A stretch of 64,000 nucleotides of DNA, taken from Agarophyton chilense (taxonomy: Eukaryota > Rhodophyta > Florideophyceae > Gracilariales > Gracilariaceae). Below are positions 1-64,000 of the stretch, piece after piece. Both the position numbers and the translations under genes were made by a program. The notes under the pieces were generated by a model. That model was not told the DNA's origin, did no database searches, and saw only the letters and a list, made by a program, of their open reading frames with translations. The stretch spans positions 62,001-126,000 of the forward strand of contig JARGXX010000113.1 in NCBI GenBank assembly GCA_030374765.1. The letters are read 5' to 3'. Every line of letters starts with the position of its first letter. Position 1 is the stretch's first letter.

Positions 1-2630
1 AAGTGTCTGGAAACGAAACTACATCCGCAGATTCAATTTTCCCTGGGGGAAGCCGAAATGTAACAACAGGTCGCAGGTTCCGAAGCTCGGAAAGAGTCCG
101 GTTGGCTTCAAGCAGTTGGTCCACTGTCAGTCGGGAAAGCCTTTGCTGCATGAGGGAGCCGAAGTATGCTGCTTGCGGGAGCGCTCCGCAACCGAGCCAG
201 ATAAGCGCTCCTGCCATCGTGCGGTACGATCCAATTTCGTGCGGAAGTGTCTTGTCTTTTCGCATGACTTTTCTTGCCCTACTTAGGTTTATAGGCTTGA
301 TATTACTGGCATACTCTTCCATGGAGAGCTGTGTGGTGAACTGTTCGGTTTGCGAGATCGTACGGCCGTTGAACTTAATATCTTCATCGATGATTGCCTT
401 GCTGATGCTGAACCTTCCCCGAATTTCGTCTGAGAAATCTTGCATGTCTTGAACAGAGCCTGAGATGAGAAGGTCTTCTGTGATTTTGGCGAGGAGCATC
501 TTGATATCTCCATTCTGCCTCCGTCTAATATAGAGCTGACTCACTCCGAATGCACGTGAGAAGTTAGCCTCAGACAACAGCCAGTTTTCGATTACCGTGG
601 CCCACTGCCTTCCAGCTTCACTGATCCCGTATGGGAGCTTGAAGAGCTTCCAGAACATGCCGCGCTTCCCATTCCATTCTGGTGGGGGTCTCACGTACAG
701 GTCGCGCTTGATAGGCCCACTCTGTAGATAGGCCCCTTTTATGCCGATGCATCCGAGGCGAAATTTCATAATCGTAGAGAGTGACAGGAGCGTACGAATG
801 ATGTCAAACTGGGCATTGGCAGAATCGTTGCGAATGTTCCCTTTTTCTCTGTCATGGTTTCCGTGGGGGCAGAGCCTGGCTTTCAAGCGTTTCCAGTCTT
901 TCTCTTCGCTCATCACCTTGTATACCACATGTGAGCTGATAACGTTGGCATTCCGTGGTACCGTATGTTCGGGAACCTCGATGTAAGCGCCTTTCCAGGC
1001 CTTCTCCAGCTCCTCGTCAACTGCCTTATCCAGGATCCATTGTGGAGCGCAATCCATCTTCTTCCGGCTCACCTGTGTATTACCAATCGCATCATAGATC
1101 TCATTCAACACGCATTGTTCATTCGTTTTGATATATACATCCTTCTCGTCACTAGGACCTTCAGCACCAGGTTGTCCTATGTCCCGTGAGGGGTCTCCCA
1201 CAAATGTGGTGGAGAAGAACGATGAACGTGTGGGCATGTTCGTTACTTCGGCATCATCGGTAGGACTTTCCGGACCAAACACATCGTACGTTATCTGCTC
1301 AGATTCTGTACGTTGGACAAATTCTTCATCAGTGGCGGCTGGTGGTATATCTTCTACTGGCGTATCGTCGGCGAGTACGTCTTCCAGTATACCTTCTTGC
1401 AGCTCTTTGGCAAACTTTCTGTCTAGTACAAGTCTGACATGTTCGTACGCAACTTTCATAGGCGGACCCCGATTAGATCGTCTACAGCGTACATAGAAAG
1501 GTGCGGAGTCTATCACTGTGGCCTTGATCCATCGGACAGGGTCATTTTGCTTAGATGTATTATAATAGACCCAAATGTCGGCACCTGTCTTGACGCAGTG
1601 AGGTGAAAGTAGGTGGTTATTGTGTGCCTTCAAAACCTTCTGAAGCGCTCTCGTTGCTATGGTGCGTTTGTGAGCTTTGAGCAGCTCTTCTGGAAGTCGG
1701 GGTGAGGGTATCCCTAGAAGCGATGGTGAGTATCCTCGTGCCAGTTGGAACGAGCTGAGTGTAGAGTTTCCATGGAAAAGATTGCTAAGGAAAGATGCGC
1801 GGGCTACTAGTGTGTTGGGTGACGCGGTACTCTTCTCCTTCGCGATGCGTGAAAACACGGATTTGAACAGACCGTTGTTGCGCTCGACATTTCCGTTCTT
1901 AAAAGAGCACCGAGATGGCCTTTCTTCAATCACGATACCATGCGAGGATAACAACCTAGTCAAAACTGGCCTCGTAAACTCAGGGTCCACACTGAAAGAC
2001 TGGGGCGCTCCATGATTATAAATCCATACCGATTCCAGCTTGTTCGAGAGCTCTTCTGCATTTTTCTTGGCCACGATTACGCTTTCTCCGTAGTTAGTAC
2101 CAGCGTCAATTATATTCAGGACATCGTATTTATCTTCACTAACATAAACTACGAGAAAGTCGGCTTGCACAGATTCGTTAAATGCTTCGTTCACATTGCT
2201 GACTGATATCTTCTTTCGGGGCGCAGGTCTCCCGGTTGACGCGCAAACGTCGCATGCGTCGTATACGGCATCACAAATGTTAGCTAGGTTGTCGTTCAGC
2301 TTATCTGCGTCTTCCAATAAGGTCTTCATCTCATCCGAAGTCGCGTGCGTAAATCTGTGTGTCTTCTTTATCGCATTCTTATCCGTGTTCCTGTCTGAAT
2401 TGCCGAGTAGCGAATGCATAGTAGATGCGTGATGTGGGATGATCTCCATACGCATTCGGTCGTTCCCATGCCGGTCGGCACCAATATATGTGAAAAAGAC
2501 GCGTTCAGTGTTGTCCATCGGACGTTTGAAGTGGAAAGCGGCCGGAAATGCACAGTTAAGCGTATCAGAGTAACTTTTGAGATCTAATCCAATGAGCAGG
2601 GGTGAGGATCCGTGCACCAGTCGAAAGGTA
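1..2630 (-). pseudogene. copia integrase and reverse transcriptase, open frame reaching the window edge
   Basis: From about 2630 to base 1 one minus-strand frame stays open for roughly 870 codons. It opens with the protease tail, then an integrase zinc domain (THRFTHAT, then CDVC), then the integrase core with ADFL, DPEF and VERNN supplying the D, D, E triad (D to E gap about 34). A basic linker leads into RT: KARLCPHG, then GCIGIKGAYLQSGPI, and later LLAKITEDLLISG. In this family the first motif normally reads D-I-K-G-A-Y and the last contains DD. Here the motif A Asp is Gly and the motif C pair is Glu-Asp, so polymerase activity is unlikely although the frame is intact. Confidence 0.8.
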
Positions 2631-2868
2631 TGGCTGTCGGGAGTCCGTTAGTGTCATTAATCACGAGTACCCAGGAGCATACAATCGGCCGACCATTAGC
2701 GCCATCATTACCCCACCCATGAAGATAAAATTCACGTGGCGGTTCTAAAGTCAGCGGGATACCGAGGGCATCACACACCGCAGTTGCTTCCTCGATTCCG
2801 CCAGTTGATGTGGGGGCTCCTTCATCTAGTATTGGATTGAGGTCAGGGCGGAGCTCAGCTGATCTCAA
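2584..2868 (-). pseudogene. copia aspartic protease fragment
   Basis: The frame starts MRSAELRPDLNPILDEGAPTS. LDEGAPTS matches the family's protease active-site phrase LDTGAPTS, with Thr replaced by Glu next to the catalytic Asp. The frame ends at 2584, but the expected protease end (HGSSPLLIGLDLK) is readable one frame over, so a one-base indel near 2620-2630 moved the reading frame into the integrase-RT frame. Confidence 0.65.
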
Positions 2869-3335
2869 TGATGAAAAAGCGACTTTGGAGCGATTTCGGG
2901 TTTCACCTCGTCGGCTTGAGGTGGCTCATGGTCAGTTACTGGTTTTGCTGTGGTCATCTTGCTTCGAGAACGTTGTCTCTTCATTTCCTCGAAGCATTTT
3001 TCCTTGTCTTTATACCACTGCCCGATCTCGCCGCATACACGGCATGAACTCTCCTCTTTAAGCTTCTTGATAAACTGTCCTCGCCCGTGTTGATTGTTTG
3101 TCGTCCTTTTTCCAAGCATGGTGTTCTGAACTCTGGTTTGGCCCCCACCGGGAGGGAGCTGCTGCGTGTCATCTACATGCGATAGGTATTCCGATGCGAC
3201 GTCCTGTGTAAACATAGGGACATTGCATGAGCGTTGGTTTTGGATTCTCTTTACCGCTTCACTCACTTTGTTTGCCAGCACCTCACAATTGGGGTCCTTG
3301 TTCTTGTCCGCAGATGATAAAAGCTGCTCTGACAA
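2865..3335 (-). pseudogene. copia gag C-terminal part with degenerate zinc knuckle
   Basis: This 156-codon frame continues gag after the stop at 3366 in the same reading phase. It ends with a zinc-knuckle-like CRVCGEIGQWYKDKEKC. The usual pattern is CxxC, then Gly-His, then a final Cys; here the His position is Gln, so metal binding is probably lost. Basic residues (KRQRSRSK) follow, as is common next to a nucleocapsid. It stops against the next frame at 2868 with an ATGA-type overlap. Confidence 0.65.
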
Positions 3336-3365
3336 TGACTTTAGCTCGGATAATACGACAGGAAG

Positions 3366-4000
3366 TTAGGCAGAGTGTTGCACGTTGGAGGAATTGTTTG
3401 ACGAGGTAAGTTGGAACACAAGAGCATTCATTGTATCCGGTGTAAGGTTGGCGTTACGAAGCATGAGGATCGCAAACTGTCTGCTTATCGCGTCTCTGAT
3501 ACCTGCGGTGTGGTTTGCATAGCGTGTCACTGCTCCAGAGAATCTGCTAGCGAAAGATGATACCCTCTCATCAGGGTTACGTTCACATTTCTGGATCGCT
3601 GTCAGCAGGTCGACTTCTCTCTTGATAGACTCTGTGGGGCTATCTTTAGCAATAACTTCAAGTATCGTCTCAACCAAGCGCTCGTTATTCGAATCATCCG
3701 GATTGCCGTCAAGAGAAAGAAGTCCAGTCGTTTCCGCCTTCGTGAGCATATCTTGTGCGGTTTCATCGCAGGCCATGTAAATGATGTGACCTGCGCCATC
3801 AAACAAGGCTTTCCATTTGTTGTCCACTTTGGCGAACTTAGACATCATGCGCATCCATCTTCGTAAAGCATTTGGTAGCGAACTTTGGAAGTGACATTTG
3901 TGATGAACTTATGTGCGCGGTTAAGACTACCGCTGGACTCTGTAGATACAGACCCTTCTGAGCCCATAACTGTAACAAGATGGTCGCTGTTTTGATTCAT
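3366..4000 (-). pseudogene. copia gag, frameshifted
   Basis: An ATG at 4000 opens a 50-codon frame (MNQNSDHLVTVMGSEG...) that ends in TGA where a second frame begins at 3854 with MRMMSKFAKVDNKWKALF. The second frame runs 162 codons to a stop at 3366 and has the Trp-rich start and helical capsid-like body typical of copia gag. The overlap of TGA and ATG at the junction suggests one ancestral frame broken by a small indel. The zinc-knuckle segment follows in the same frame as the second piece, so the stop at 3366 is an additional lesion. Confidence 0.7.
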
Positions 4001-4870
4001 GACGTAGGGCTGCGTCTACAAAGGCGTAGGTTCACGGGATAGGTTCAGAACAACGCTAGGCTCGTCGCTGCTCGACAGACGCCATCTCCTTTACTCGGCC
4101 TAAGGCTAGGCCTTTGTAGCTCTCTGCTTGTGCCCGTTCGCGTGGGCGCGCTCTAGCGTCGTTCGTGCTTACAATTGCCATTGGGCGCGCAAGCCCTTGT
4201 TCAACTTGTATTATGCATAAGCTATGTGATTTGTAACCAAATCACTCGAATTCATAGAGCATTACGTGCTCTGCAATATCGTACGTTTCACAGTTTCAAA
4301 ACTGTACAGTACTTGCTCTTCCTCTTGGCGCATTAAAGGGCGCAAGGCCTAGGTGAGGACGGCGATGGCCAACCAACAACCACCGACGAATCGAAACCAC
4401 ATCTTGGTGAGTCCTAGAAATCCTAAAGTGGTTTATCACAAAAGGGCACTTATATTATCAGTTCTTAACCGTTCTGAGCTACAGATCTTGTTACCAGTAT
4501 ACCCTGTAATAATGTGCGTTTACCGCCTCTTTTCTACAGCTTTCTGTGTGTGTGTTGTTTTCTTCACTGTCACCTGATTTTTTTTGTTGTCACAAAGGTT
4601 GTCGAGACGATCTCTTGTGAATTACGTACCGCCGCATCTGGACATCCGCCTCGTGAATACACGTATTTACCCCATTGTTCAGGCACTCCTGGCTGCTTTC
4701 CGCACACTCTTGTTCGCTAAGAACCGTCGCTCGCAAGGCGACACCCGCTCTTCGCGGTTATTTATGTGGATACCCACAGCACCGAGACCTCTACAGTCTT
4801 CAGTGGAATACCGCAAAAAGTGCGGCTGAAATGAAATTACTCATGAAATAAATTCACATTACACATATTC
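4001..4870. other. intergenic; probable copia 5' leader/LTR, boundaries not resolved
   Basis: No coding frame is convincing here. The position upstream of copia gag predicts a leader and 5' LTR on the minus strand. I could not find a TG...CA pair with a second copy inside the window, because the other LTR lies beyond base 1. The right part (4440-4870) is AT-rich without recognisable content. Confidence 0.35.
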
Positions 4871-4881
4871 ATATTTCAGAG

Positions 4882-5520
4882 ATGGTCTGGAGTACAAGCA
4901 GTGCTCCGTGTCAACTTCTTGACTCAGTGTGCTATCACCATGACAGCCATCGCCAAAGGGATCAAACCACTACCACCATTGATGAGCGCTGCTCAGCTTC
5001 TCGACTTGGAGTCCAAGCCGTACTAAGTAAGCGTTACGAATTGTATGTGCTGTCGTCCTCTGCTTGTTCCTTAGGGGTCTGCATGAAATACCTACAACGT
5101 TGCGATCATTACGCACACCACCGGACAATGAGACAAAGAATCTCAGTTACCAACTTTCTGTTCAACTCCAACGCGTTTATCGACCTTTACTGCCTTATAC
5201 ACTTTAGATTGAAGAATCAGTATTTGATACAACTTGTTAACGTAATGGGTTGGCCTGCGCATCGGACTTGCACTAATTGTAATAGGTATGCTTCCACTCC
5301 AATGCCGGAAACCTTTTTTTATACTTCGTAGCATTGCTGCGCCAGCCACATGGACCAATTTAGCATTCTTCTTTCGGCAGGCATACACAACAGCTTTTGG
5401 AGATCTTTTGGGAAGCATTTGAATTACTCCTTAACACGATACAGCATTTACTTAGCGGCAATAAAGTTCAACGTTGCTAACCGACCTTGTAACTACGAAG
5501 CATAAGAAATAAATGCTCGT
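4882..5520 (+). pseudogene. PIF/Harbinger transposase N-terminal remnant
   Basis: Several short plus-strand frames have the character of the helical N-terminal region of Harbinger transposases (for example NFLFNSNAFIDLYCLIHF near 5150-5210), interrupted by stops and frame changes. A possible donor-like gtaagc after a short frame near 5025 could mark an intron, but decay is the simpler reading. The assignment rests mainly on its position directly before the catalytic segment at 5530. Confidence 0.4.
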
Positions 5521-5529
5521 TCATCAGCT

Positions 5530-5979
5530 TTGCCAGACTGCGTAGGATTCATTGATGGTAAGATTCTAAAAATTGCGAGGCCGAAGGTCAATTTTGCCCA
5601 AAGTGTCGTCCACAATGGACAAAACCGTACGTATGGCTTGAATTATCAGGCAGTGAATGTGCCTGGTGGCATGATTATTCATCTTGATGGGCCACTAGAA
5701 GGGCGAAAACATTACTGGACTTTGTATGTACATAGAGAACTGGACGAGCAGCTACCTGAACAATTAGACGTTGGTGGGATTAGGCACTGTACATACGGAG
5801 ATTTAGGATACGGCAATAGGTGGTACATGAAAATTACCTTCCAAGGAGCAACGCTTAACAGTGCGCAAAAAGCGTTCAACATGGATATGTTAAGTGCTCT
5901 ACTAACCGTGAAAGGAGTGTTCAAGGAGCTGAAAATGAACTTCGCAACGTTTAGTTTTAAGCGCAAGATGAATTTTTAA
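5530..5979 (+). pseudogene. PIF/Harbinger transposase catalytic domain (DDE_Tnp_4 type)
   Basis: About 149 codons without a stop match the DDE nuclease of Harbinger transposases. GFIDG carries the first Asp, a paired phrase I-A-R-P follows, then NGQNRTYGLNYQ, GPLEGRKHYW and YGDLGYG with the second Asp. The family normally has GRRHD where this copy has GRKHY, and the segment expected to hold the catalytic Glu reads VKGVFKELKM, with Lys at the likely Glu position. No good ATG opens this frame, and the N-terminal half is fragmented. I treat it as an inactive remnant, about half the usual length. Confidence 0.75.
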
Positions 5980-6059
5980 TAATCTTCAATAGGTATGCTT
6001 TATAACACCTCCATCCTTTTTTCAAATTTCCGTAACTGCGTTTACCTCAACCAAGTATC

Positions 6060-6210
6060 AAGATATTTCAAAGTCTGCCCGCCCTCCCTAGAAGAAAAAG
6101 TCTTAAGCGGAGCAAAGAGCCCCTAGAAGTGGGGAAAAAGTTCCCGTCCCAAGGGTACGAGAGAGGCGAAGCGCGCGGACTTTTTCGAAGCCCCTCCGAA
6201 GGCTCTCTGC
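6060..6210. repeat. short inverted repeat between the two Harbinger remnants
   Basis: The sequence gaaaaagtc near 6090 recurs inverted as gactttttc near 6178-6188, around a purine-rich centre. It lies between the transposase and the Myb-like remnant. It could be a hairpin or a scar of a nested element end. I could not connect it to a defined transposon terminus. Confidence 0.3.
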
Positions 6211-6239
6211 AAGGAGAAGTCAGTGGGATTCAAAAGTTC

Positions 6240-6770
6240 AAAATTTCACCTTCTTCTTCGCGCTACCATCTTTAAAATCATCAAATGTTTCCCGATCATC
6301 CACAGACACCGGTTTGCAATTGCTTTTACCACTAAATTTTCGTTCATGGGTTTTTTGTTGTTCTTTTTAATGTTGCGCGGTCTTGATTTCTTTTTCAGAT
6401 GAATCAAAGTCGTCCTGTGCTTCCCTCATGGTCATGGATAGGTCCGTTAGCCAGTTGATTTTGCCGCCCTCAGCCTTAGATATCCTATTACTTACGTCGA
6501 TCATTACGCTATGCTGTTTTTGCAATCTTTTGTAGCAATGTTGCGCAGCGTTCCATGATATGGGGTTTTTTTGAAACGCTGAGTTGACACTTGCTTTTTG
6601 GGGGTGTTAGCGAACCGGGTCTTGGTTTGTCCATACGGCGAAGTATGGGCATTAGGAGAATCGTCGCGAGCGATGATTAGATCTTGGCTAGCCGTGAAGC
6701 GGATGTGGCGCCTGGCTTTGGGGTTTGGTTCTTCAACAAGATCCTGAACCTCTGCCACGTTTGCATGTGA
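6240..6770 (-). pseudogene. Myb/SANT-like Harbinger accessory protein, decayed
   Basis: The minus strand reads RRHIRFTASQDL near the start, the hallmark opening of a Myb-like domain in algal/oomycete Harbinger partner proteins. Later segments in another frame read WNAAQHCYKRLQKQHS and LTDLSMTMREAQDDFDSSE, which fit the end of the domain and a helical tail. At least two frame changes separate these parts. PIF/Harbinger elements normally encode a transposase and a Myb-like DNA-binding protein on opposite strands, exactly the arrangement with the transposase at 5530-5979. Confidence 0.55.
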
Positions 6771-7057
6771 ACCTGTTTCGGTTTGAGATAGTGTCTATGC
6801 CTTCCGCTTTGCGTTAAAATCGGAACAGCTGTCCCGATCAATTGCTCTCATGCTGTTTCACTCCACTTCACTAATTAATCACTCTTGAGCCCATTTCGTG
6901 ATCTTTGCAAAGCAGAATTCTTTGTGGTGGCTTGCAGTGTAATTTTAGATGAACTCTCGCTCCTCCTAACTATAATTCTGTATGCGAAAACCTCCTATTG
7001 TGCTTCACAATCTTCCTTCGCATCTTCACTAATCTTGTTTTTAATTGACGAGTACGT

Positions 7058-7395
7058 CAACGTTTTCTGAGTGATAACAGTGCGACATACATTGGAGTAC
7101 TACCTGACAGCGAGTGGAGAGGCTTTGTGATTATCAATGATTCTAAAGTAGATTGGCTGCTTTTCTCTGGAGAGGACTGTCACCCTAGGGTAGAACAATA
7201 CTGGAACGGACATATAGAGTTGTTTTCTTAATACTTTTACAGCCATATTGAAGGGGCACCACGAACTAGGCTACAGAAACGGTGCTGACGTTGTGCCGAC
7301 AGCACACTTCACCCCTTTGAAAGGCTTCAATTGCCCACCCTTCGTTCCTGAGGAGGATGGCATCGAACTGCCAGGCTTAAGTAAGTAAATCCGTT
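7058..7395 (+). pseudogene. unidentified coding fragments
   Basis: A plus-strand stretch near 7058-7210 reads FLSDNSATYIGVLPDSEWRG and onward for about 55 codons to a TAA. A second piece near 7242-7395 contains HHELGYRNGADVVPTAHFTP in another frame. Amino-acid composition looks protein-like, and a tttacag sits between the two pieces, so a small intron or a frameshift is possible. I do not recognise a family. Confidence 0.3.
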
Positions 7396-7935
7396 TGATG
7401 GGGGTGTTATTTCAGAGTGTAAACGTGCATATAACACCAGTTGCTCATCAAGTGGCGGTCATGGCAAGCACCAAGGAGCATGGGATTTCGTTAATGCGGG
7501 CACTATAAACGCTGGTTCGAAGTCCCCCTTTTCCACCTCCGTTGACACCATTTACACATAGTTCAGGAGGACCCGCAACACACCGTTTCATTCTTTGACT
7601 GCATTCTATAGTGCTCACTTCGTCTTGGTGTACTTTGCCCTCAACCATCGATCCACTTCGTACATGACGTTTCCTTCTGTTTCTAAATTTTACAACTGCT
7701 TACGGTCACTGTTACTTGAACTAGATTAAAATAAACCGAATGAACCGGAATGCATAGGACTCCCAGCGGGAGAAACAAGAATACCGAGAGTCGGTTAAAA
7801 GTTGTCAGCATGTGTCGTGTGTACTTTTATCTGGATTTCAAAAAAGAGCAACGATCTTGTTACAAACTCGGGCAGATTTCTTGTCGTTTAGGGTCCATGG
7901 CCCGATGAATTACTCCAGCAGTGTCAGGTCTAACT
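7396..7935. other. no recognisable feature
   Basis: I see no conserved motif, repeat or convincing coding frame in this stretch. A 66-codon minus-strand frame near 7448-7648 has no distinguishing features. Confidence 0.4.
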
Positions 7936-8380
7936 TGTGAACTACCGTAGGGTCCAGAAAGCCCACTTGTGAAGCTTGAGCTTCTTTAATTTGCATATCA
8001 GGTTGTCATGCTCTTCCTCAGTTTTTGGGCCGCCCTCCAGTTTCTAGAACACCAAGCACGTAGGCAAGTTCTTGCCACGTCTCCGGAAATACGAGATCTG
8101 GATTTAAACAAATCAAGTATATATTTGTAACAATCTTGGCTGAAACATTCGGGTCGCGAGGAGCAGCGATCAGGAGGGGTATCGGAAAAAGTACTGCTTT
8201 TTGTTTACGGATTCTTTTCTTTAAAAGTGAGATAATGCATAAGAGTTTTGCGCGAGAGGTATCGTTCTTCGATGCATAGGCAACTTTTCTACACAGTTGA
8301 AGGCTACGGGGGTTTTGTAAAAGTTTTGCAATGATGCTAAGAATTCTATCGGTTGCGTGATTAACTAGTGGCCCGATCAC
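7935..8380 (-). pseudogene. unidentified protein fragment with a frameshift
   Basis: A 120-codon minus-strand frame from 8380 has a basic, leucine-rich, probably helical sequence ending in TWQELAYVLGVLETGG. At that point a one-base frame change continues the protein-like text as PKTEEEHDNLICKLKKLKLH and ends at a TAG near 7938. The continuation across the frame change suggests a once longer gene. No family is recognised. Confidence 0.35.
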
Positions 8381-8660
8381 AGAAAACTTATCAAATCAGG
8401 ACAAGAAATAATTCAAGGTCGTAGATCTTGTTTCTGGGACTAGTACTTCTTCCTGAAAGATAAAAACGGATGAAATCCAGGGTTAGGATGCAGTGATGGA
8501 CACTTGAACGAATGCTGTTTGAGTCTCAAGTCGTGTTTGATGTTCATCAGAAGAACCTTTTCATCCTTAGGACAACGAGAGAGGTTTTTTGGCTATTGCC
8601 ACTATGTTCGCCGCAGCCAAAACATTTTCATGAATCGGATATGAAGAGCGGGCGGAATTG

Positions 8661-9257
8661 TTATCTGGATTCAGTGAGGCAGCATCCTATTCTCCGTGCC
8701 ACAGTATTGATCATCCTAAGAATGCCACGAGACCTGGACCGCTGCAGGGGGGCTCGACACTTGCTTTCATCATGAGAATGAAATGTCTTCGATGGAACGC
8801 GGGTGAAGCATGGTAAGATCTCCGAGTCTCGACTGCGAGTGCTAGCAAGTTCAACAGTGCGCAAGCTTCTGCTCAGTCGATGAGAATTGTGTCGTGAAAC
8901 CAGAGAAGAATTGTTCGTCCTTGAAATATCCGATTGTGCGAAAATGCCCAAACTTTGTCTCTTCCACTCTTCAAGATCGCAAGTATAAACCCCGCTCCGC
9001 TGACGACAGATTGTTGGAAGCAGGTTTTCTGAGTCGTGATCATAGTCACAGCTGTTCTGTGGCAAATTTTTCATCCACGCCCAAAATTTCGACATCGGTA
9101 TGTGGGTCGAAGTTGATCCGTTTCGGACAAGAACCACAGGGTCATATGAGTTTTGGTCGCAGCCAAACCCGAGCACTTGCGTTTGAGCCAGAGTCCTTAA
9201 GCTGAGTTCTTTGGTAGGGTCTGGTGTTTGTGTAACTGAGTCAGACGCGCACCTCAT
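8661..9257 (-). CDS. hypothetical protein, 198 codons
   Basis: An uninterrupted minus-strand frame, long for DNA of this base composition. The product has no visible signal peptide or membrane segment and is rich in Ser and Arg in its second half. I recognise no domain. Flanking DNA is transposon-poor, so it could be a small host gene. It could equally be a chance open frame, because no conserved motif supports it. Confidence 0.25.
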   Translation of the reverse strand: MRCASDSVTQTPDPTKELSLRTLAQTQVLGFGCDQNSYDPVVLVRNGSTSTHIPMSKFWAWMKNLPQNSCDYDHDSENLLPTICRQRSGVYTCDLEEWKRQSLGIFAQSDISRTNNSSLVSRHNSHRLSRSLRTVELASTRSRDSEILPCFTRVPSKTFHSHDESKCRAPLQRSRSRGILRMINTVARRIGCCLTESR

Positions 9258-10305
9258 AGGGTCACGGCTTCATCGCGGCTTTCAAAATCAACGTCGTCTT
9301 GATTCAACCGTCAAACACAATCATATCCCTATGCAAAAAGCTCTTATAAGGCTTCGGAACACTATCACGAATATCACGAATCTCGAGACTCGCTTTACGT
9401 TGAACACCAATTAGGCGGCTGAAACGAGTTTCCACAAAGACAAGTAAGCAGTGCGTGCTGAAGATTCTTAAATGGCATGTTGAGGTTTGCAGTTTAATTG
9501 GAATATCGAAAGTCCGGTGTTCAAGAGTGTTCCCGACGAAGCTTCATGCACTATTACTTTTTACAATTCACGGACTCCTGAACAATGGGAATTAGTGTAC
9601 CTACTGCCAGATTGGCCGGAGCAGCTGGTCTGAGAAAGATCGTATGCTACTAAAGATTTAAGGGCGATGGTCGAAAACAATACCATTGGACATAAGTGAC
9701 CGACCAGCGCGCCCAGAGCACGAATCGGTTGCCATGAGTCATAGTGGCGAGGATGGGAAGGGCAGAGCGGATCGCAAGACTTGTAACTTGCTCTCAACGT
9801 AGATGCTGCGCCTTTAAAAAATGTTCATCTGGCAACTTCTAATATGAGTTCATGGAAAGCCATTCTTCATATCTTGAGGCGAACTGCCGCTCATATCTGT
9901 CACCACCCTTTGCTGCTCCGTTTTGTCTATCTCGAGGCAAAATCTCTGCTCTGAAACGACTGTGTCGTGAACGTTGCTGTTGTCGATCAGGGCACTTGGA
10001 TTCACTGCAGTGGCACCTTTAACTAGGTAGATGCCTTTACCTAGAGCACACTATTAGCTAGTGTCTATACGACCAGAGCCACTGTTCTAGCTAGCTCGTG
10101 GAGAAAGCAATGTTCCAAACTTACAGTCCTGGAAATCTAGTTTTTTGCCTTTCTGAAGATGTGTTCAATGACACCTTTGGGCCAGCAATCTACTCGTCGT
10201 TGATTCGCGATCGATGAATACCAAGTTAGGTTTGTGGTGCAGAATGTACCCAAAACGAAATTTCTAAATTGTACTATTAATTTTCCATCGGTAGCTGGGG
10301 CTAAT
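9258..10305. other. no recognisable feature
   Basis: Only short frames are present and none has recognisable motifs. The stretch 10030-10110 contains several tagcta/ctagct palindromic hexamers (for example near 10050 and 10092), without a clear larger structure. Confidence 0.4.
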
Positions 10306-10379
10306 GCTTTCGTAGCTCAGCTGGTTAGAGCGCTAGCCTCACATGCTAGAGGTCCCGAGTTCGAGCCTCGGCGAGAGTA
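10306..10379 (+). tRNA. tRNA-Val (anticodon CAC)
   Basis: The 74-nt sequence folds into a complete cloverleaf. The acceptor strands are GCTTTCG and CGAGAGT with a terminal G-T and one internal T-G pair. The D arm is GCTC/GAGC, and the anticodon stem CTAGC/GCTAG closes the loop CTCACAT, giving anticodon CAC, which reads GTG valine codons. The variable loop is AGGTC and the T arm CCGAG/CTCGG encloses TTCGAGC. The discriminator is A and no CCA is encoded, as expected in a eukaryotic nuclear gene. The A box (TAGCTCAGCTGG) and B box (GTTCGAGCC) are both present. There is no intron. Confidence 0.95.
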
Positions 10380-10828
10380 TTATTTTGCACATTCGGCTAT
10401 GTGGTCCTGAGAGCGGGGTCTGTCATTGCTGTGTTTTAGATATACTTTAGTGCCATTGGACATTCATCCACAGGAGGAGGATTTCGTTTTGTTCTATATG
10501 CATTTCATGCTTGCAGTGCTTTTTTTCTGCCGACGAAGTGTGACAATTCATTTCGGGAAATCGCCAGTGGCAACCTTTTTCAAGAGCCTAGGCAAAAATC
10601 CTTTCATGAGGCATTTTATTCCAACAGAAGAAATGGCAAATACACGAAAACTATTTGAACAACTACCGGCGTCAAGTCTGGTTGCATTCGTTCGAGGTGA
10701 TGCATCGAACCCAGTCAAAAGACGTTGAATGGATTTTTGCAGGTTTAATGCGAGTGAAAGTTAGCTTTTTTTGCGACCATGTAGAGAACAAGCGCTCGTC
10801 GTTGTTCATCATTCCGATTTCTTCAAAC
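10380..10828. other. short plus-strand coding-like text, unidentified
   Basis: Near 10540-10728 a plus-strand frame reads FGKSPVATFFKSLGKNPFMR and continues for about 60 codons to a TGA. It looks moderately protein-like, but no family is recognised and no start codon is convincing. It may be a decayed fragment. Confidence 0.2.
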
Positions 10829-11479
10829 CTAACGTCTACATGGTTTACAGCAGGAGAAGGGGGGAGGATACACAAGAGTGTGCAACCTTCTTGCAAAAGA
10901 ACACGGACCACAACAAGAACCAAACGGGTTTCCTACTTTTCGTGGAACTGGGGAACCTTTACGTCTTTTGGGCGCTGCAATCGCTCTTCGGGGGGCTTCC
11001 TGGCGTGAACAAATAGTAGGCTCCGTATCGTTTTCAGTCGCGATCCATGGAATGGACGAGATGAATTCTGTTTGCCTCAATGATGATGAAACTTCTGCTC
11101 TGTACGTGATCTTGAGATCATTGGGGTTTCCTTCTCTTTCTGCGATGAGCAAAGTAGCGGTTGAGCTTTGGGGAGAGGGTTGAATTGCACGTCCTCCCTT
11201 CGAACAGTAGAGGCGGACTCCTTTCCCTGTGAGACATTCTCCGCTGCATGTAACAATCACGTACTCTGGAACCGCAGGAATGTTCTGCGCAGATGGAGGA
11301 GAATCATAACCTGTCGTGGAGAAGAATCTGGTTGAATCGTCCGGTATTATTGTTTCCGATGCTCGGATACTCGTCGAGGCCGAAAGAGAAGCAGAGTGCC
11401 CGATGGGTGATGGTGTGCAATGAACGGGAGAAAGGTAATGCAAAAAAACCATCAGAAAAACGAACGAAACGAGCATCAT
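10829..11479 (-). CDS. putative secreted cysteine-containing protein, 216 codons
   Basis: The frame begins MMLVSFVFLMVFLHYLSPV followed by HC, a good signal peptide with a hydrophobic core and a plausible cleavage site near residue 21. The mature part starts with a Ser/Thr/Pro-rich segment, then a Cys pair motif (TCSGEC, later LYCSKGG). It ends with a basic stretch and two CCxPC motifs (CCGPC and CCKPC) about 25 residues apart. No family is recognised. The design suggests export to the cell wall or outside. Signal-peptide placement exactly at the frame start supports a real gene. A competing plus-strand frame overlaps the 3' part, and no promoter or poly(A) signal was identified. Confidence 0.45.
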   Translation of the reverse strand: MMLVSFVFLMVFLHYLSPVHCTPSPIGHSASLSASTSIRASETIIPDDSTRFFSTTGYDSPPSAQNIPAVPEYVIVTCSGECLTGKGVRLYCSKGGRAIQPSPQSSTATLLIAEREGNPNDLKITYRAEVSSSLRQTEFISSIPWIATENDTEPTICSRQEAPRRAIAAPKRRKGSPVPRKVGNPFGSCCGPCSFARRLHTLVYPPPFSCCKPCRR

Positions 11480-12408
11480 GATGTCGTGTGAGGAAGGGAT
11501 GAAGCTCTGGAATGTTGCACAGAAAGCGATGGAGCGAAGAGCCGAAGAAGGTTGACTACAAACCAGCGCGATTGACCCTCTGTGTGCCTCTCCTTCTTCA
11601 TCTTACAAAGCAAAGCCGTGGTTCAAAACGTGTTGCCCGAAGCAAACTTGATTATGGTACACTACACATGTAGTCTGACGCGATATTTCACACAGGGGTC
11701 TTGCAGACGTTTAAAAGACTGTAATGAAAACAAGGCGATAGCCATGACAAACGCTGCCTTTCAAATTAGCGATTCGGATAAATGCCAATCAAAATGGGGT
11801 CGTTGGAAGATCCTGCTGTTGCTCCAACCGCGGGCATCATTTGGGTGATTACATCTCAGAGGGCTCGGTGTCATGCTCCGCCTCCCAGCCTCATCAGCAT
11901 CATGCTGATCGGTCAAAACGTTGAAGGACGTGCTTTTTGTGCTCCATATGCGCGTCTTTTCGGGAATCTCTCATGCAGTTATATGTCTCGTACTGTAGGG
12001 ATATATTTGCGCGTTATTTGACAAAAGTGGCAATCCCCACTTCAATAACGTGAGAGAACTTATTCTTTCTACGAACGGCTAGCATTGCTAACCCTGGTAC
12101 CTCATGTCTTAAAAGCGACAACCAGAGAACGGGGGAACTGAAGATGAGCAACTGCGTTTCATGAGATGGAATCCAGTATCGAACACGCGTAGGACCGAGA
12201 GAGAGAAAAGATGGCCTTTTACCTACAGTTTTGAGTCATCTGTTGCCGGAAGCCTATATACCGCTGCAGGAACCAGGTATTACTACAGGAGTGCCTCTTA
12301 TATCCATAGGGTTTGGATGGAACAAGAGCCATTCCTGCAAATGAAAGATCAACCAGTTTTTTCGAAGTCAATTGCCGCCCACTACAGCCGAACCTTAGGG
12401 GCAAAAGG
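11480..12408. other. no recognisable feature
   Basis: Short frames on both strands lack known motifs. The DNA runs up to the start of the dispersed repeat at about 12409. Confidence 0.4.
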
Positions 12409-12594
12409 GGAATATACACGACGTACAACACGTAGCATAATGATTGGATTTAGACCAAAAAACATAGGTTACCCACCTCACGGAGCGCAGAATGCGCCGT
12501 GTTCCCCAATTTAGAGCTCACTTCCGGCCACATCTTCCGGACGCGAATCGGTTCGTCTTCCCACCCTTCTGCGCCAATCCTCTCTGCTTCCCAT
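12409..12594 (+). repeat. dispersed repeat copy A, left part
   Basis: This stretch is clearly similar, in inverted orientation, to about 35310-35522 (for example the shared ATGATTGGATTTAGACCAA and GAGCTCACTT). The copy is cut at 12594 by the insertion of Ty3 element 1 and resumes at 18298. The repeat has no coding capacity of its own that I can see. Its ends do not form obvious terminal inverted repeats, so its class (MITE, solo LTR or SINE-like) is undecided. Confidence 0.75.
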
Positions 12595-13062
12595 TGTTGC
12601 ACGCTAGCGCCTGCTTGACCCCCACGCACGATCACGGTCAGCCCTAGACTGCTGACCGACACGCTAATCGGTATCCCGATGCGGCAGCGCCCGATGCGCT
12701 CGCAACCGATACGCCGGCGATGCGCTGGCTCCGATTTATCGGACCTTCGCCGATGAGACGCCGCCTACAGTTTTCTCCTTCCTTTGACAATAAATACCAT
12801 CGCCCGCCTTATTCATTCGGCAGCCTTGAACGGAGGCAGTCGGCACGTTACCAAACCATCTCTTTGCCTGCTCACGCGCACTTGAACCCTCACACTGCTG
12901 AGGGTGTTGCCTTCCGCCTACCGCAGGCAAGTCCTTTGATTGCCGCAGCCTCTGCGCTTTCGCTTGTACTCATTGCGGTCTCCGACGTCCGCAATTCCCT
13001 TCGACAAATCCATTCAACTGAACGTTCCGGTGTACTATCCTTCGGAGTCGAGGCGTGCCACA
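12595..13062 (+). repeat. element 1, 5' LTR (468 bp)
   Basis: It starts TGTTGCACGC and ends GTGCCACA, and is the same length as the copy at 17826-18293. It contains an AATAAA-like acaataaatacc near 12787, a possible poly(A) signal. The base after the LTR begins gaaatttctaac, with no TGG-type primer-binding site directly adjacent. Confidence 0.93.
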
Positions 13063-13088
13063 GAAATTTCTAACTGCTCATTCCGCGG

Positions 13089-15470
13089 ATGAACACGTGC
13101 GCCAAGGCACGTTCCAGTTCGCCGTTACGCTCACCCCTCCAAACCACGAAGCGTCGAGCCAAAAAACATCACGAAATGGCCAACGACGCCCAATTCGCAT
13201 CTTCGTCCCCGTCTAGAGCTGTCACCATGTTTGCGCCAATCTCAGCACCGATTTTGCGCTCGGTCGATCCGGTGAAAGTCGCCAGATTTCTCAAAGAGCG
13301 CGAGCGGTACGAGTTGGAAGTCACTGCAAAGCAGTCTCAGGGGCCCTCGCTTGAAGTTCTTCCGTATAAGGCCAGCGTCGACCGTTCGTTGCTCAAATCT
13401 CTCCACTATATAAGAAAGTTTGAGAAGTTGGCACCAAACGCCCAGTCGTTCAAAGACCTGACAGATGACGTCATCAAAACATTCGTAGAGTCATTGGTCA
13501 AACGAACGGAATCCGACGTTTTCGATCCAACAATCATCGAATCTGCGCTGAACGGATTTTCGATGCCGACGAAGATTTTTGATCCTGAAGCAAGGATAAC
13601 CACATACTGCGCAGAGTTTCTAGAACGTCTCGAGTCGGTAGGATGTGGCACTTTTCCGGATCAAAACCCCAAGAAATCCGTTCGCCTCCTCTGTGCCCGC
13701 CTTCAGCCTGAAGCGCTCAGAAAGGAGATGCGTAAACGACTTGAGTATGACGAGTCTTTGGAGAGCTCCGTTAGGGCATTTATCAAGATTCTTAAACAAG
13801 AAGCGATAAATTGTCAAGCCTACGCTGTTAGTAAGGGCTCCGAATCTGGGCCACAGAGAAAGCAGCAGAAAAATTCTCAAGTTCCTATCACGAAATCAAA
13901 TTCGTCGAATCAGAAACCAATCTGTCCCTATCCACCCCACAAAGAAAAAGGGCAGCGCCATTTTCTTAAAGACTGTCGCGATTGTCCGAAACAGGAAAAG
14001 GACAAACTTTTCGAAGAGCTACGTAGTGTGAAGAAAGAAGGAGTCAAGCGCACAACCAATCCCCTTTGTCAAGCCAAAGACTCCACCGTTCTCTTCACGG
14101 CCACGCTCGACGAAAAGTTCCGCACCACCGTCTGCGCCGACATCGGTTCGGCTGCAACCCTAATGGATACCTCTACCCTGAAAAGGGCACAGAAGGCGGG
14201 CGTCGACGCTTCTGTAGTCAAGCTCGTCCCTCCCCGAAAATTCGAAATGGCTGCAAAGAATCCGGACGGTTCACCTACCATGATCGAATGTACTCACGCA
14301 GCTACTATTGACACCGAGATACACATCCGACACGAATCCGCTCTTGTTCTGCGAAAACTCCGATGGATTGCTACCCCTCAAATTGTCGACGAACCTTTGT
14401 TAAGCCGCCCACTGTTGGAGGCACTAGGGTTCGATTGCCAAAAAGTAATGCAAGCCGCAGCCGATCGGTTTGGGGGCTCTGTAGACGTTTCCTCTATTCT
14501 TGGAAACAAATGTGACTTTGGAACCAGCCGGATTGGTCGCATCATCGATGGGGTTTACCACGCCGACGGCGGTATAGAAGACGCCGATCTGAATGCTGAC
14601 GACGGTTGGTTGGATCTTGGCCCCGAAAACCCAGCAGAAAAGGAAAGCGTGATACTCTCAAAGCTGGAGGAAGCCAAAAAACACGGAATGTCAGAAAACG
14701 GCTGTCACAAACTCGACATGTTGCTTCGCGAATACAGTGACATCATTAGAATGAAGTTGGACGCAGGCAAACCCGCTGACATAGAACCTCTCAAAATCAC
14801 GCTCAAACCAAATGTCGTCCCTCACCGTGCCAAACAGCGGCGTTATGCGAAACCTAAGCGTGAATTTTTGACACGCTATGTTCGCGAACTCCTCCGACTG
14901 GGTTTTGTCAAGAAGGCGTCGTCGCCCGAATGGGTATCGGCACCTCTCGTCGTCCCAAAGAAACCGCCGGCTCTCTATCGCCTCACCGTTGACTATCGCT
15001 CCATCAACGCGGTAACCAGACCGACTCTCTGGCCTATGCCGAACATCGAAGCCGAACTCGCCGACACGCGTGGCGCTGCTGCCTTTGCTGCTATTGATTT
15101 CTGTAGTGGCTACTGGCAAGCGCCTTTACACCCGGAGAGTCAGCCATTATTCGCTTTCTCGACCCCAGAAGACGTCGTCATGCCAACTCGGACCACACAA
15201 GGCGGTTGCAATTCAGCAGCCAACTTTCAGGAAAAGGTTAAGCAATGTTTCAATGAGCTTCGAACCAACCTTAAGGCCTGGCTCGACGATTTTATGCTTT
15301 TTGCACCGAACGAAGCCAAACTTCTATTCATCTTGCGGCGTTTTTTTAGATCTGCCGCAAGCGCCGTCTCGTTGTTTCCTTACCAAAGTCTGATTTCGTT
15401 CTTTCCGAAGTCGCTTGGTGTGGTCGAATCATCGATTCGAAAGGTGTCCGATTTCACCCAAAGAACATAG
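13089..15470 (+). CDS. element 1 gag-protease-RT polyprotein, first part
   Basis: A 793-codon frame. The first 280 residues are capsid-like (helical, with an MFAPISAPI motif after a basic leader). At about residues 278-300 a Cys/His cluster reads CPYPPHKEKGQRHFLKDC, a nucleocapsid-type zinc motif of an oomycete/algal Ty3 group. The aspartic protease follows near residue 347 (VCADIGSAATLMDTS, with DIGS instead of DTGA or DSGA). RT spans about 570-760, with VDYRSINAVTRP, AIDFCSGYWQ and, near 728, LKAWLDDFMLF, the YxDD box in WLDD form. Sequence past about 15350 is out of frame with the rest of pol. The ATG at 13089 is the first in frame after the LTR. Confidence 0.85.
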   Translation: MNTCAKARSSSPLRSPLQTTKRRAKKHHEMANDAQFASSSPSRAVTMFAPISAPILRSVDPVKVARFLKERERYELEVTAKQSQGPSLEVLPYKASVDRSLLKSLHYIRKFEKLAPNAQSFKDLTDDVIKTFVESLVKRTESDVFDPTIIESALNGFSMPTKIFDPEARITTYCAEFLERLESVGCGTFPDQNPKKSVRLLCARLQPEALRKEMRKRLEYDESLESSVRAFIKILKQEAINCQAYAVSKGSESGPQRKQQKNSQVPITKSNSSNQKPICPYPPHKEKGQRHFLKDCRDCPKQEKDKLFEELRSVKKEGVKRTTNPLCQAKDSTVLFTATLDEKFRTTVCADIGSAATLMDTSTLKRAQKAGVDASVVKLVPPRKFEMAAKNPDGSPTMIECTHAATIDTEIHIRHESALVLRKLRWIATPQIVDEPLLSRPLLEALGFDCQKVMQAAADRFGGSVDVSSILGNKCDFGTSRIGRIIDGVYHADGGIEDADLNADDGWLDLGPENPAEKESVILSKLEEAKKHGMSENGCHKLDMLLREYSDIIRMKLDAGKPADIEPLKITLKPNVVPHRAKQRRYAKPKREFLTRYVRELLRLGFVKKASSPEWVSAPLVVPKKPPALYRLTVDYRSINAVTRPTLWPMPNIEAELADTRGAAAFAAIDFCSGYWQAPLHPESQPLFAFSTPEDVVMPTRTTQGGCNSAANFQEKVKQCFNELRTNLKAWLDDFMLFAPNEAKLLFILRRFFRSAASAVSLFPYQSLISFFPKSLGVVESSIRKVSDFTQRT

Positions 15471-15592
15471 CTGGCCTTACCAACAGCAAGCCGCCGCGTT
15501 CGGCAGGAGAACTGTCCCAGTACGTACACGGGGCTACCTGGATATCCTCCAGCATCCCGCGTTTCGCTGAGCGTGTCAGCCCACTTCGCAAA

Positions 15593-17785
15593 TTGCTTGA
15601 AAAAGCCTACGCCAAGGCAGGAGGATGTCATAAAAAGAAGGCTATCGCACGAATCTCGCTAGAAGATTTAGGCTGGAATGAACATCATCTGAACGCCTTC
15701 AATGACTTGCAAGCCCAAATACGAGAGGCTACTCGTCTGGCACATCGCAACCCAAATTTGACGCTGTGCATTTACACGGACGCCTCAGATAAGCACTCGG
15801 CTGCAGCGGTCACGCAGTGTCATCCTGATGAGCTCAATAAGCAGCTTCGAGACCAAACGCATGAACCATTGGCGTTTATTAGCTCACTGTTTTCAGAGCG
15901 TGAAGAACACTGGTATACATATGAACGTGAGGCCTACGCAGTCGTTCAAACATTCCGAAAGCTTGATTACATGCTTGCATGTGACCAAACCATCCGCGTT
16001 TTCACAGACCACCGCAATCTGCTGTTTGTTTTCAACCCGGTAACAATGGAGCCTTCTCTAGGACGCCACAAAGTACTTAAAGTCATTCCCTGGGCCCTTT
16101 ATCTCAGCGCCTTTAACTACCGCATCGAACACATTCCCGGTGACTCGAACGTCTGGGCAGACATCATGACACGCTGGATGCGCGGGTATCGAAAACCTCC
16201 TGCCATTCGACGAGTGGCTCCGGTGATACCTTTTGGCGGAGTCACAATGTACCCAGATGACCCTGAATTCCAGTGGCCCGATATCAGCGAAATCTTGGAT
16301 GTCCAGAAAAAGCACAAAACTACAGCTCCGGAAGCAGCAACGCTCCAGGATTCCCAGATCCTCTCTGTAAACGGAGCAACTTGGATACCAGACGACGCTA
16401 TTCACCTCAATCTTCGACTTCTCACCATCGCACACGCGGGGACTGCCGGTCATCGCAGTGGAGACTCCACCTGGCAGGCCCTTCGGACGGAATTCTTCTG
16501 GACTGATCAGCGCGACGATGTTCGTGATTTCGTGGCTGCTTGTTTACTCTGCGTTTTATCCAAAAGTGGCAACAAAGTACCGCGTCCGCTATCCACGACG
16601 CTACATGCTACCAAGGCAAACGAAATTATACATTTTGACTATGTTTTTCTTGGGCAAAGCGACAACGATCAAAAGTACGCCCTGATCGTCAAAGATGAAC
16701 TCAGTGGCTATGTATGGCTCAATCCATCCCCAACAGCCGATTCCAAACATGCAGTCTCGGTCCTTGCTCCTTGGACACGGATTTTCACAGCACCTGATGT
16801 ATGGGTTTCCGATCAGGGATCTCACTTCAAGAATCAGGTACTGGAGCTTCTCTCCTCTACCCATGGGATCCGCCACAACTTAACCCTCGCATACTCGCCC
16901 TGGATCAATGGAACCGTAGAGTCCGTCATGCGCTCTGTTATTTCTTCCATGAGAGCAATGTTGGCAGAACTGAAGCTAGGACCCCAAGACTGGCCATCCG
17001 TTCTACCCACTATCGCCACAGCGCTGAACGAAACTGGATTGGAGCGTCTCGGCCGCAATTCAAATGGAATCGTACGAAGCCCTCTTGAAGTCATGACTGG
17101 AATTCGACCAAAGCGCCAAATTCTTCGCGTCCTGCCGCCCTCTTTAGATCACCTCAACGCCAAGACTGTTACGCAAGCTCGTGCCATACAACTTCTCAAG
17201 ATCGAAGAGCTCCAATCCTCTCTCAACCAGATGCACGAAGAGGTCTCAAACCGAAACTTTAAGAGTCGCGAGCACGCCATTGCCAGGCACAACGCCGCAA
17301 CAAATATCATCTCCCCATCGTTCTCAGTCGGAGATTTTGTTCTCGTGCGCCATGCAACCGACCAAGGACACAAAATGCGCTTCAAGTGGCACGGCCCATG
17401 CCGCATCACCACTGTTCACAGTCCACTGGTCTATTCAATCAGTCCCATTTCAAACGGAAGAATTAAAAAAGCCCACGCAACCTGTTTAATCCCGTACAAA
17501 GACGCATTGCACGGAACACAAGTTCCTCAAGAAATGATCGAACTTGCCGATAAAACCGAATCTCGATACGAAGTCATAGACAAAATCGTAGACATCGGCA
17601 AAGACAAAGATGGTATTTGGCTTCGAGTCGTCTGGGATGGACTTCCTGACGAGCGTGACTGGACATGGCAGCTCGCCTCCGTTCTACACACTGATATTCC
17701 TGAGATGGTGCGCGCTTTTCTCGCAACTTGCAAGAAAAAGAAGCTAGCAGCGTCAACCATGCGCCAGCTAGGCATATCTGCCTGA
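15593..17785 (+). CDS. element 1 RNase H-integrase-chromodomain polyprotein, second part
   Basis: A 730-codon frame in phase -1 to the first part. Protein-like sequence extends upstream to a TAG near 15346 (CRKRRLVVSLPKSDF, then WCGRIIDSKGV), so the true junction lies at about 15345-15350. RNase H is at residues 55-200 (IYTDASDKHS, FTDHRNLLF). The integrase zinc domain has HAGTAGHRSGD, then CLLC. The integrase core has FDY, a KDELSGYVWL phrase, VSDQGSHF and GTVESV for D, D, E. The last 80 residues (YEVIDKIVDIGKDKDGIWL ... VVWDGLPDERDWTW) form a chromodomain-like module thought to steer integration to chromatin. The terminal TGA is at 17783-17785. Confidence 0.88.
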   Translation: MLEKAYAKAGGCHKKKAIARISLEDLGWNEHHLNAFNDLQAQIREATRLAHRNPNLTLCIYTDASDKHSAAAVTQCHPDELNKQLRDQTHEPLAFISSLFSEREEHWYTYEREAYAVVQTFRKLDYMLACDQTIRVFTDHRNLLFVFNPVTMEPSLGRHKVLKVIPWALYLSAFNYRIEHIPGDSNVWADIMTRWMRGYRKPPAIRRVAPVIPFGGVTMYPDDPEFQWPDISEILDVQKKHKTTAPEAATLQDSQILSVNGATWIPDDAIHLNLRLLTIAHAGTAGHRSGDSTWQALRTEFFWTDQRDDVRDFVAACLLCVLSKSGNKVPRPLSTTLHATKANEIIHFDYVFLGQSDNDQKYALIVKDELSGYVWLNPSPTADSKHAVSVLAPWTRIFTAPDVWVSDQGSHFKNQVLELLSSTHGIRHNLTLAYSPWINGTVESVMRSVISSMRAMLAELKLGPQDWPSVLPTIATALNETGLERLGRNSNGIVRSPLEVMTGIRPKRQILRVLPPSLDHLNAKTVTQARAIQLLKIEELQSSLNQMHEEVSNRNFKSREHAIARHNAATNIISPSFSVGDFVLVRHATDQGHKMRFKWHGPCRITTVHSPLVYSISPISNGRIKKAHATCLIPYKDALHGTQVPQEMIELADKTESRYEVIDKIVDIGKDKDGIWLRVVWDGLPDERDWTWQLASVLHTDIPEMVRAFLATCKKKKLAASTMRQLGISA

Positions 17786-17825
17786 GCACTACAGCTAAAC
17801 AAAGCCGTTGCGCTCATGGGGGCAC

Positions 17826-18293
17826 TGTTGCACGCTAGCGCCTGCTTGACCTCCACGCACGATCACGGTCAGCACTAGACTGCTGACCGACACGCTAATC
17901 GGTATCCCGATGCGGCAGCGCCCGATGCGCTCGCAACCGATACGCCGGCGATGCGCTGGCTCCGATTTATCGGACCTTCGCCGATGAGACGCCGCCTACA
18001 GTTTGCTCCTTCCTTTTACAATAAATACCATCGCCCGCCTTATACATTCGGCAGCCTTGGACGGAGGCAGTCGGCACATTACCAAACCATCTCTTGGCCT
18101 GCTCACGCGCACTTGAACCCTCACACCGCTGAGGGTGTTGCCTTCCGCCTACCGCAGGCAAGGCCTTTGATTGCCGCAGCCTCTGCGCTTTCGCTCGTAC
18201 TCATTGCGGTCTCCGACGTCCGCAATTCCCTTCGACACATCCATTCAACTGAACGTTCCGGTGTACTATCCTTCGGAGTCGCGGCGTGCCACA
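17826..18293 (+). repeat. element 1, 3' LTR (468 bp)
   Basis: This copy aligns with the 5' LTR over its full length with about 13 substitutions and no indel. It is preceded by a short G run (catggggg cac), which is the only candidate polypurine tract and a weak one. Confidence 0.93.
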
Positions 18294-18297
18294 CCAT

Positions 18298-18351
18298 TTC
18301 AAACTCCCAACCCACGAGTAGTCTCGCGCCAAGTCAACTCACATATGCGCC
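18298..18351 (+). repeat. dispersed repeat copy A, right part
   Basis: After the element 1 target duplication, the sequence matches the continuation of the repeat at 35283-35335 read in reverse (shared CGTGGG/CACGAG and TAGTCTCGC segments and a CATATGCGCC/CATGCGCC end). Together with 12409-12594 it rebuilds one interrupted repeat unit of about 240 bp. Confidence 0.7.
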
Positions 18352-18656
18352 CTTTTTAGGCGCCTAATTTCAAAAAGAAGGTTCTCACTCTCTCTCTTGT
18401 TGTAATCTGACGATTCCATTAACACCATCGTCAGAAATGATGTAAAAACCGCAGATAACCACTCTTCTCCCGATTTTCTCAGAAACTGGTGTCCTTCCAA
18501 ATGTCTCAGAAATCCTTTAATTTACAGACTATCCGCGTCAAATAGCTGTCTAACATCAAACTGTTGGCTGTCAATACTTTCGATGATACTAATTTTTCGT
18601 TCTTTTCCTTAACAATTCTAAATTTCTGCTCTGTTCCACCAGATTTTGTTCAAGTA
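18352..18656. other. AT-rich spacer, no feature recognised
   Basis: Between the end of dispersed repeat copy A and the left end of the Tc1/mariner element there is AT-rich DNA with no coding frame. It does not resemble the 5' part of the element 2 LTR, although that would be expected if the transposon had inserted cleanly into that LTR. Confidence 0.4.
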
Positions 18657-18687
18657 CAGTGAAAGAAATTAGAATAGAACACCCCCA
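18657..18687 (+). repeat. Tc1/mariner left terminal inverted repeat
   Basis: It begins CAGTGAAAGAAATTAGAAT and continues AGAACACCCCC. It matches the inverted right end in about 26 of 31 positions and follows the dinucleotide TA. Confidence 0.75.
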
Positions 18688-19129
18688 CGTCTTTTATGTC
18701 TCTCGACTTGCCGGGAAGTGTTTAAATTGAAAGGGCGTTGACATGGACAACCAATAAAACAGGTATCAAAATTTGTGCAATCTTCTTTCAACGCTTCTTT
18801 TTCCTCAAGAAAAAAAGGAACAAGCCAAGGTAGTGTAAACATCACATCCGTTCAAATTTAGTCAGTGGAAACAACGTAGGTTGCTACGGCCCAACGGGTA
18901 ACAAGTTGTACATATGTTCTCGATAGTACCAGACCAGGATAGGGCAAAAAAAAGAAGTCTAAGAAAGATGACAATAAGAAAAAGTGTAATGGGTAGGGAT
19001 TGCAAATGATAAAATGTCTAATATATATGTGGCAGGCAGAGGCGAAGATATAAAGTTGTGATGTAATAAATGAAATTTATAAAGGCCTATACCACGATTT
19101 AAAGACTGGATGTATATATCGCAAACGTT

Positions 19130-19640
19130 CTATAAATTTGTATTGTTCTTCTTTCTGACGCCAGCCCGATGACGACGACTATTATAATGAACTCGGAGAT
19201 CGTGGACTTCAGGGAACTTTATATCGCATACACGGCACCAGACGTCGGTGTCTTTGTAATACGCGCGTCGCAGTGCGTTTTGGTGCTTACGACCGCCTTC
19301 GTGTACCTCTAATTGGCGTCGGCTCTACACGTTGACGCTGCACACGTCACAGCGCTTCAAGGAGAGTTTACGAGATGGAGGACGGCAGCGACGCTTCTCA
19401 CGTTGAGTAACGACCCGAAAGATGTGGCGGGCGCGCAAATCGCTAAGGGGTACGGTAGAGAGTGAAGAGTCGGTGAGGGGTGTGGCTTTCTTGGTGACGC
19501 TGACGGCTTCCACTTTCGAGCCGGAACCTTGCACAGTTGATTTTTCACTCGACGAAATTGAAGACGTCTGCACTTTATGAATGACACACAAAGTCAGTGC
19601 TTGCACAAAATACCACAAGAGCAGTGAAAGTCACTTACAC
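19130..19640 (-). pseudogene. protein with two U1-type (matrin-like) zinc fingers, interrupted by a TAG
   Basis: A minus-strand frame ends at a TAG (19325-19327) after RCDVCSVNV, but the same frame continues SRRQLEVHEGGRKHQNALRR and on to a TAG at 19130. Counting the stop as one residue gives a perfect CxxC-x12-H-x5-H finger. A second finger follows (CRVCDIKF...LRVHYNSRRH) with the same spacing. Such fingers bind dsRNA or snRNA-type targets, or DNA, in nuclear proteins. A gtaagt on the minus strand near 19635 and a tgcag near 19560 could bound an intron upstream. It lies inside the Tc1/mariner element in the same orientation as the transposase. Confidence 0.6.
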
Positions 19641-19975
19641 TTGAACGAATGCCCGAATGGCCGTAGAGTGTGAGCCGTACGACGTATAACGCGGTTCTGT
19701 TAACAACAGGAGGTGCTCAACAGCCCCACGTGAGTGACGGCTTCGCAGAAAATGGCGGTGCAGTCGCGGTAGAGAGCGGACCGAACCCCGCAAGTAAAGA
19801 AAGAAAAGGAAGAGAGTTGATGGCAAGAGAGGCTCGTACTGTGCTAGGAGAAGGTTTTGGTGCGAAAGCAGGGGGGTTGAGCCGCATCATGTGGAGCTGA
19901 CATGACCAGAGTTGGTCAGAGCCGACCGAGGTCGGCCTTATGTAGACAATTTGGAGGAACGCCGGCGCGAGAATT

Positions 19976-20200
19976 CGTGCGGCTTACGGTCCGGTACGGG
20001 CCAGCCTGTGCCTAACTGTGCGAGAATTCGTGTGGCTTGCAGCCAGTGCAGAACAGCCTGTCTCTATCTGTGTGCCTTACTCGACGGAAAACGCATTTGC
20101 ATTGCGCGCCAAATTTGTGCGGCTTGCAGCCAGTGCAGAACAGCCTGTCTCCATCTGTGTGCCTTACTCGAAGGAGAACGCATTTGCGTTGCGCGCCATA
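19976..20200 (+). repeat. 87-bp tandem repeat
   Basis: Two near-identical units (starting ggcttgcagccagtgcag at 20034 and 20121) carry only a few differences. A shorter, more diverged third unit (ggcttacggtccggtacggg) precedes them at 19981. The repeats are open on both strands, giving chance reading frames that I do not annotate as genes. Confidence 0.8.
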
Positions 20201-20322
20201 TTTTCGGTGCCCAGGTGCTGCCATCATCTTGTGTTGCCAAATCGGAGGTCCAAATTGTACGAAAAAGCAAACCGTCTTCCATTGAAATCAGAGGTTCTCT
20301 AGCTGCAATCGACTCTATTGGA

Positions 20323-20331
20323 CTATAAATA
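20323..20331 (+). promoter_or_regulatory. candidate TATA box
   Basis: TATAAATA occurs about 135 bp upstream of the ATG at 20461, in a stretch otherwise not AT-rich. It is a plausible core promoter for the small gene downstream. Confidence 0.35.
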
Positions 20332-20460
20332 CTTGGTCGCCCTACTTCTTTCGTTCTTGTCCCTGGACACTTCTTCCATCCGTTTCCAACCTGCGCCGCG
20401 ATTCCTCACTGCCCGTTCCACTACGCACCATCGGGACTCTGCGCCGTCGACGAGAGCGAG

Positions 20461-20758
20461 ATGTCCGGCGAATAACGAAGCGCCACGGCTGCCCCCGATG
20501 CGGGCCTCCCTGCGATATCGGAATTGCAGATGGCCGCGATTATGGAGGCCGGCGACATGCTGCGTGCCATGGCACGTGGCCAACCTGTCACTACCAATGA
20601 CATGGAGGAGGCTCTGTTTCACGTGCGTGCCGTGGCCGTATCTCCGTGGGCTCCTGGATGGAATGGCCTTCGCCGCTAGTGCGCGTGACGTCGGACGCAT
20701 TAAAGTGGAGGGCGTTATTAGCGTGCGTGACATGGCAATCAGCTTCCTACGCGCCTAG
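20461..20758 (+). pseudogene. small unidentified gene, one stop and one frameshift
   Basis: From the ATG the text reads MSGE, then TAA, then in the same frame RSATAAPDAGLPAISELQMA and MEAGDMLRAMARGQPVTTND to WAPGWNGLRR. A one-base frame change near 20680 continues as ASARDVGRIKVEGVISVRDM to a TAG at 20756-20758, followed by ataaataaaagg, a possible poly(A) signal. About 95 residues, largely helical and acidic in the middle. No family is recognised. Lying inside the transposon's left arm, it may be captured host DNA. Confidence 0.4.
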
Positions 20759-20852
20759 GGATGTTATAAATAAAAGGTCTCAGATATGTTTCGTTGTTTT
20801 CTTCCTTTTTCTTTGATTTGGGTTGACCCGCACGAATAAGCGTGTCACATGT

Positions 20853-20880
20853 AGAGTGCAAATTTAGAATAGAAAACATA
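20853..20880 (+). repeat. candidate inner direct repeat of the left arm
   Basis: The sequence ta gagtgcaaatttagaatag aaaaca resembles the outer left end (TA CAGTG...AAATTAGAATAG). It could be the inner DR displaced 2.2 kb from the outer end, or the true left end of a smaller 1.3-kb core element. Confidence 0.5.
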
Positions 20881-20915
20881 ATGCTATTTGTTTTATAGCA
20901 TGCTAAAACGTAACG

Positions 20916-21913
20916 TTAATAGCTCTTCTTCTTTCCACCCCTTTCCAGCACCTGTAAGCAACGCTTCTCCATACTTTTTATCAAATTATACTTCAAAGTT
21001 CGACCCATTTCCTCCCATTCTTCAACAATGGCATTTTTACGGCTTTCTCCATCAAAAAGCTGCCTCGCATTTTCGTATGTTTCGCAAGATAAAACCCCCC
21101 ATACATTCTCAATAAGGTTCAAATGAGGACTGCGTGCAAACCACTCCATAACCTCAATATTTTTAGAACCAAATCACTCTTTCGTATAATTAGAACAGTG
21201 AATAGCGGTATTGTCCTGCTGAAATACCGAACTTACTCTGGAGATCTTTGAACAAAGTGGTAGCAAATAGTTTTGTAAAGTGCTACACTACTTTGTACAA
21301 TCTTGATTCCCAACTAAATGGGCTAGAGTACTGTATCCATCTTCACAAAAATCTCCCCAAACCATTATTTTTGGTCCACCAGCTTGTCGTTTAGACAAGA
21401 CTTTTTCTTCCATACGTAAATCTTGTCAATAGTAGTGGTAGCCGTCTGGACCATCAAAGCAAAATTTTTTCTTGTCAGAAAATATAAATGTAGACCACTG
21501 TGCTAAAGATAATCCATGATCTTTCCGAGCCCAATGTGATCTTTCTTTTACGTGGTTTAGCGTCAATTCTAATGCTTCCTTGATCTTCATATACTTCATG
21601 TGAGAGAACGATGATAATACCTGCTGCACCCGAGGTGAAGTAACAGGTATATTAAGATTATATTTTAGTTGAGAGACAGAATGCTGTTCTTTTGCTGCTT
21701 CGCGTAGGAGGAGACGATTTTCTTTTTTGAATAATTTACGATTATTTTTGGTATTGAAATTCTCTTCATAATTTCTTAGTTTCGAAGATAGGTTGATACA
21801 ACTTTACGACTTCCATCAGTCTTTTGGGCAATTTCGTTGAAAGGATTGTTCTCTTCAAAAAGAGCTTCAACTGCTCCCTTTTATTCGGGAGTTAGGCACG
21901 ATTTCTTTCCCAT
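20916..21913 (-). pseudogene. Tc1/mariner transposase, broken
   Basis: It starts at an ATG (21913) with MGKKSCLTPE, runs through a helix-turn-helix region (FNEIAQKTDGSRKVVSTYL), then the catalytic domain. FSDKKKFCFDGPDGYHYY carries the first Asp, FQQDNTAIHCSN the second, and SPHLNLIENVWGVL the Glu. It ends at 20916 with SMEKRCLQVLERGG. About 330 codons, as expected for the family, but interrupted by in-frame stops (after LTPE, after YLRN, near 21300 and near 21180). All three catalytic residues are still present. Inactive as it stands. Confidence 0.85.
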
Positions 21914-22025
21914 TGCTGCTGAATGAGAAGTTTGTTATGAAAAGTAAGAAGTTTACTAATCTTTTAAATGTTTCTGACTTCTTTAGTCATATAACTTTTG
22001 ACTACAACGTTCATTAAAATGTTCT

Positions 22026-22047
22026 GTTCTATTCTAATTTCGTTGTT
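22026..22047 (-). repeat. inner direct repeat of the right IR/DR arm
   Basis: The minus strand reads GAAATTAGAATAGAAC here, the same core as the outer terminus about 175-190 bp away. Paired outer and inner transposase sites are typical of IR/DR Tc1 elements such as the Sleeping Beauty group. Confidence 0.55.
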
Positions 22048-22190
22048 TTGGTAACAGTTTTGTATTAATTTCTGTAAATAACAGGTCATTTGTTTTCATT
22101 TTGTGACCGCTTATTTAGGCCATAGTACTGAACATTATAGTATTGTTTGACTGGCCAAAGTCATAAAGAGACCGAGAAAAAAGAAATAAA

Positions 22191-22221
22191 CGGGGGTGTG
22201 CAATTCTAATTTCGGCCACTG
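22191..22221 (-). repeat. Tc1/mariner right terminal inverted repeat
   Basis: Read from the end on the minus strand it begins CAGTGGCCGAAATTAGAAT and continues TGCACACCCCC. It is followed by TA and then element 2 LTR sequence. Confidence 0.75.
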
Positions 22222-22223
22222 TA

Positions 22224-22567
22224 CTGTGCACAAAGGTGAGAGCCACGAAATAATTTCTATAGATAAACCTCTGTTAGCCGATTAGCCCGTTTACAGTATA
22301 GAGTACTTGGCTATAATAGGCTTCCCTCTACGAAGGGTAGACTTGCCTTCCACGTGGCTATCCACTACATGCGCCGTTTCCAATCCTGCATTTCCCTACG
22401 CAGGGACGATCCGGATGCGCCCTGGGAAGCCATCCCACAACCGTAACTTACAACCTCCACGGGACGCCACTCATAACTAAATCCATGTCGTCAAAGTCTT
22501 CTATGAGTATTATCGTACTTGACGAAAAAAAGGATGCATCGGCTCTCCGAATGTTTAGAATACTACA
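22224..22567 (-). repeat. element 2 LTR, truncated copy (3' in element orientation)
   Basis: Starting at ctgtgcacaaaggtgag it matches the right LTR from 32171 to its end (TAGAATACTACA). The other 310 bp expected to the left are missing; the Tc1/mariner element starts there and the DNA beyond it is unrelated. Confidence 0.8.
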
Positions 22568-22582
22568 TACTCCCCCCGTTGC
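22568..22582 (-). promoter_or_regulatory. element 2 polypurine tract
   Basis: Immediately upstream of the 3' LTR on the minus strand: CAACGGGGGGAGTA directly before TGTAGTATTC. This is the expected plus-strand priming site, comparable with those of elements 3 and 4. Confidence 0.6.
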
Positions 22583-22740
22583 GCGCAAAGTTCGGGCGAT
22601 GTAAGACGTATTTCTATACTCCGCCAGCATGATGCATCGGTCTTTCTAAATTTTCTCGGTTCCACGAGCATATTCCAACTTCAAGTTCTACACGCCCTTA
22701 GAGGATTCACAACAGTCAGTCTGTTTCCAACCATCCAGAG

Positions 22741-24445
22741 GTGAACTCTACTATTCCGTATGACTCCAAAAACGGGGATGCGCCATCAGAAGTTGCTCAT
22801 GCCAGCAGTGGCTTCAAATCGAAGTCCAATGTTTCTTCTGTGTTCCAATTGGGACCGGCTCCGCGCTTCGGATTTAATTCTCTGCCGTTGCAACCTCCGT
22901 CCTCTTGTGCAATGCATAGCACGGCTTACTTTTGTTCGGCTGGTACCATGCGATCTCCATCTGGTTTGGCTCGACGCAGTTGTCCGCATACAGCGGGCTT
23001 GGTGAGACAAGATCCTCTCGACGATGCCGATCTTTTCGATCAAGCTCCCTCGTTCGACCCAGTTGCTCTTCGGGATGACTCGTTGATCAGAAAGTACATC
23101 TTTAGCGGTTGCCTTCCCGATTGTCTGCCGCATGGAATTCATAGTCACGATTGGCGGACTAACTGTGCCTTGCTGGGCTACACGGTTTTGCGAGGTACCA
23201 ATGACAGTAAGGACGAACGCTGAACTCGGTTCACTAAGCTGATTTACAAGCGTCGGCAACGCTTTATCAGCACGGTAGTTCTCACAGGAGAGATGAACCT
23301 GGATACTCGGATGGCTCGTACCAACGGCGAAGGATAATCGTAAGTCGAGGCATTATTTGAAGTCGATGCCGACGAGTGGAGCGGCGAACGTTTTGTGTGG
23401 GACGGGGCACTTTGTTTTCGTCGGCCATTGATGTGTGCGGTTATGCGTTTCCTCCACAAGCGGGATATTTCCCCTATTGGAATTATTCCCGTTGAGAACA
23501 AAGCACGAGATCTCGCTTGGGGTACTTGGTCTCGTACCGAATGATCGCAATCGATCGAATTAGGCGGTATGCACGCGTTGGACGTTATGTAGCGAATCAC
23601 GAACATTGAGCGGCGATCGAGAGTCCTCGTGAATTTCCTGTGAAGCTCTCTTCGGCCATGACCTATCTTGGATCTGTCCTGATCGAATACCTGTTCTCGG
23701 GGTACTGGATGGTATTATTCGCCGAGTCTCTTGCCAAATGGCGGTCTATATTCTCTGGGGTGCATACGACACCTTTCGTGTGTGGTACATGTCGCCAACT
23801 GTGCGAAGATATGCGAGACAGCTCGACCTCTCCCTGGTGTTGGGGTCACGTGCCAATTACGAAGAGTTCCTACCATTGGTGGACTTGATCGGCAGTATTG
23901 ACTGGGATGGAGTTCCATTGGAGCAACCAGAAAAAGGCACACGGGTGCGAAGAAGAGACCACTCGCCAGGTCGTACAGCCAATTATGGCCACTTTTTATG
24001 GTACAAACCCTGTACTCGCTAGCAAATTACGTCTGATAAGGCTGGCGACCTTCGTGCAAATCCCTCGGAATTCCATTTAAATCAACGTACGGGTTATGTC
24101 TATGAATTGGCACATTCCGAATTTGCGGATCATGAATAAGAAGAAGCACACGGTGTGGATGCGGATCTCGATTTCGAGGATGGGCCGGAGCTGCCCATTA
24201 ATGCGCCTGCGTTGGTTACTTCGCTTTTCATGGATTCTCAGCTTGTAGTGGCCTCAAGCTCTCAACCTGCGCACTATCATGGGTCCTTTCAGCAACCGAA
24301 TGATGCGGAGGATTCTTTCTTAGCTCCCTTGAGGCAATTTCTCTTGGATGCGGGCTATCCGAAAGCCCAGCTGCAGGGGAATCCTGATGAGCTTCGAGCC
24401 ATGCTTTATAGGCATACCAGCAGGTACCCTTCTTGGTCGGCCTGA
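22741..24445 (+). pseudogene. element 2 antisense ORF, homologous to the element 4 antisense gene
   Basis: On the strand opposite to gag-pol three pieces align with the 618-codon ORF of element 4. Near 23045-23200 there is FDPVALRDDSLIRKYIFSG against FHPTAVRDDELMGSYVEDG, then HDWR against PDWR. At 23738-24022 there is FRVWYMSPTVRRYARQLDL against FRIWYIPPMLRTIMRQIDL, then the LGS..N, DWDGVPLEQP and DHSPGR phrases. At 24155-24445 the C-terminal acidic and helical part aligns. Stops and frame changes break it. Protein function is unknown. Confidence 0.75.
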
Positions 24446-24512
24446 TAGTTTCTATATCTCATCAACATCCTTGAGATGACCTCGTAAAACTCTTAGTTCT
24501 GCCCCCGTGACT

Positions 24513-26909
24513 TCACTTTTCGTAAAACAAATGCGTCTTCTCGCTTCCTCGTGTGTTCTGAGCTTTAGTTTCTTCCTTCAAGGTCCTCACTTCTATTGAA
24601 GTGGAACTGAGATACCAGTGATTGCGCAATAGCGCGTCCAAGAAACCAATTACTGCGGTATCAATCTCTACGGGCTGTGACTGTCGAATGCGGCGATGAG
24701 AACGCATGATTTGCGAATGCACAATATGCGTAATAGGCTTCCAAGTATCCGCATCCGGAGGAAAACTGTACAAACGGACGCGATACAGTGCTTTGTGTGA
24801 TAACTCGTCTATGCCATGATCTATAATGCGATCCATGACGTAATCCTGGGCATTTTCTAAAGTATTAGCGGATGGCGCGAGAATCCGGTCCACTGGTTTG
24901 TATCGCTTGGTACTACGCCATGAGGGTTCCATTCTGCATGTCACAACATTATTGATTCTTTGAAGCTCCCAAAAGAGTGCTTGGGAACTCCCTGCTTTTT
25001 CAGGATTACTCGGAGTAGTCTGCTCGGGGAGCTCAAAGTGCTCTTCTGCCCCTGTAGTGCCGCTTCTGGCTTCTGATTCCATACTCGTTAGGTCTACGGT
25101 TAAACGTTTTTCTTCACTTTTCGTGATCCCTCAGCCTCTCTCAGGGTTCTGAGCCACACTTGCCTTCTTTACCGAAGGTTCGGGCGGAGGTGTATCAACC
25201 ACTACTTGGGGTATATCTTCCTCTTCGCCTTCTTCGCCACAGTCGGCTGATAAGCACGATCGTTCAGTGAGTGGTATCCGGCTTGTCGCTTCGCCCCGAA
25301 CGGATAACGGCGCGTTTGCAGTCGCTTCAGGACCGGATATGATCGGGCCAAAATTAAAAATATCCGTCTTGCCCTCAGGTACTGTAGGGCAATGGCTTGG
25401 GCCACTGGGAGTGTCCCGTGTTTTCGGAGTAATGCCGTCATAGGCCACAGTTCCTGCGCTCGGCGGGAGATCATGGACCTTGCCAGCGTCGTGGACCACT
25501 TGCAACAGGCCATACTTTGAGTCCACGGGGAGCTCCAGATTTCGATGTACTGCAGCGCTTCATATCCCAACTTCCTGGACTTCCGTGTCCGGTTCTGGTG
25601 CAATCTCAACGCAATTGCGCGAAAACAGGTTGGACCACTTCTCATGTCTTCAGAAAAACAGTGTCGTCTGTGACTTTCATTACCCTGAAGGGTCTAGATG
25701 CTACCGGCACCAAATTGTGACGCGGTCCATGCTGCTTTCCGGATCGTTCCACGCGAACAAAAGCGTATCCTTCTATCTGGAGATCTTACAATTGTCTTCG
25801 CCGACGGCCGTCCGAGTTGCGTTGGTAACGAGCTTGCTTTTCCGCCAACTCCCGATCCGCTTGCTCTGTTCTTGCCTTCAGGTCGTCTCTTCATTTCAGA
25901 TGGTTCTTCGCCGGTATCGGCTTCTCTTCGTGAAATTCGTTCAACGTAATAGTTATGAAAGGAGGGCTACGTGGTATCAGAAGATCGAATAGATTTGCCT
26001 TTTTAGACGTATGCACCTGCGTATTGTACGCATAACAAAGTGTGTCTGTGTACATGTTTCATTCCTTCGGGTGATCTGCGATGTAGTGCCGAAGAGCAGC
26101 TAGTAGCCTGCGGTTGTAGCGTTTTACTTGCCCATTACACTCAGGGTGGTAAATTGTGGTAAACGCGATATTTATGCCCATTATTCTTCCTACATTCTGA
26201 AAGAACTTCGCAACGAACTGCTTTCCATTATCTGATAACAAAATCTTCGGTGGTTTGTATACACACACCCAGGTTTTAATGAAGGCTTGAGATATTTCAG
26301 AGGCGGTTATCTTCTTCAGCGGTACTGTCCGTACGAGTTTCGAGAATTGATCCGTAAATACCACTAGATGGCGATATCCTCTTTCGGACCGAATTAGCTG
26401 TCCAGTTATATCGATACTAACAAACTATAAAGGCGCCTTTCCCGGAAAAGGTCCATCTTCTTCCTTTTCTTATAGAGTTGAACGCGATTCATCGCACACG
26501 TTCGACATGTCCTAACCATCGCATGGCAGTTAATTGCCATTTTTAGCCAATAAAAGTCCCTCCTAAGAGTGATGAACAATTTTGTTCCGCCGGACTGTCC
26601 AGATAGTTTCGCATAGTGAACTAAATAGAGTACGCGATTCTTCAAAGCGTGCGGAACCACGATTCAATCATGCTTCTCGAACTGTCTGAGTAACATACTT
26701 CGTAAGTCGAGCGAATAGGGTAGACCCTCCTCCCCTTTAAGAGGAGAGCGCATCGCTGCAGCGAAATTATCTGTCAGTTGTTCAATAAGAAGCTCATTGA
26801 TCGAGATACGATCGAGTTGATCAGGAGGGTCCCTTCTGTGGATGGTCATTAAAGGGTTTAATTTGGGAGTGAAATGCTTCCTCTTCTTTATATGCAAGTT
26901 TCTCGTCAT
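24513..26909 (-). pseudogene. element 2 integrase and chromodomain, multiply broken
   Basis: The integrase zinc domain is at 26660-26406 (KLSGQSGGTKLFITLRRDF, then CRTCAMNR). The core is at 26364-26059 (VFTDQFSKL, LSDNGKQF and NGQVKRYN, where the last should be the Glu region). Decayed linker sequence follows, then a chromodomain at 25082-24513 (DYVMDRIIDHGIDELSHKAL ... RVRLYSFPPDADTWKP). The chromodomain frame is the best preserved segment. Confidence 0.75.
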
Positions 26910-27215
26910 CTTTCTTTATCCCCATCGAGAAACAAGGTATATCGTCATCGATTTCTTCGTGGGTTTGTTCCAATGTGTTCAATCTCGATAAAGCGTCTGC
27001 TTGGATGTTAGTTGATCTTTTCTTGTACTAGCGTCAAAATCGAAATCTGATAGCCGCAATCGTCAACGTTTGAATCTCTTAAAGTCGTCCGTTATTGATA
27101 AAAACCATCACAAGTATGATTGACCCGTATGGACGGCAAACGTTTCTCCCTTAAAATAGGGTGGTGAAGTAGCCAAGGCCCAAAATACTGCAAGGCATTC
27201 CTTTTCTGAAAGGGA

Positions 27216-29171
27216 TTAGTTCTTCTGTGCAACGTTCAGCAGTATTGACCAGTAACCGGTTGGTTTTCTTTGACCGTTTAAATGGATCTGAAACAGAGCA
27301 TACTCTAAATGATACTCACTGGAATCTGTATACAAGGGGTAGAGGAAATTGGGTTGGGCTAATGCCCAGATTGGCGCTGTACCAATACTCGTTTTCAGAT
27401 TCTCGAAGGCTTCGTGTTCGGCAGTTTCGAATTCTTTGAGCCGATCAGATTGTATTTTACGCAACAATGAGTTCAGTGGAGCATCAACGTGCGAGTAGCG
27501 AGAAAATAAGTGTCGAAAGACGTTACATAATCTAATAAATGATTGCAATTGGATCCTTGTAGACGGCAGTTGCGCTTCGTATACCGTCGCCGTTTGAGCT
27601 TCATAGATTGAAAGCTGACCGGGCTTAATTATGTGTACGAAGTTCTTCACCATACTAACGAACCATTCACACTTCTTAAACTTCAAGGTTACACCGGCTC
27701 TCTGCAGGTCTTTGAGGATCTCCTCCACATGTTAAAAATGCCTTTTTATATCCTGTGAGAAGATTTTGACGTCACCCAAGTTTGCTAAACATGTCTTCGA
27801 TTTATACTTCGAGAAAATTTTATCCATTGCGCGCTGGAAAGTCGGGGGGCATTGTTTGGTTCAAATGGAATCCGTTTGAAACGGTACAACGCAGCGTGGC
27901 ATACGAGTGTGGTCTTTTACTGGTCTTGTTCGACTACAACAAACTGCCAATAACCAGTGTTGGCGTCAAGCGTGGTGAACAAGTTTGCCTCGCTTAGGCT
28001 GTCTATGCACTCGTCCATGCGAGGAAGCGGATATGTATCTAGTATTGTTACTTCATTCAATTTTCTACAGTGGATAGAAAACCTTAAAGACCCGTTTGGT
28101 TTCGATACCAACACCACTGGGGCGGCCCAGGCAGATTAAGCTGCTTCGATAAATCATGATTCCAACATCTGGGCTACATTTTCTTTCTCGATCTGACCAG
28201 TTCTTGGGCATGCTCTGTATGGTGGCTGGGAAACGGGACGAGATCGGGGGATAAAACCGACATGATGTTTTGTGGCGGAGATCTCTCCTATTTTTCCACT
28301 CCACAAAGAGGCATTCTTTTTCAACAATGGCTTGATTCTTTCCCGGTATTTCGCGGGAGCATGAGAAAAAGTGAGCTCTTCTACCAGTAGATCTGGGGTT
28401 TCTGCTCTTCTGTGGTTTGCGACTGTTCTCTAGGACCTTCCAGAACATTGTCTGATTCTTTTGAAACTTCCATGAGCTTTAGAACTTCTGCTGTAGAAAG
28501 ATGAGTCGGAACCACCATTGTGGGGTGCGGCAGAACAGCTGCAACAATTTGATTTTTCGTGAAACGCTTATCGTCATCGGTAAAGTTACTGAGAAGTATC
28601 CAGAAAGAGTCAGACGGTTCACCTTAGGCGATTCCATGCGCTGCAAGTAATCGTCAATGCTCATACATAGCGGTAATGGGCTGTGTTACAACGAGAACGT
28701 GTCGTTCTTTCATGATTTAGACCCTGGTTTGGTATTGAGCCTTTAATACTTGAGGCTTCGACACGCCAACCTTCGGTGATGTACAACAACGAGCCAACTC
28801 GTATTCAATTGAGGGCACAAGTGGAGTTGCTGTAGTGGTTCTCCATAGTAGTCTTCGAAGTATGGGTACCGTTTAGCCATCGTTCTGCGTGATTAGTCGT
28901 CTCCGAGTGCGGATGGCATCAATGAACTTGTCGCAATTGTCACATCCTAGAACAACTGGTGCAGACAGCAACTTGTAGACAATAATCTCACCATGAATGG
29001 AATATGTCCGAGTCGAACGAGCAGCCCCAATGTTTTAAGTGTTCGCATTGCAATCCTATTAGCATCTCGGGTATCCGGCAGCAACCCATAGCGAATACGT
29101 TCCATCTCTGCTGCTGATAGTTTGGAAATCCGAATCAAGTTCGGTCCTGCCCTTGTGTCCTGAACGGTCAA
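27216..29171 (-). pseudogene. element 2 protease, RT and RNase H, multiply broken
   Basis: The protease piece at 29171 has VQDTRAGPNLI, where intact relatives have LDTGAAPNLI. RT appears at 28117-27917 (VLVSKPNGSLRFSIHCRKLN and LFTTLDANTGYWQF) and 27728-27216 (LKFKKCEWF, then a tether domain and RNase H with YTDSSEYHLEYAL). The YxDD region falls in a frame-disrupted gap near 27740-27900. Confidence 0.75.
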
Positions 29172-29536
29172 GCGGCGGGTTCATAAATTATTATTCGAGG
29201 CAATGTTGGCTTAAACGTTGTAGATCCTCTTCTGCATTATCATAATGAATTTCTTATGTTTCGACGGAAAAACGTAGCATCTCCATGGGAGTTTAAGTTC
29301 ACATTCAAACTGTAATCGCTTTCCAACGGACGGATTCAAGCAGTTAGAAGGAATGTTATCAGTTTTCACCAAGATCTTGGAACTGCCAGCGTGGGAACGG
29401 GCAAGCGAGTTCTTCCTGGTTGGGACTACAGTGTGGCCTAGGACCGAAGTCCTTGGGGTTCCCTCACTTATTTTTCCTACTGCTTCGTTTCATTCGCTCT
29501 AGGGGCGTTCCTCCCAAGTGGCGGGTCTGACTGCGA

Positions 29537-31658
29537 TTATTCAGGGTTCTGAACCAATGGGGCTCCAGATTGACGTCTGGAGTTGTAGCTAAGCCATGTG
29601 TTTACTCTCCAGTAATAACAGACCGGCCCTCCGTTTCTTTTCTCCTCCGAGGGGGCTTCATAATTCGTGAAAACGCGAATTAAATCCTTAACAGGAAGGG
29701 GACATTCTACCAACAGATGATGATGACCGTAACACAGGTAGCATACTAACGCTTCTCGGCGTGTTGCTTTCTTCGGCTGGGGTCGGTATGCAACACGAAT
29801 GTCCATTCATCCAGGTTGTTCCTTCTTAAACCCTCCCTCTGGGGGAACCCTATATGCACGATATACTGGGCGTCTGTCCTCCATAGCGTTTACGGCTTCT
29901 TCATCCTGTGACTCCGAATGAGGTAACTCGTTTGTGGGCACTGATGACTGGTTATAATCTAACAAGTATACAGAATTGTGCTGCGATCGGTCATCATACC
30001 TACTTAACGAGCACTCTTTGGAGTCCACAGTAGATTCCAGATGTATCAAATTGTGAGCGGCCTTCGCGGTTCAATTGCGTGGCTCCTCTACCTTGCATGG
30101 AACTATTTTGGTGGTGTGAGGAGCAACTCCGTGGGCTCTGACCGCATCGCCTACAGCTTTTTCAAAACGAACAGGCTCCAGAAAAGAGGCTCTAGCATTC
30201 TTTCCTCGAAGTCGAGCCACTAGAGACTTGATATATGGATCTAGCCCATCGCTGAACAACGTAACCTTGTCTTCGGTTGAGTGCACGTTTCAATTGCGAG
30301 TGGCAGTTTTGTAAAGCCTCGAGCTGTATTCTGCTTTTCCTTCACCAGGTGTCTGGGTGACATCACGAAGATTCAGGATAGCCTGTCGGATTGCTTCGGA
30401 CGTCGCATGGCATCGCATTAAGTACTCTACTGCTTCCGGCCAGGAGGTTACACCTCCGTCGGAGGCTGTTAGGGATCCGCCAACGGAACTATATTGCTTC
30501 GACGCAAAACCTACTAATAAATAAGGCAATGAAACCCAAGCTTGAGGTTCCCTCATTGAACTGGTATTCGCCTCGGCAGCGAAACGAGGAAAGAACTCGA
30601 CGACTAGAATGCGGTTTTTGCCATCAAAGACTTGATCATTCAGTCCAAGGCCAGTATTTAACCACTTCATATGGTCCTTTACCTTAGCTTTTTTGCGACC
30701 AGATCGGTTCTTTCCTCTCTTTTGTAGGCGGTAACATCTGTAGTCTAGGACCTTCCGTTATAACGGATTTGTACAAGAAAGTGGCTTGAGCCGCTGGTAC
30801 TTAGAGCCTTTCTTCTTTAATAACCAAAAAGACTCGTTCCTCTTCCTTGAGCGGGAACTGCAATGTTCATCATCACTAGAGTCGTCATCGGACGTACCTG
30901 GCAAATCCAAATCGTCAGAACTGGAGTCCTTATCCTCCGGATCTGATGAATCATCGCTGGTTTTCGGTTTGTACTTTCTCTTCTTGCGTTTACTCCATTT
31001 CTTTTTCGATTTCTTCGAACGATCTTCCCTCAAGCGGTTTCTTTGTCTTCAATGACGACTGGGATAGAAGCAGTCTGTGCATTCACCACCGCCTCCAGGC
31101 GTTCCCGACGAGGGTTAACTTGAGTGAAGACTTTCTCCAGGTCAACGGTCAGGCCTGCTAAAGCCTCCGGACTATTTCAGGGCCTTTCCATTAACTGGTT
31201 TAAGTCCTCTATCAAAAATTTCAACATCACGGACATTTGCTCCTTCTCTCCTGGACGTGCGAGAAAAACTTGCTCCTTACGAAGGTTCTCGACGTTTTCG
31301 GTACTTACCTTCGTTGGCGATGCTAATCCAATGCTCCGCACATGGTAGGCGTATGACTCAGATCTGAGACGAAACAACTCAGCGCGTAAATTATATTCCT
31401 TAATAGGAGTCGTCATCTGTTGAGCACTAGATTCAACAGATGCCATAGGTGCATCCGTTGGAGGCGTAATTCCAATTCCTTGGTTGTAAAGACATCCGAG
31501 AGGTCTCGTCTATCAGTCCTGGAGCGAAAGCGGGTCATTTCCTGCCGAGCTCCTGCTTGGGTAGATGAGGCGAGCCTCATTCTTGGGTGTGGACCAAACG
31601 GATCCGGGGCACCAGTACTAGACTGGCTTCTAGTTTTCATAATCCCGAACAAATCCAA
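29537..31658 (-). pseudogene. element 2 gag, multiply broken
   Basis: Fragments in order: an N-terminal piece with helical repeats (31658-31177), a Lys-rich then Ser/Asp-rich piece (31033-30758, KKSKKKWSKRKKRKYKPK), a capsid piece (30670-30290, PEAVEYLMRCHATSEAIRQA) closely matching element 4 gag, and a C-terminal piece with the zinc knuckle CYLCYGHHHLLVEC near 29730. Stops and frame changes separate them. Confidence 0.75.
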
Positions 31659-31840
31659 GGTTCGGATCCGAAATAATTATGGTCATCGAAAATACGACAG
31701 CGTAGTCAATTACTGCAATTTCGTAATAGCAGCAACTGATCTAAATTCAGTGACGAGGTTGTGCTCCACTTTTGAGTCGAATATCGGTATCGGTTCCACG
31801 TTCTAGTGTCAAACTTTTTTGGAGTAACCAACCACAGTGT

Positions 31841-31858
31841 TTCTGAGCCGGGCGACCA
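31841..31858 (-). promoter_or_regulatory. element 2 primer-binding site
   Basis: Two bases inside the 5' LTR the minus strand reads TGGTCGCCCGGCTCAG. Element 3 has TGGTCTCCCGACTTAG at the equivalent place. The pair resembles the complement of a tRNA-Tyr 3' end (GGGAGACCA) as I recall it from yeast; the host tRNA is unknown. Confidence 0.5.
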
Positions 31859-31860
31859 CT

Positions 31861-32514
31861 TGTAGTGTCTGCTCCAACGGAGAGCTTATACACTTGTGAC
31901 AGCGTTCGGACTGCGGATAACGGTGCATGCGGCGAAGGGAAAAGGGAATGATGGAGCTACAACACTAGCGAGCTAGAAGATGGGGGTTGTAAAGCCCCAC
32001 TCGCAAATGAGGGTTTGTGATAGACTAGGGTCGTTGTTAGAAGGATAAATAATTGTTGTAGCTTGTCGTCATATCCGGTTAAGCAATCCTAAACAAGGAA
32101 CAAGACAGTTGTGAACCCGTTGTTGTCTCCTTTACTTTGGAGTTAACGCTCAGCTCTGTACCATATTTTCTGTGCACAGAGGTGAGGGCCACAAATTATT
32201 ATCTAGATATAAACCTTGGGTAGCCATTAAGGCCCTCGACAGTGTATGGAAATCGTCTCTAATGGGATTCCGTCTACGAAGGGTAGGCTTGCCTTCCACG
32301 TGGGTATCCACTACATGCGCCGTTGCTAATCCTGCATTTCCCTACGAATGGACGATCCAGATGCGCCGCGGGAAGCCATCTCACATTCGTAACATACAAC
32401 CTCCGTAGGACGGCGCTCATAACTCAATCGATGCTTTCACAGTCTTCTATGAATACTATTGTACTGAGACGAAGAAAGGGATGCATCGGCTGTCCGAATG
32501 TGTAGAATAATACA
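31861..32514 (-). repeat. element 2 LTR, complete copy (5' in element orientation)
   Basis: Read on the plus strand it starts TGTAGTGTCTGCTC and ends TAGAATAATACA, 654 bp, with TGTAG/TACA-type ends. It is related along its length to the solo LTR at 43878-44540 and in its last 344 bp to 22224-22567. Confidence 0.85.
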
Positions 32515-32519
32515 TGAGG

Positions 32520-34750
32520 CTAACAGTTTCCTCCTACAAACTGTAAGCGAGCTCCTGGGTTTATGTAGCGGTCATTGATGTCCAACTCCGGCCATTCGAC
32601 GGCCTCCAGATCGACGAGAAAAGCACTGAGAACGCCAGAATTCTCTGAGGGCTCAATGATGAACTCTTGAACTTCAGCAGAGAATAACTTTTATTCTTGC
32701 TTATCATCTGGTATAGTATTGAAAGAGTGAGAGGAAGCTGAAAATCACGGAGAGATCTATCTCTGGAGCTCAGAGTGCTGAGTCACCTCAATTTTGGGGC
32801 CATCCTCTTTACTGCGCGTCATCTCTTATGTCGACGGAGTTCATTTGGGATTCTGGAAGACGGTGTCATCTTTGAAAAGATAAATGCGTGGTAGCCTGAA
32901 TTAGAGGCTTCGGTATATCCAGTACCTTGTAAAAGGTATCTTCAAGGAACCGTTGCGTCACGGAAACAAGCCACTACCATTTGTAGCGTGTGTCGATAGT
33001 GATTCTTGAACCAGAATTGGCTGCGTTCGTAAAAATCTGTAGAGTATGTAGGTTCGAATGCTTCTCTTTTTTCATCAAAGCTGTACGTAGAACTTGACCT
33101 TCGCAAATTGAAAATCTACCATGACATATCATCTCACAAAGCCATCTTTCCCACCTTCGCACACCATGACGTTACATTATTTTTCTGGTTTTGATTGAGA
33201 TGCCATTTATCAAGAGAGATGAACGAGGTATGAATAACCTTTTCAGTCGCGTTTATAAAAGCGAAACTCTGATCCATGGTAACTAGTGTCGGCGGAAACT
33301 GGAATTATTGACTTCAATCTTGTTAGGACGTGAAAGAAATCCTCTTCAGTCTCTCCAGCAATGAACTCAAATAGTAACCCTAGCGTGAATCCGTCGTTGG
33401 ACCTTCCATTCATAGTGAAGAATCGGTATCTGAAACAGTTTGCCACTGCTTAGTAGTCCACTGAGAATCTCGGGACTATACCATGTCGTTTTTAGGCCTC
33501 TATCAATTCTCTGAAACTCTAACAAGCCAACATCATTCGCCCTCTGCAATCACAGCTGAAAAAGATCTTGTTCCCGTCGTCCTGTTTATTGAATCGAATA
33601 GTCTCCAGCTACAGTACTCTCTCTCTTCTCCTACTGTTTCTCTCCGATGTAGATAGAAGCTCTAGTGTATAGGTAATAACCAAAAAAGTCAGATTTGTAC
33701 TGACCTTCGTTCATAACATCGTGGCCAGGAGCGTCCAGGGAAAAACTCTGAATGTACAAAATCACTGCTGTTTTGAAGCATCCGTCAATATGGTCCTGGT
33801 CGTCTTAAATGTCATCACGTTTGTCCTCAAGACTAATGTCTCCATTTCATCCGTTGCGCTCCAGCTCCATGTCGTTTTGCAAACCTTCTGGGACCTTCTC
33901 CTCTACCACGAATTTCTCCACCCGAAACAGATCGAACGGCACCTCTTCTTTCTCGTCGAAAAACAGGACATGATCGATGATGCTCATAGTTGTTTCCTTG
34001 CTCCCAGCATCATCCTTTCCCTCCTCATTTTTCATACCCAATTCCGCCTCCAAGGCCAACAATGGGATATTAGGCGACATTTCGCGTGTTTCGGAGCTCA
34101 TCAAGAGTGTTGATGAGTCGTAGAGAGATAGTAAACAACTTGAACATGGGTCGCAGTTGTCTAACGTTTCCATATTCGTGCCAAAATTTGAATCATCTTC
34201 ATGTTCCCATGTTGTAGCCATGTCTGTATGGAAGTTTCCGACGTCGCGCATTTCATTTTCTGTTGCTCCCACGTATTATTTGTCCTTCTCTCCAACGTCT
34301 TTAACGTTTTCCTGTCCCATATATCCTCCATCTGTTGTCTCAATCAGTTCCTCACTCACGTCTTCTACTACTTCAGATATATCACAGTCCTGTTCTTTAT
34401 CATGGAGATGATGATGTTTTCGGTCTTGCATGATGTAGCTCTCTATGAGACTAGAATCGGATATGGATTCAAAAGTAGGGCTGAATTTATCAAGGGGATT
34501 CGAATTTGTGCGTTTCCGGGATACCGCACCCACCATCGCGTTACAACCCAAAATCTCGGAAAATGGAATGTCTTTCTTTGGAATGCACTTCTTCTGTAAA
34601 GAATCCCATTCTATGAAGTCATCTGGAAGTCTTGACTCGTTTCACATGTCGTATTGGACTGCCATGGAGCTGCTAATTGTGTCACAACGCTTTTTAAGAA
34701 GTCCCAGTATCACAAAGGCAGATAACCACGCCTTGTTTTGGCTTCATATT
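32520..34750 (-). pseudogene. MULE-like transposase pseudogene
   Basis: The diagnostic part near 33240-33470 reads PRFSVD, a stop, then CFRYRFFTMNGRSNDGFTLG and LLFEFIAGETEEDFFHVLTR, matching the MULE transposase core in which VDGTFK precedes a FTI-G segment and a GKTEE motif. Downstream text (ITMDQSFAFINATEKVI, LDKWHLNQ) fits the D and C/H region. Upstream, 34551-33847, acidic protein-like frames lead in. At the 3' end, VQEFIIEPSENSGVLSAFLV runs to a TAG at about 32520, directly against the element 2 LTR. Multiple stops and frame changes. Confidence 0.5.
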
Positions 34751-35282
34751 CATTAACGCAGATATTTTGAGACCGATACAAAAGGTGGATACTGTTTTGG
34801 ATACGTAGATACATGAAACTGGTTGAAGGTCTTGTTCTATTGCCTCTAATTTTTCATATACGTGGTTTTGCACCGTTATAACCGCATAGTGAAGTTGGTT
34901 ATCGTCAGGTACGCAAATGCTTCTAGATTTTTGTAGAAAGCTTTACATATAGCTGATATAAGGTAATTGCTTTACCTTTCAGTATATAAATCGATTGGAT
35001 CTTTGTCAAAATGTTATAATACAAAATAGAAGTATGGGCAGAACATATTTAAAGAGCGTACCATGTGAGTTTTACATAAATCAAGATTTGATAATGCTAG
35101 GAATGATTGGATTGGGAAAAATGACGGTGGATTATCGGAGGTCAAAGGGATGAAGAATATAATTTTATCTTAATGATGCTGACGCGTTGTGATCTTTGTT
35201 GCCATCGAAAGCTTCGGTACCATCAAACACTTCGGCCCCAAAATTTTCTATTTTTTTCTAGACGAAGCACAACGTCTACACT
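34751..35282. other. AT-rich, no feature recognised
   Basis: No coding frame or known repeat was identified in this stretch. Confidence 0.4.
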
Positions 35283-35522
35283 GGCGCATGCGCTTTGAAT
35301 TTGAGCGAGACTACCCGTGGGCTGGGAGATTGAAATGGGAAGCAGAGAGATTAGGCGCAGAAGGGTGAGAAGATGATCCTATTTGCGTCCGGAAGGTGTG
35401 GCCGAAAGTGAGCTCTGAATTGGGTAAAACTGCGCATTCTGCGCTCTGTGAGTTGGGTAGTCTATTCTTATTGGTCTAAATCCAATCATTTCGCTATGTA
35501 TTTTACTTCTTGTATATTCCTT
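35283..35522 (-). repeat. dispersed repeat copy B, uninterrupted
   Basis: Inverted relative to copy A (12409-12594 plus 18298-18351). It reads through the CCAT site where element 1 is inserted in copy A, so it serves as the empty-site reference. Similarity fades on both sides. The adjacent minus-strand frame at 35486-35755 is unidentified. Confidence 0.75.
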
Positions 35523-37400
35523 CTCTGCCAAACATAGGCCCGCTCTACACCAGCATCAGACACGTCGCAGCCTGTAGATTTCCCCCAGATTACTGTCCGC
35601 TGTCCATTTCCGGGGACAGTAAAAATACTGTTCTCGTTTTTTCTTAACTTTCCGCTCTCTTGGTTTGCTTCTATAGCGACCACAGACAGCCTAACATTGA
35701 GAATGTGCCTTAATACGCCTTCGCGGCTATTGAAGTGCATCCTGAGCGGATACACGGTCCTGCGAAAAGCGCTGCCCTTCTGCTAACGCCTTTCACATAA
35801 CGATCAATATCTAATCTTCTGCAAGGCTGTACTTTCCCAAACGTTCTGCAAAACATATCAGGCAGACACAACTATCGAGTTTTTCACAGTCATGTCTACA
35901 ACTTAACAGAGTCGGGAGCTCATTGCAACTGATGTAGCCCTGGTTTTTTGGACGAAGACGACTGCAGTGCTATGGGGATCTCTGCGCAGGAATTAATGAG
36001 AGAAATGACTCCAATTATCATCTCCGAGCAAAATCTTTGCCAGTGATTTCATGGGCGAAAGTGGGCCAGAAAAATCATCGTTCCCAGACTGGGTTTTTTT
36101 GGTATGATACGAGCCATCAGTTTATGCGTTTGGCTTCTTAGAGCAGAATGTTACGCATCTATCCTTAAATGTTCTTTCAAATTGCGCACATACTCAGGCT
36201 CCACATTTAAAAAACTGCTTAGCGGTTTCGAAACACACTGCGCGCTGAAATCAAAATAGGTCCCTTTTTCTTGTATGTTGGTGGTTTTACGTCGGAAAGG
36301 GCTGCGTTTCAATTTAGTAGTGTGGCAAGTGAATTTTTAACTTCAATATTCGAGTAAGCGGGAGCAGTTTGCACTTAGTGATCGAACAAAGCACAGTTTT
36401 CTGTGGAAGAACCAGTTTCACAAAGGCTCTGAAAGGATTTCAAGAAATAGGACCCCTTCCATATTGCGTTGGAACAGCCGAAAGAACTCATAAAAAGTGG
36501 TTGTCCTGTCCGAATGACCAGTACTATTAGTACCGATGCTACAAAAGGTATCCGATTATGGTAATTCTTGTTGTTGTTACTGCCACCTAGGTATTCATAT
36601 ACTCAAACATTGTGAGCCCTTGAGTTCTGGGTGACTTTACAAATTATGATCCTTCGTCTTGGAAACGAAACATCGATGGAGTCCCATGACTTGTTTCCCA
36701 AATTCTTGATCTCCGTGTAGGCGATATAGCTATCTGGCCATCTATGCTCGGCGACGGTGAATTTACGCTAAAATTGAACATGATGAAGACAACCAGCGTC
36801 AGAGAGCATACCGTCAACCAGGTTTTAAAACAACAGAATTCTACAGCCAGTCAAACTCAATAGCCCGCAGAATGTGCGTTTGTGTAGAGCAGTCCTTAAA
36901 TGGGAAAAACCTCTCGAGTTGCCCAAGACCCCGCTCTCGTGAGAGGTGTAACGTAGTGGACGAGCCCTTTGCACCACCCTTATGTGGGTGTAAGACCACG
37001 ATGGTAACTGGATATACCTGCGAAAGTGAATAGAAAAAAGAGATAGGAGATAATAGAGAAATCCAAGTATGGAGCATCCGTAGACGTCTCTGTTCTTGGA
37101 ATGATAATTTACTGTGCTAGATAGCTATGTTGGAGCGCAGACTCCTGACAAATTTGGTGGTTTCGCAGTTCGCACCAGTTCACACCAGTTGCACTGTAAC
37201 ATTTTTAGATTTTTGAAAATGTCGTTTCTACTCCTCCTAGAACCCACAGTGCTAGTCGCAGTTCGAGGACAGTTTACTGTCTCATTTCTTTTCTCGCTAT
37301 TTTTACATTCACGAACGTCACCAGCATCACTGGTCAGCAACCAATTCTTTGTCAAAACACATTTACTTAATCAACTGCCATCCCCGACATCGGAACACAG
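35523..37400. other. no recognisable feature
   Basis: Frames at 35486-35755 and 36841-37077 (both minus) and 37125-37355 lack motifs I recognise. The DNA is otherwise AT-rich without visible repeats. Confidence 0.35.
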
Positions 37401-38720
37401 ATCTCATTTGGTATCCGTCCATTGCTTTACCGGAAACAATATCGCATAAAACTGCCGTGGTACACATTCTACCCCCTCCCACTGCTTGCTTCGGCTCACT
37501 CAGTCCTCTCCGCCTCCGCACTCATTCTTCCCATCTCCCAAACGCCCTATCGCTTCAACCTCCACCTCCTCCTCCAGAACACTCTCCAATACCCTCTTGC
37601 CCTTGTCTTCACTATCAATCTTCCTTTTCAATCTCTGTCCCAAATGTACCGCAGTTATTACCCTCTTTTTCCCCATCCTCCATTCCTTCCCCTCATCCCC
37701 CTCGGCCCTTCGACCGGTCGTAAACAACATTCCAACCCAATATCCTCTTCCTCTGTTTCTCCCTTACACCCCCCTTGTCTCTTTGTAGTCCTTTTGAAGC
37801 CCTCCCTAGCTGCGAATCACGACCCCCCAACTGGCGCTCTCTCTCCCTCACCTCCTTGGTGTCCTATATCAGATGCTGCTCCTTTTTACGTCTTAACTCT
37901 CTCACCACTTTAAACTGTCGCATAACTCGTTTTTCCAGATTTCTATCACGTTCCTTCATCGCCCTCACCTCCCTCACAAAACGCTCAACGGTGTCCAGCG
38001 GCACAAGACACCCATTCTCCCTTCTACCCAGCTGATCCAGCGTGTCAGTGACCAATTCTGGGTGATGGAAAACACGGAGAGTGCGTCTCGTGAACCAGGA
38101 GTTGCAACAAGACTTCGATCAATGACGTTTGGGTGTGCGCCATGTCAAAATGGGCAGCAATATCAATCTGCCCGTTGCCGATCTGCAACAAAAGGATGGC
38201 AGATATTGCATCACCCTATTTCTTCAGACATACCAGCATGTTGGTGAACTAGAGCTTCTGCAATCCAAACCGGGGTAACGGTCCAGCATCCACAAAGAAG
38301 TATTTGCTGAACACGTCGCGAGGGCTAGCTCCTCGTCTGTTCGGCACCGATTTCAATCGATCGTTTCTGTTATTACGCTTGCCAAGCTTTTCCGGTTACA
38401 CCTCGCGAGAAAGTTCCATTAGATGCTTTTCGAACTCCAAGAAGCGTCGGTTGAAGAAGTCGTCGTTTATAGGGACACGTAAACCCCAAACATCGAAGCC
38501 GATCATGTGTTTCTCTCGTATTAACACGGCAGCAGTGGCCAGTAAGTCGGCTGGAGTCGGTTGCTCAATTTACGGCTCGGTCGCGGAGGGAGCGAGCTGG
38601 GCAGAATGGGCTGGGGCGTGGAATGCAGCATCGTGCCAACGACGGTGGAGATGTGGTTCCCCGGGAAGAAAGCCAGCAGAGCCTTGAGATGCCAATCAGA
38701 GTTCTGCCGAAGCAAAGTAG
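37400..38720 (-). pseudogene. unidentified coiled-coil-type gene, broken
   Basis: Protein-like text runs along the minus strand in changing frames. It reads AFHAPAHSAQLAPSATEP, stop, IEQPTPADLLATAAVLIREK, MIGFDVWGLRVPINDDFFNR, FLEFEKHLMELSREV, then ILLLQIGNGQIDIAAHFDMA and LIEVLLQLLVHETHS. It ends with a strongly charged helix (VERFVREVRAMKERDRNLEK onward) and a Lys/Glu-rich tail to about 37400. At least two stops and two frame changes are present. I do not recognise the family. It could be a host gene or an accessory gene of a DNA transposon. Confidence 0.4.
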
Positions 38721-38857
38721 TTCATGATCTTACAGAAAAGTGGTTTATACATGTGATACTCTTTGACCACTTAAAGATGATCAAAGCCAAATGAAGAGGC
38801 AAATCTATTAGACTGATTCGAAGAAGCCGACGGTTTATCGCTGTTCATCAAGACCAG

Positions 38858-39889
38858 ATGATCCGACTAGCAACTCTGTTGTACATTGAAGCCGAGAAAG
38901 ATGGAAATCATTTACCAAACGAAATGCTGCCAGCGCGACAGAGATCATTCAAAATGAGTTCACCACTTTCGTTCAATGAAAACCGCACAGGGGCAGTTAC
39001 ATCAAATAAAATCTCAGTGGATTTGAGTCTGCAACATATTGCTCGAAAGTGTTCCACCAAAGGCGGTTTGGGTGTGACTGTATACATCACCAATACTGCT
39101 TGCAGAAGCAGTCGCGAGCAGCTGCAGGGTCGAGTGTAGACACTGGTGGCCCCTGGCGCAGTGTACAGGTCTGGATAAGACGATCACGGTCATGGTACTC
39201 GTGTAGGTACCACAATTGGTAAACGAGTCTTGGGGATTGTACCAAGGATAAAACCAGTGTGCATTAGAACATTGTCAAAACGAAACTAGGGGAGCGCGCT
39301 CGACGTGGTTGCCGGAGTGCAGCGAGCAATATGGATGCAAAAAAGGCAGACCAGACTTGGAATCATATCCATCTAGTTGCGTGGTCGCGCCGTTCGAAGA
39401 TGTACGGTGAGCTTCGTAGTTGCTGCAGGGAATTCTTGAAGTAATGCATGCTCATATACACCACGTAGAGCTCGGAGAACGATTACTGTCGCAGCAAGGG
39501 ATGCAGAAGGACGAATAACTTTGTTCTCCAAGTTTGGGGAATGTGTCAGCGATGGTGCTCCTGTATTGAGAGTGTGGAGCGCAGTTGCTGACGACGATGA
39601 TTCGTACGATGTGGGCTCCAAATCTTCTATGGCCGCCCCATTTGTTTCCGGCCTTATCGCAACTGTGGTAGGTGATCGAGGCAAGACACGGATCAGTACT
39701 TTGAGGAGATGGCTGAAGAATGTGGGCAGAAATGACAAAGAAAATATCTCGGTCGTTTCATCAAAGAAGTTCTGCGAGTGGCACCGACGTTCGAAGAGAA
39801 AAAGAACGGGTATTAAAACAGAAAAAGTTTGCAATTGGTTGCCACTGAAACTTTTATTCATCTTTAATACTCTCTGTAAGAGACATTGA
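38858..39889 (+). pseudogene. proteinase K-type subtilase (peptidase S8), degenerate
   Basis: The first piece ends GGLGVTVYITNTACRSSREQ, where active relatives have the catalytic Asp in VYIxDTG; here it is Asn. Next, near 39175-39240, DHGHGTRVGTTIGKRVLGI keeps the catalytic His of the HGT motif. Near 39400, SFVVAAGNS is followed by a TGA, then NACSYTPRRARRTITVAARD and FSKFGECVSDGAPVL. GSKSSMAAPFVSGLIA keeps the catalytic Ser of GTSMAAP. The C-terminus from 39690 is basic and unlike a normal subtilase end. An in-frame stop, frame changes and the Asp to Asn change indicate a dead gene. Confidence 0.7.
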
Positions 39890-40502
39890 AAATTGAGCAC
39901 GCATGTTTATTGAACATGGTGGAGTTAAAACATGCTAACATTCGCTCTTATTCTTCCGTGTTTGATTCAAGAGTGCAATTGAAGCCGGACGGTTTGCTAG
40001 CTGCTTTTCTTTCCTTCCAAAGAGAAAAGCCGCAACGTTGTGTCTGGATTTGTGATCCTCAAAATGTGAATACGACCCAAAAGCAGCAGCTCCTCGCTCT
40101 TGGTCATAGCTAACACAATCAAAAAATTAGTCAGAGAAGACAAGTTTATGACAGATTAGAAGAGAGAGAGATGACGGGTTGGCCAAGGGCCACACAGCCG
40201 TCGGAGAGAGGCATAAATTTGTAGAAATGCTCCGTAGCAGAGGTAGGACATATAAAAGGTACAATGCAGATTTGGGGGAAAGCAAGCGTTAGGCCATGTA
40301 ACCGCGAGATTAGAAATTGCACAGAGAACCGCGAAGTTGGATTGGTGACGGGTGGTACTTTGAAGGAAAGGAAGCGGGTGGGCAGGGGCGCACTAATGTG
40401 GGGCGCCAACCGCTGGATTGGTGCGAGAGGTTGTGTGGTGGGCCGAAACGGGGGCCATGGAAGTAGTGATGGAGTGGGAGTTGGTGAAGGAGAGGTTGTT
40501 GT
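39890..40502. other. no gene recognised; left flank of element 3
   Basis: Low-complexity G-rich DNA from about 40370 continues, across element 3, into similar DNA after 49631. This is consistent with one low-complexity tract split by the insertion. Confidence 0.4.
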
Positions 40503-40949
40503 TGTAACACAATGACGGGTTAAATCAGCGCACGGGTCTCCACCGGTGGTAGCGTGGTAGAGCGAGTCCTAAGGTTCGTATCCTTGACGGCGACACTCCC
40601 ACAGTACTTGGTGCAATGGGCTGGCGTTTACTGCGTAGTCCTACATGTTGGAGCTACGGAAACGATGGCTTGAAGACCAAAGGGTGGAACTAATATACCA
40701 AAGGGGGTCATTTAGTATCCTAACGGTGCCTACCGTACTCTAAGGGAGAAGCGTCACTCGAACCAAGTAAATAGTACTGGCGAGGGGCTGAGATCTCCCT
40801 GGTACTGTAGTGTTAATCTATTACAATAAATAAAGTAAAATAATAATCTATTTGAGTCCACCTGAGGTCGACCCGTACACGTGTCATCTGCAAGATCCTT
40901 CGGGGCCCGGCGGCTTACAGGGCTCAACTGCTATCACTGCTCCTTCACA
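40503..40949 (-). repeat. element 3 LTR, left copy (3' in element orientation)
   Basis: 447 bp, same length as 49180-49626. It contains a tRNA-like segment (gtggtagagcg, then aaggttcgtatcctt) near 40550-40585. Confidence 0.92.
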
Positions 40950-40964
40950 TATCTCCCTCCTTAG
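40950..40964 (-). promoter_or_regulatory. element 3 polypurine tract
   Basis: On the minus strand AAGGAGGGAGATA directly precedes the 3' LTR start TGTGAAGG. Element 4 has nearly the same tract. Confidence 0.65.
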
Positions 40965-41032
40965 GATTCAACCGTAACGGGGAACTCCAAATTGCCTCAC
41001 ACCTTCCTGGGTGTCCGGCTCTAGTTGGACCT

Positions 41033-42086
41033 ATGGGTGAACCTCCGATCTTGCCTTCAGGGTCGGAACGTCGTGATCCTCAGCGTCCTAATGGCCTGGA
41101 CACGAGCGTTGTCGTGCCCAACATGTCGGCGTCTTATGACCAATCCGGGGGTCAGTTGTTTTTGTTACCAGTGGGCGCGACGGGGCGTCGCATCGCCACC
41201 ATCTTCGGGGGTACCAATGCGTAAGAGCTGACCCTTGGCGGCAGGTTGGCAATTAGTTCACCTAAGGTACTGTACGCACACCGGGGGGGGTTCCTTGCCC
41301 CTTTTCCTATCCTTCGGTATTCTTTTGGCGACCCTACGCGCGTTGTCCGAAGTGAACCACGGTGCGCGCTTTTTCCATTCAAGCTCACGCCAGTCATCCT
41401 GCCCGATTCGGTTTCATCTTTCCTTTTTCCCTTCGCGATATTCCTCCATTGGTCGCGCGCGATGCCCCAATCGCCTCATAAGCCCGTCGGATATGCCATT
41501 CTCCCTCCGGACTGTGCCGCTTCCGTCGGATTTCTTATTTATTTCCCGGCGGACGACCCTGGAACCAGCGGTAGCATGACCTCAAAAAACCCAGCGGAGA
41601 GCTCCTCTGGATACTATATGGCCTATGAACTCCCCGGGGGCCGCCTTGCACAAACCATCGGACGAAATCCGCGGGCAGTGCGTCATGCCCTTCTGCCGTC
41701 CCGTTGGTATTAATGCCTCGATGGACATTGCGACCGTCCTAAGGAAAGCTTACTCCTGGGCGCGTCGCTCGGTGCGTTACGCAGCGGTTGTCCAACAGGG
41801 TCAGGATCTAAAGACCACCATGGTCAATCTTCTGCAGCAAAATGCGCAGGCGATGTCCCAGAGGGTTACTGCCGACTTGGATGCCCGGTATGGTCTCAAT
41901 TTGAGTGACCGGGAGGTTTCCGATGGTGACAATAGTTCCTCTGGAGAATACTCACCGAAGAAGCGTGCTCGGCTCGCTGAGCCTGGTTGGGGTGGTCCAG
42001 GTGGCTCCTCGGGTCACCCTAGTCCCTTTTTTGATCCTGCAGGTGCCAAGGAGGACGACAGAGGTACTCCTGCGCCACCCCAGTGA
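41033..42086 (+). pseudogene. element 3 antisense ORF, a different protein from elements 2 and 4
   Basis: From ATG 41033 the frame reads MGEPPILPSGSERRDPQRPN and meets a TAA at 41222-41224. It continues in the same frame as ELTLGGRLAISSPKVLYAHR to about 41660, then a frame change leads to INASMDIATVLRKAYSWARR, a helical segment (MVNLLQQNAQAMSQRVTADL) and a basic PKKRAR motif near the C-terminus. It ends PAPPQ at 42086. PKKRAR fits a nuclear localisation signal. I see no similarity to the antisense protein of elements 2 and 4. A gtaaga at the TAA could be a donor site, but an intron is not supported otherwise. Confidence 0.55.
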
Positions 42087-42213
42087 GTCCGGTTGGTGTT
42101 CGGAGCGCGTCTGCGAATCTTGAGGTCATATGGAGGGCTGTTAGGTCTCTATTAGTTACTCGAGTAAGATAAATAAAGTAGTGCTTGTGCTTTCCCAAGG
42201 TCTTTCTTGTATC

Positions 42214-42859
42214 TCAAGTTTTCGTGCCTTGGAACGGCGTCGCATCTTGAGAGCGTCCCGGGTCTTCTTCAGGTGTCTCCGACGGACCGAATTTATTCCC
42301 TGATGCAATAGCTACGACAAACCGTCGTGCTCCGGCGAACCGTCGTGTCGGGAGGCGGTTTGGGAGGCGTTTTGGGATTATTTGGGCCAGTGGTTGGATG
42401 ATTCGGACTAATGGTTGCCCCCTCCTGAAGGCCGCGCTCCGAGTGGCTGATTCTGCGCCAATAGCGGGCGATAAAATAAGCCGGAATAGTTTGAGGCTCT
42501 TGCCAAGTATCTTCCTCAGGTGTGTAGCCGATCCAACGGACGCGATAGCGCATAGTTCCATCTTCTCCCATACCGACGGAGATGATGCGCTCAATCACAT
42601 ATTCTAGTTGGTGGTCATCCTTTGGAAGGAGAGTGTGGTCCAGAAGGGCGAATCCATCGGAGTCGGTTGGGAGCGATGGATCATAGTAGCTGTCCTTGAC
42701 CATCTTGTCCGTGGGGCTAGTCGAGTCTACGAGAACTGCTTTAGGGGGTATGGTGACTTGATTGTCGACCTGAGGTTGTGGTGCTTCCTTTGGGCCAGGG
42801 GGCTGGGACGTTCGTGGTCCGGAGGAACTGGGAGCTCGTGTCACGCGGTCAATGGACAC
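42214..42859 (-). pseudogene. element 3 chromodomain segment
   Basis: A 188-codon frame with a Pro-rich start contains the chromodomain EYVIERIISVGMGEDGTMRY, VRWIGYTPEEDTWQEPQ and a short helix. It is preceded (42860-43120) by the integrase C-terminal module (FRKGDLVYLDRPP). Chromodomains of Ty3 integrases are thought to bind modified histones and bias integration. It is well preserved relative to the rest of the element. Confidence 0.8.
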
Positions 42860-43121
42860 GGTGTCCTGTAGGCCGTCAATGAGTAAAGTGATGCTATGTT
42901 CATTGGCCTAAAGGACTTTGTAAGGTCCTCGTAGAGCAGGGTAAGAGCTTCCGCGTAGTGGCCTCGAGTTCCTCACTGTTCTTCGGTGGCCTGTCCAGGT
43001 AAACCAGATCTCCTTTCCGAAAGGTCGGTGTGTTCCAAACGGCTTTGTCGAAGTTGGACTTGTAGCGCCGTTGGGCTTTGGTTAGTACAGTTCTGGCCGA
43101 TTGGAGAATGCGATCAATGCG

Positions 43122-43877
43122 TCAGCGCGAGTAGCGCTTCGCCTGGGTAGGCGTCATCCCTTTGGTTATGTCCCGGGGTATGATAGACTCTTGAAGGTCA
43201 ACAGCTATCGGCGGCGGCGCTCTAGTTAGCGGTAAGTCGAAAGGCCTTGTCCCAGTTGAAGCGTGCACCTGCGTGTTGTAGGCATAAGCCAGTGGCTCAA
43301 CGTATTCGTCCCAGTCCAATTGGTGGTCCGAAACGTAGTGTGCCAATCGGTCTAGAATGGTGTGGGTAAAGCGTTCGGCTTGGTCATTGGTTTGCCGGTG
43401 ATACGCCGTGGTGGTCACATGTTTGATACCTTAGGTAGCACAGTCATCTGAGAAGAATTTGGATACAATCTGGCTACCGTTGTTCGTAAGGAGGTAGAGT
43501 GGCATGCCATATGGATATACCCAGATGGACAAGAAAACCGTGGCGACATCCGTGGCCGTTGTCTGTCCTAGAGGTAGGGCTCGGGTAAGTTTGGTATACC
43601 TATCGGTTATATCCACGACAAACCGTTTACCATGGGACGACTTCGGCAGAGGCCGAAGTATATCCATTGCAACAAATTTCATTGGACCTGCGGCCGGGAA
43701 GAGCTTCAGTCTGGCCTGATGGTTGGCGCGAGACCCTCAGATTTGTGCGCACGATGCACAGTTCCGTGCGGTTTTCCATAGGTCCTGCGCCATCAGTGGC
43801 CAGTAGAAGAACTTCCTTAGGGTCTGGTACGCTCGTTGGCCTCCAGGATGACCAGCTAAGCTGGGGAAATGGGCGAT
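43122..43877 (-). pseudogene. element 3 integrase, core part
   Basis: From the solo LTR leftward on the minus strand: HFPSLAGHPGGQRAYQTLRK, then CASCAQ (zinc domain), then VAMDILRPLPKSSHGKRF (first Asp), LTNNGSQIVSKFF (normally SDxGxQF) and TAYHRQTNDQAERFTHT with the Glu. The second catalytic Asp position reads TNN, so it is changed to Asn. Stops occur after CASCAQI and after DDCAT. Confidence 0.75.
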
Positions 43878-44540
43878 TGTAGTATCCGCTCTGACGGAGA
43901 GAGCAGACACCTGCGACAGCGTTCGGACTGCCGATGGGTCGCTTGCGGCGTAAGAAAAGGGGTGGTAGAGCTACAACACCAGCGAGCTGGAAGTGGGATG
44001 AAAGGCCACTACTCGCCAGCGAGGGTGAACAGTGCAACTGTAAAACGTTGATGGAACGTAGGTACGAGACGGCTCGTGAAGTGTTTGGGGGCTGACTATC
44101 TATTATAGCTCGTCCGGATCTCCGGTTAAGGAATCCTAAGCGAGGAACAGAACAGTCATGATGCCTATGTTGTCTCCTTTACTTGGAGGCGGCGCTCACC
44201 TCTGGTACACTATATACTGTGTGACAGGGTGAGTGCCCAAATAAATATATAAATAATACCCAGTGGTCAGCCACTTAGCCAAACCAATGTATGGGTACGG
44301 TCCCTAATGGACGTCTAGCTACAAAGGGTAGTAAAACCAGCCACGTGGATCGCCTCTACATGCACCGTTTCAAGCAACTCCACGTGATGCCACGTGTTCC
44401 AACAATGTACCCTGCCTCCTGGCATCCTACGCGGTGTGTCGCTTCTTATCCTAGCACTGACCAGGCCACTCAGTAATGAGTTCCAAACGCGAGTTTGCGA
44501 CAAAGAAACCATCGGAACGCCCAAGTAGTAGAATACTACA
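43878..44540 (-). repeat. solo LTR (element 2 type) inserted in element 3 integrase
   Basis: 663 bp starting TGTAGTATCC and ending ATACTACA, flanked by GCGAT and GCGAG (a 5-bp duplication with one mismatch). It aligns with the element 2 LTR (shared acagcgttcggactgc, gagctacaacac, tccggttaa). The integrase reading frame breaks at FLYLA on one side and resumes at AHFPSLAGHPG on the other, so it is a clean insertion followed by LTR-LTR recombination. Confidence 0.82.
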
Positions 44541-45600
44541 GCGAGGTATAGGAATGGCGCCCTTAGCGAAGTTGGTATTACCCGTTGGAGTGCGCCATCC
44601 AGCAGTGAGCTGCGACATAGTAGTCCAAATCGGTCATAGTCGAAGAGACATCCTGGGGTTCCTACCAATTGGACTGTTTCCTTGCAGTATTTGTCTTCGA
44701 CCTGCGCCTGTAGGACTCACTCAATAGTTATAGGGAGGAGCTCTTTTTCCTCCGGGGTTATCGCATTAACCCGAGGTCGTGCCAAATTGGGCGGTACTGT
44801 CTCCCAGTCCAATAGGTATACTTCGTTCTTCGTTACCTCAGGATCCTCCGATTGCACCTTACCCATAAGGTCATCTGTTTCCGTGTAGTACTGAGGTCCA
44901 TCATCTGTAAAGGGGGTGGGAATTAGGTCGTCCAATGGGGTGTCATCAGTTCCGTCGGTAATGATTCACGACAGGGCATCTGCTGCCTGGTGCTTGATTC
45001 CTGGCCTATAGGTTATCACCTAGTCATATTCTGACAGCCTGCGGCGCCACCTAGCGCGGCGACTCGATGCATCGGTCATATTGAGTAGCCAGCGGAGTGA
45101 GTCATGGTCTGCCCTAATGGTAAACCTGGTTCCCTCGAAGTAGGGACGGATTGTCATGTCAATACGGACCATGCGATGGCTAGACATTCCTTTTCGGTCG
45201 TACTGTAGTTTCGCTCCGCGCTGGTGAGCGTTCTGCTCCAGTAGCCAATAGGTCGATAGTCCTTCGGTGTCTCCTATTCCTGTAGCAGTGCAAAACCCAC
45301 TTGGAAATCAGAGGCATCTGTGTTCAGGACGAAAGGCCGACTGGGCTTTGGTAAGGCCAATATGGGTGGGTTCAGCAATTTGTCCTTTATAGTCTGTAAT
45401 ACCTCGTTCTGGTCGTCAGTAAGGGCTTCGAACTCCGAAAATGTTCCCTTCTTCAGCATCGCATTGAGAGGGGCCTAGATCTTGGCAAACCCTTGGACGA
45501 ACCGTCGCTAAACGTTGCAAAAGCCCACGAAGGATCGTAGTTCCGTGTGGGTCCTAGGAGGCTTTGCCTGGCGAATCGCATTCGTTGTCCGTGTGGCCAC
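44541..45600 (-). pseudogene. element 3 RNase H and integrase N-terminus; RT palm missing
   Basis: From the right: THTELRSFVGFCNV and RRFVQGFAKI (RT connection), a 61-codon frame with LNTDASDFQVGFALLQE (RNase H), decayed RNase H sequence, DWETVPPNLARPRVNAITPE, and the integrase start PGCLFDYDRFGLLCR to LRAPFLYLA. Between the end of the protease/RT leader frame (45603) and THTELRSF, the expected ~170 residues including YxDD are absent, pointing to an internal deletion. Confidence 0.7.
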
Positions 45601-45602
45601 CT

Positions 45603-46790
45603 TTAGCTTTCCTGGCTTTCTTCGCCACAAGGACAAAAAGACTTGCCCATTCGGATTAGTTGGGAGGCGCCCCGCTCTATGAATTGAGCCTTACGTATCT
45701 TTTCCATCTGGTAGGCGACAACTTCCCTAGCTTCAAGGCCGGTACGGTATGGGTGCTGGAACTGTGGTCTAGCATCATCCAGAAGGTCATTGCGGAGCGT
45801 AGTGGCTCTTATTGTGCCCAATCTACCTGGCCACATGGCCTGGTATTCTTTGAGGAGATCCAGTACCTGGGGCCTATAGGATTCGAATTCTTCGCCGATG
45901 GCGAGCGTCCCCTCCCAAGAGTCGATGTCCTCGTCGGGAGTTGGCGTCGCAATATTATCCATTTGTGCCTCCATAACGGGCACGGGCGCGGGTAGAGTGA
46001 TACTAATCACTGTACCTTTTAGTAACCGCACGGGTTTATCTCGGAAGTTGCTGATTGCAACCAAAAAGGACCAGTTGGGGTGGATGTCCATTACTCCATT
46101 GGCCATTAAGGTAAGGTGCTTCAGAACCGTTTTCGGGTGGTTCTGAATCGTTACGAGACCTGAGTACTGGAAATGGACCGATACAGCGATTTGGGTCATC
46201 GGCGGTATCGCTATGGCTTTTGAGAGGCGAACCTTATTGGACTTCGTGTTTTCGGAGACAACCGCTCGTTGGCGGTTTGCTTCTGGCTTTAGGGTTGAAC
46301 CAGTTATGGAGATGGAAGGTGCGCGATAAAACGCGACTTTCGTAAGGCCAGGATGAATGGACTTGATGTATCGATCGATAAAGGAGGTCCCTAGGAGTGC
46401 CTCGGCGCCCAAGTTAGGACATACAAGAAACCACGTGCGGACTTTTAAGTGTCCTGCCTGGAGGTAAAGTAGTACTATCCCTTTAATGTCCATTTGTCTA
46501 CGAGGCGCATCGGTAATCCTTGGGGTCTTCCTTGTCTGAACGATATCTTGCCAACCCAGTGGGAGCAGCTTAAAGTGGACCAAGTTGGGACCAGTGCGTG
46601 TGTCCAATACGGCTGTGGTCACTTGAGAGTTGTTGGAACGAAGTCCTACGGTTACCCGAACTTTATAGTTCTCTTTCCTAAGGATACAGACGGGGTCTTT
46701 ACTGTGTTCCAATTGTGGTTCATCCTGAGTGGTCAATTGTGGGTGGTTCGTATTTGGAGGTGAGGAGCTCTTTGGCTCATGGCCGTCCAA
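45603..46790 (-). pseudogene. element 3 protease and RT leader, 395 codons
   Basis: The largest open frame in element 3. The protease active site reads VLDTRTGPNLVHFKLLP; element 4 has VLDTGAAPNLIH, so the Gly after DT is displaced. AEALLGTSFIDRYI is the protease flap-end motif (xLLGxxF). A linker with LSKAIAIPPMTQIAVSV follows, similar to element 4. The last part (QFQHPYRTGLEAREVVAYQM) is the RT thumb-side leader before the deletion at about 45600. Confidence 0.78.
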
Positions 46791-46840
46791 TTGGTTGAGG
46801 CAGGGGCTTAAAGAGGGAGGATTTGCCTCGAGTCGTCCCT

Positions 46841-49055
46841 CTAGGAGTTTTCTGATGGGGTTTCCGTTTCTTCCTGAGGATGGGGTTCTTCTACGGGGTC
46901 GTCCGTATGATCTACAATGGAGTGGACCTGTGGGGCTTTGATCGGAGTGTCTGGAGGCGTGGCATAGTGTGAGCTCCCAGGGGTCCCTGTGGTTCGTTGC
47001 TGTGCCCTGTTATACATTCCTTCGGATCTCCGCACCCGGAAGTTCTCTTCTCTTAGGGCTAGGAGGGTTTTACATGCGTCTTCAGACAGATACCTCGTCC
47101 AATCACACGGCTAGGTCACTGACAGGCAGAGGAAGCAGGCCCTTGGGGAGCGAACAAAAACGTCCTTGCGGAGCGGAAAGGGAGAATACTTAAATGTGGG
47201 TGGTCCAGTGGTGGCTGTAGTTCCCTGGGAGGTGTATGATAAGAGCCCAGACGGAGGAGCACTGAAATTGCCAGCGAGGACATCTCCCAAATCAGCGTAA
47301 TGGAGTGAAGCATCCATGTCCGACTCCTTGGAGCTAACCAAATGGGCTTGGTTGGATTTACGCAATGGAGTTGCGTGTCCTCTGGTTATATCAGCGTTGC
47401 GCCTTGAGGTCCTGTAAGTTTTGACATAACCCTCGGCGTAGGTAACGAGCCTTTGGAAGGAGTATTGCGGGGTTTTCCGTGTGGTAATTGCGCACATGTG
47501 TCCGAATGGCAGGGAAAAATCCCATGATGAAGTGAAGTTTAAGGCGTCCTTCGGAAAACACGTTTCCACATCCGTAAGCCTTCTTCCACAGATCGTCCGC
47601 GAAAGCTGATTCGGTCATGTTGGAGCTCTGCCTAAAGGATATTACTTCCTGGTGGGCGTCCATTATAACGTCATCCGTGGCGTAAGTTTCCAAGAGGGAA
47701 TGAACAACCTGAGGGTATGACCTGAGGAGCTCACGGTCTTGAGAATCCACGAGGTCAGTTGTGCCAGATATCTTCGAAACCACTCGGTCACGCGCCTGTC
47801 CTGTAAGGAAGAATGGGAAAAGATACAGAGCAGCGCCCTCGTAGACACCGTACTAATCGAAGGCCGTACGGAACAAACTGAGAAACCTAACGACAGCAAT
47901 GGGATCGGAGCCCGAGTACTTGTCCTTAATGGTTAGTTGCATCCGTTTGGCCCATTTGGCGACTCTGCGAACCAACGAACCAGAATATTTCGCGGATCTG
48001 TCCGCCAGCCGGTAATTCCAGTGGTCTAGAACCTTAAAGAAAAGTTCGTTTGTGGTTGTCAGTGGTCTGAGGCCTCAAACTGCAGCCTCATCCACTTCCG
48101 AGTCGGTCGTTTTGGTCGAGGCCGATTCGGAATCACTCGTGTCCGAATGGTATCTTCTCTTGCTTCTTCTGTTCTTCTTTCTCCTACGGTTGCTTCTTTT
48201 CTTTCCAGTGGAGTAGGGAACTAAAGGATCGATCTCTCTATCTGATCCGATGGAGCTCTCAGGTCGCTTTACCTCATATAATCCATCTGGTGGGACCAGC
48301 GGTCTCTCTTGTAGACGCAGAGCTTCTCTTCTGCTCCTCGCTTGTCCCTCCCTTGGATTGTCCTGATGGGCAACCTGTCTCTCATATAGACGCGGAGCTT
48401 CTCTTCTGCTCCTAGACTGGCCCACCATGGGGATTTCTTGATGGTATTCCCGTCGAGGGGCGGATAACGCCGCCACTCCTGGGGGTTTCGTAGGAGGTTG
48501 CCGTATGGAGACCGGATGGTTAATTTGTGGTGGGGTGGTCCTAGGGACCAAATTGCCTGCCTAGCGGGTGACGGCTCTTTGAACGGCCTGTAGGAGGGAG
48601 TCTATGAATAAGTCAGAGTCCAATACCTAAGGGACAATTCGCGCGATGAGGTAATCCGTATGGTCAGCGATCGTCGTAGCGAGTCGCACTTCCATAATGA
48701 AATCCACGTGGGTTGAGCAGAGCTCACGGAGACGGGGCCAGAGAAGGTCGGCAAGACCTGCAGGCAGATTTTCTCGAATTCCATCGGTCTGGGGGGTTTC
48801 TCCTTGAGGTATCCTTGGTGTAGAGGTGGCCCTGGTGAGGCGTTCTCGTAAACGCGCTGCCACCGTGGGTTCCCGGCGAATCCTTTCAGGGTTATCCAGT
48901 GGGGTCAGTACTTCTGGCAGCTGGCTCCTTGTGGCCCTGCGGTCGCTAGCGGTATCAACCTGAGGGTCAAGCGACATCGCCGGCGTTGTAGTCGCACTTT
49001 TTCCTGCCGTAGGAGATCTATGGTCGGGTCGGTTGCGTGTGTTTCCTGCATCCAT
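46841..49055 (-). pseudogene. element 3 gag, multiply broken
   Basis: The first frame (49055-48627) starts MDAGNTRNRPDHRSPTAGKS. The second (48551-48075) is Arg/Pro-rich and ends with a strongly basic block (KKRSNRRRKKNRRSKRRY) then an acidic tail. The capsid follows in 48060-47391 (SDPIAVVRFLSLFRTAFD, KISGTTDLVDSQDRELLRSY, GCGNVFSEGRLKLHFIMGFF). A degenerate zinc knuckle (CFLC) lies near 47130. At least four interruptions. Confidence 0.72.
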
Positions 49056-49160
49056 AATGGCGGTTGCGTCTGTACTTCTGGTCCACTAGGGAATTAAACT
49101 AAAGGTTAGAATCCGAATAATTCTTCGTTCCAGTGGTCCGTTCAATTTTTCCAAAGGTTT

Positions 49161-49177
49161 CTAAGTCGGGAGACCAA
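49161..49177 (-). promoter_or_regulatory. element 3 primer-binding site
   Basis: Three bases inside the 5' LTR the minus strand reads TGGTCTCCCGACTTAG. The first ten bases fit the complement of a tRNA-Tyr-like 3' end. Confidence 0.55.
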
Positions 49178-49179
49178 AA

Positions 49180-49626
49180 TGTAACGCAATGACTTGTTAA
49201 GTTAGCGCACAGGTCTCGACCGGTGGGAGCGTGGTAGGGCGGGTCCTAAGGTTCGAATCCTTGACGGCTGCACTTCCAGGATGCTTGGTGCAATGGGCTG
49301 GCGTTTACTGCGTATTCCTACATGTTGGAACTACAGAAACGATGGTTTGAAGACTAAAGGGTCGAACTAATATACCAAAGGGGGTCATTTAGTATCCTAA
49401 CGGTACCTACCGTACTCTAAGGGAGAAGCGTCACTCGAGCCAAGTAAATAGTACTGGCGAGGGGCTGAGATCTCCCTGGCACTGTAGTGTTAATCCATTA
49501 CACTAATAAAATAACATTAATAATCTACATGAGTTTAGCTGAGGTCGACCCGTACACGTGTCCCCTGCAAGATCCTTCAGGGCCCGCCGGCTTACAGAGC
49601 TCATCCGCTATCATCGCTCCTTCACA
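49180..49626 (-). repeat. element 3 LTR, right copy (5' in element orientation)
   Basis: 447 bp. A perfect B-box-like GGTTCGAATCC lies at about 49250, preceded by a D-arm-like gtggtagggcg. The GTTGT duplication follows at 49627. Confidence 0.92.
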
Positions 49627-50530
49627 GTTGTACTTTTGGTTCGTGGAGGGGTTCGTAGAGAGAGTTGGAGTGGGGGATGTGGTTGAGTTTTAGTTGGTGC
49701 AGGGTTTAGTAGCGGACGAGGTTGCGGCGGTGATTGAGTGGACGTTGGTACGGGGGTTAGTTGCGGACGGGGTGGTGGCTGCAGATGATGTTTTGGTTGT
49801 GGTGGTACAAAATGTTGGTTGTGAAGGCGGAGTTGGGGTTGGAATTAGAATTGGTAGGAAATCGAGGAAGGTTTGTCGCACTTGGGGGGGGGGGCGGTGA
49901 AGAAGATTAGGAAATGTGATGATTAGTGGCGGACGAGTTTGCTTCGGCAGATTATGTATGGGTGATGGTGGTACAAACGTTAGTTAATGAGGCGAAGTTG
50001 GGATGTTCATTGGATTTAGTAGGAAATCGGGTAAGATGTGTCACACTAGAGATGGCAGTGGAGAAGATGATATCACGATGACGACAGTTGAGGCAAAGTT
50101 TAATGAAGTGTGGAAGCAGTCGGTGCGCGGATTCCGACAAAACGGCCAGTTGGAGCGGTAGTTTTCAAAAGGGGGGTGCGTAGCATGCAGCATTGAATGC
50201 AGCTTGGATGCAGCTTGGATGAAAGCGCTAAAAGAGAAGGGAGGAGAGAGGGGCCGCGGCGCGGGGATGGAGATAGCGGACTGCGGCTGCATTCCAAGGC
50301 ATGAGCAGCGCGGTAGACGTGTGGTACGCGGCGAGCTGGAGCTTAAGAATGAATAGGGTTGGACGAGAGCAAGGAGGAGGGGACGGGGAAAGAGAGAGAC
50401 ATGGGTGGTGGTGGTGGTGGTTATGGTGGTGGTTTGACCAAGGTCATGCTCAGGGTAGCAGAGAGCCGGGGCTGTAGCAAGCGGAAGCAAGGAGAAAAAA
50501 AGGATGTGGCACCGTTTAGTTAGAGTGACA
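49627..50530. repeat. low-complexity G/T-rich tract with a duplicated ~85-bp segment
   Basis: About 49800-49880 and 49968-50048 share ggtggtacaaa, gaggcgaagttgg-type and taggaaatcg segments, indicating a degenerate duplication with a spacing near 168 bp. Short GGT runs occur near 50403-50432. Frames across this tract are Thr/Ser/Pro-rich and probably not genes. Confidence 0.5.
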
Positions 50531-50749
50531 GGTTGTAAGCGTTGAGGGGGTGGCGACCGTGCGGGAAGACGGAATGGTGGCGGCGGCGAGGAGGCTGGAC
50601 GTTCGGGGAGCGTGTGATGAGTGGAGGCATCGTCGCTGCCGGCTGTTTAGGACGTTCGCAGACCACCGTGGGCGTATGCAGTGATACTGGGCATCGGTCT
50701 ACTTTTGAAACGGCTGCACGTGCCTGCGTCCTTTTGGGCGTGCATGTCA

Positions 50750-52700
50750 CAAAAGCACTACGTGTGCAATGCACACTTCCATCATCCTCTATGCCAATTT
50801 TTCGTTAGCTTCACCTCTCTTTGTGCGCCCCGTTTAGTCCCGTATGCACACACCAATGCCACATCAAGGGGAGTCAGCTTGCACATTCGTTGGATCTCCT
50901 TTGGTACTGGTGCCAAAACTACAGCGAATCTATCGAACCGCACACTGCGTTTCTTCTGTCGTGACCTCAAGCTCTTCCCGAACATCAAAGGGTGACATGC
51001 TATTGTGATTTCAAAAGTCAGGAGCAAGCGATTCCGTTCGACCTACTATTTCAATGGCTTGCTGTCATGTCATGCTGCAGTTTCTTTCGTCATCACTCTC
51101 ACGTTTGCCTACCAAATGTTTGCTCACCATGCTTGATTGGCAATTTCCAATCCTTTTCCATACCGTTCGCATTGATCAAGGCAAGGGCAAGTATATTAGT
51201 CCACTTCATCCCCAAAAATCGATGCTGCAAACATCACATCCACCTCACCTGATTCATTTCTCGCTTGCATTCCTTAACCATGCAAAGCAATTGAACATGA
51301 GAATAGGTAACTCCTATATCTCGCTCTTACTTTCTCCACCGACGGCCATAATGCCAAGCGATTTGGTTCAGTTAAATGAGGTACTTTCCAAACTTCGTCC
51401 CATCTCTCTTCACTCATCCGCGCCAGATGGGCACATCTGCTTTTGATGCGCGTCACAGCACACGAACTCGCCTTGCAAAATCAGACCACTCTTGCATGAT
51501 ACTTTGAAGCTATCAGGTTGCAATGATGATACAGACATGGACGTTTCCAGGCGTGAATTTTCTCTTTATTTCTGTGATAGACATCCCCTTCGCATTTTTT
51601 CGTTAGACACAACCCATCACCAAAGAGCTGGGAGTAAGTAGCTCGATACCCGGACAGCACAAACAAGTGTCGGCATCTCTTGGAAAAGACCTAACTGGCC
51701 ATTTTCACACGACTACTAATTTCTCTGCGCACGTATTTGATGAAACAGGGTTTCTTCCAGAGACTATGGAAGGCCGCCACCTCCCCAAAAGCTTCAAATA
51801 GAGCGATCACTAAATCATTGAAACACCGCCATTCGGCATCAGTTTGCTTCTCATCGACTTTGGCCGCTTTCTCTTCGCGTTCGGTTCCCTTTTCATCGTA
51901 TACTCGAGGCACGCAGATGTAGCCAACGAGATGTCTTGCTTTATCCTTGGCGCTACTTTCAGCGTCTTAATTCATGGCTTCGAAATCTTGGGAGGTTGGT
52001 GGTATTTGCGCAATAACAAACGATAAGTCATATTCGGCCATGAGATCTTCAGTATCGCAAAAAGTTCTTGCGGCAGCATTATATCCCAGAGAGCGCTCTC
52101 CCACTCAAGCTCAAGAGAAAGAGTTGATCTTACACCCAGGAAAAGGTATGAAGGAGTGAATGGTTGTGGATAGTCACTTTCCCTTAAACTCAAAACGTTA
52201 ATGAAAAATCGCGTAACCATTTTTCAAACCTCCTGCTCGAATGAAAATCGGCTATTTCATAATTTCGCGTAACCACGCTGTCCAAAGCAGGAACGATTTG
52301 ACGAAAATTTGACCTTTCAATCATCATCTCAGCGATGCTGCTCAACTGCAAGGTTTAGGATGGAGGAAATCTTTTCTTGAAGCTCTCTCAATGGGGATTC
52401 CACTCCCACCTCACACCGCGGCTCTATCATATCTGCCATAGCTGCCGCTATGCGCACACGCTCCTTCAACACCGGCTTTTTCTGCGCGGTGCAGACTTGC
52501 TAGCCGTCCATCTTTCGCCGCGCAGTCCTGCCTTTCACACTGAAAGCCTGGCGAGGGAAGTGCCTGGTAATGGTGTATTCTTCGCAACATGCATCCTTTG
52601 GCAGGCGCTTTTCCCACTTCCATTGATGTTGACTGGTGTTGGGCGCGTTATTGTTCGCTACATAATGACGAAGCTTTCAAAAACTGAGCATCAGCAACAC
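50750..52700 (-). pseudogene. unidentified coding region in several pieces
   Basis: Going leftward on the minus strand, protein-like pieces appear in changing frames. They are FSVKGRTARRKMDG, stop, QVCTAQKKPVLKERVRIAAA, SPLRELQEKISSILNLAVEQ (about 52680-52340); MMIERSNFRQIVPALDSVVT (about 52320-52190); NAAARTFCDTEDLMAEYDLS (about 52090-51970); DAESSAKDKARHLVGYICVP and WRCFNDLVIALFEAFGEVAA (51965-51691, ending SSRVKMAS); MSEERWDEVWKVPHLTEPNR (51415-51320); and RFDRFAVVLAPVPKEIQRMC (about 50960-50782). Either an intron-containing gene with lesions or the remnant of a transposon gene. I recognise no family. Confidence 0.4.
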
Positions 52701-52770
52701 TAGGCTCGCCTTGGGGGTAGTGTGTTCACATTCTTCCGCTATTATCGACATGAGATGCTCGTCCTGTTTC

Positions 52771-52789
52771 TCTCTCTCTCTCTCTCGCA
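52771..52789 (+). repeat. CT dinucleotide microsatellite
   Basis: About nine CT units in a row. Confidence 0.85.
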
Positions 52790-52837
52790 TTGAAGTGATT
52801 CTTTTTGCTTTGGCTTCAGTCGTTCGCAAACAGAAGG

Positions 52838-52912
52838 AAAACGGACGGAGGTGAAACGGACGGAGGTGAAACGGACGGAGGTGAAACGGACGGAGGTGCA
52901 ACGGACAGAATG
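52838..52912 (+). repeat. 15-bp minisatellite
   Basis: About 4.7 copies of acggacggaggtgaa. On the minus strand it encodes the five-residue repeat HLRPF, so an apparent short frame there is a by-product. Confidence 0.85.
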
Positions 52913-53419
52913 GTTACTTAAGGCGCCGAACATAGTAGTTGCCTCTGACGAAGAATGTAGTGTGAGAACTAATCCTCCAACGTAATTAGAGAGAAATGAG
53001 TGACGAAACTCGTACGCGGACATTTCAACCACAAAAACACACGCACCTCGATCTAACCCCGAAACAGACACTCGACTCCGAAACGACACTAATAATACTA
53101 ACGAAGGGGTAACTGCGAAGCATCCGTCCCAAACAGCCTCCCTCTTTGTAGACGCAGACGTAAAACGAACTGGCAGGAGCACAACTATCGATCTTCAGGG
53201 CCACAGAGACCGACACCGACTCGAGCTCCCTGTCCATCGTGAAGATCCCACAGCCATACAACCACCAACGCCCACTAAACCAGAACAGCCTGAAGGAAAT
53301 ACAAGACCAGGTACGTCCTCACACCAACCAACACCAACAGTCGACAAGGCATCCACACGAAAAGAAATGCCCTCGATCGTGGGATCCGTAAAATCTGATC
53401 TACAACATTGGGGGACCCC
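52913..53419. other. no recognisable feature
   Basis: Overlapping frames on the minus strand are Val/Cys/Ser-rich and carry no motif I can name. They probably arise from the lack of TAA/TAG on that strand. Confidence 0.35.
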
Positions 53420-54310
53420 ACACCAACTACAGTGTTTGGTGGGAGGTAACACTCAAGAGAAAGCACTGTACAACGAAGGCTTTTACTATATTGTAGGGAG
53501 GCCACCACACCCAACCAGTTTGGGATGCGGGGTTGCAACGGATAATCATATGATAGCAATTGGTACATTGGAATATGCGCATTTCGTGGATACGTTGGCT
53601 TTTTATGAGGCGGAATAGGGTGCGGGGCGTGAAAGCGGCTTGGTGGCTTATGCGAAAATAGGGTGTTGGAGGGTACCTGTTTTTCCTGGTCAGCAGCTCG
53701 GCGGTCTTCCGCCCCAATAGCCGACAAAATTCGTTCGGCCTGGGAACCATGTCTCTCCCGTTTCTCCGAATCCTTTTTGAAACCGTACTGAACAGTGACA
53801 GGAATGTTGCAATCGTATTGAACATTCATTGCTGCGATAGCAGCATCGAATTGCTCGAAGCAGAAATACTTAAGGAAACCAAATCGCTTCGATTGGTTGG
53901 GTTTCGGATCCCGCATGATAAATGGCGCTTCTACAAAGGGGCATAACGCTTAAAACGCGTCAAATAATAGTCTCCCGTTGACGTTATTCCCCATATTTAC
54001 AATGAAAAGGGTTGCATTGACGTCCTGGGTGCGACGAACGACGGTGGAATGAGAGATTTGCATTGGTTTTGAATCACCCTGGACTAGATGGAGTCCCTTT
54101 GAACCGTACAGGGCGTCTAACGGGGTGTAAAACTCACAAAAACCGTAGCGAAAATGCTCGCCCGTGATGCAATTGCGCGGGATATACAAATGGCGGACGG
54201 GGGTGGCTTGGACTATGAGCTCCTGTAAGAGGGCATCTCATGCATTGTCATGGAGTGGTCGTACCCAAACGTGGTTGCTGCTTATTCGATTCCGGAAACA
54301 CTCGCTCAGC
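53420..54310 (-). pseudogene. SF3B4-like splicing factor (two RRMs), interrupted by stops
   Basis: One minus-strand frame reads NHVWVRPLHDNA, TGA, DALLQELIVQATPVRHLYIP, RNCITGEHFRYGFCEF (RRM1 with RNP1 YGFCEF), then NATLFIVNMGNN (RNP2 of RRM2). It continues LLFDAF, TAA, ALCPFVEAPFIMRDPKPNQS, KRFGFLKYF (RNP1 of RRM2), DAAIAAMNVQYDCNIPVTVQ and YGFKKDSEKRERHGSQAERI. This is the order and spacing of SF3B4/SAP49, the U2 snRNP SF3b subunit near the branch point, including the conserved FKKDS...ERHGS...ER signature and a Pro-rich tail. Two in-frame stops in an otherwise single frame, plus changed aromatic residues, mark a pseudogene. No intron is visible, so it may be a processed copy. Confidence 0.75.
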
Positions 54311-54489
54311 CAAGCGTCGTGGACGTGATTGGAAAGAAGGTCTGTGTCTAAAATAGAGCGTGAAGTTCAAGTGAGAACATTATTTGGAGACTCTTGAAAA
54401 CTCAATTTTCGTAGGCATAAGTTTTAAATGAAATTTTCACCCTCAGACTGGATGAACTACAGTCGAGAAACTGCTCAAATTCTCTGGTG

Positions 54490-54740
54490 AGTCAGTGATT
54501 TCCACCTCTGCAAGAACCCTCAGACATTCTTCAATCCGGACGTTTTTGCCATAATTGAAACATGGCTAGAACACACTGCGCCACACCCTGCACTGCGCGC
54601 CTGCACTTGGCTCCTGTCCCAACGAGACCCTTTTCTGGGAGGGGATTTGTTTATGAGTCTACTCATGCATGTCAAGAATTGGGATGAAATTGTTCCAGAA
54701 CCAACTATATAAAATCGAGTAAAATCCGAGACCTCTATGG
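54490..54740 (+). pseudogene. possible LINE endonuclease fragment
   Basis: The plus strand reads NPDVFAIIETWLEHTAPHPA, then LLSQRDPFLGGDLFMSLLMH and a TAA. NPDVFAIxETWL resembles the conserved Asn/Glu motif of AP-like endonucleases in non-LTR retrotransposons, and DPFLGG fits the R-GGG motif that follows. The fragment is short and no RT is nearby. Confidence 0.35.
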
Positions 54741-54809
54741 AAAGGAAGACGGATTTTTTTCTCGTCCTACCGTCTGTATATTTCATACCCTTCAATGTAA
54801 CTCACCCGG

Positions 54810-55016
54810 ATGCCTGACATCTCACCAGGAGACATAAAGGTGTACATCTCCAGAGGAGAAATTTACTGTAGACTTGTTGACCAGAGAACTTTACATACTT
54901 CTGCGAATGAAATTATTCACGTTCCTTTGAAAGAATTTGAAAGAAGGGGAACAGACAAGATGATTTCAGAAATTCAGGTTTTAGTATACCACTACGTTCT
55001 GCACAGGGGCCATTAA
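54810..55016 (+). CDS. hypothetical, 68 codons
   Basis: The frame MPDISPGDIKVYISRGEIYC to VLHRGH starts with ATG and has a protein-like composition. No family is recognised. It may be part of the same decayed unit as the preceding fragment. Confidence 0.2.
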   Translation: MPDISPGDIKVYISRGEIYCRLVDQRTLHTSANEIIHVPLKEFERRGTDKMISEIQVLVYHYVLHRGH

Positions 55017-55659
55017 ATTGGAATTGATGAAACCATTGCCGATACGAGAACTTAGTAGCAGATGGAAACGAATAACGGCCTCGTGGTTTGGGAGAACGTT
55101 TTGTAGGTGCGTGTGGTGGAGAACAGGGGGTTGGCGGTAGAGGTAGATCGGACACCCCAGATGGCATGTGCGTGAGAAGAACTGTGGAGCAAAACCCGGC
55201 GACGGGAAGTGCTCTAAAGGTGTTCGAAGCCTTGCTCCCTGGGGGAGGCAGACTCAGAGACAGAGCCCTCCGTTCCACCCGTAGTGTGGGGTGTAACTCC
55301 CACGGGGGATTCCGGCAGTACCGACGGAGGTGAGGGGTAGAAACCGTGGATCGGAAATGGGTATGGGTATCCCAAGGAATGGGGGAAAATCCGGCGAAGA
55401 GGAAACTCGGGGCGAGGGTCGGGCACTAACAGGCACCGGACCCGAGAACCAGAAAAGGGGCGAAACAACAAAAGAAACCCAATACAGGGGCGAAAACCTG
55501 TCCTCGAAAGGAAACACAAAAAGCACGCAACAAGTAAGCAGAACCCCCACGGAGTATCGTGCACGCAGGTCGTCTGAGCGGTCCCAAGGGGGTGGTTGCA
55601 CGGAACCCAAACGTGGGCACTCTCCAAGTGGAGTCGTGTCCCTACGCAGGCGTTGCTAA

Positions 55660-56094
55660 CCAGAGCCCGTTCTGGGTTGTAAGGCCGAAACGATGGCGAC
55701 GAAGAACCTCTAAAGGTATCGAAGACCAACCGTGGTTACCATTTACTCTGAGCTCGGACTGTCAGATCTCGCCTCCCTAAGTAGGGCCCACTAACTAAAC
55801 TCTACAGTAGTGCACACCTGCTCAGGGCCATACACGTGGAGATCCCACTGCCAGGGCCCAAAAGTCCAACGTTCTACAAATATCCGAAAATCGGTGCCAA
55901 AATTAAGCCACGTGTATCACGGGGCCAATCCAACCATGGGCCATCCGAATTTTCCCTTATAGGCGAAATATAACCAGAAAACAGTGCCACCTCAGCACAC
56001 CTTAGAGGGGATCATAATCATAACCCTCGGAGGGTTCAATCCTCATTCTATGAGTTGCATCTTCAAGTATCCCCTAACTGGGCGTTGCTCTACA
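55660..56094 (-). repeat. element 4 LTR (3' in element orientation); left boundary unresolved
   Basis: The right boundary is clear: the plus strand reads GGGCGTTGCTCTACA at 56094, followed by the polypurine tract. The stretch 55680-55760 (gaaacgatgg, then aaagg, then taccat/actct) is distantly similar to the element 3 LTR interior, so the LTR must reach at least this far left. Candidates for the left end are TGTAAGG near 55676, TGTAGGTG near 55101, or a point near 55520; the partner LTR lies beyond the window, so I cannot decide. Confidence 0.55.
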
Positions 56095-56109
56095 TCTCCC
56101 CCTCCTTAA
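56095..56109 (-). promoter_or_regulatory. element 4 polypurine tract
   Basis: On the minus strand AAGGAGGGGGAGA directly precedes the 3' LTR start TGTAGAGC. It is nearly identical to the element 3 tract. Confidence 0.7.
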
Positions 56110-56173
56110 GACGAGGAAGAACATTCCGAGCCGCGGGTGTCTAGCTTTCCGATCACTATACATACTTCTCCCA

Positions 56174-58030
56174 ATGGGGTCCTTCACCACTTCTGAGGAT
56201 CGCCACAAAACCGGCAGATCGGTACAACTTTCTTCTACTCCTCCGACTTTCGGCGATAAGCAACTTCTCGGAGCAGCGGTTTCGACTAGCCCTCTCAAGG
56301 GAATGAACCCATACGTCATCAACCCACTCTCGGGGCCGTCGGCCTCCGCGCCGGCGGACAACAAAGCTCCCCAGCAGGGTGGATATTTCTCCGGTTTGGA
56401 TGCGGCTCCGTCAGGTACCGAACCTTCCGCCTCGGCGGGCAACCGACATCCTCAGGAGGATTTGGACATCACTGCGGTGGCGTGTAACTCCGCTCATGCG
56501 ATGCCCTTGGTAGCAAACTCCAGAGGTTGGATCTCAAACGAATCCTTTCGAAGGTGGAGTCCCCTTACCGATCCGGTGATATATTCCCGCGCTCCGTGGT
56601 TCCATCCGACAGCGGTTCGCGACGATGAGCTCATGGGCTCCTACGTGGAGGACGGCTTATTGCCGGGTGGCCTACCTGTTGAGGTTGTACGTTCTCCCGA
56701 TTGGAGGGTGCGGGTAGCCATAGAGCCTCAGTATCTATACCGCAGTCGCGGGGAGTCCCTGGACAAAGCGCGCGCAGCGATGGCGGCTCTGGCCTACCAG
56801 CGATTGGAGAGGTCACGCTTTGACCATCTGGTTCCCCCGGAATACGGGTTCGACGTCGCCTATTACCGCACGTACGGTGAGGTCTCCTACGGGGATAAAC
56901 TGGCAGCCTTTCCCGAAGCCGAGTTCCGCGGACCGGGTTTTCCTCTCCGAGAAGATATGCTCCAATGGAGTCGTCCCATCCTTCGGGCTGAATTCAGGTA
57001 CCTCCAACGGCAGTTTACCCAGTATGGGTTCGATCGACGCGTGCGCTTCGAGCGCCGCTCGCGCTCCCGTTTCGGATTCCTTGTCCCGCATCCTCACGTG
57101 GAACTGGAGCGTATCCGTAACACGGCGAAAGTTGGGCGATTCGTGCCCCTTCCAGCTTGGTGGAGTAAGGTCGAGGTCCCCCGAGGGTGCTTTGCTGAAC
57201 TGCCCCCGTGCATCTACTATATCGGGTCTCGTTTGATGCACGACCCGAACTCGGGATACTGGGCCCTCGTTGCAGCCGAGTGGGCAGCCCGCGTAGCGGC
57301 GCACCTCCTCTGGGATGCTCATGACCATTTCCGTATCTGGTATATTCCTCCGATGCTACGGACCATCATGCGTCAGATCGACCTTGTCCCAGCGTTAGGT
57401 TCGGCCAGCAACGTGCAGGACCTGTATCCAATCTTGGACGTGATCGACAACACCCAATGGGATCGAGTTCCAGTGGCAAATCAGCCCGCAGGGGAAGGAT
57501 CCGCGCGAGACAAGTCTCCTGGCCGGTACGATCCGGGCTCCGGAAACTGGGTCTATTACAATCCCTTCGAAGGGGTTCGCATCAGCGCGGCGCAAGCACG
57601 GGCGCTGATTGACTCGCCTCGACCGATGCCGGTGGGACACCCGACGGGGCTCATTTATACCGACGATTACGAGTACGAGCCTCCAGTAGACATCGACGAT
57701 CCAGCGTTGGATAACGAAGTGCCAGCTCCTAGTGGAGTACTCCCTGTGGAGCCATCTGCACCCTTCCAACCAGTGGGAACGACCTCAGCTGCGGCGGCGA
57801 ATGCATCCGGTGGCGGTCCATCTGCTCCCCCCGGGTGGGGTGTGAACACCCTTGCGCAGGCGCCGGTTGCCACTCCGCAAGCGGATAGTGTGCGACAAGA
57901 CCTCGTGAACGCAGGCATTCCGATTCCCCCGGGTATGACGGATGTGAGCCAGATGTTGGCTTTCGCCTCGGCGTACCATCAGTGTCAGAATCCCAACGGT
58001 GGGGCGGGTCCCTCCTCGGGCTTTCCGTAG
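56174..58030 (+). CDS. element 4 antisense gene, 618 codons, unknown function
   Basis: An intact frame on the strand opposite to gag-pol, from ATG 56174 (MGSFTTSEDRHKTGRSVQLS) to TAG 58030. Residues 1-130 are Ser/Pro/Gly-rich and probably disordered. A folded-looking core spans about 130-475, rich in Tyr, Trp and Arg, with RDDELMGSYVEDGLLPGG near 145, YYIGSRLMHDPNSGYWAL near 350 and AHDHFRIWYIPPMLRTIMRQ near 381. The last 140 residues are Pro/Ala/Gly/Ser-rich with a final helix (DVSQMLAFASAYHQ). No signal peptide or membrane segment, so it is not an envelope gene. Not similar to any family I know. A very diverged homologue lies at the same place in element 2. The gene is convergent with pol and would need its own promoter, possibly in the 3' LTR. 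Confidence 0.8.
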   Translation: MGSFTTSEDRHKTGRSVQLSSTPPTFGDKQLLGAAVSTSPLKGMNPYVINPLSGPSASAPADNKAPQQGGYFSGLDAAPSGTEPSASAGNRHPQEDLDITAVACNSAHAMPLVANSRGWISNESFRRWSPLTDPVIYSRAPWFHPTAVRDDELMGSYVEDGLLPGGLPVEVVRSPDWRVRVAIEPQYLYRSRGESLDKARAAMAALAYQRLERSRFDHLVPPEYGFDVAYYRTYGEVSYGDKLAAFPEAEFRGPGFPLREDMLQWSRPILRAEFRYLQRQFTQYGFDRRVRFERRSRSRFGFLVPHPHVELERIRNTAKVGRFVPLPAWWSKVEVPRGCFAELPPCIYYIGSRLMHDPNSGYWALVAAEWAARVAAHLLWDAHDHFRIWYIPPMLRTIMRQIDLVPALGSASNVQDLYPILDVIDNTQWDRVPVANQPAGEGSARDKSPGRYDPGSGNWVYYNPFEGVRISAAQARALIDSPRPMPVGHPTGLIYTDDYEYEPPVDIDDPALDNEVPAPSGVLPVEPSAPFQPVGTTSAAAANASGGGPSAPPGWGVNTLAQAPVATPQADSVRQDLVNAGIPIPPGMTDVSQMLAFASAYHQCQNPNGGAGPSSGFP

Positions 58031-58039
58031 TTCCGCCTT

Positions 58040-58260
58040 CGGGCAATTGTAGAGTCCATAGCTTGGCGACAATAGTAAACTTCTGATATTTGCATAACTT
58101 CTTTTCTTCTTCCTTCCTAGGATCTTAACTTCTACTTCATCTTCTTCCTTCTTAGGATCTTCTTCATCTTCGTATTCGACTTCTTCCCTTCCTAGGGTCC
58201 AATCTTCTTCTTAATCTTCTTCTCCACTTCGTGGGTCTTCTTTTCCTTTTTCATTATAAA
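58040..58260 (+). repeat. pyrimidine-rich repeated tract downstream of the antisense gene
   Basis: The motif cttccttcctaggatctt recurs with changes near 58108, 58146 and 58188, within a CTT-rich tract. It lies in the roughly 400-bp gap between the convergent stops of the antisense gene and the chromodomain frame. It could act as a transcription-end or separation region, but no direct signal proves this. Confidence 0.55.
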
Positions 58261-58427
58261 CTGTCCCGATAACCGGTGTTGTGTTCCCCGGTTAACGGCG
58301 CTAGGCCGAGGGCCAGTAGACCTTCCCTCTCAATACGTGTTCTTCGGGATATTCTCCTCAATTCCTCTTCAGAGGTCCAACATCTTCCTCACTTCGAGGT
58401 CCCATCCACAACAGTTCCCGTGGTGGC

Positions 58428-58718
58428 TTACCCGACTTGGGCACGATCCAGACTTGGAGGCAAGGTTACCCGAGCGCGTCGGTGATAGGATAAAACCTTA
58501 GACCTCGGAAGGTGCTCAATGGGTTCCACTGTATCTTCATCAGGCGAGAATCCGTACCATCGGACTTGGTAGCGAACTTCTCCCTCGGGGGTGTAGATGT
58601 GACGCACGATGCGATCGATAACGAATTCCCGCGGGTATACTTTTCCCTGTTCGGGCTTCTCTTCCATCTTGGAACGCTCAAGTTCCCTTGAGGGTGTTAA
58701 CGTAGGGTCTAGACACAC
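58428..58718 (-). pseudogene. element 4 chromodomain remnant
   Basis: A 96-codon frame contains EFVIDRIVRHIYTPEGEVRY, QVRWYGFSPDEDTVEPIEHL and a short helix, a chromodomain with the aromatic Y/W positions mostly kept (the usual EDTWEP reads EDTVEP). With integrase absent upstream it is separated from the pol frame, so it is probably not expressed as an integrase fusion. Confidence 0.75.
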
Positions 58719-58989
58719 CCCGGTGGGTTCTTTTCCGTGTTGCGAGCGGGTCTCAGCACTTTGTCCAAACGGCGCCGAGTGGCCTGTGGGCTACGTTGTA
58801 ACTTCCGTTTACGGAGTCAAAACGGCCCAGTTTTAGGTTCTTCTTAAAGCTGAGATCTTCCCGATAACAACGGTGTTCTTAGATTCCGTGACGGTTGAGA
58901 AACCGCGACGCGGTAGCGTCTCCAATCTCAGGGGGGTAAGACTTCAACGTCAACCCGAGCTACGGGGACGAAGGTTGCTCTGGTGCAAC

Positions 58990-59140
58990 GCGCCGTGCGA
59001 CGGTTGGTCGTCCGAGCCTTTTGATTGGCTCGGTGAGGCGGGTTGCGCGGCGGTTGGTCGTCAGAGCCTTTTGATTGGCTCGGTGAGGCGGGTTGCGCGA
59101 CGGTTGGTCGTCAGAGCCTTTTGATTGGCTCGGTGCCATT
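58990..59140 (+). repeat. 50-bp tandem repeat at the missing-integrase site
   Basis: Three copies start at 59001, 59051 and 59101 with cggttggtcg, and each contains gagccttttgattggctcgg. The first two are complete (with gaggcgggttgcgcg) and the third is cut after ggctcggtg. It lies between the RT/RNase H frame and the chromodomain, exactly where integrase is lost. Confidence 0.9.
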
Positions 59141-59164
59141 CGACGTGGGCCACATAAATGCGCG

Positions 59165-59194
59165 GGCGCCGGTTGCCACTCCGCAAGCGGATAT
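59165..59194 (+). repeat. 29-bp duplicate of a segment of the antisense gene
   Basis: ggcgccggttgccactccgc and the following aagcggata are identical to about 57859-57887 inside the antisense ORF. In both places the plus strand can read APVATPQAD. Confidence 0.85.
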
Positions 59195-59299
59195 GAGGTG
59201 GCGCTTTAGGCACGCGCTAACACTCTTCTGAGCTGTCCCCGACGGGTCTCACTCATTTCTTTCCCATTCCTGAGGGTTCCAGTGTCTCCATAGGAGTTC

Positions 59300-61309
59300 C
59301 TATTCCCATTCCATAACAGAGAGCCAAATTTGGTCAACCTCGTCGTCGAGATCTTCCTCGTGCGGGTCCGCTGACACAGATCGTTCCCGAGAAAGCGGGG
59401 TTTGGGTGTGCGACACCTCAGTGTCTCTTCCGCGGCGGCGGCTGATCGTCGGCTCTGCAGGCGTTCCGGGTGCGGAGTTCTCCACACGACTCTCCCTAGG
59501 CGGGGTTTCGTCATCTTTTCTGACGTCGTGCTCGGCTGGGTCGGCGGTGATGTCGCTACCCATACGTTGGGGTTGTGACTTCTCTGTCGCCGGCTCGGTC
59601 AAGCTCGCCGTCTCACTGTGAGAACTAGAATCCCTGTTAGGGCGACTGGCTGACGCCGAAACATCGTCCTGCGAAGGAACTAAGTCCTCCTCCCCCTCCT
59701 TAGGCGGAGAGCCAGGAGGCTTGATTACCTCCGGTGGGGGAGTAACTCTGTAAGAGTTCGTTGACTGGGCCCTTGAGGGAGAGGGCCCAGGTTCGGGAGT
59801 ATCCGAAGTTAAAGAGCCGGTCGGCGAATCCACACTCTCGTTGACGAGTATATCGTCACTAACATCATCCGTCAGCGGTTGAGCTCCTCCCTCGAGGTCC
59901 GATTCCATAAAGCATGGGATGTCATCGTCCTCGTAGGGTTCCGTTTCCGCTGTGGTTCCCAAGCGGGATAGTGCATCAGCCTGAGTGTTCAGCTTCCCTT
60001 TCTTGTACAGAATCTCAAAGTCGAATTTCGACAGTCGGAGACGCCAGCGCATTAGGCGGCCCGAGGGTTCGGAGATCTCCAGGAGCCAACGCAAGCATGC
60101 GTGGTCCGTATGGACTTTGAAACGAGTACCCATCAGATAGGGGCGAAGTGTAGCTAAGGCCCACACAACGGCTAAACATTCTTTCTCGGAGACCGAGTAG
60201 TTCCTTTCATGGACATTCAGGGAACGTGACCAGTACCCAATAGGGTGACGTTCACCATCCTCAGAGGATTGGAACAGTGCACATCCTACTTGGTTTGCAC
60301 TAGCATCGGTGTCCACTTCGTAAGGGAGCCCAGGATTGGGTAGAGCCAAGATTGGCGGTGATGTTACGGCATTCACCAGTGCCGTGAAGGCAGACGCTTC
60401 TGCGTCGCCAAAAGATTCCAGTTCAACTGGTTGTCCCTTCGTCAGGAGCCTGTTGAGGGGGGTGGCAATATCCGCAAAGTTCGGGACGAATCGTCGATAC
60501 ACGTTACACAGACCTAAGAAGGATCGCAACTCCGTTTGAGTTTTCGGGTGTTTTGCTTCCTTCAAGGATTTCACTCGTACTTCATCTATTGAAAGCTGTC
60601 CGGGACGGATGATATGACCCAGATACTTAACCGAATCGGTGAAAAACTCGCACTTCTTGAGTTTCAAGGTGATTCCCGCGTCGCGGAGTATCTTCATTAC
60701 GTCCCTGACGTGTTCGAAGTGGTCATCCAGGTTGTTGGAGAAGACAATAATGTCGTCTAAATACACTAGACACGTCCTCCACTTGAAGGGACCCAACAGA
60801 ATGTCTATCGCCCGTTGAAACGTTGCGGGGGCATTTGTCAACCCAAAAGGCATCCTCCGGAATCGGAAAAGTCCTTGATGACACACAAAAGCCGTTTTGT
60901 CTCGATCTTTTTCCCTAATAGGGACTTGCCAGTAGCCTGAATTGGCGTCAAGGGTAGAGAAAACAGTAGCGCTCCCAAGGGAGTCGATGTATTCGTCCAT
61001 CCGAGGGATCGGGTACACATCCTTAATGGTTACCTCGTTCAGGCGTCTGTAATCGATGCAGAAACGCCACGATCCATCCGGTTTCGGAACTAACACCAGT
61101 GGTGAGGCCCCAGCGGACTGGGCAGGTTCAATTACGCCCGCTTTAAGCGTCTTCTCCACCTGAGATTTCCCCTCTTCCCGAGCTTTCGGTCCAGCCCTGT
61201 AAGGGTGTTGGGCAATAGGCCGAGTGTTCGGTAACAAGTCGATGCGGTGTTCTGTAATCCCAATAGTTCCAAGGGAACCATCCCACATGGGGGTAAATTC
61301 ACGAAGCAT
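59300..61309 (-). CDS. element 4 reverse transcriptase and RNase H with an acidic tail, 669 codons
   Basis: In frame with the protease across one TAG; the frame is open from just after that TAG (DLNHVPASHREKLRHMLREF), so the start used at 61309 is arbitrary. RT motifs: FCIDYRRLNEVTIKD, FSTLDANSGYWQVPI, MPFGLTNAPATFQ and LVYLDDIIVF at about residue 184 with the YxDD box intact. RNase H: YEVDTDASANQVG near 335, SEKECLAVVW and FKVHTDHACLRWLL near 400. From about 455 to the end the sequence is Ser/Pro/Glu-rich low complexity (PEPGPSPSRAQSTN and similar), where the integrase zinc domain would be expected. It ends with TAG after VMEWE. Confidence 0.9.
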   Translation of the reverse strand: MLREFTPMWDGSLGTIGITEHRIDLLPNTRPIAQHPYRAGPKAREEGKSQVEKTLKAGVIEPAQSAGASPLVLVPKPDGSWRFCIDYRRLNEVTIKDVYPIPRMDEYIDSLGSATVFSTLDANSGYWQVPIREKDRDKTAFVCHQGLFRFRRMPFGLTNAPATFQRAIDILLGPFKWRTCLVYLDDIIVFSNNLDDHFEHVRDVMKILRDAGITLKLKKCEFFTDSVKYLGHIIRPGQLSIDEVRVKSLKEAKHPKTQTELRSFLGLCNVYRRFVPNFADIATPLNRLLTKGQPVELESFGDAEASAFTALVNAVTSPPILALPNPGLPYEVDTDASANQVGCALFQSSEDGERHPIGYWSRSLNVHERNYSVSEKECLAVVWALATLRPYLMGTRFKVHTDHACLRWLLEISEPSGRLMRWRLRLSKFDFEILYKKGKLNTQADALSRLGTTAETEPYEDDDIPCFMESDLEGGAQPLTDDVSDDILVNESVDSPTGSLTSDTPEPGPSPSRAQSTNSYRVTPPPEVIKPPGSPPKEGEEDLVPSQDDVSASASRPNRDSSSHSETASLTEPATEKSQPQRMGSDITADPAEHDVRKDDETPPRESRVENSAPGTPAEPTISRRRGRDTEVSHTQTPLSRERSVSADPHEEDLDDEVDQIWLSVMEWE

Positions 61310-61354
61310 GTGCCTCAGCTTCTCCCGATGAGATGCGGGTACATGGTTGAGATC

Positions 61355-62473
61355 CTATTTCTCCAATTCCTGAACAAGATCCGTCTGGTCTGCTCCTGTG
61401 ATAGGGGCCGTAACCTCCTGAGGTCTAAAGTGTTCAGCGTGTGGATCTACAGTCGTATGCTCACCGTCTTCCGCGATTTCGGCAGTGTCCTCCCCCTCCT
61501 TAGGGTCCGCCACACCAAGGACCTCTGCGATAGAGATATTTGTAGGTACGACCGCATGCGGGTGTGGAAGAACAGAACCCAGGATCTGGTGTTTGACCAA
61601 ATGCTGCGTTGTCTTTCCAAAGTTGGCTACCAAAACCTTGGAAGGTTTATCCGGTTCCACGGAGACAACCCCATTCGCAAGGGCGAGTTGACGCCGCGTA
61701 TACAGAGACGGGTTCGGTTGTACCACATGCACACCAATTTGCTTGGTAACAACTGTGACCCAAACCTGGGTTTCTGGCGGGATAGCCACTGACTTCGCAA
61801 CCTTTACCCGTGTAGACACCGGGTCCTTCTTCACAGATTCCTGCGCGACGGGGAGAGGAACGCGTGTTCGCGCTGCTCCCTGTAAGGGTTTACGAACGAT
61901 TGGGATCGTAGACCCGTCTTCGAGTTCCACAGTTCTATTCCGAGGACGGATGGCTTCCACGAAGCGGTCGCAAAAGTCACAACCCAGTATGACTGGTGCT
62001 GCAAGTGACTTGCATACAATAAACTCCAGTTGAACAAGATAGGAGCCTAACCTCACCATGAGGGAAATTGTACCCAGTGTCCGTAGCGGGTTGTTGTTCG
62101 CATCGGCGATATCCAAACGTGGACCGGTACTAACTTGGACCCGGAGCAGCGGGGGTAACAATTCCACATGAATTAAGTTAGGAGCGGCTCCTGTATCCAG
62201 GACAGATATTTGACGAACCATAAACTGGTTGGACAGGCCGAAGTCGGCGAATACTTTATAATTCCGCTTGGCCATTACCATAACTCGATCCGGAATACGG
62301 AGATTACGGGACTGTATCCACGGGCGACGGAGGACACTAAAGTATCCCGAGTTAACGTCGGTGTCAGCCGTTTTCCTTAATAGGATAGTCACAGCTGGGG
62401 AGCGAAGCTGGAGCGCCTCGGGCGTCTTCAACTCCGGCTTAGAAGACGCCCCTCCCGCAGGGGAGACTCCCAA
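61355..62473 (-). CDS. element 4 protease domain, 372 codons
   Basis: The frame is open upstream of 62473 as far as the gag end, so it is likely expressed by -1 frameshifting, not from the TTG at 62473. Near residue 92, VLDTGAAPNLIHVELLP is an intact retropepsin active site. The flap-end motif VILGCDFCDRFVEA is near 165. A linker (AKSVAIPPETQVWVTV) and an acidic segment follow. It stops at a TAG (61355-61357) in the same frame as the RT ORF downstream. Confidence 0.85.
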   Translation of the reverse strand: MGVSPAGGASSKPELKTPEALQLRSPAVTILLRKTADTDVNSGYFSVLRRPWIQSRNLRIPDRVMVMAKRNYKVFADFGLSNQFMVRQISVLDTGAAPNLIHVELLPPLLRVQVSTGPRLDIADANNNPLRTLGTISLMVRLGSYLVQLEFIVCKSLAAPVILGCDFCDRFVEAIRPRNRTVELEDGSTIPIVRKPLQGAARTRVPLPVAQESVKKDPVSTRVKVAKSVAIPPETQVWVTVVTKQIGVHVVQPNPSLYTRRQLALANGVVSVEPDKPSKVLVANFGKTTQHLVKHQILGSVLPHPHAVVPTNISIAEVLGVADPKEGEDTAEIAEDGEHTTVDPHAEHFRPQEVTAPITGADQTDLVQELEK

Positions 62474-62475
62474 GT

Positions 62476-63996
62476 TTAGTTTTTCGAAGCGGACCCCACC
62501 GAATTCGGTGCAGCTGCCTCGAAGGGGACCGGTTGTTCCCCGTTCGCGGGTACAAGTTCTGTATCCCTGTCAGCAAGGTGAGCTCGGAGTATCCTTTGTT
62601 TCTCATAGGACCTACTCGGGACTCGAGCTTTCTCCTCAGGGGTCAGAGCCTCGTACTGAGCGATAATTCGTGAACCCTCCCGCAGGGGAAATGTGCAGTC
62701 TGGTGCTTTGTGACCACGGAGGTAACACAAATAGCAAATCAGCTCTGCCGGGTTCGGTTGTGGACGTGAATCCACGCGACGTGGTGCTGTATCCCTCCAT
62801 CCGGGGCGAGAGAACCGAGCAGCGGTATTCGCAAAAGGTAGCGATGCAGCTGGCACCCTCCGTCCTTGGGTATAGAGCGCAGGGTCTTCATCCGTAGTCG
62901 GAGCGGATGTCGACGGCAACTCAGACGTACCCATAGATTCGGGGTTACTTCCCATGAAGTGAATGTTATCATTGACCCCCACAGGGGCAGGGCCTCCTGC
63001 GAGTGACAAAGACGAGTTACCTCCATCGGCGAGGAGTGCACTTGTCGGCCGACTCTTTCGGTTCTGCCGGGCACGGAGAGTATCCCCCTCAGCCTGGGCG
63101 TACTGAACCAATTCCAAGTAGGTCAGCTTGCGCTTCTCTTCCCGATGTCGGGCAACTAATGCCCTTATCGAGGGGTCTAAACCATCCACAAACATGGAGC
63201 ATCTCTCGTAGGCGGGGAATACATTCCCGCATCGGTGAAACGCTTTATTCAAGCGAGTTGAATACACCGTTTCGGTTTCCATCGGCTTCTGCCGCGTATC
63301 CCTTAATGCAAAGGTTGCTTCCTGAATCGCATTTCCAGTAGCGTATGACCTCAAGAGGTACTGCACCGCTTCGGGCCAGCACGTGACTCCCCCTTCCGAG
63401 GCTCGGGATAATCCACGGACGGAGTTGAACTGGTCTTCAGCCATCCCCTTTAAGAAATAGGGTAATGCAAGATACGCTTGCGCTTCACTCATACCGAGGA
63501 TGTCAGCCTCCTGGACGAACCTCGCAAGGAAATCGAGCACCAGAATTGGGTCTGTTCCTGTGAACTCCCTCTTCTGTAGGGTGATGCTCAGTCTTTTGAT
63601 GTAGTCCTTGACCTTACCCGTTCCGCGGGATGTTCGATCTCCCGAAGGGTTATCCAACCAGTAATAGCGGTACGATAACAGCTTCCGATAGAGAGGATTA
63701 GTCGGCTTCAGCTCCCTTAATCCAAGGTGTTTCCTACCCTTCTTCCGGGTACGGATTGCCCCTTGAGAGGTGTAAGTAGCCTTCGACCGAGTCGCCCGGG
63801 ATGACCGGCGTTCATCTTCACTATCCGAAGATTCGGAGGACGAACTCGATGACGAGCGATTGGGATCGGAATCCGATAAATTCTCTTGGAGGTGAACCCT
63901 CTTCTTTGACTTGCGGCGGTCCCGTTTAGCGGAGCGGTGTTCTTCGTCTTCCGAAACGTCGGGTTTATCCTTCGAGGCTTCTGCGTCTCCGTCCAT
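62476..63996 (-). CDS. element 4 gag, 506 codons
   Basis: It starts MDGDAEASKDKPDVSEDEEH, an acidic then basic and Ser/Asp-rich N-terminus (residues 1-75). A capsid-like region at about 130-300 includes FTGTDPILVLDFLARFVQEA and PEAVQYLLRSYATGNAIQEA. A CCHC zinc knuckle CYLCYLRGHKAPDC sits near residue 420, fitting CxxCx4Hx4C exactly. It forms the virus-like particle and packages RNA in related elements. It ends SASKN followed by TAA, next to a candidate frameshift site. The ATG at 63996 lies four bases from the window edge; no earlier start can be checked. Confidence 0.88.
   Translation of the reverse strand: MDGDAEASKDKPDVSEDEEHRSAKRDRRKSKKRVHLQENLSDSDPNRSSSSSSSESSDSEDERRSSRATRSKATYTSQGAIRTRKKGRKHLGLRELKPTNPLYRKLLSYRYYWLDNPSGDRTSRGTGKVKDYIKRLSITLQKREFTGTDPILVLDFLARFVQEADILGMSEAQAYLALPYFLKGMAEDQFNSVRGLSRASEGGVTCWPEAVQYLLRSYATGNAIQEATFALRDTRQKPMETETVYSTRLNKAFHRCGNVFPAYERCSMFVDGLDPSIRALVARHREEKRKLTYLELVQYAQAEGDTLRARQNRKSRPTSALLADGGNSSLSLAGGPAPVGVNDNIHFMGSNPESMGTSELPSTSAPTTDEDPALYTQGRRVPAASLPFANTAARFSRPGWRDTAPRRVDSRPQPNPAELICYLCYLRGHKAPDCTFPLREGSRIIAQYEALTPEEKARVPSRSYEKQRILRAHLADRDTELVPANGEQPVPFEAAAPNSVGSASKN
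62479..62485 (-). promoter_or_regulatory. candidate -1 frameshift site at the gag/pol junction
   Basis: The minus strand reads TCG AAA AAC TAA in the gag frame. A -1 shift on AAAAAC gives CTA AAC TTG, which enters the open protease frame immediately (LNLGVSPAGG). The heptamer GAAAAAC departs from the canonical X XXY YYZ at its first base, so efficiency is uncertain. Confidence 0.45.
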
Positions 63997-64000
63997 ACGG

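What the first reader, a model, noticed from the sequence alone, without database searches (positions are those of the whole stretch)
56174..58030. Intact antisense gene inside a Ty3-type chromodomain retrotransposon, conserved in a second diverged element
A 618-codon ORF lies on the strand opposite to gag-pol, between the chromodomain and the 3' LTR. Element 2 carries a broken homologue at the same place (22741-24445) with aligned motifs over three segments (RDD.L...Y, FR.WY..P..R...RQ.DL, LGS..N, then the C-terminal helix). Two diverged elements keeping the same protein implies past selection on it. Plant Tat-lineage elements are known to have antisense ORFs near the 3' LTR, but I do not know of one in chromodomain elements of algae or oomycetes. 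The protein has no TM or signal peptide, so it is not env. It might be a silencing suppressor, a particle protein or a regulator.
Basis: partly seen in the sequence, partly recalled or inferred. Interest (0 to 1): 0.88.

Follow-up and report, generated by a model that had tools for sequence, protein, structure and literature searches.

The report
Antisense gene in red-algal retrotransposons
Jumping genes in a farmed red seaweed carry an extra gene written backwards near one end; its protein resembles nothing known yet selection has kept it, which suggests that it helps or controls the element in a way not yet understood.

Summary
The 618-codon ORF (56174-58030, +) is real and lies opposite gag-pol between the chromodomain and the 3' LTR of a Ty3-type element. 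The host is probably the red alga Agarophyton chilense (a protein so labelled matches at 100%). Element 2 belongs to a family (B/C) with open 607-611-codon homologues, 35-37% identical to A. Element 3 holds a remnant of a third family (D), a remote homologue by profile comparison (score 70.6; best of 60 shuffles 30.6). Among listed hits, 17 of 17 chromodomain-B, 9 of 9 chromodomain-A and 37 of 38 integrase-B pairs are opposite and downstream. B versus C dN/dS is 0.12-0.13. Within A, variants shared by four or more copies are constrained (0.35-0.37), private ones little or not; 7 of 7 copies chosen by chromodomain were broken. A 48%-identical relative exists elsewhere. No known domain was found; structure prediction never ran. 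Best reading: an antisense accessory gene, placed like those of plant Tat elements but without their TRP28 domain. Its function is inferred. The window copy lacks integrase.

The parts
56174..58030 (+). Antisense gene, family A, 618 codons
55183..55874 (-). 3' LTR of element 1
   Evidence: 99.57% identical over 692 bp to the 5' LTR beyond the window
58431..58790 (-). Chromodomain ORF of element 1 (sense)
   Evidence: PF00385, 33.9 bits, cut-off 25.1
59303..61354 (-). RT-RNase H ORF of element 1; about 1.36 kb holding the integrase in other copies is absent at 59810/59811
   Evidence: PF00078, PF17917; comparison with other copies
61358..62281 (-). Protease-like ORF of element 1
   Evidence: PF13975, 17.2 bits, below the cut-off of 28.2
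62479..63996 (-). gag ORF of element 1 (by position; no Pfam match)
   Evidence: relatives in elements 2 and 3
22615..24421 (+). Broken antisense homologue in element 2 (family C)
   Evidence: tblastn with A and B proteins
41580..42086 (+). Remnant of the family D antisense gene in element 3
42293..42907 (-). Sense frame of element 3 with a chromodomain-like sequence (read by eye in the window; no Pfam call on it)

Best explanation
Shown: a protein-coding gene lies antisense between pol/chromodomain and the 3' LTR of chromodomain Ty3 elements in the red alga Agarophyton chilense; it is shared by diverged element families (A; B and C; remotely D), has relatives in other assemblies, and evolved under purifying selection in the lineages that transposed. 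Inferred: it is transcribed from a promoter in or next to the 3' LTR, running against gag-pol, and makes a soluble, arginine-rich, probably nuclear protein of about 580-660 residues that acts in trans as an accessory regulator of the element (transcription or silencing of copies, or nuclear handling of its RNA or DNA), as proposed for the antisense genes of plant Tat elements. I put the gene and its selection at 0.95 and the nuclear regulator role at about 0.35; the figure below is for the whole.
For: ORF beyond chance. Homology A-B 35-37%, A-P0001 48%, A/B/C-D by profile, score 70.6 against at most 30.6 in 60 shuffles. Fixed antisense place. dN/dS 0.12-0.13 for B-C; shared variants in A 0.35 and 0.37, internal branches 0.50 without stops. 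ORF rate equals that of the chromodomain ORF and is below the flanking non-coding parts. No TM-like stretch; 47 Arg, 9 Lys; basic cluster near the C-terminus of D and P0010 (nuclear-signal likeness is recalled, not tested). Plant parallels: passages of PMC11963269 and PMC7264820.
Against: No transcript or protein evidence. Seven of seven copies chosen by chromodomain are broken and their private variants show no constraint (N/S 1.97 of expected). Family A copies were chosen by protein similarity, which favours low N/S. Within-B variants show no clear constraint (0.90, 0.86). Codons 44-110, 401-500 and 501-570 show little or no third-position excess. The nuclear role rests on analogy and a recalled motif; A lacks an obvious lysine-rich signal.
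Confidence: 0.5

Rival explanations
1. The antisense protein is a structural or particle-associated protein (capsid-like, assembly or movement protein), not a regulator.
For: Long, soluble-looking protein with a conserved aromatic-rich core; kept as a whole protein in several families.
Against: No profile similarity to the element's gag (score 14.2); no Pfam or PDB sequence match; antisense transcription is an odd way to express a particle protein (inference).
Confidence: 0.2
2. The conserved thing is antisense transcription (an RNA that tempers the element, for instance through small RNAs), and the protein is secondary.
For: Antisense RNAs with regulatory roles are discussed for other elements (PMC7264820, passages). 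Fixed antisense place.
Against: Selection acts on the amino-acid sequence: dN/dS 0.12-0.13, saturated synonymous sites with conserved protein.
Confidence: 0.12
3. A host or viral gene was picked up recently by one lineage and hitch-hikes (transduction), without use to the element.
For: No relative outside elements is known that would tell its origin.
Against: Present at the same place in diverged families, with purifying selection between families.
Confidence: 0.05
4. Chance ORF in GC-rich sequence, or constraint from the sense strand.
For: The region is GC-rich (0.585), which lowers stop frequency; all seven chromodomain-chosen copies are broken.
Against: 650 codons against at most 496 in 2000 resamplings; 9-20 stops in each of the other frames; protein homology across families with third-position excess in this frame.
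Confidence: 0.02

Closest known systems
Antisense additional ORFs (aORF-3R) of plant Tat-lineage elements: Retand (TRP28), Grande gene23, RIRE2, PvRetro13
   Same: Antisense to gag-pol, between pol and 3' LTR, present in most copies of a family, protein without clear function (passages of PMC11963269 and PMC7264820).
   Different: No TRP28 (PF04195) match at E up to 1 in 8 A/B/C and 7 D members; element has a chromodomain whereas Retand is described as a non-chromovirus lineage; host is a red alga.
Antisense accessory genes of retroviruses (HTLV antisense proteins, as discussed in PMC11963269 and PMC7264820)
   Same: Antisense gene near the 3' LTR; a 3' LTR promoter is the analogy.
   Different: No sequence relation was sought with a specific retroviral protein; no Pfam match; far longer protein (recalled).
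Chromodomain Ty3 elements of other lineages (plant chromoviruses, oomycete Chronos, Ectocarpus chromodomain Gypsy)
   Same: Ty3-type RT and RNase H, integrase in other copies and chromodomain.
   Different: In the passages found, the word antisense is absent from the papers on plant chromoviruses and Chronos and used only for small RNAs in the Ectocarpus paper. The RT clade of the algal elements was not determined here.

Membership tests
Antisense aORF between pol and 3' LTR (aORF-3R kind) | ORF antisense to gag-pol between pol and the 3' LTR | tested here: met
   17/17, 9/9 and 37/38 pairs; D 3/4 and 8/9
Antisense aORF between pol and 3' LTR (aORF-3R kind) | Present in many copies, not a single transduced gene | tested here: met
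   71, 75, 150 and 150 scored places in capped lists
Retand TRP28 antisense protein | Transposase 28 domain (PF04195) | tested here: not met
   no PF04195 match at E up to 1 in 8 and 7 members
Retand / Tat lineage | RT of the Tat lineage | not tested
   no named RT references were at hand; the chromodomain speaks against it
Chromodomain Ty3 element | Ty3-type RT and RNase H plus chromodomain | tested here: met
   PF00078, PF17917, PF00385 over cut-off
Chromodomain Ty3 element | Integrase present and chromodomain fused to its C-terminus | tested here: inconclusive
   absent from the window copy; present in two others; chromodomain lies in its own 120-codon frame in A copies, so the fusion was not shown
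Env-like gene | Transmembrane segment | tested here: not met
   highest 19-residue hydropathy mean 0.93; no dedicated TM predictor was run
Nuclear regulator | Nuclear localisation and nucleic-acid binding | not testable with these tools
   basic cluster in D and P0010 only

The most novel reading that the evidence does not exclude
An undescribed protein family without any known domain is an old accessory gene of red-algal chromodomain Ty3 elements: inherited with the elements through at least three diverged families, always antisense before the 3' LTR, and acting as a nuclear anti-silencing or regulatory factor, a convergent counterpart of the antisense genes of plant Tat elements and of retroviruses.
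Probability: 0.35. Interest if true: 0.8.

Novelty: new variant of a known kind. Interest (0 to 1): 0.62.

Why it matters
The papers seen describe antisense accessory genes for plant Tat-type retrotransposons and retroviruses, and leave their function in retrotransposons open. A sequence-unrelated, selected protein at the same antisense position in chromodomain elements of red algae would mean that the arrangement arose or was kept more than once, so the position itself probably matters. The gene is abundant and open copies exist in several families, so transcription, localisation and selection can be tested directly.

Tried and rejected
Chance ORF, sense-strand constraint and a single transduced gene were rejected. 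Kinship with the element's gag or RT was not seen by profile comparison (scores 14.2 and 27.5). Pfam, NCBIfam and PDB sequence searches gave nothing above noise. No relative among phages (A protein only), nor in the pattern-based scans of viral contigs and prokaryote genomes. A-B dN/dS is not usable because synonymous sites are saturated. Within B there was no clear signal (singletons 0.90, shared by two or more 0.86). Within D dN/dS was 0.47-0.48 for the two informative pairs, including decay after insertion and a mis-framed N-terminus in L059. The share of chromodomain elements without the gene was not estimated, because the hit lists are cut at 71-150. No integrase-A pair was found among the 150 best integrase hits, so the A integrase distance rests. 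Literature: nine answered searches (one search listed none) showed no paper on antisense ORFs in red-algal elements; the library lacks most subscription papers, and a red-algal genome paper seen only in a reference list (Petroll et al. 2025) was not read.

Full report
WHAT IS THERE. The ORF at 56174-58030 (+) has 618 codons. On the - strand around it are a chromodomain ORF (58431-58790), an RT-RNase H ORF (59303-61354), a protease match below its cut-off (61358-62281) and an ORF taken for gag by position (62479-63996; no Pfam match). The LTRs are 55183-55874 and, beyond the window, the equivalent of 64734-65425, 99.57% identical over 692 bp. Against two other copies this one lacks about 1.36 kb at 59810/59811, which encodes the integrase there; a third copy lacks still more from the same point. 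The window's copy is young by its LTRs but defective.

HOST. Three relatives of the protein are labelled Agarophyton chilense, and three of family D. One of them (P0002, 248 aa) matches one of 150 scored places in this genome at 100%. The genome held is 79.8 Mb in 135 contigs; a male reference of G. chilensis (the same species under its other name, PMC7232761 abstract, listing) is given as 76.07 Mb (PMC12502185, passages). I take the host to be this farmed red alga; the 18S search did not complete.

COPIES AND FAMILIES. Family A: 71 scored places (of 1889 candidates) are 94-100% identical; 38 of the 71 have no stop inside by my count. Family B/C: a 97-aa piece of element 2's homologue matches 150 scored places (of 1254 candidates); 16 of the 150, by my count, lie in a frame of 607-662 codons without a stop in the match. 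Ten places were fetched: nine of these 16 and one with a 369-codon frame. Eight have a collinear open frame of 607-611 codons (one of them without the first ATG), one is out of frame at its N-terminus, and the tenth (L056, closest to element 2) is broken upstream. The A protein is 35-37% identical to these over 382-477 residues.

A THIRD, REMOTE FAMILY. Element 3 (LTRs 40503-40949 and 49180-49626) has no A- or B-like match, but its + strand ORF 41580-42086 has 150 scored relatives (of 862 candidates; 62-100% identical) with open frames up to 698 codons. Three fetched copies show a protein of about 650 residues; two of the three have a chromodomain-like frame on the other strand within the stretch (by eye). 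Profile comparison of the A/B/C alignment with the D alignment gives probability 95, score 70.6 over 169 columns (90.5 and 59.0 with the smaller alignment A2). Sixty column-shuffled versions reach at most 30.6, the reversed alignment 21.2, gag 14.2, RT 27.5. Single D sequences against the same profile score 24-47, five of seven near the RT background. I read this as remote homology with moderate to good support.

FIXED PLACE. Pairing listed hits by position (lists cut at 71-150): 17 chromodomain-B pairs, all opposite and downstream at 858-1112 bp; 9 chromodomain-A pairs, all opposite and downstream; 38 integrase-B pairs, all opposite, 37 downstream at 2355-2662 bp; no integrase-A pair. For D, 3 of 4 chromodomain pairs and 8 of 9 integrase pairs are opposite and downstream; the outliers lie over 3 kb away and may belong to neighbouring elements.

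RELATIVES ELSEWHERE. P0001 (581 aa, unnamed assembly) is 48% identical over 91%. P0003 (67% to A over 222 aa) and P0006 (39-42% to intact-frame B proteins) are from unnamed assemblies. P0010 (674 aa, unnamed) is 32% identical to D over 87%. None was found among phages or by pattern scans of viral contigs and prokaryote genomes.

SELECTION. Between nine B copies and the C copy L056, pS is 0.69-0.72 and pN 0.22-0.23; dN/dS for the two pairs computed is 0.12 and 0.13. A-B synonymous sites are saturated, pN 0.47-0.48. In family A (38 loci, 32 distinct), nonsynonymous over synonymous changes relative to a context-matched expectation are 0.80 for singletons (490 variants), 0.68 for variants in 2-3 copies (65) and 0.35 for those in four or more (29); no stop is among the last (0.37 of 31 variants with seven copies added). 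On a tree, internal branches give 0.50 with no stop (58 changes), terminal ones 0.72 with 19 stops (639). These copies were picked by protein similarity, which favours low values. Seven copies picked by their chromodomain were all broken: three with internal losses of about 0.95-1.0 kb, one matched only over its first 311 bp with a stop, three near full length with one to three stops; their private variants show no constraint (68 N, 14 S, 6 stops; 1.97). So copies decay freely after insertion while the transposing lineages kept the protein. Within B (nine copies) no clear signal (0.90, 0.86); within D 0.47-0.48. The ORF's substitution rate (0.0150) equals that of the chromodomain ORF (0.0151) and of the LTR (0.0153) and is lower than between LTR and ORF (0.0278), ORF and chromodomain (0.0221), and chromodomain and RT (0.0359); codon position 3 is at 0.0207. 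Third-position excess is present in codons 1-43 (57 changes against 23 and 24), but codons 44-110, 401-500 and 501-570 show little or none.

PROTEIN. About 110 N-terminal residues rich in Pro, Ser, Gly and Ala, a conserved core of about 350 residues, an acidic low-complexity stretch, and a short conserved C-terminal part. 47 arginines and 9 lysines; no TM-like stretch. D proteins and P0010 carry a basic cluster near the C-terminus that looks like a nuclear localisation signal (recalled motif, not tested). No Pfam, NCBIfam or PDB sequence match above noise.

HOW IT PROBABLY WORKS. By place and orientation it resembles the antisense ORFs of plant Tat elements (PMC11963269, passages; PMC7264820, passages and section 7), for which these papers report nuclear localisation (Grande gene23) and an own promoter, and propose regulatory roles. 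It is not a member of the TRP28 family by the tests run. My commitment: an antisense transcript from the 3' LTR side yields a nuclear accessory protein that regulates the element in trans. Shown: gene, place, conservation, selection. Inferred: transcription, localisation, role.

NOVELTY. Nine answered literature searches showed no antisense gene in red-algal or chromodomain elements in their listings; the library is incomplete. It is a new protein family in a new host group and element type, but of a known kind of arrangement: a new variant of a known kind.

Noticed in passing
59810/59811; L015+L016: The window copy lacks about 1.36 kb (integrase) at this point, and the C135 copy jumps from the same point to a place about 2.65 kb further along the window copy, so internally shortened copies share a breakpoint.
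   Followed up: partly
57853-57887 and 59159-59193: A 35-bp piece of the antisense gene recurs (97%) next to the end of the pol ORF.
   Followed up: no
58997-59135: A 50-bp tandem repeat (2.8 copies, 96% matches) lies between the chromodomain and RT ORFs.
   Followed up: no
L061, L064, L065: Two family A copies have lost the same part of the antisense gene (about nt 220-1170) and a third another 1 kb, which suggests further deletion derivatives.
   Followed up: no
65426 equivalent (L010): The outer end of the 5' LTR lacks the last bases seen in the 3' LTR, and no target-site duplication was visible by eye.
   Followed up: no
12592-18305: Another element on + with LTRs 96.3% identical, two long ORFs (793 and 604 aa) with RT and integrase domains; no ORF of 150 aa or more on the opposite strand inside it.
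   Followed up: no
12400-12595 and 35334-35529: A 196-nt inverted repeat, 84% complementary, one arm touching the LTR of the element at 12592.
   Followed up: no
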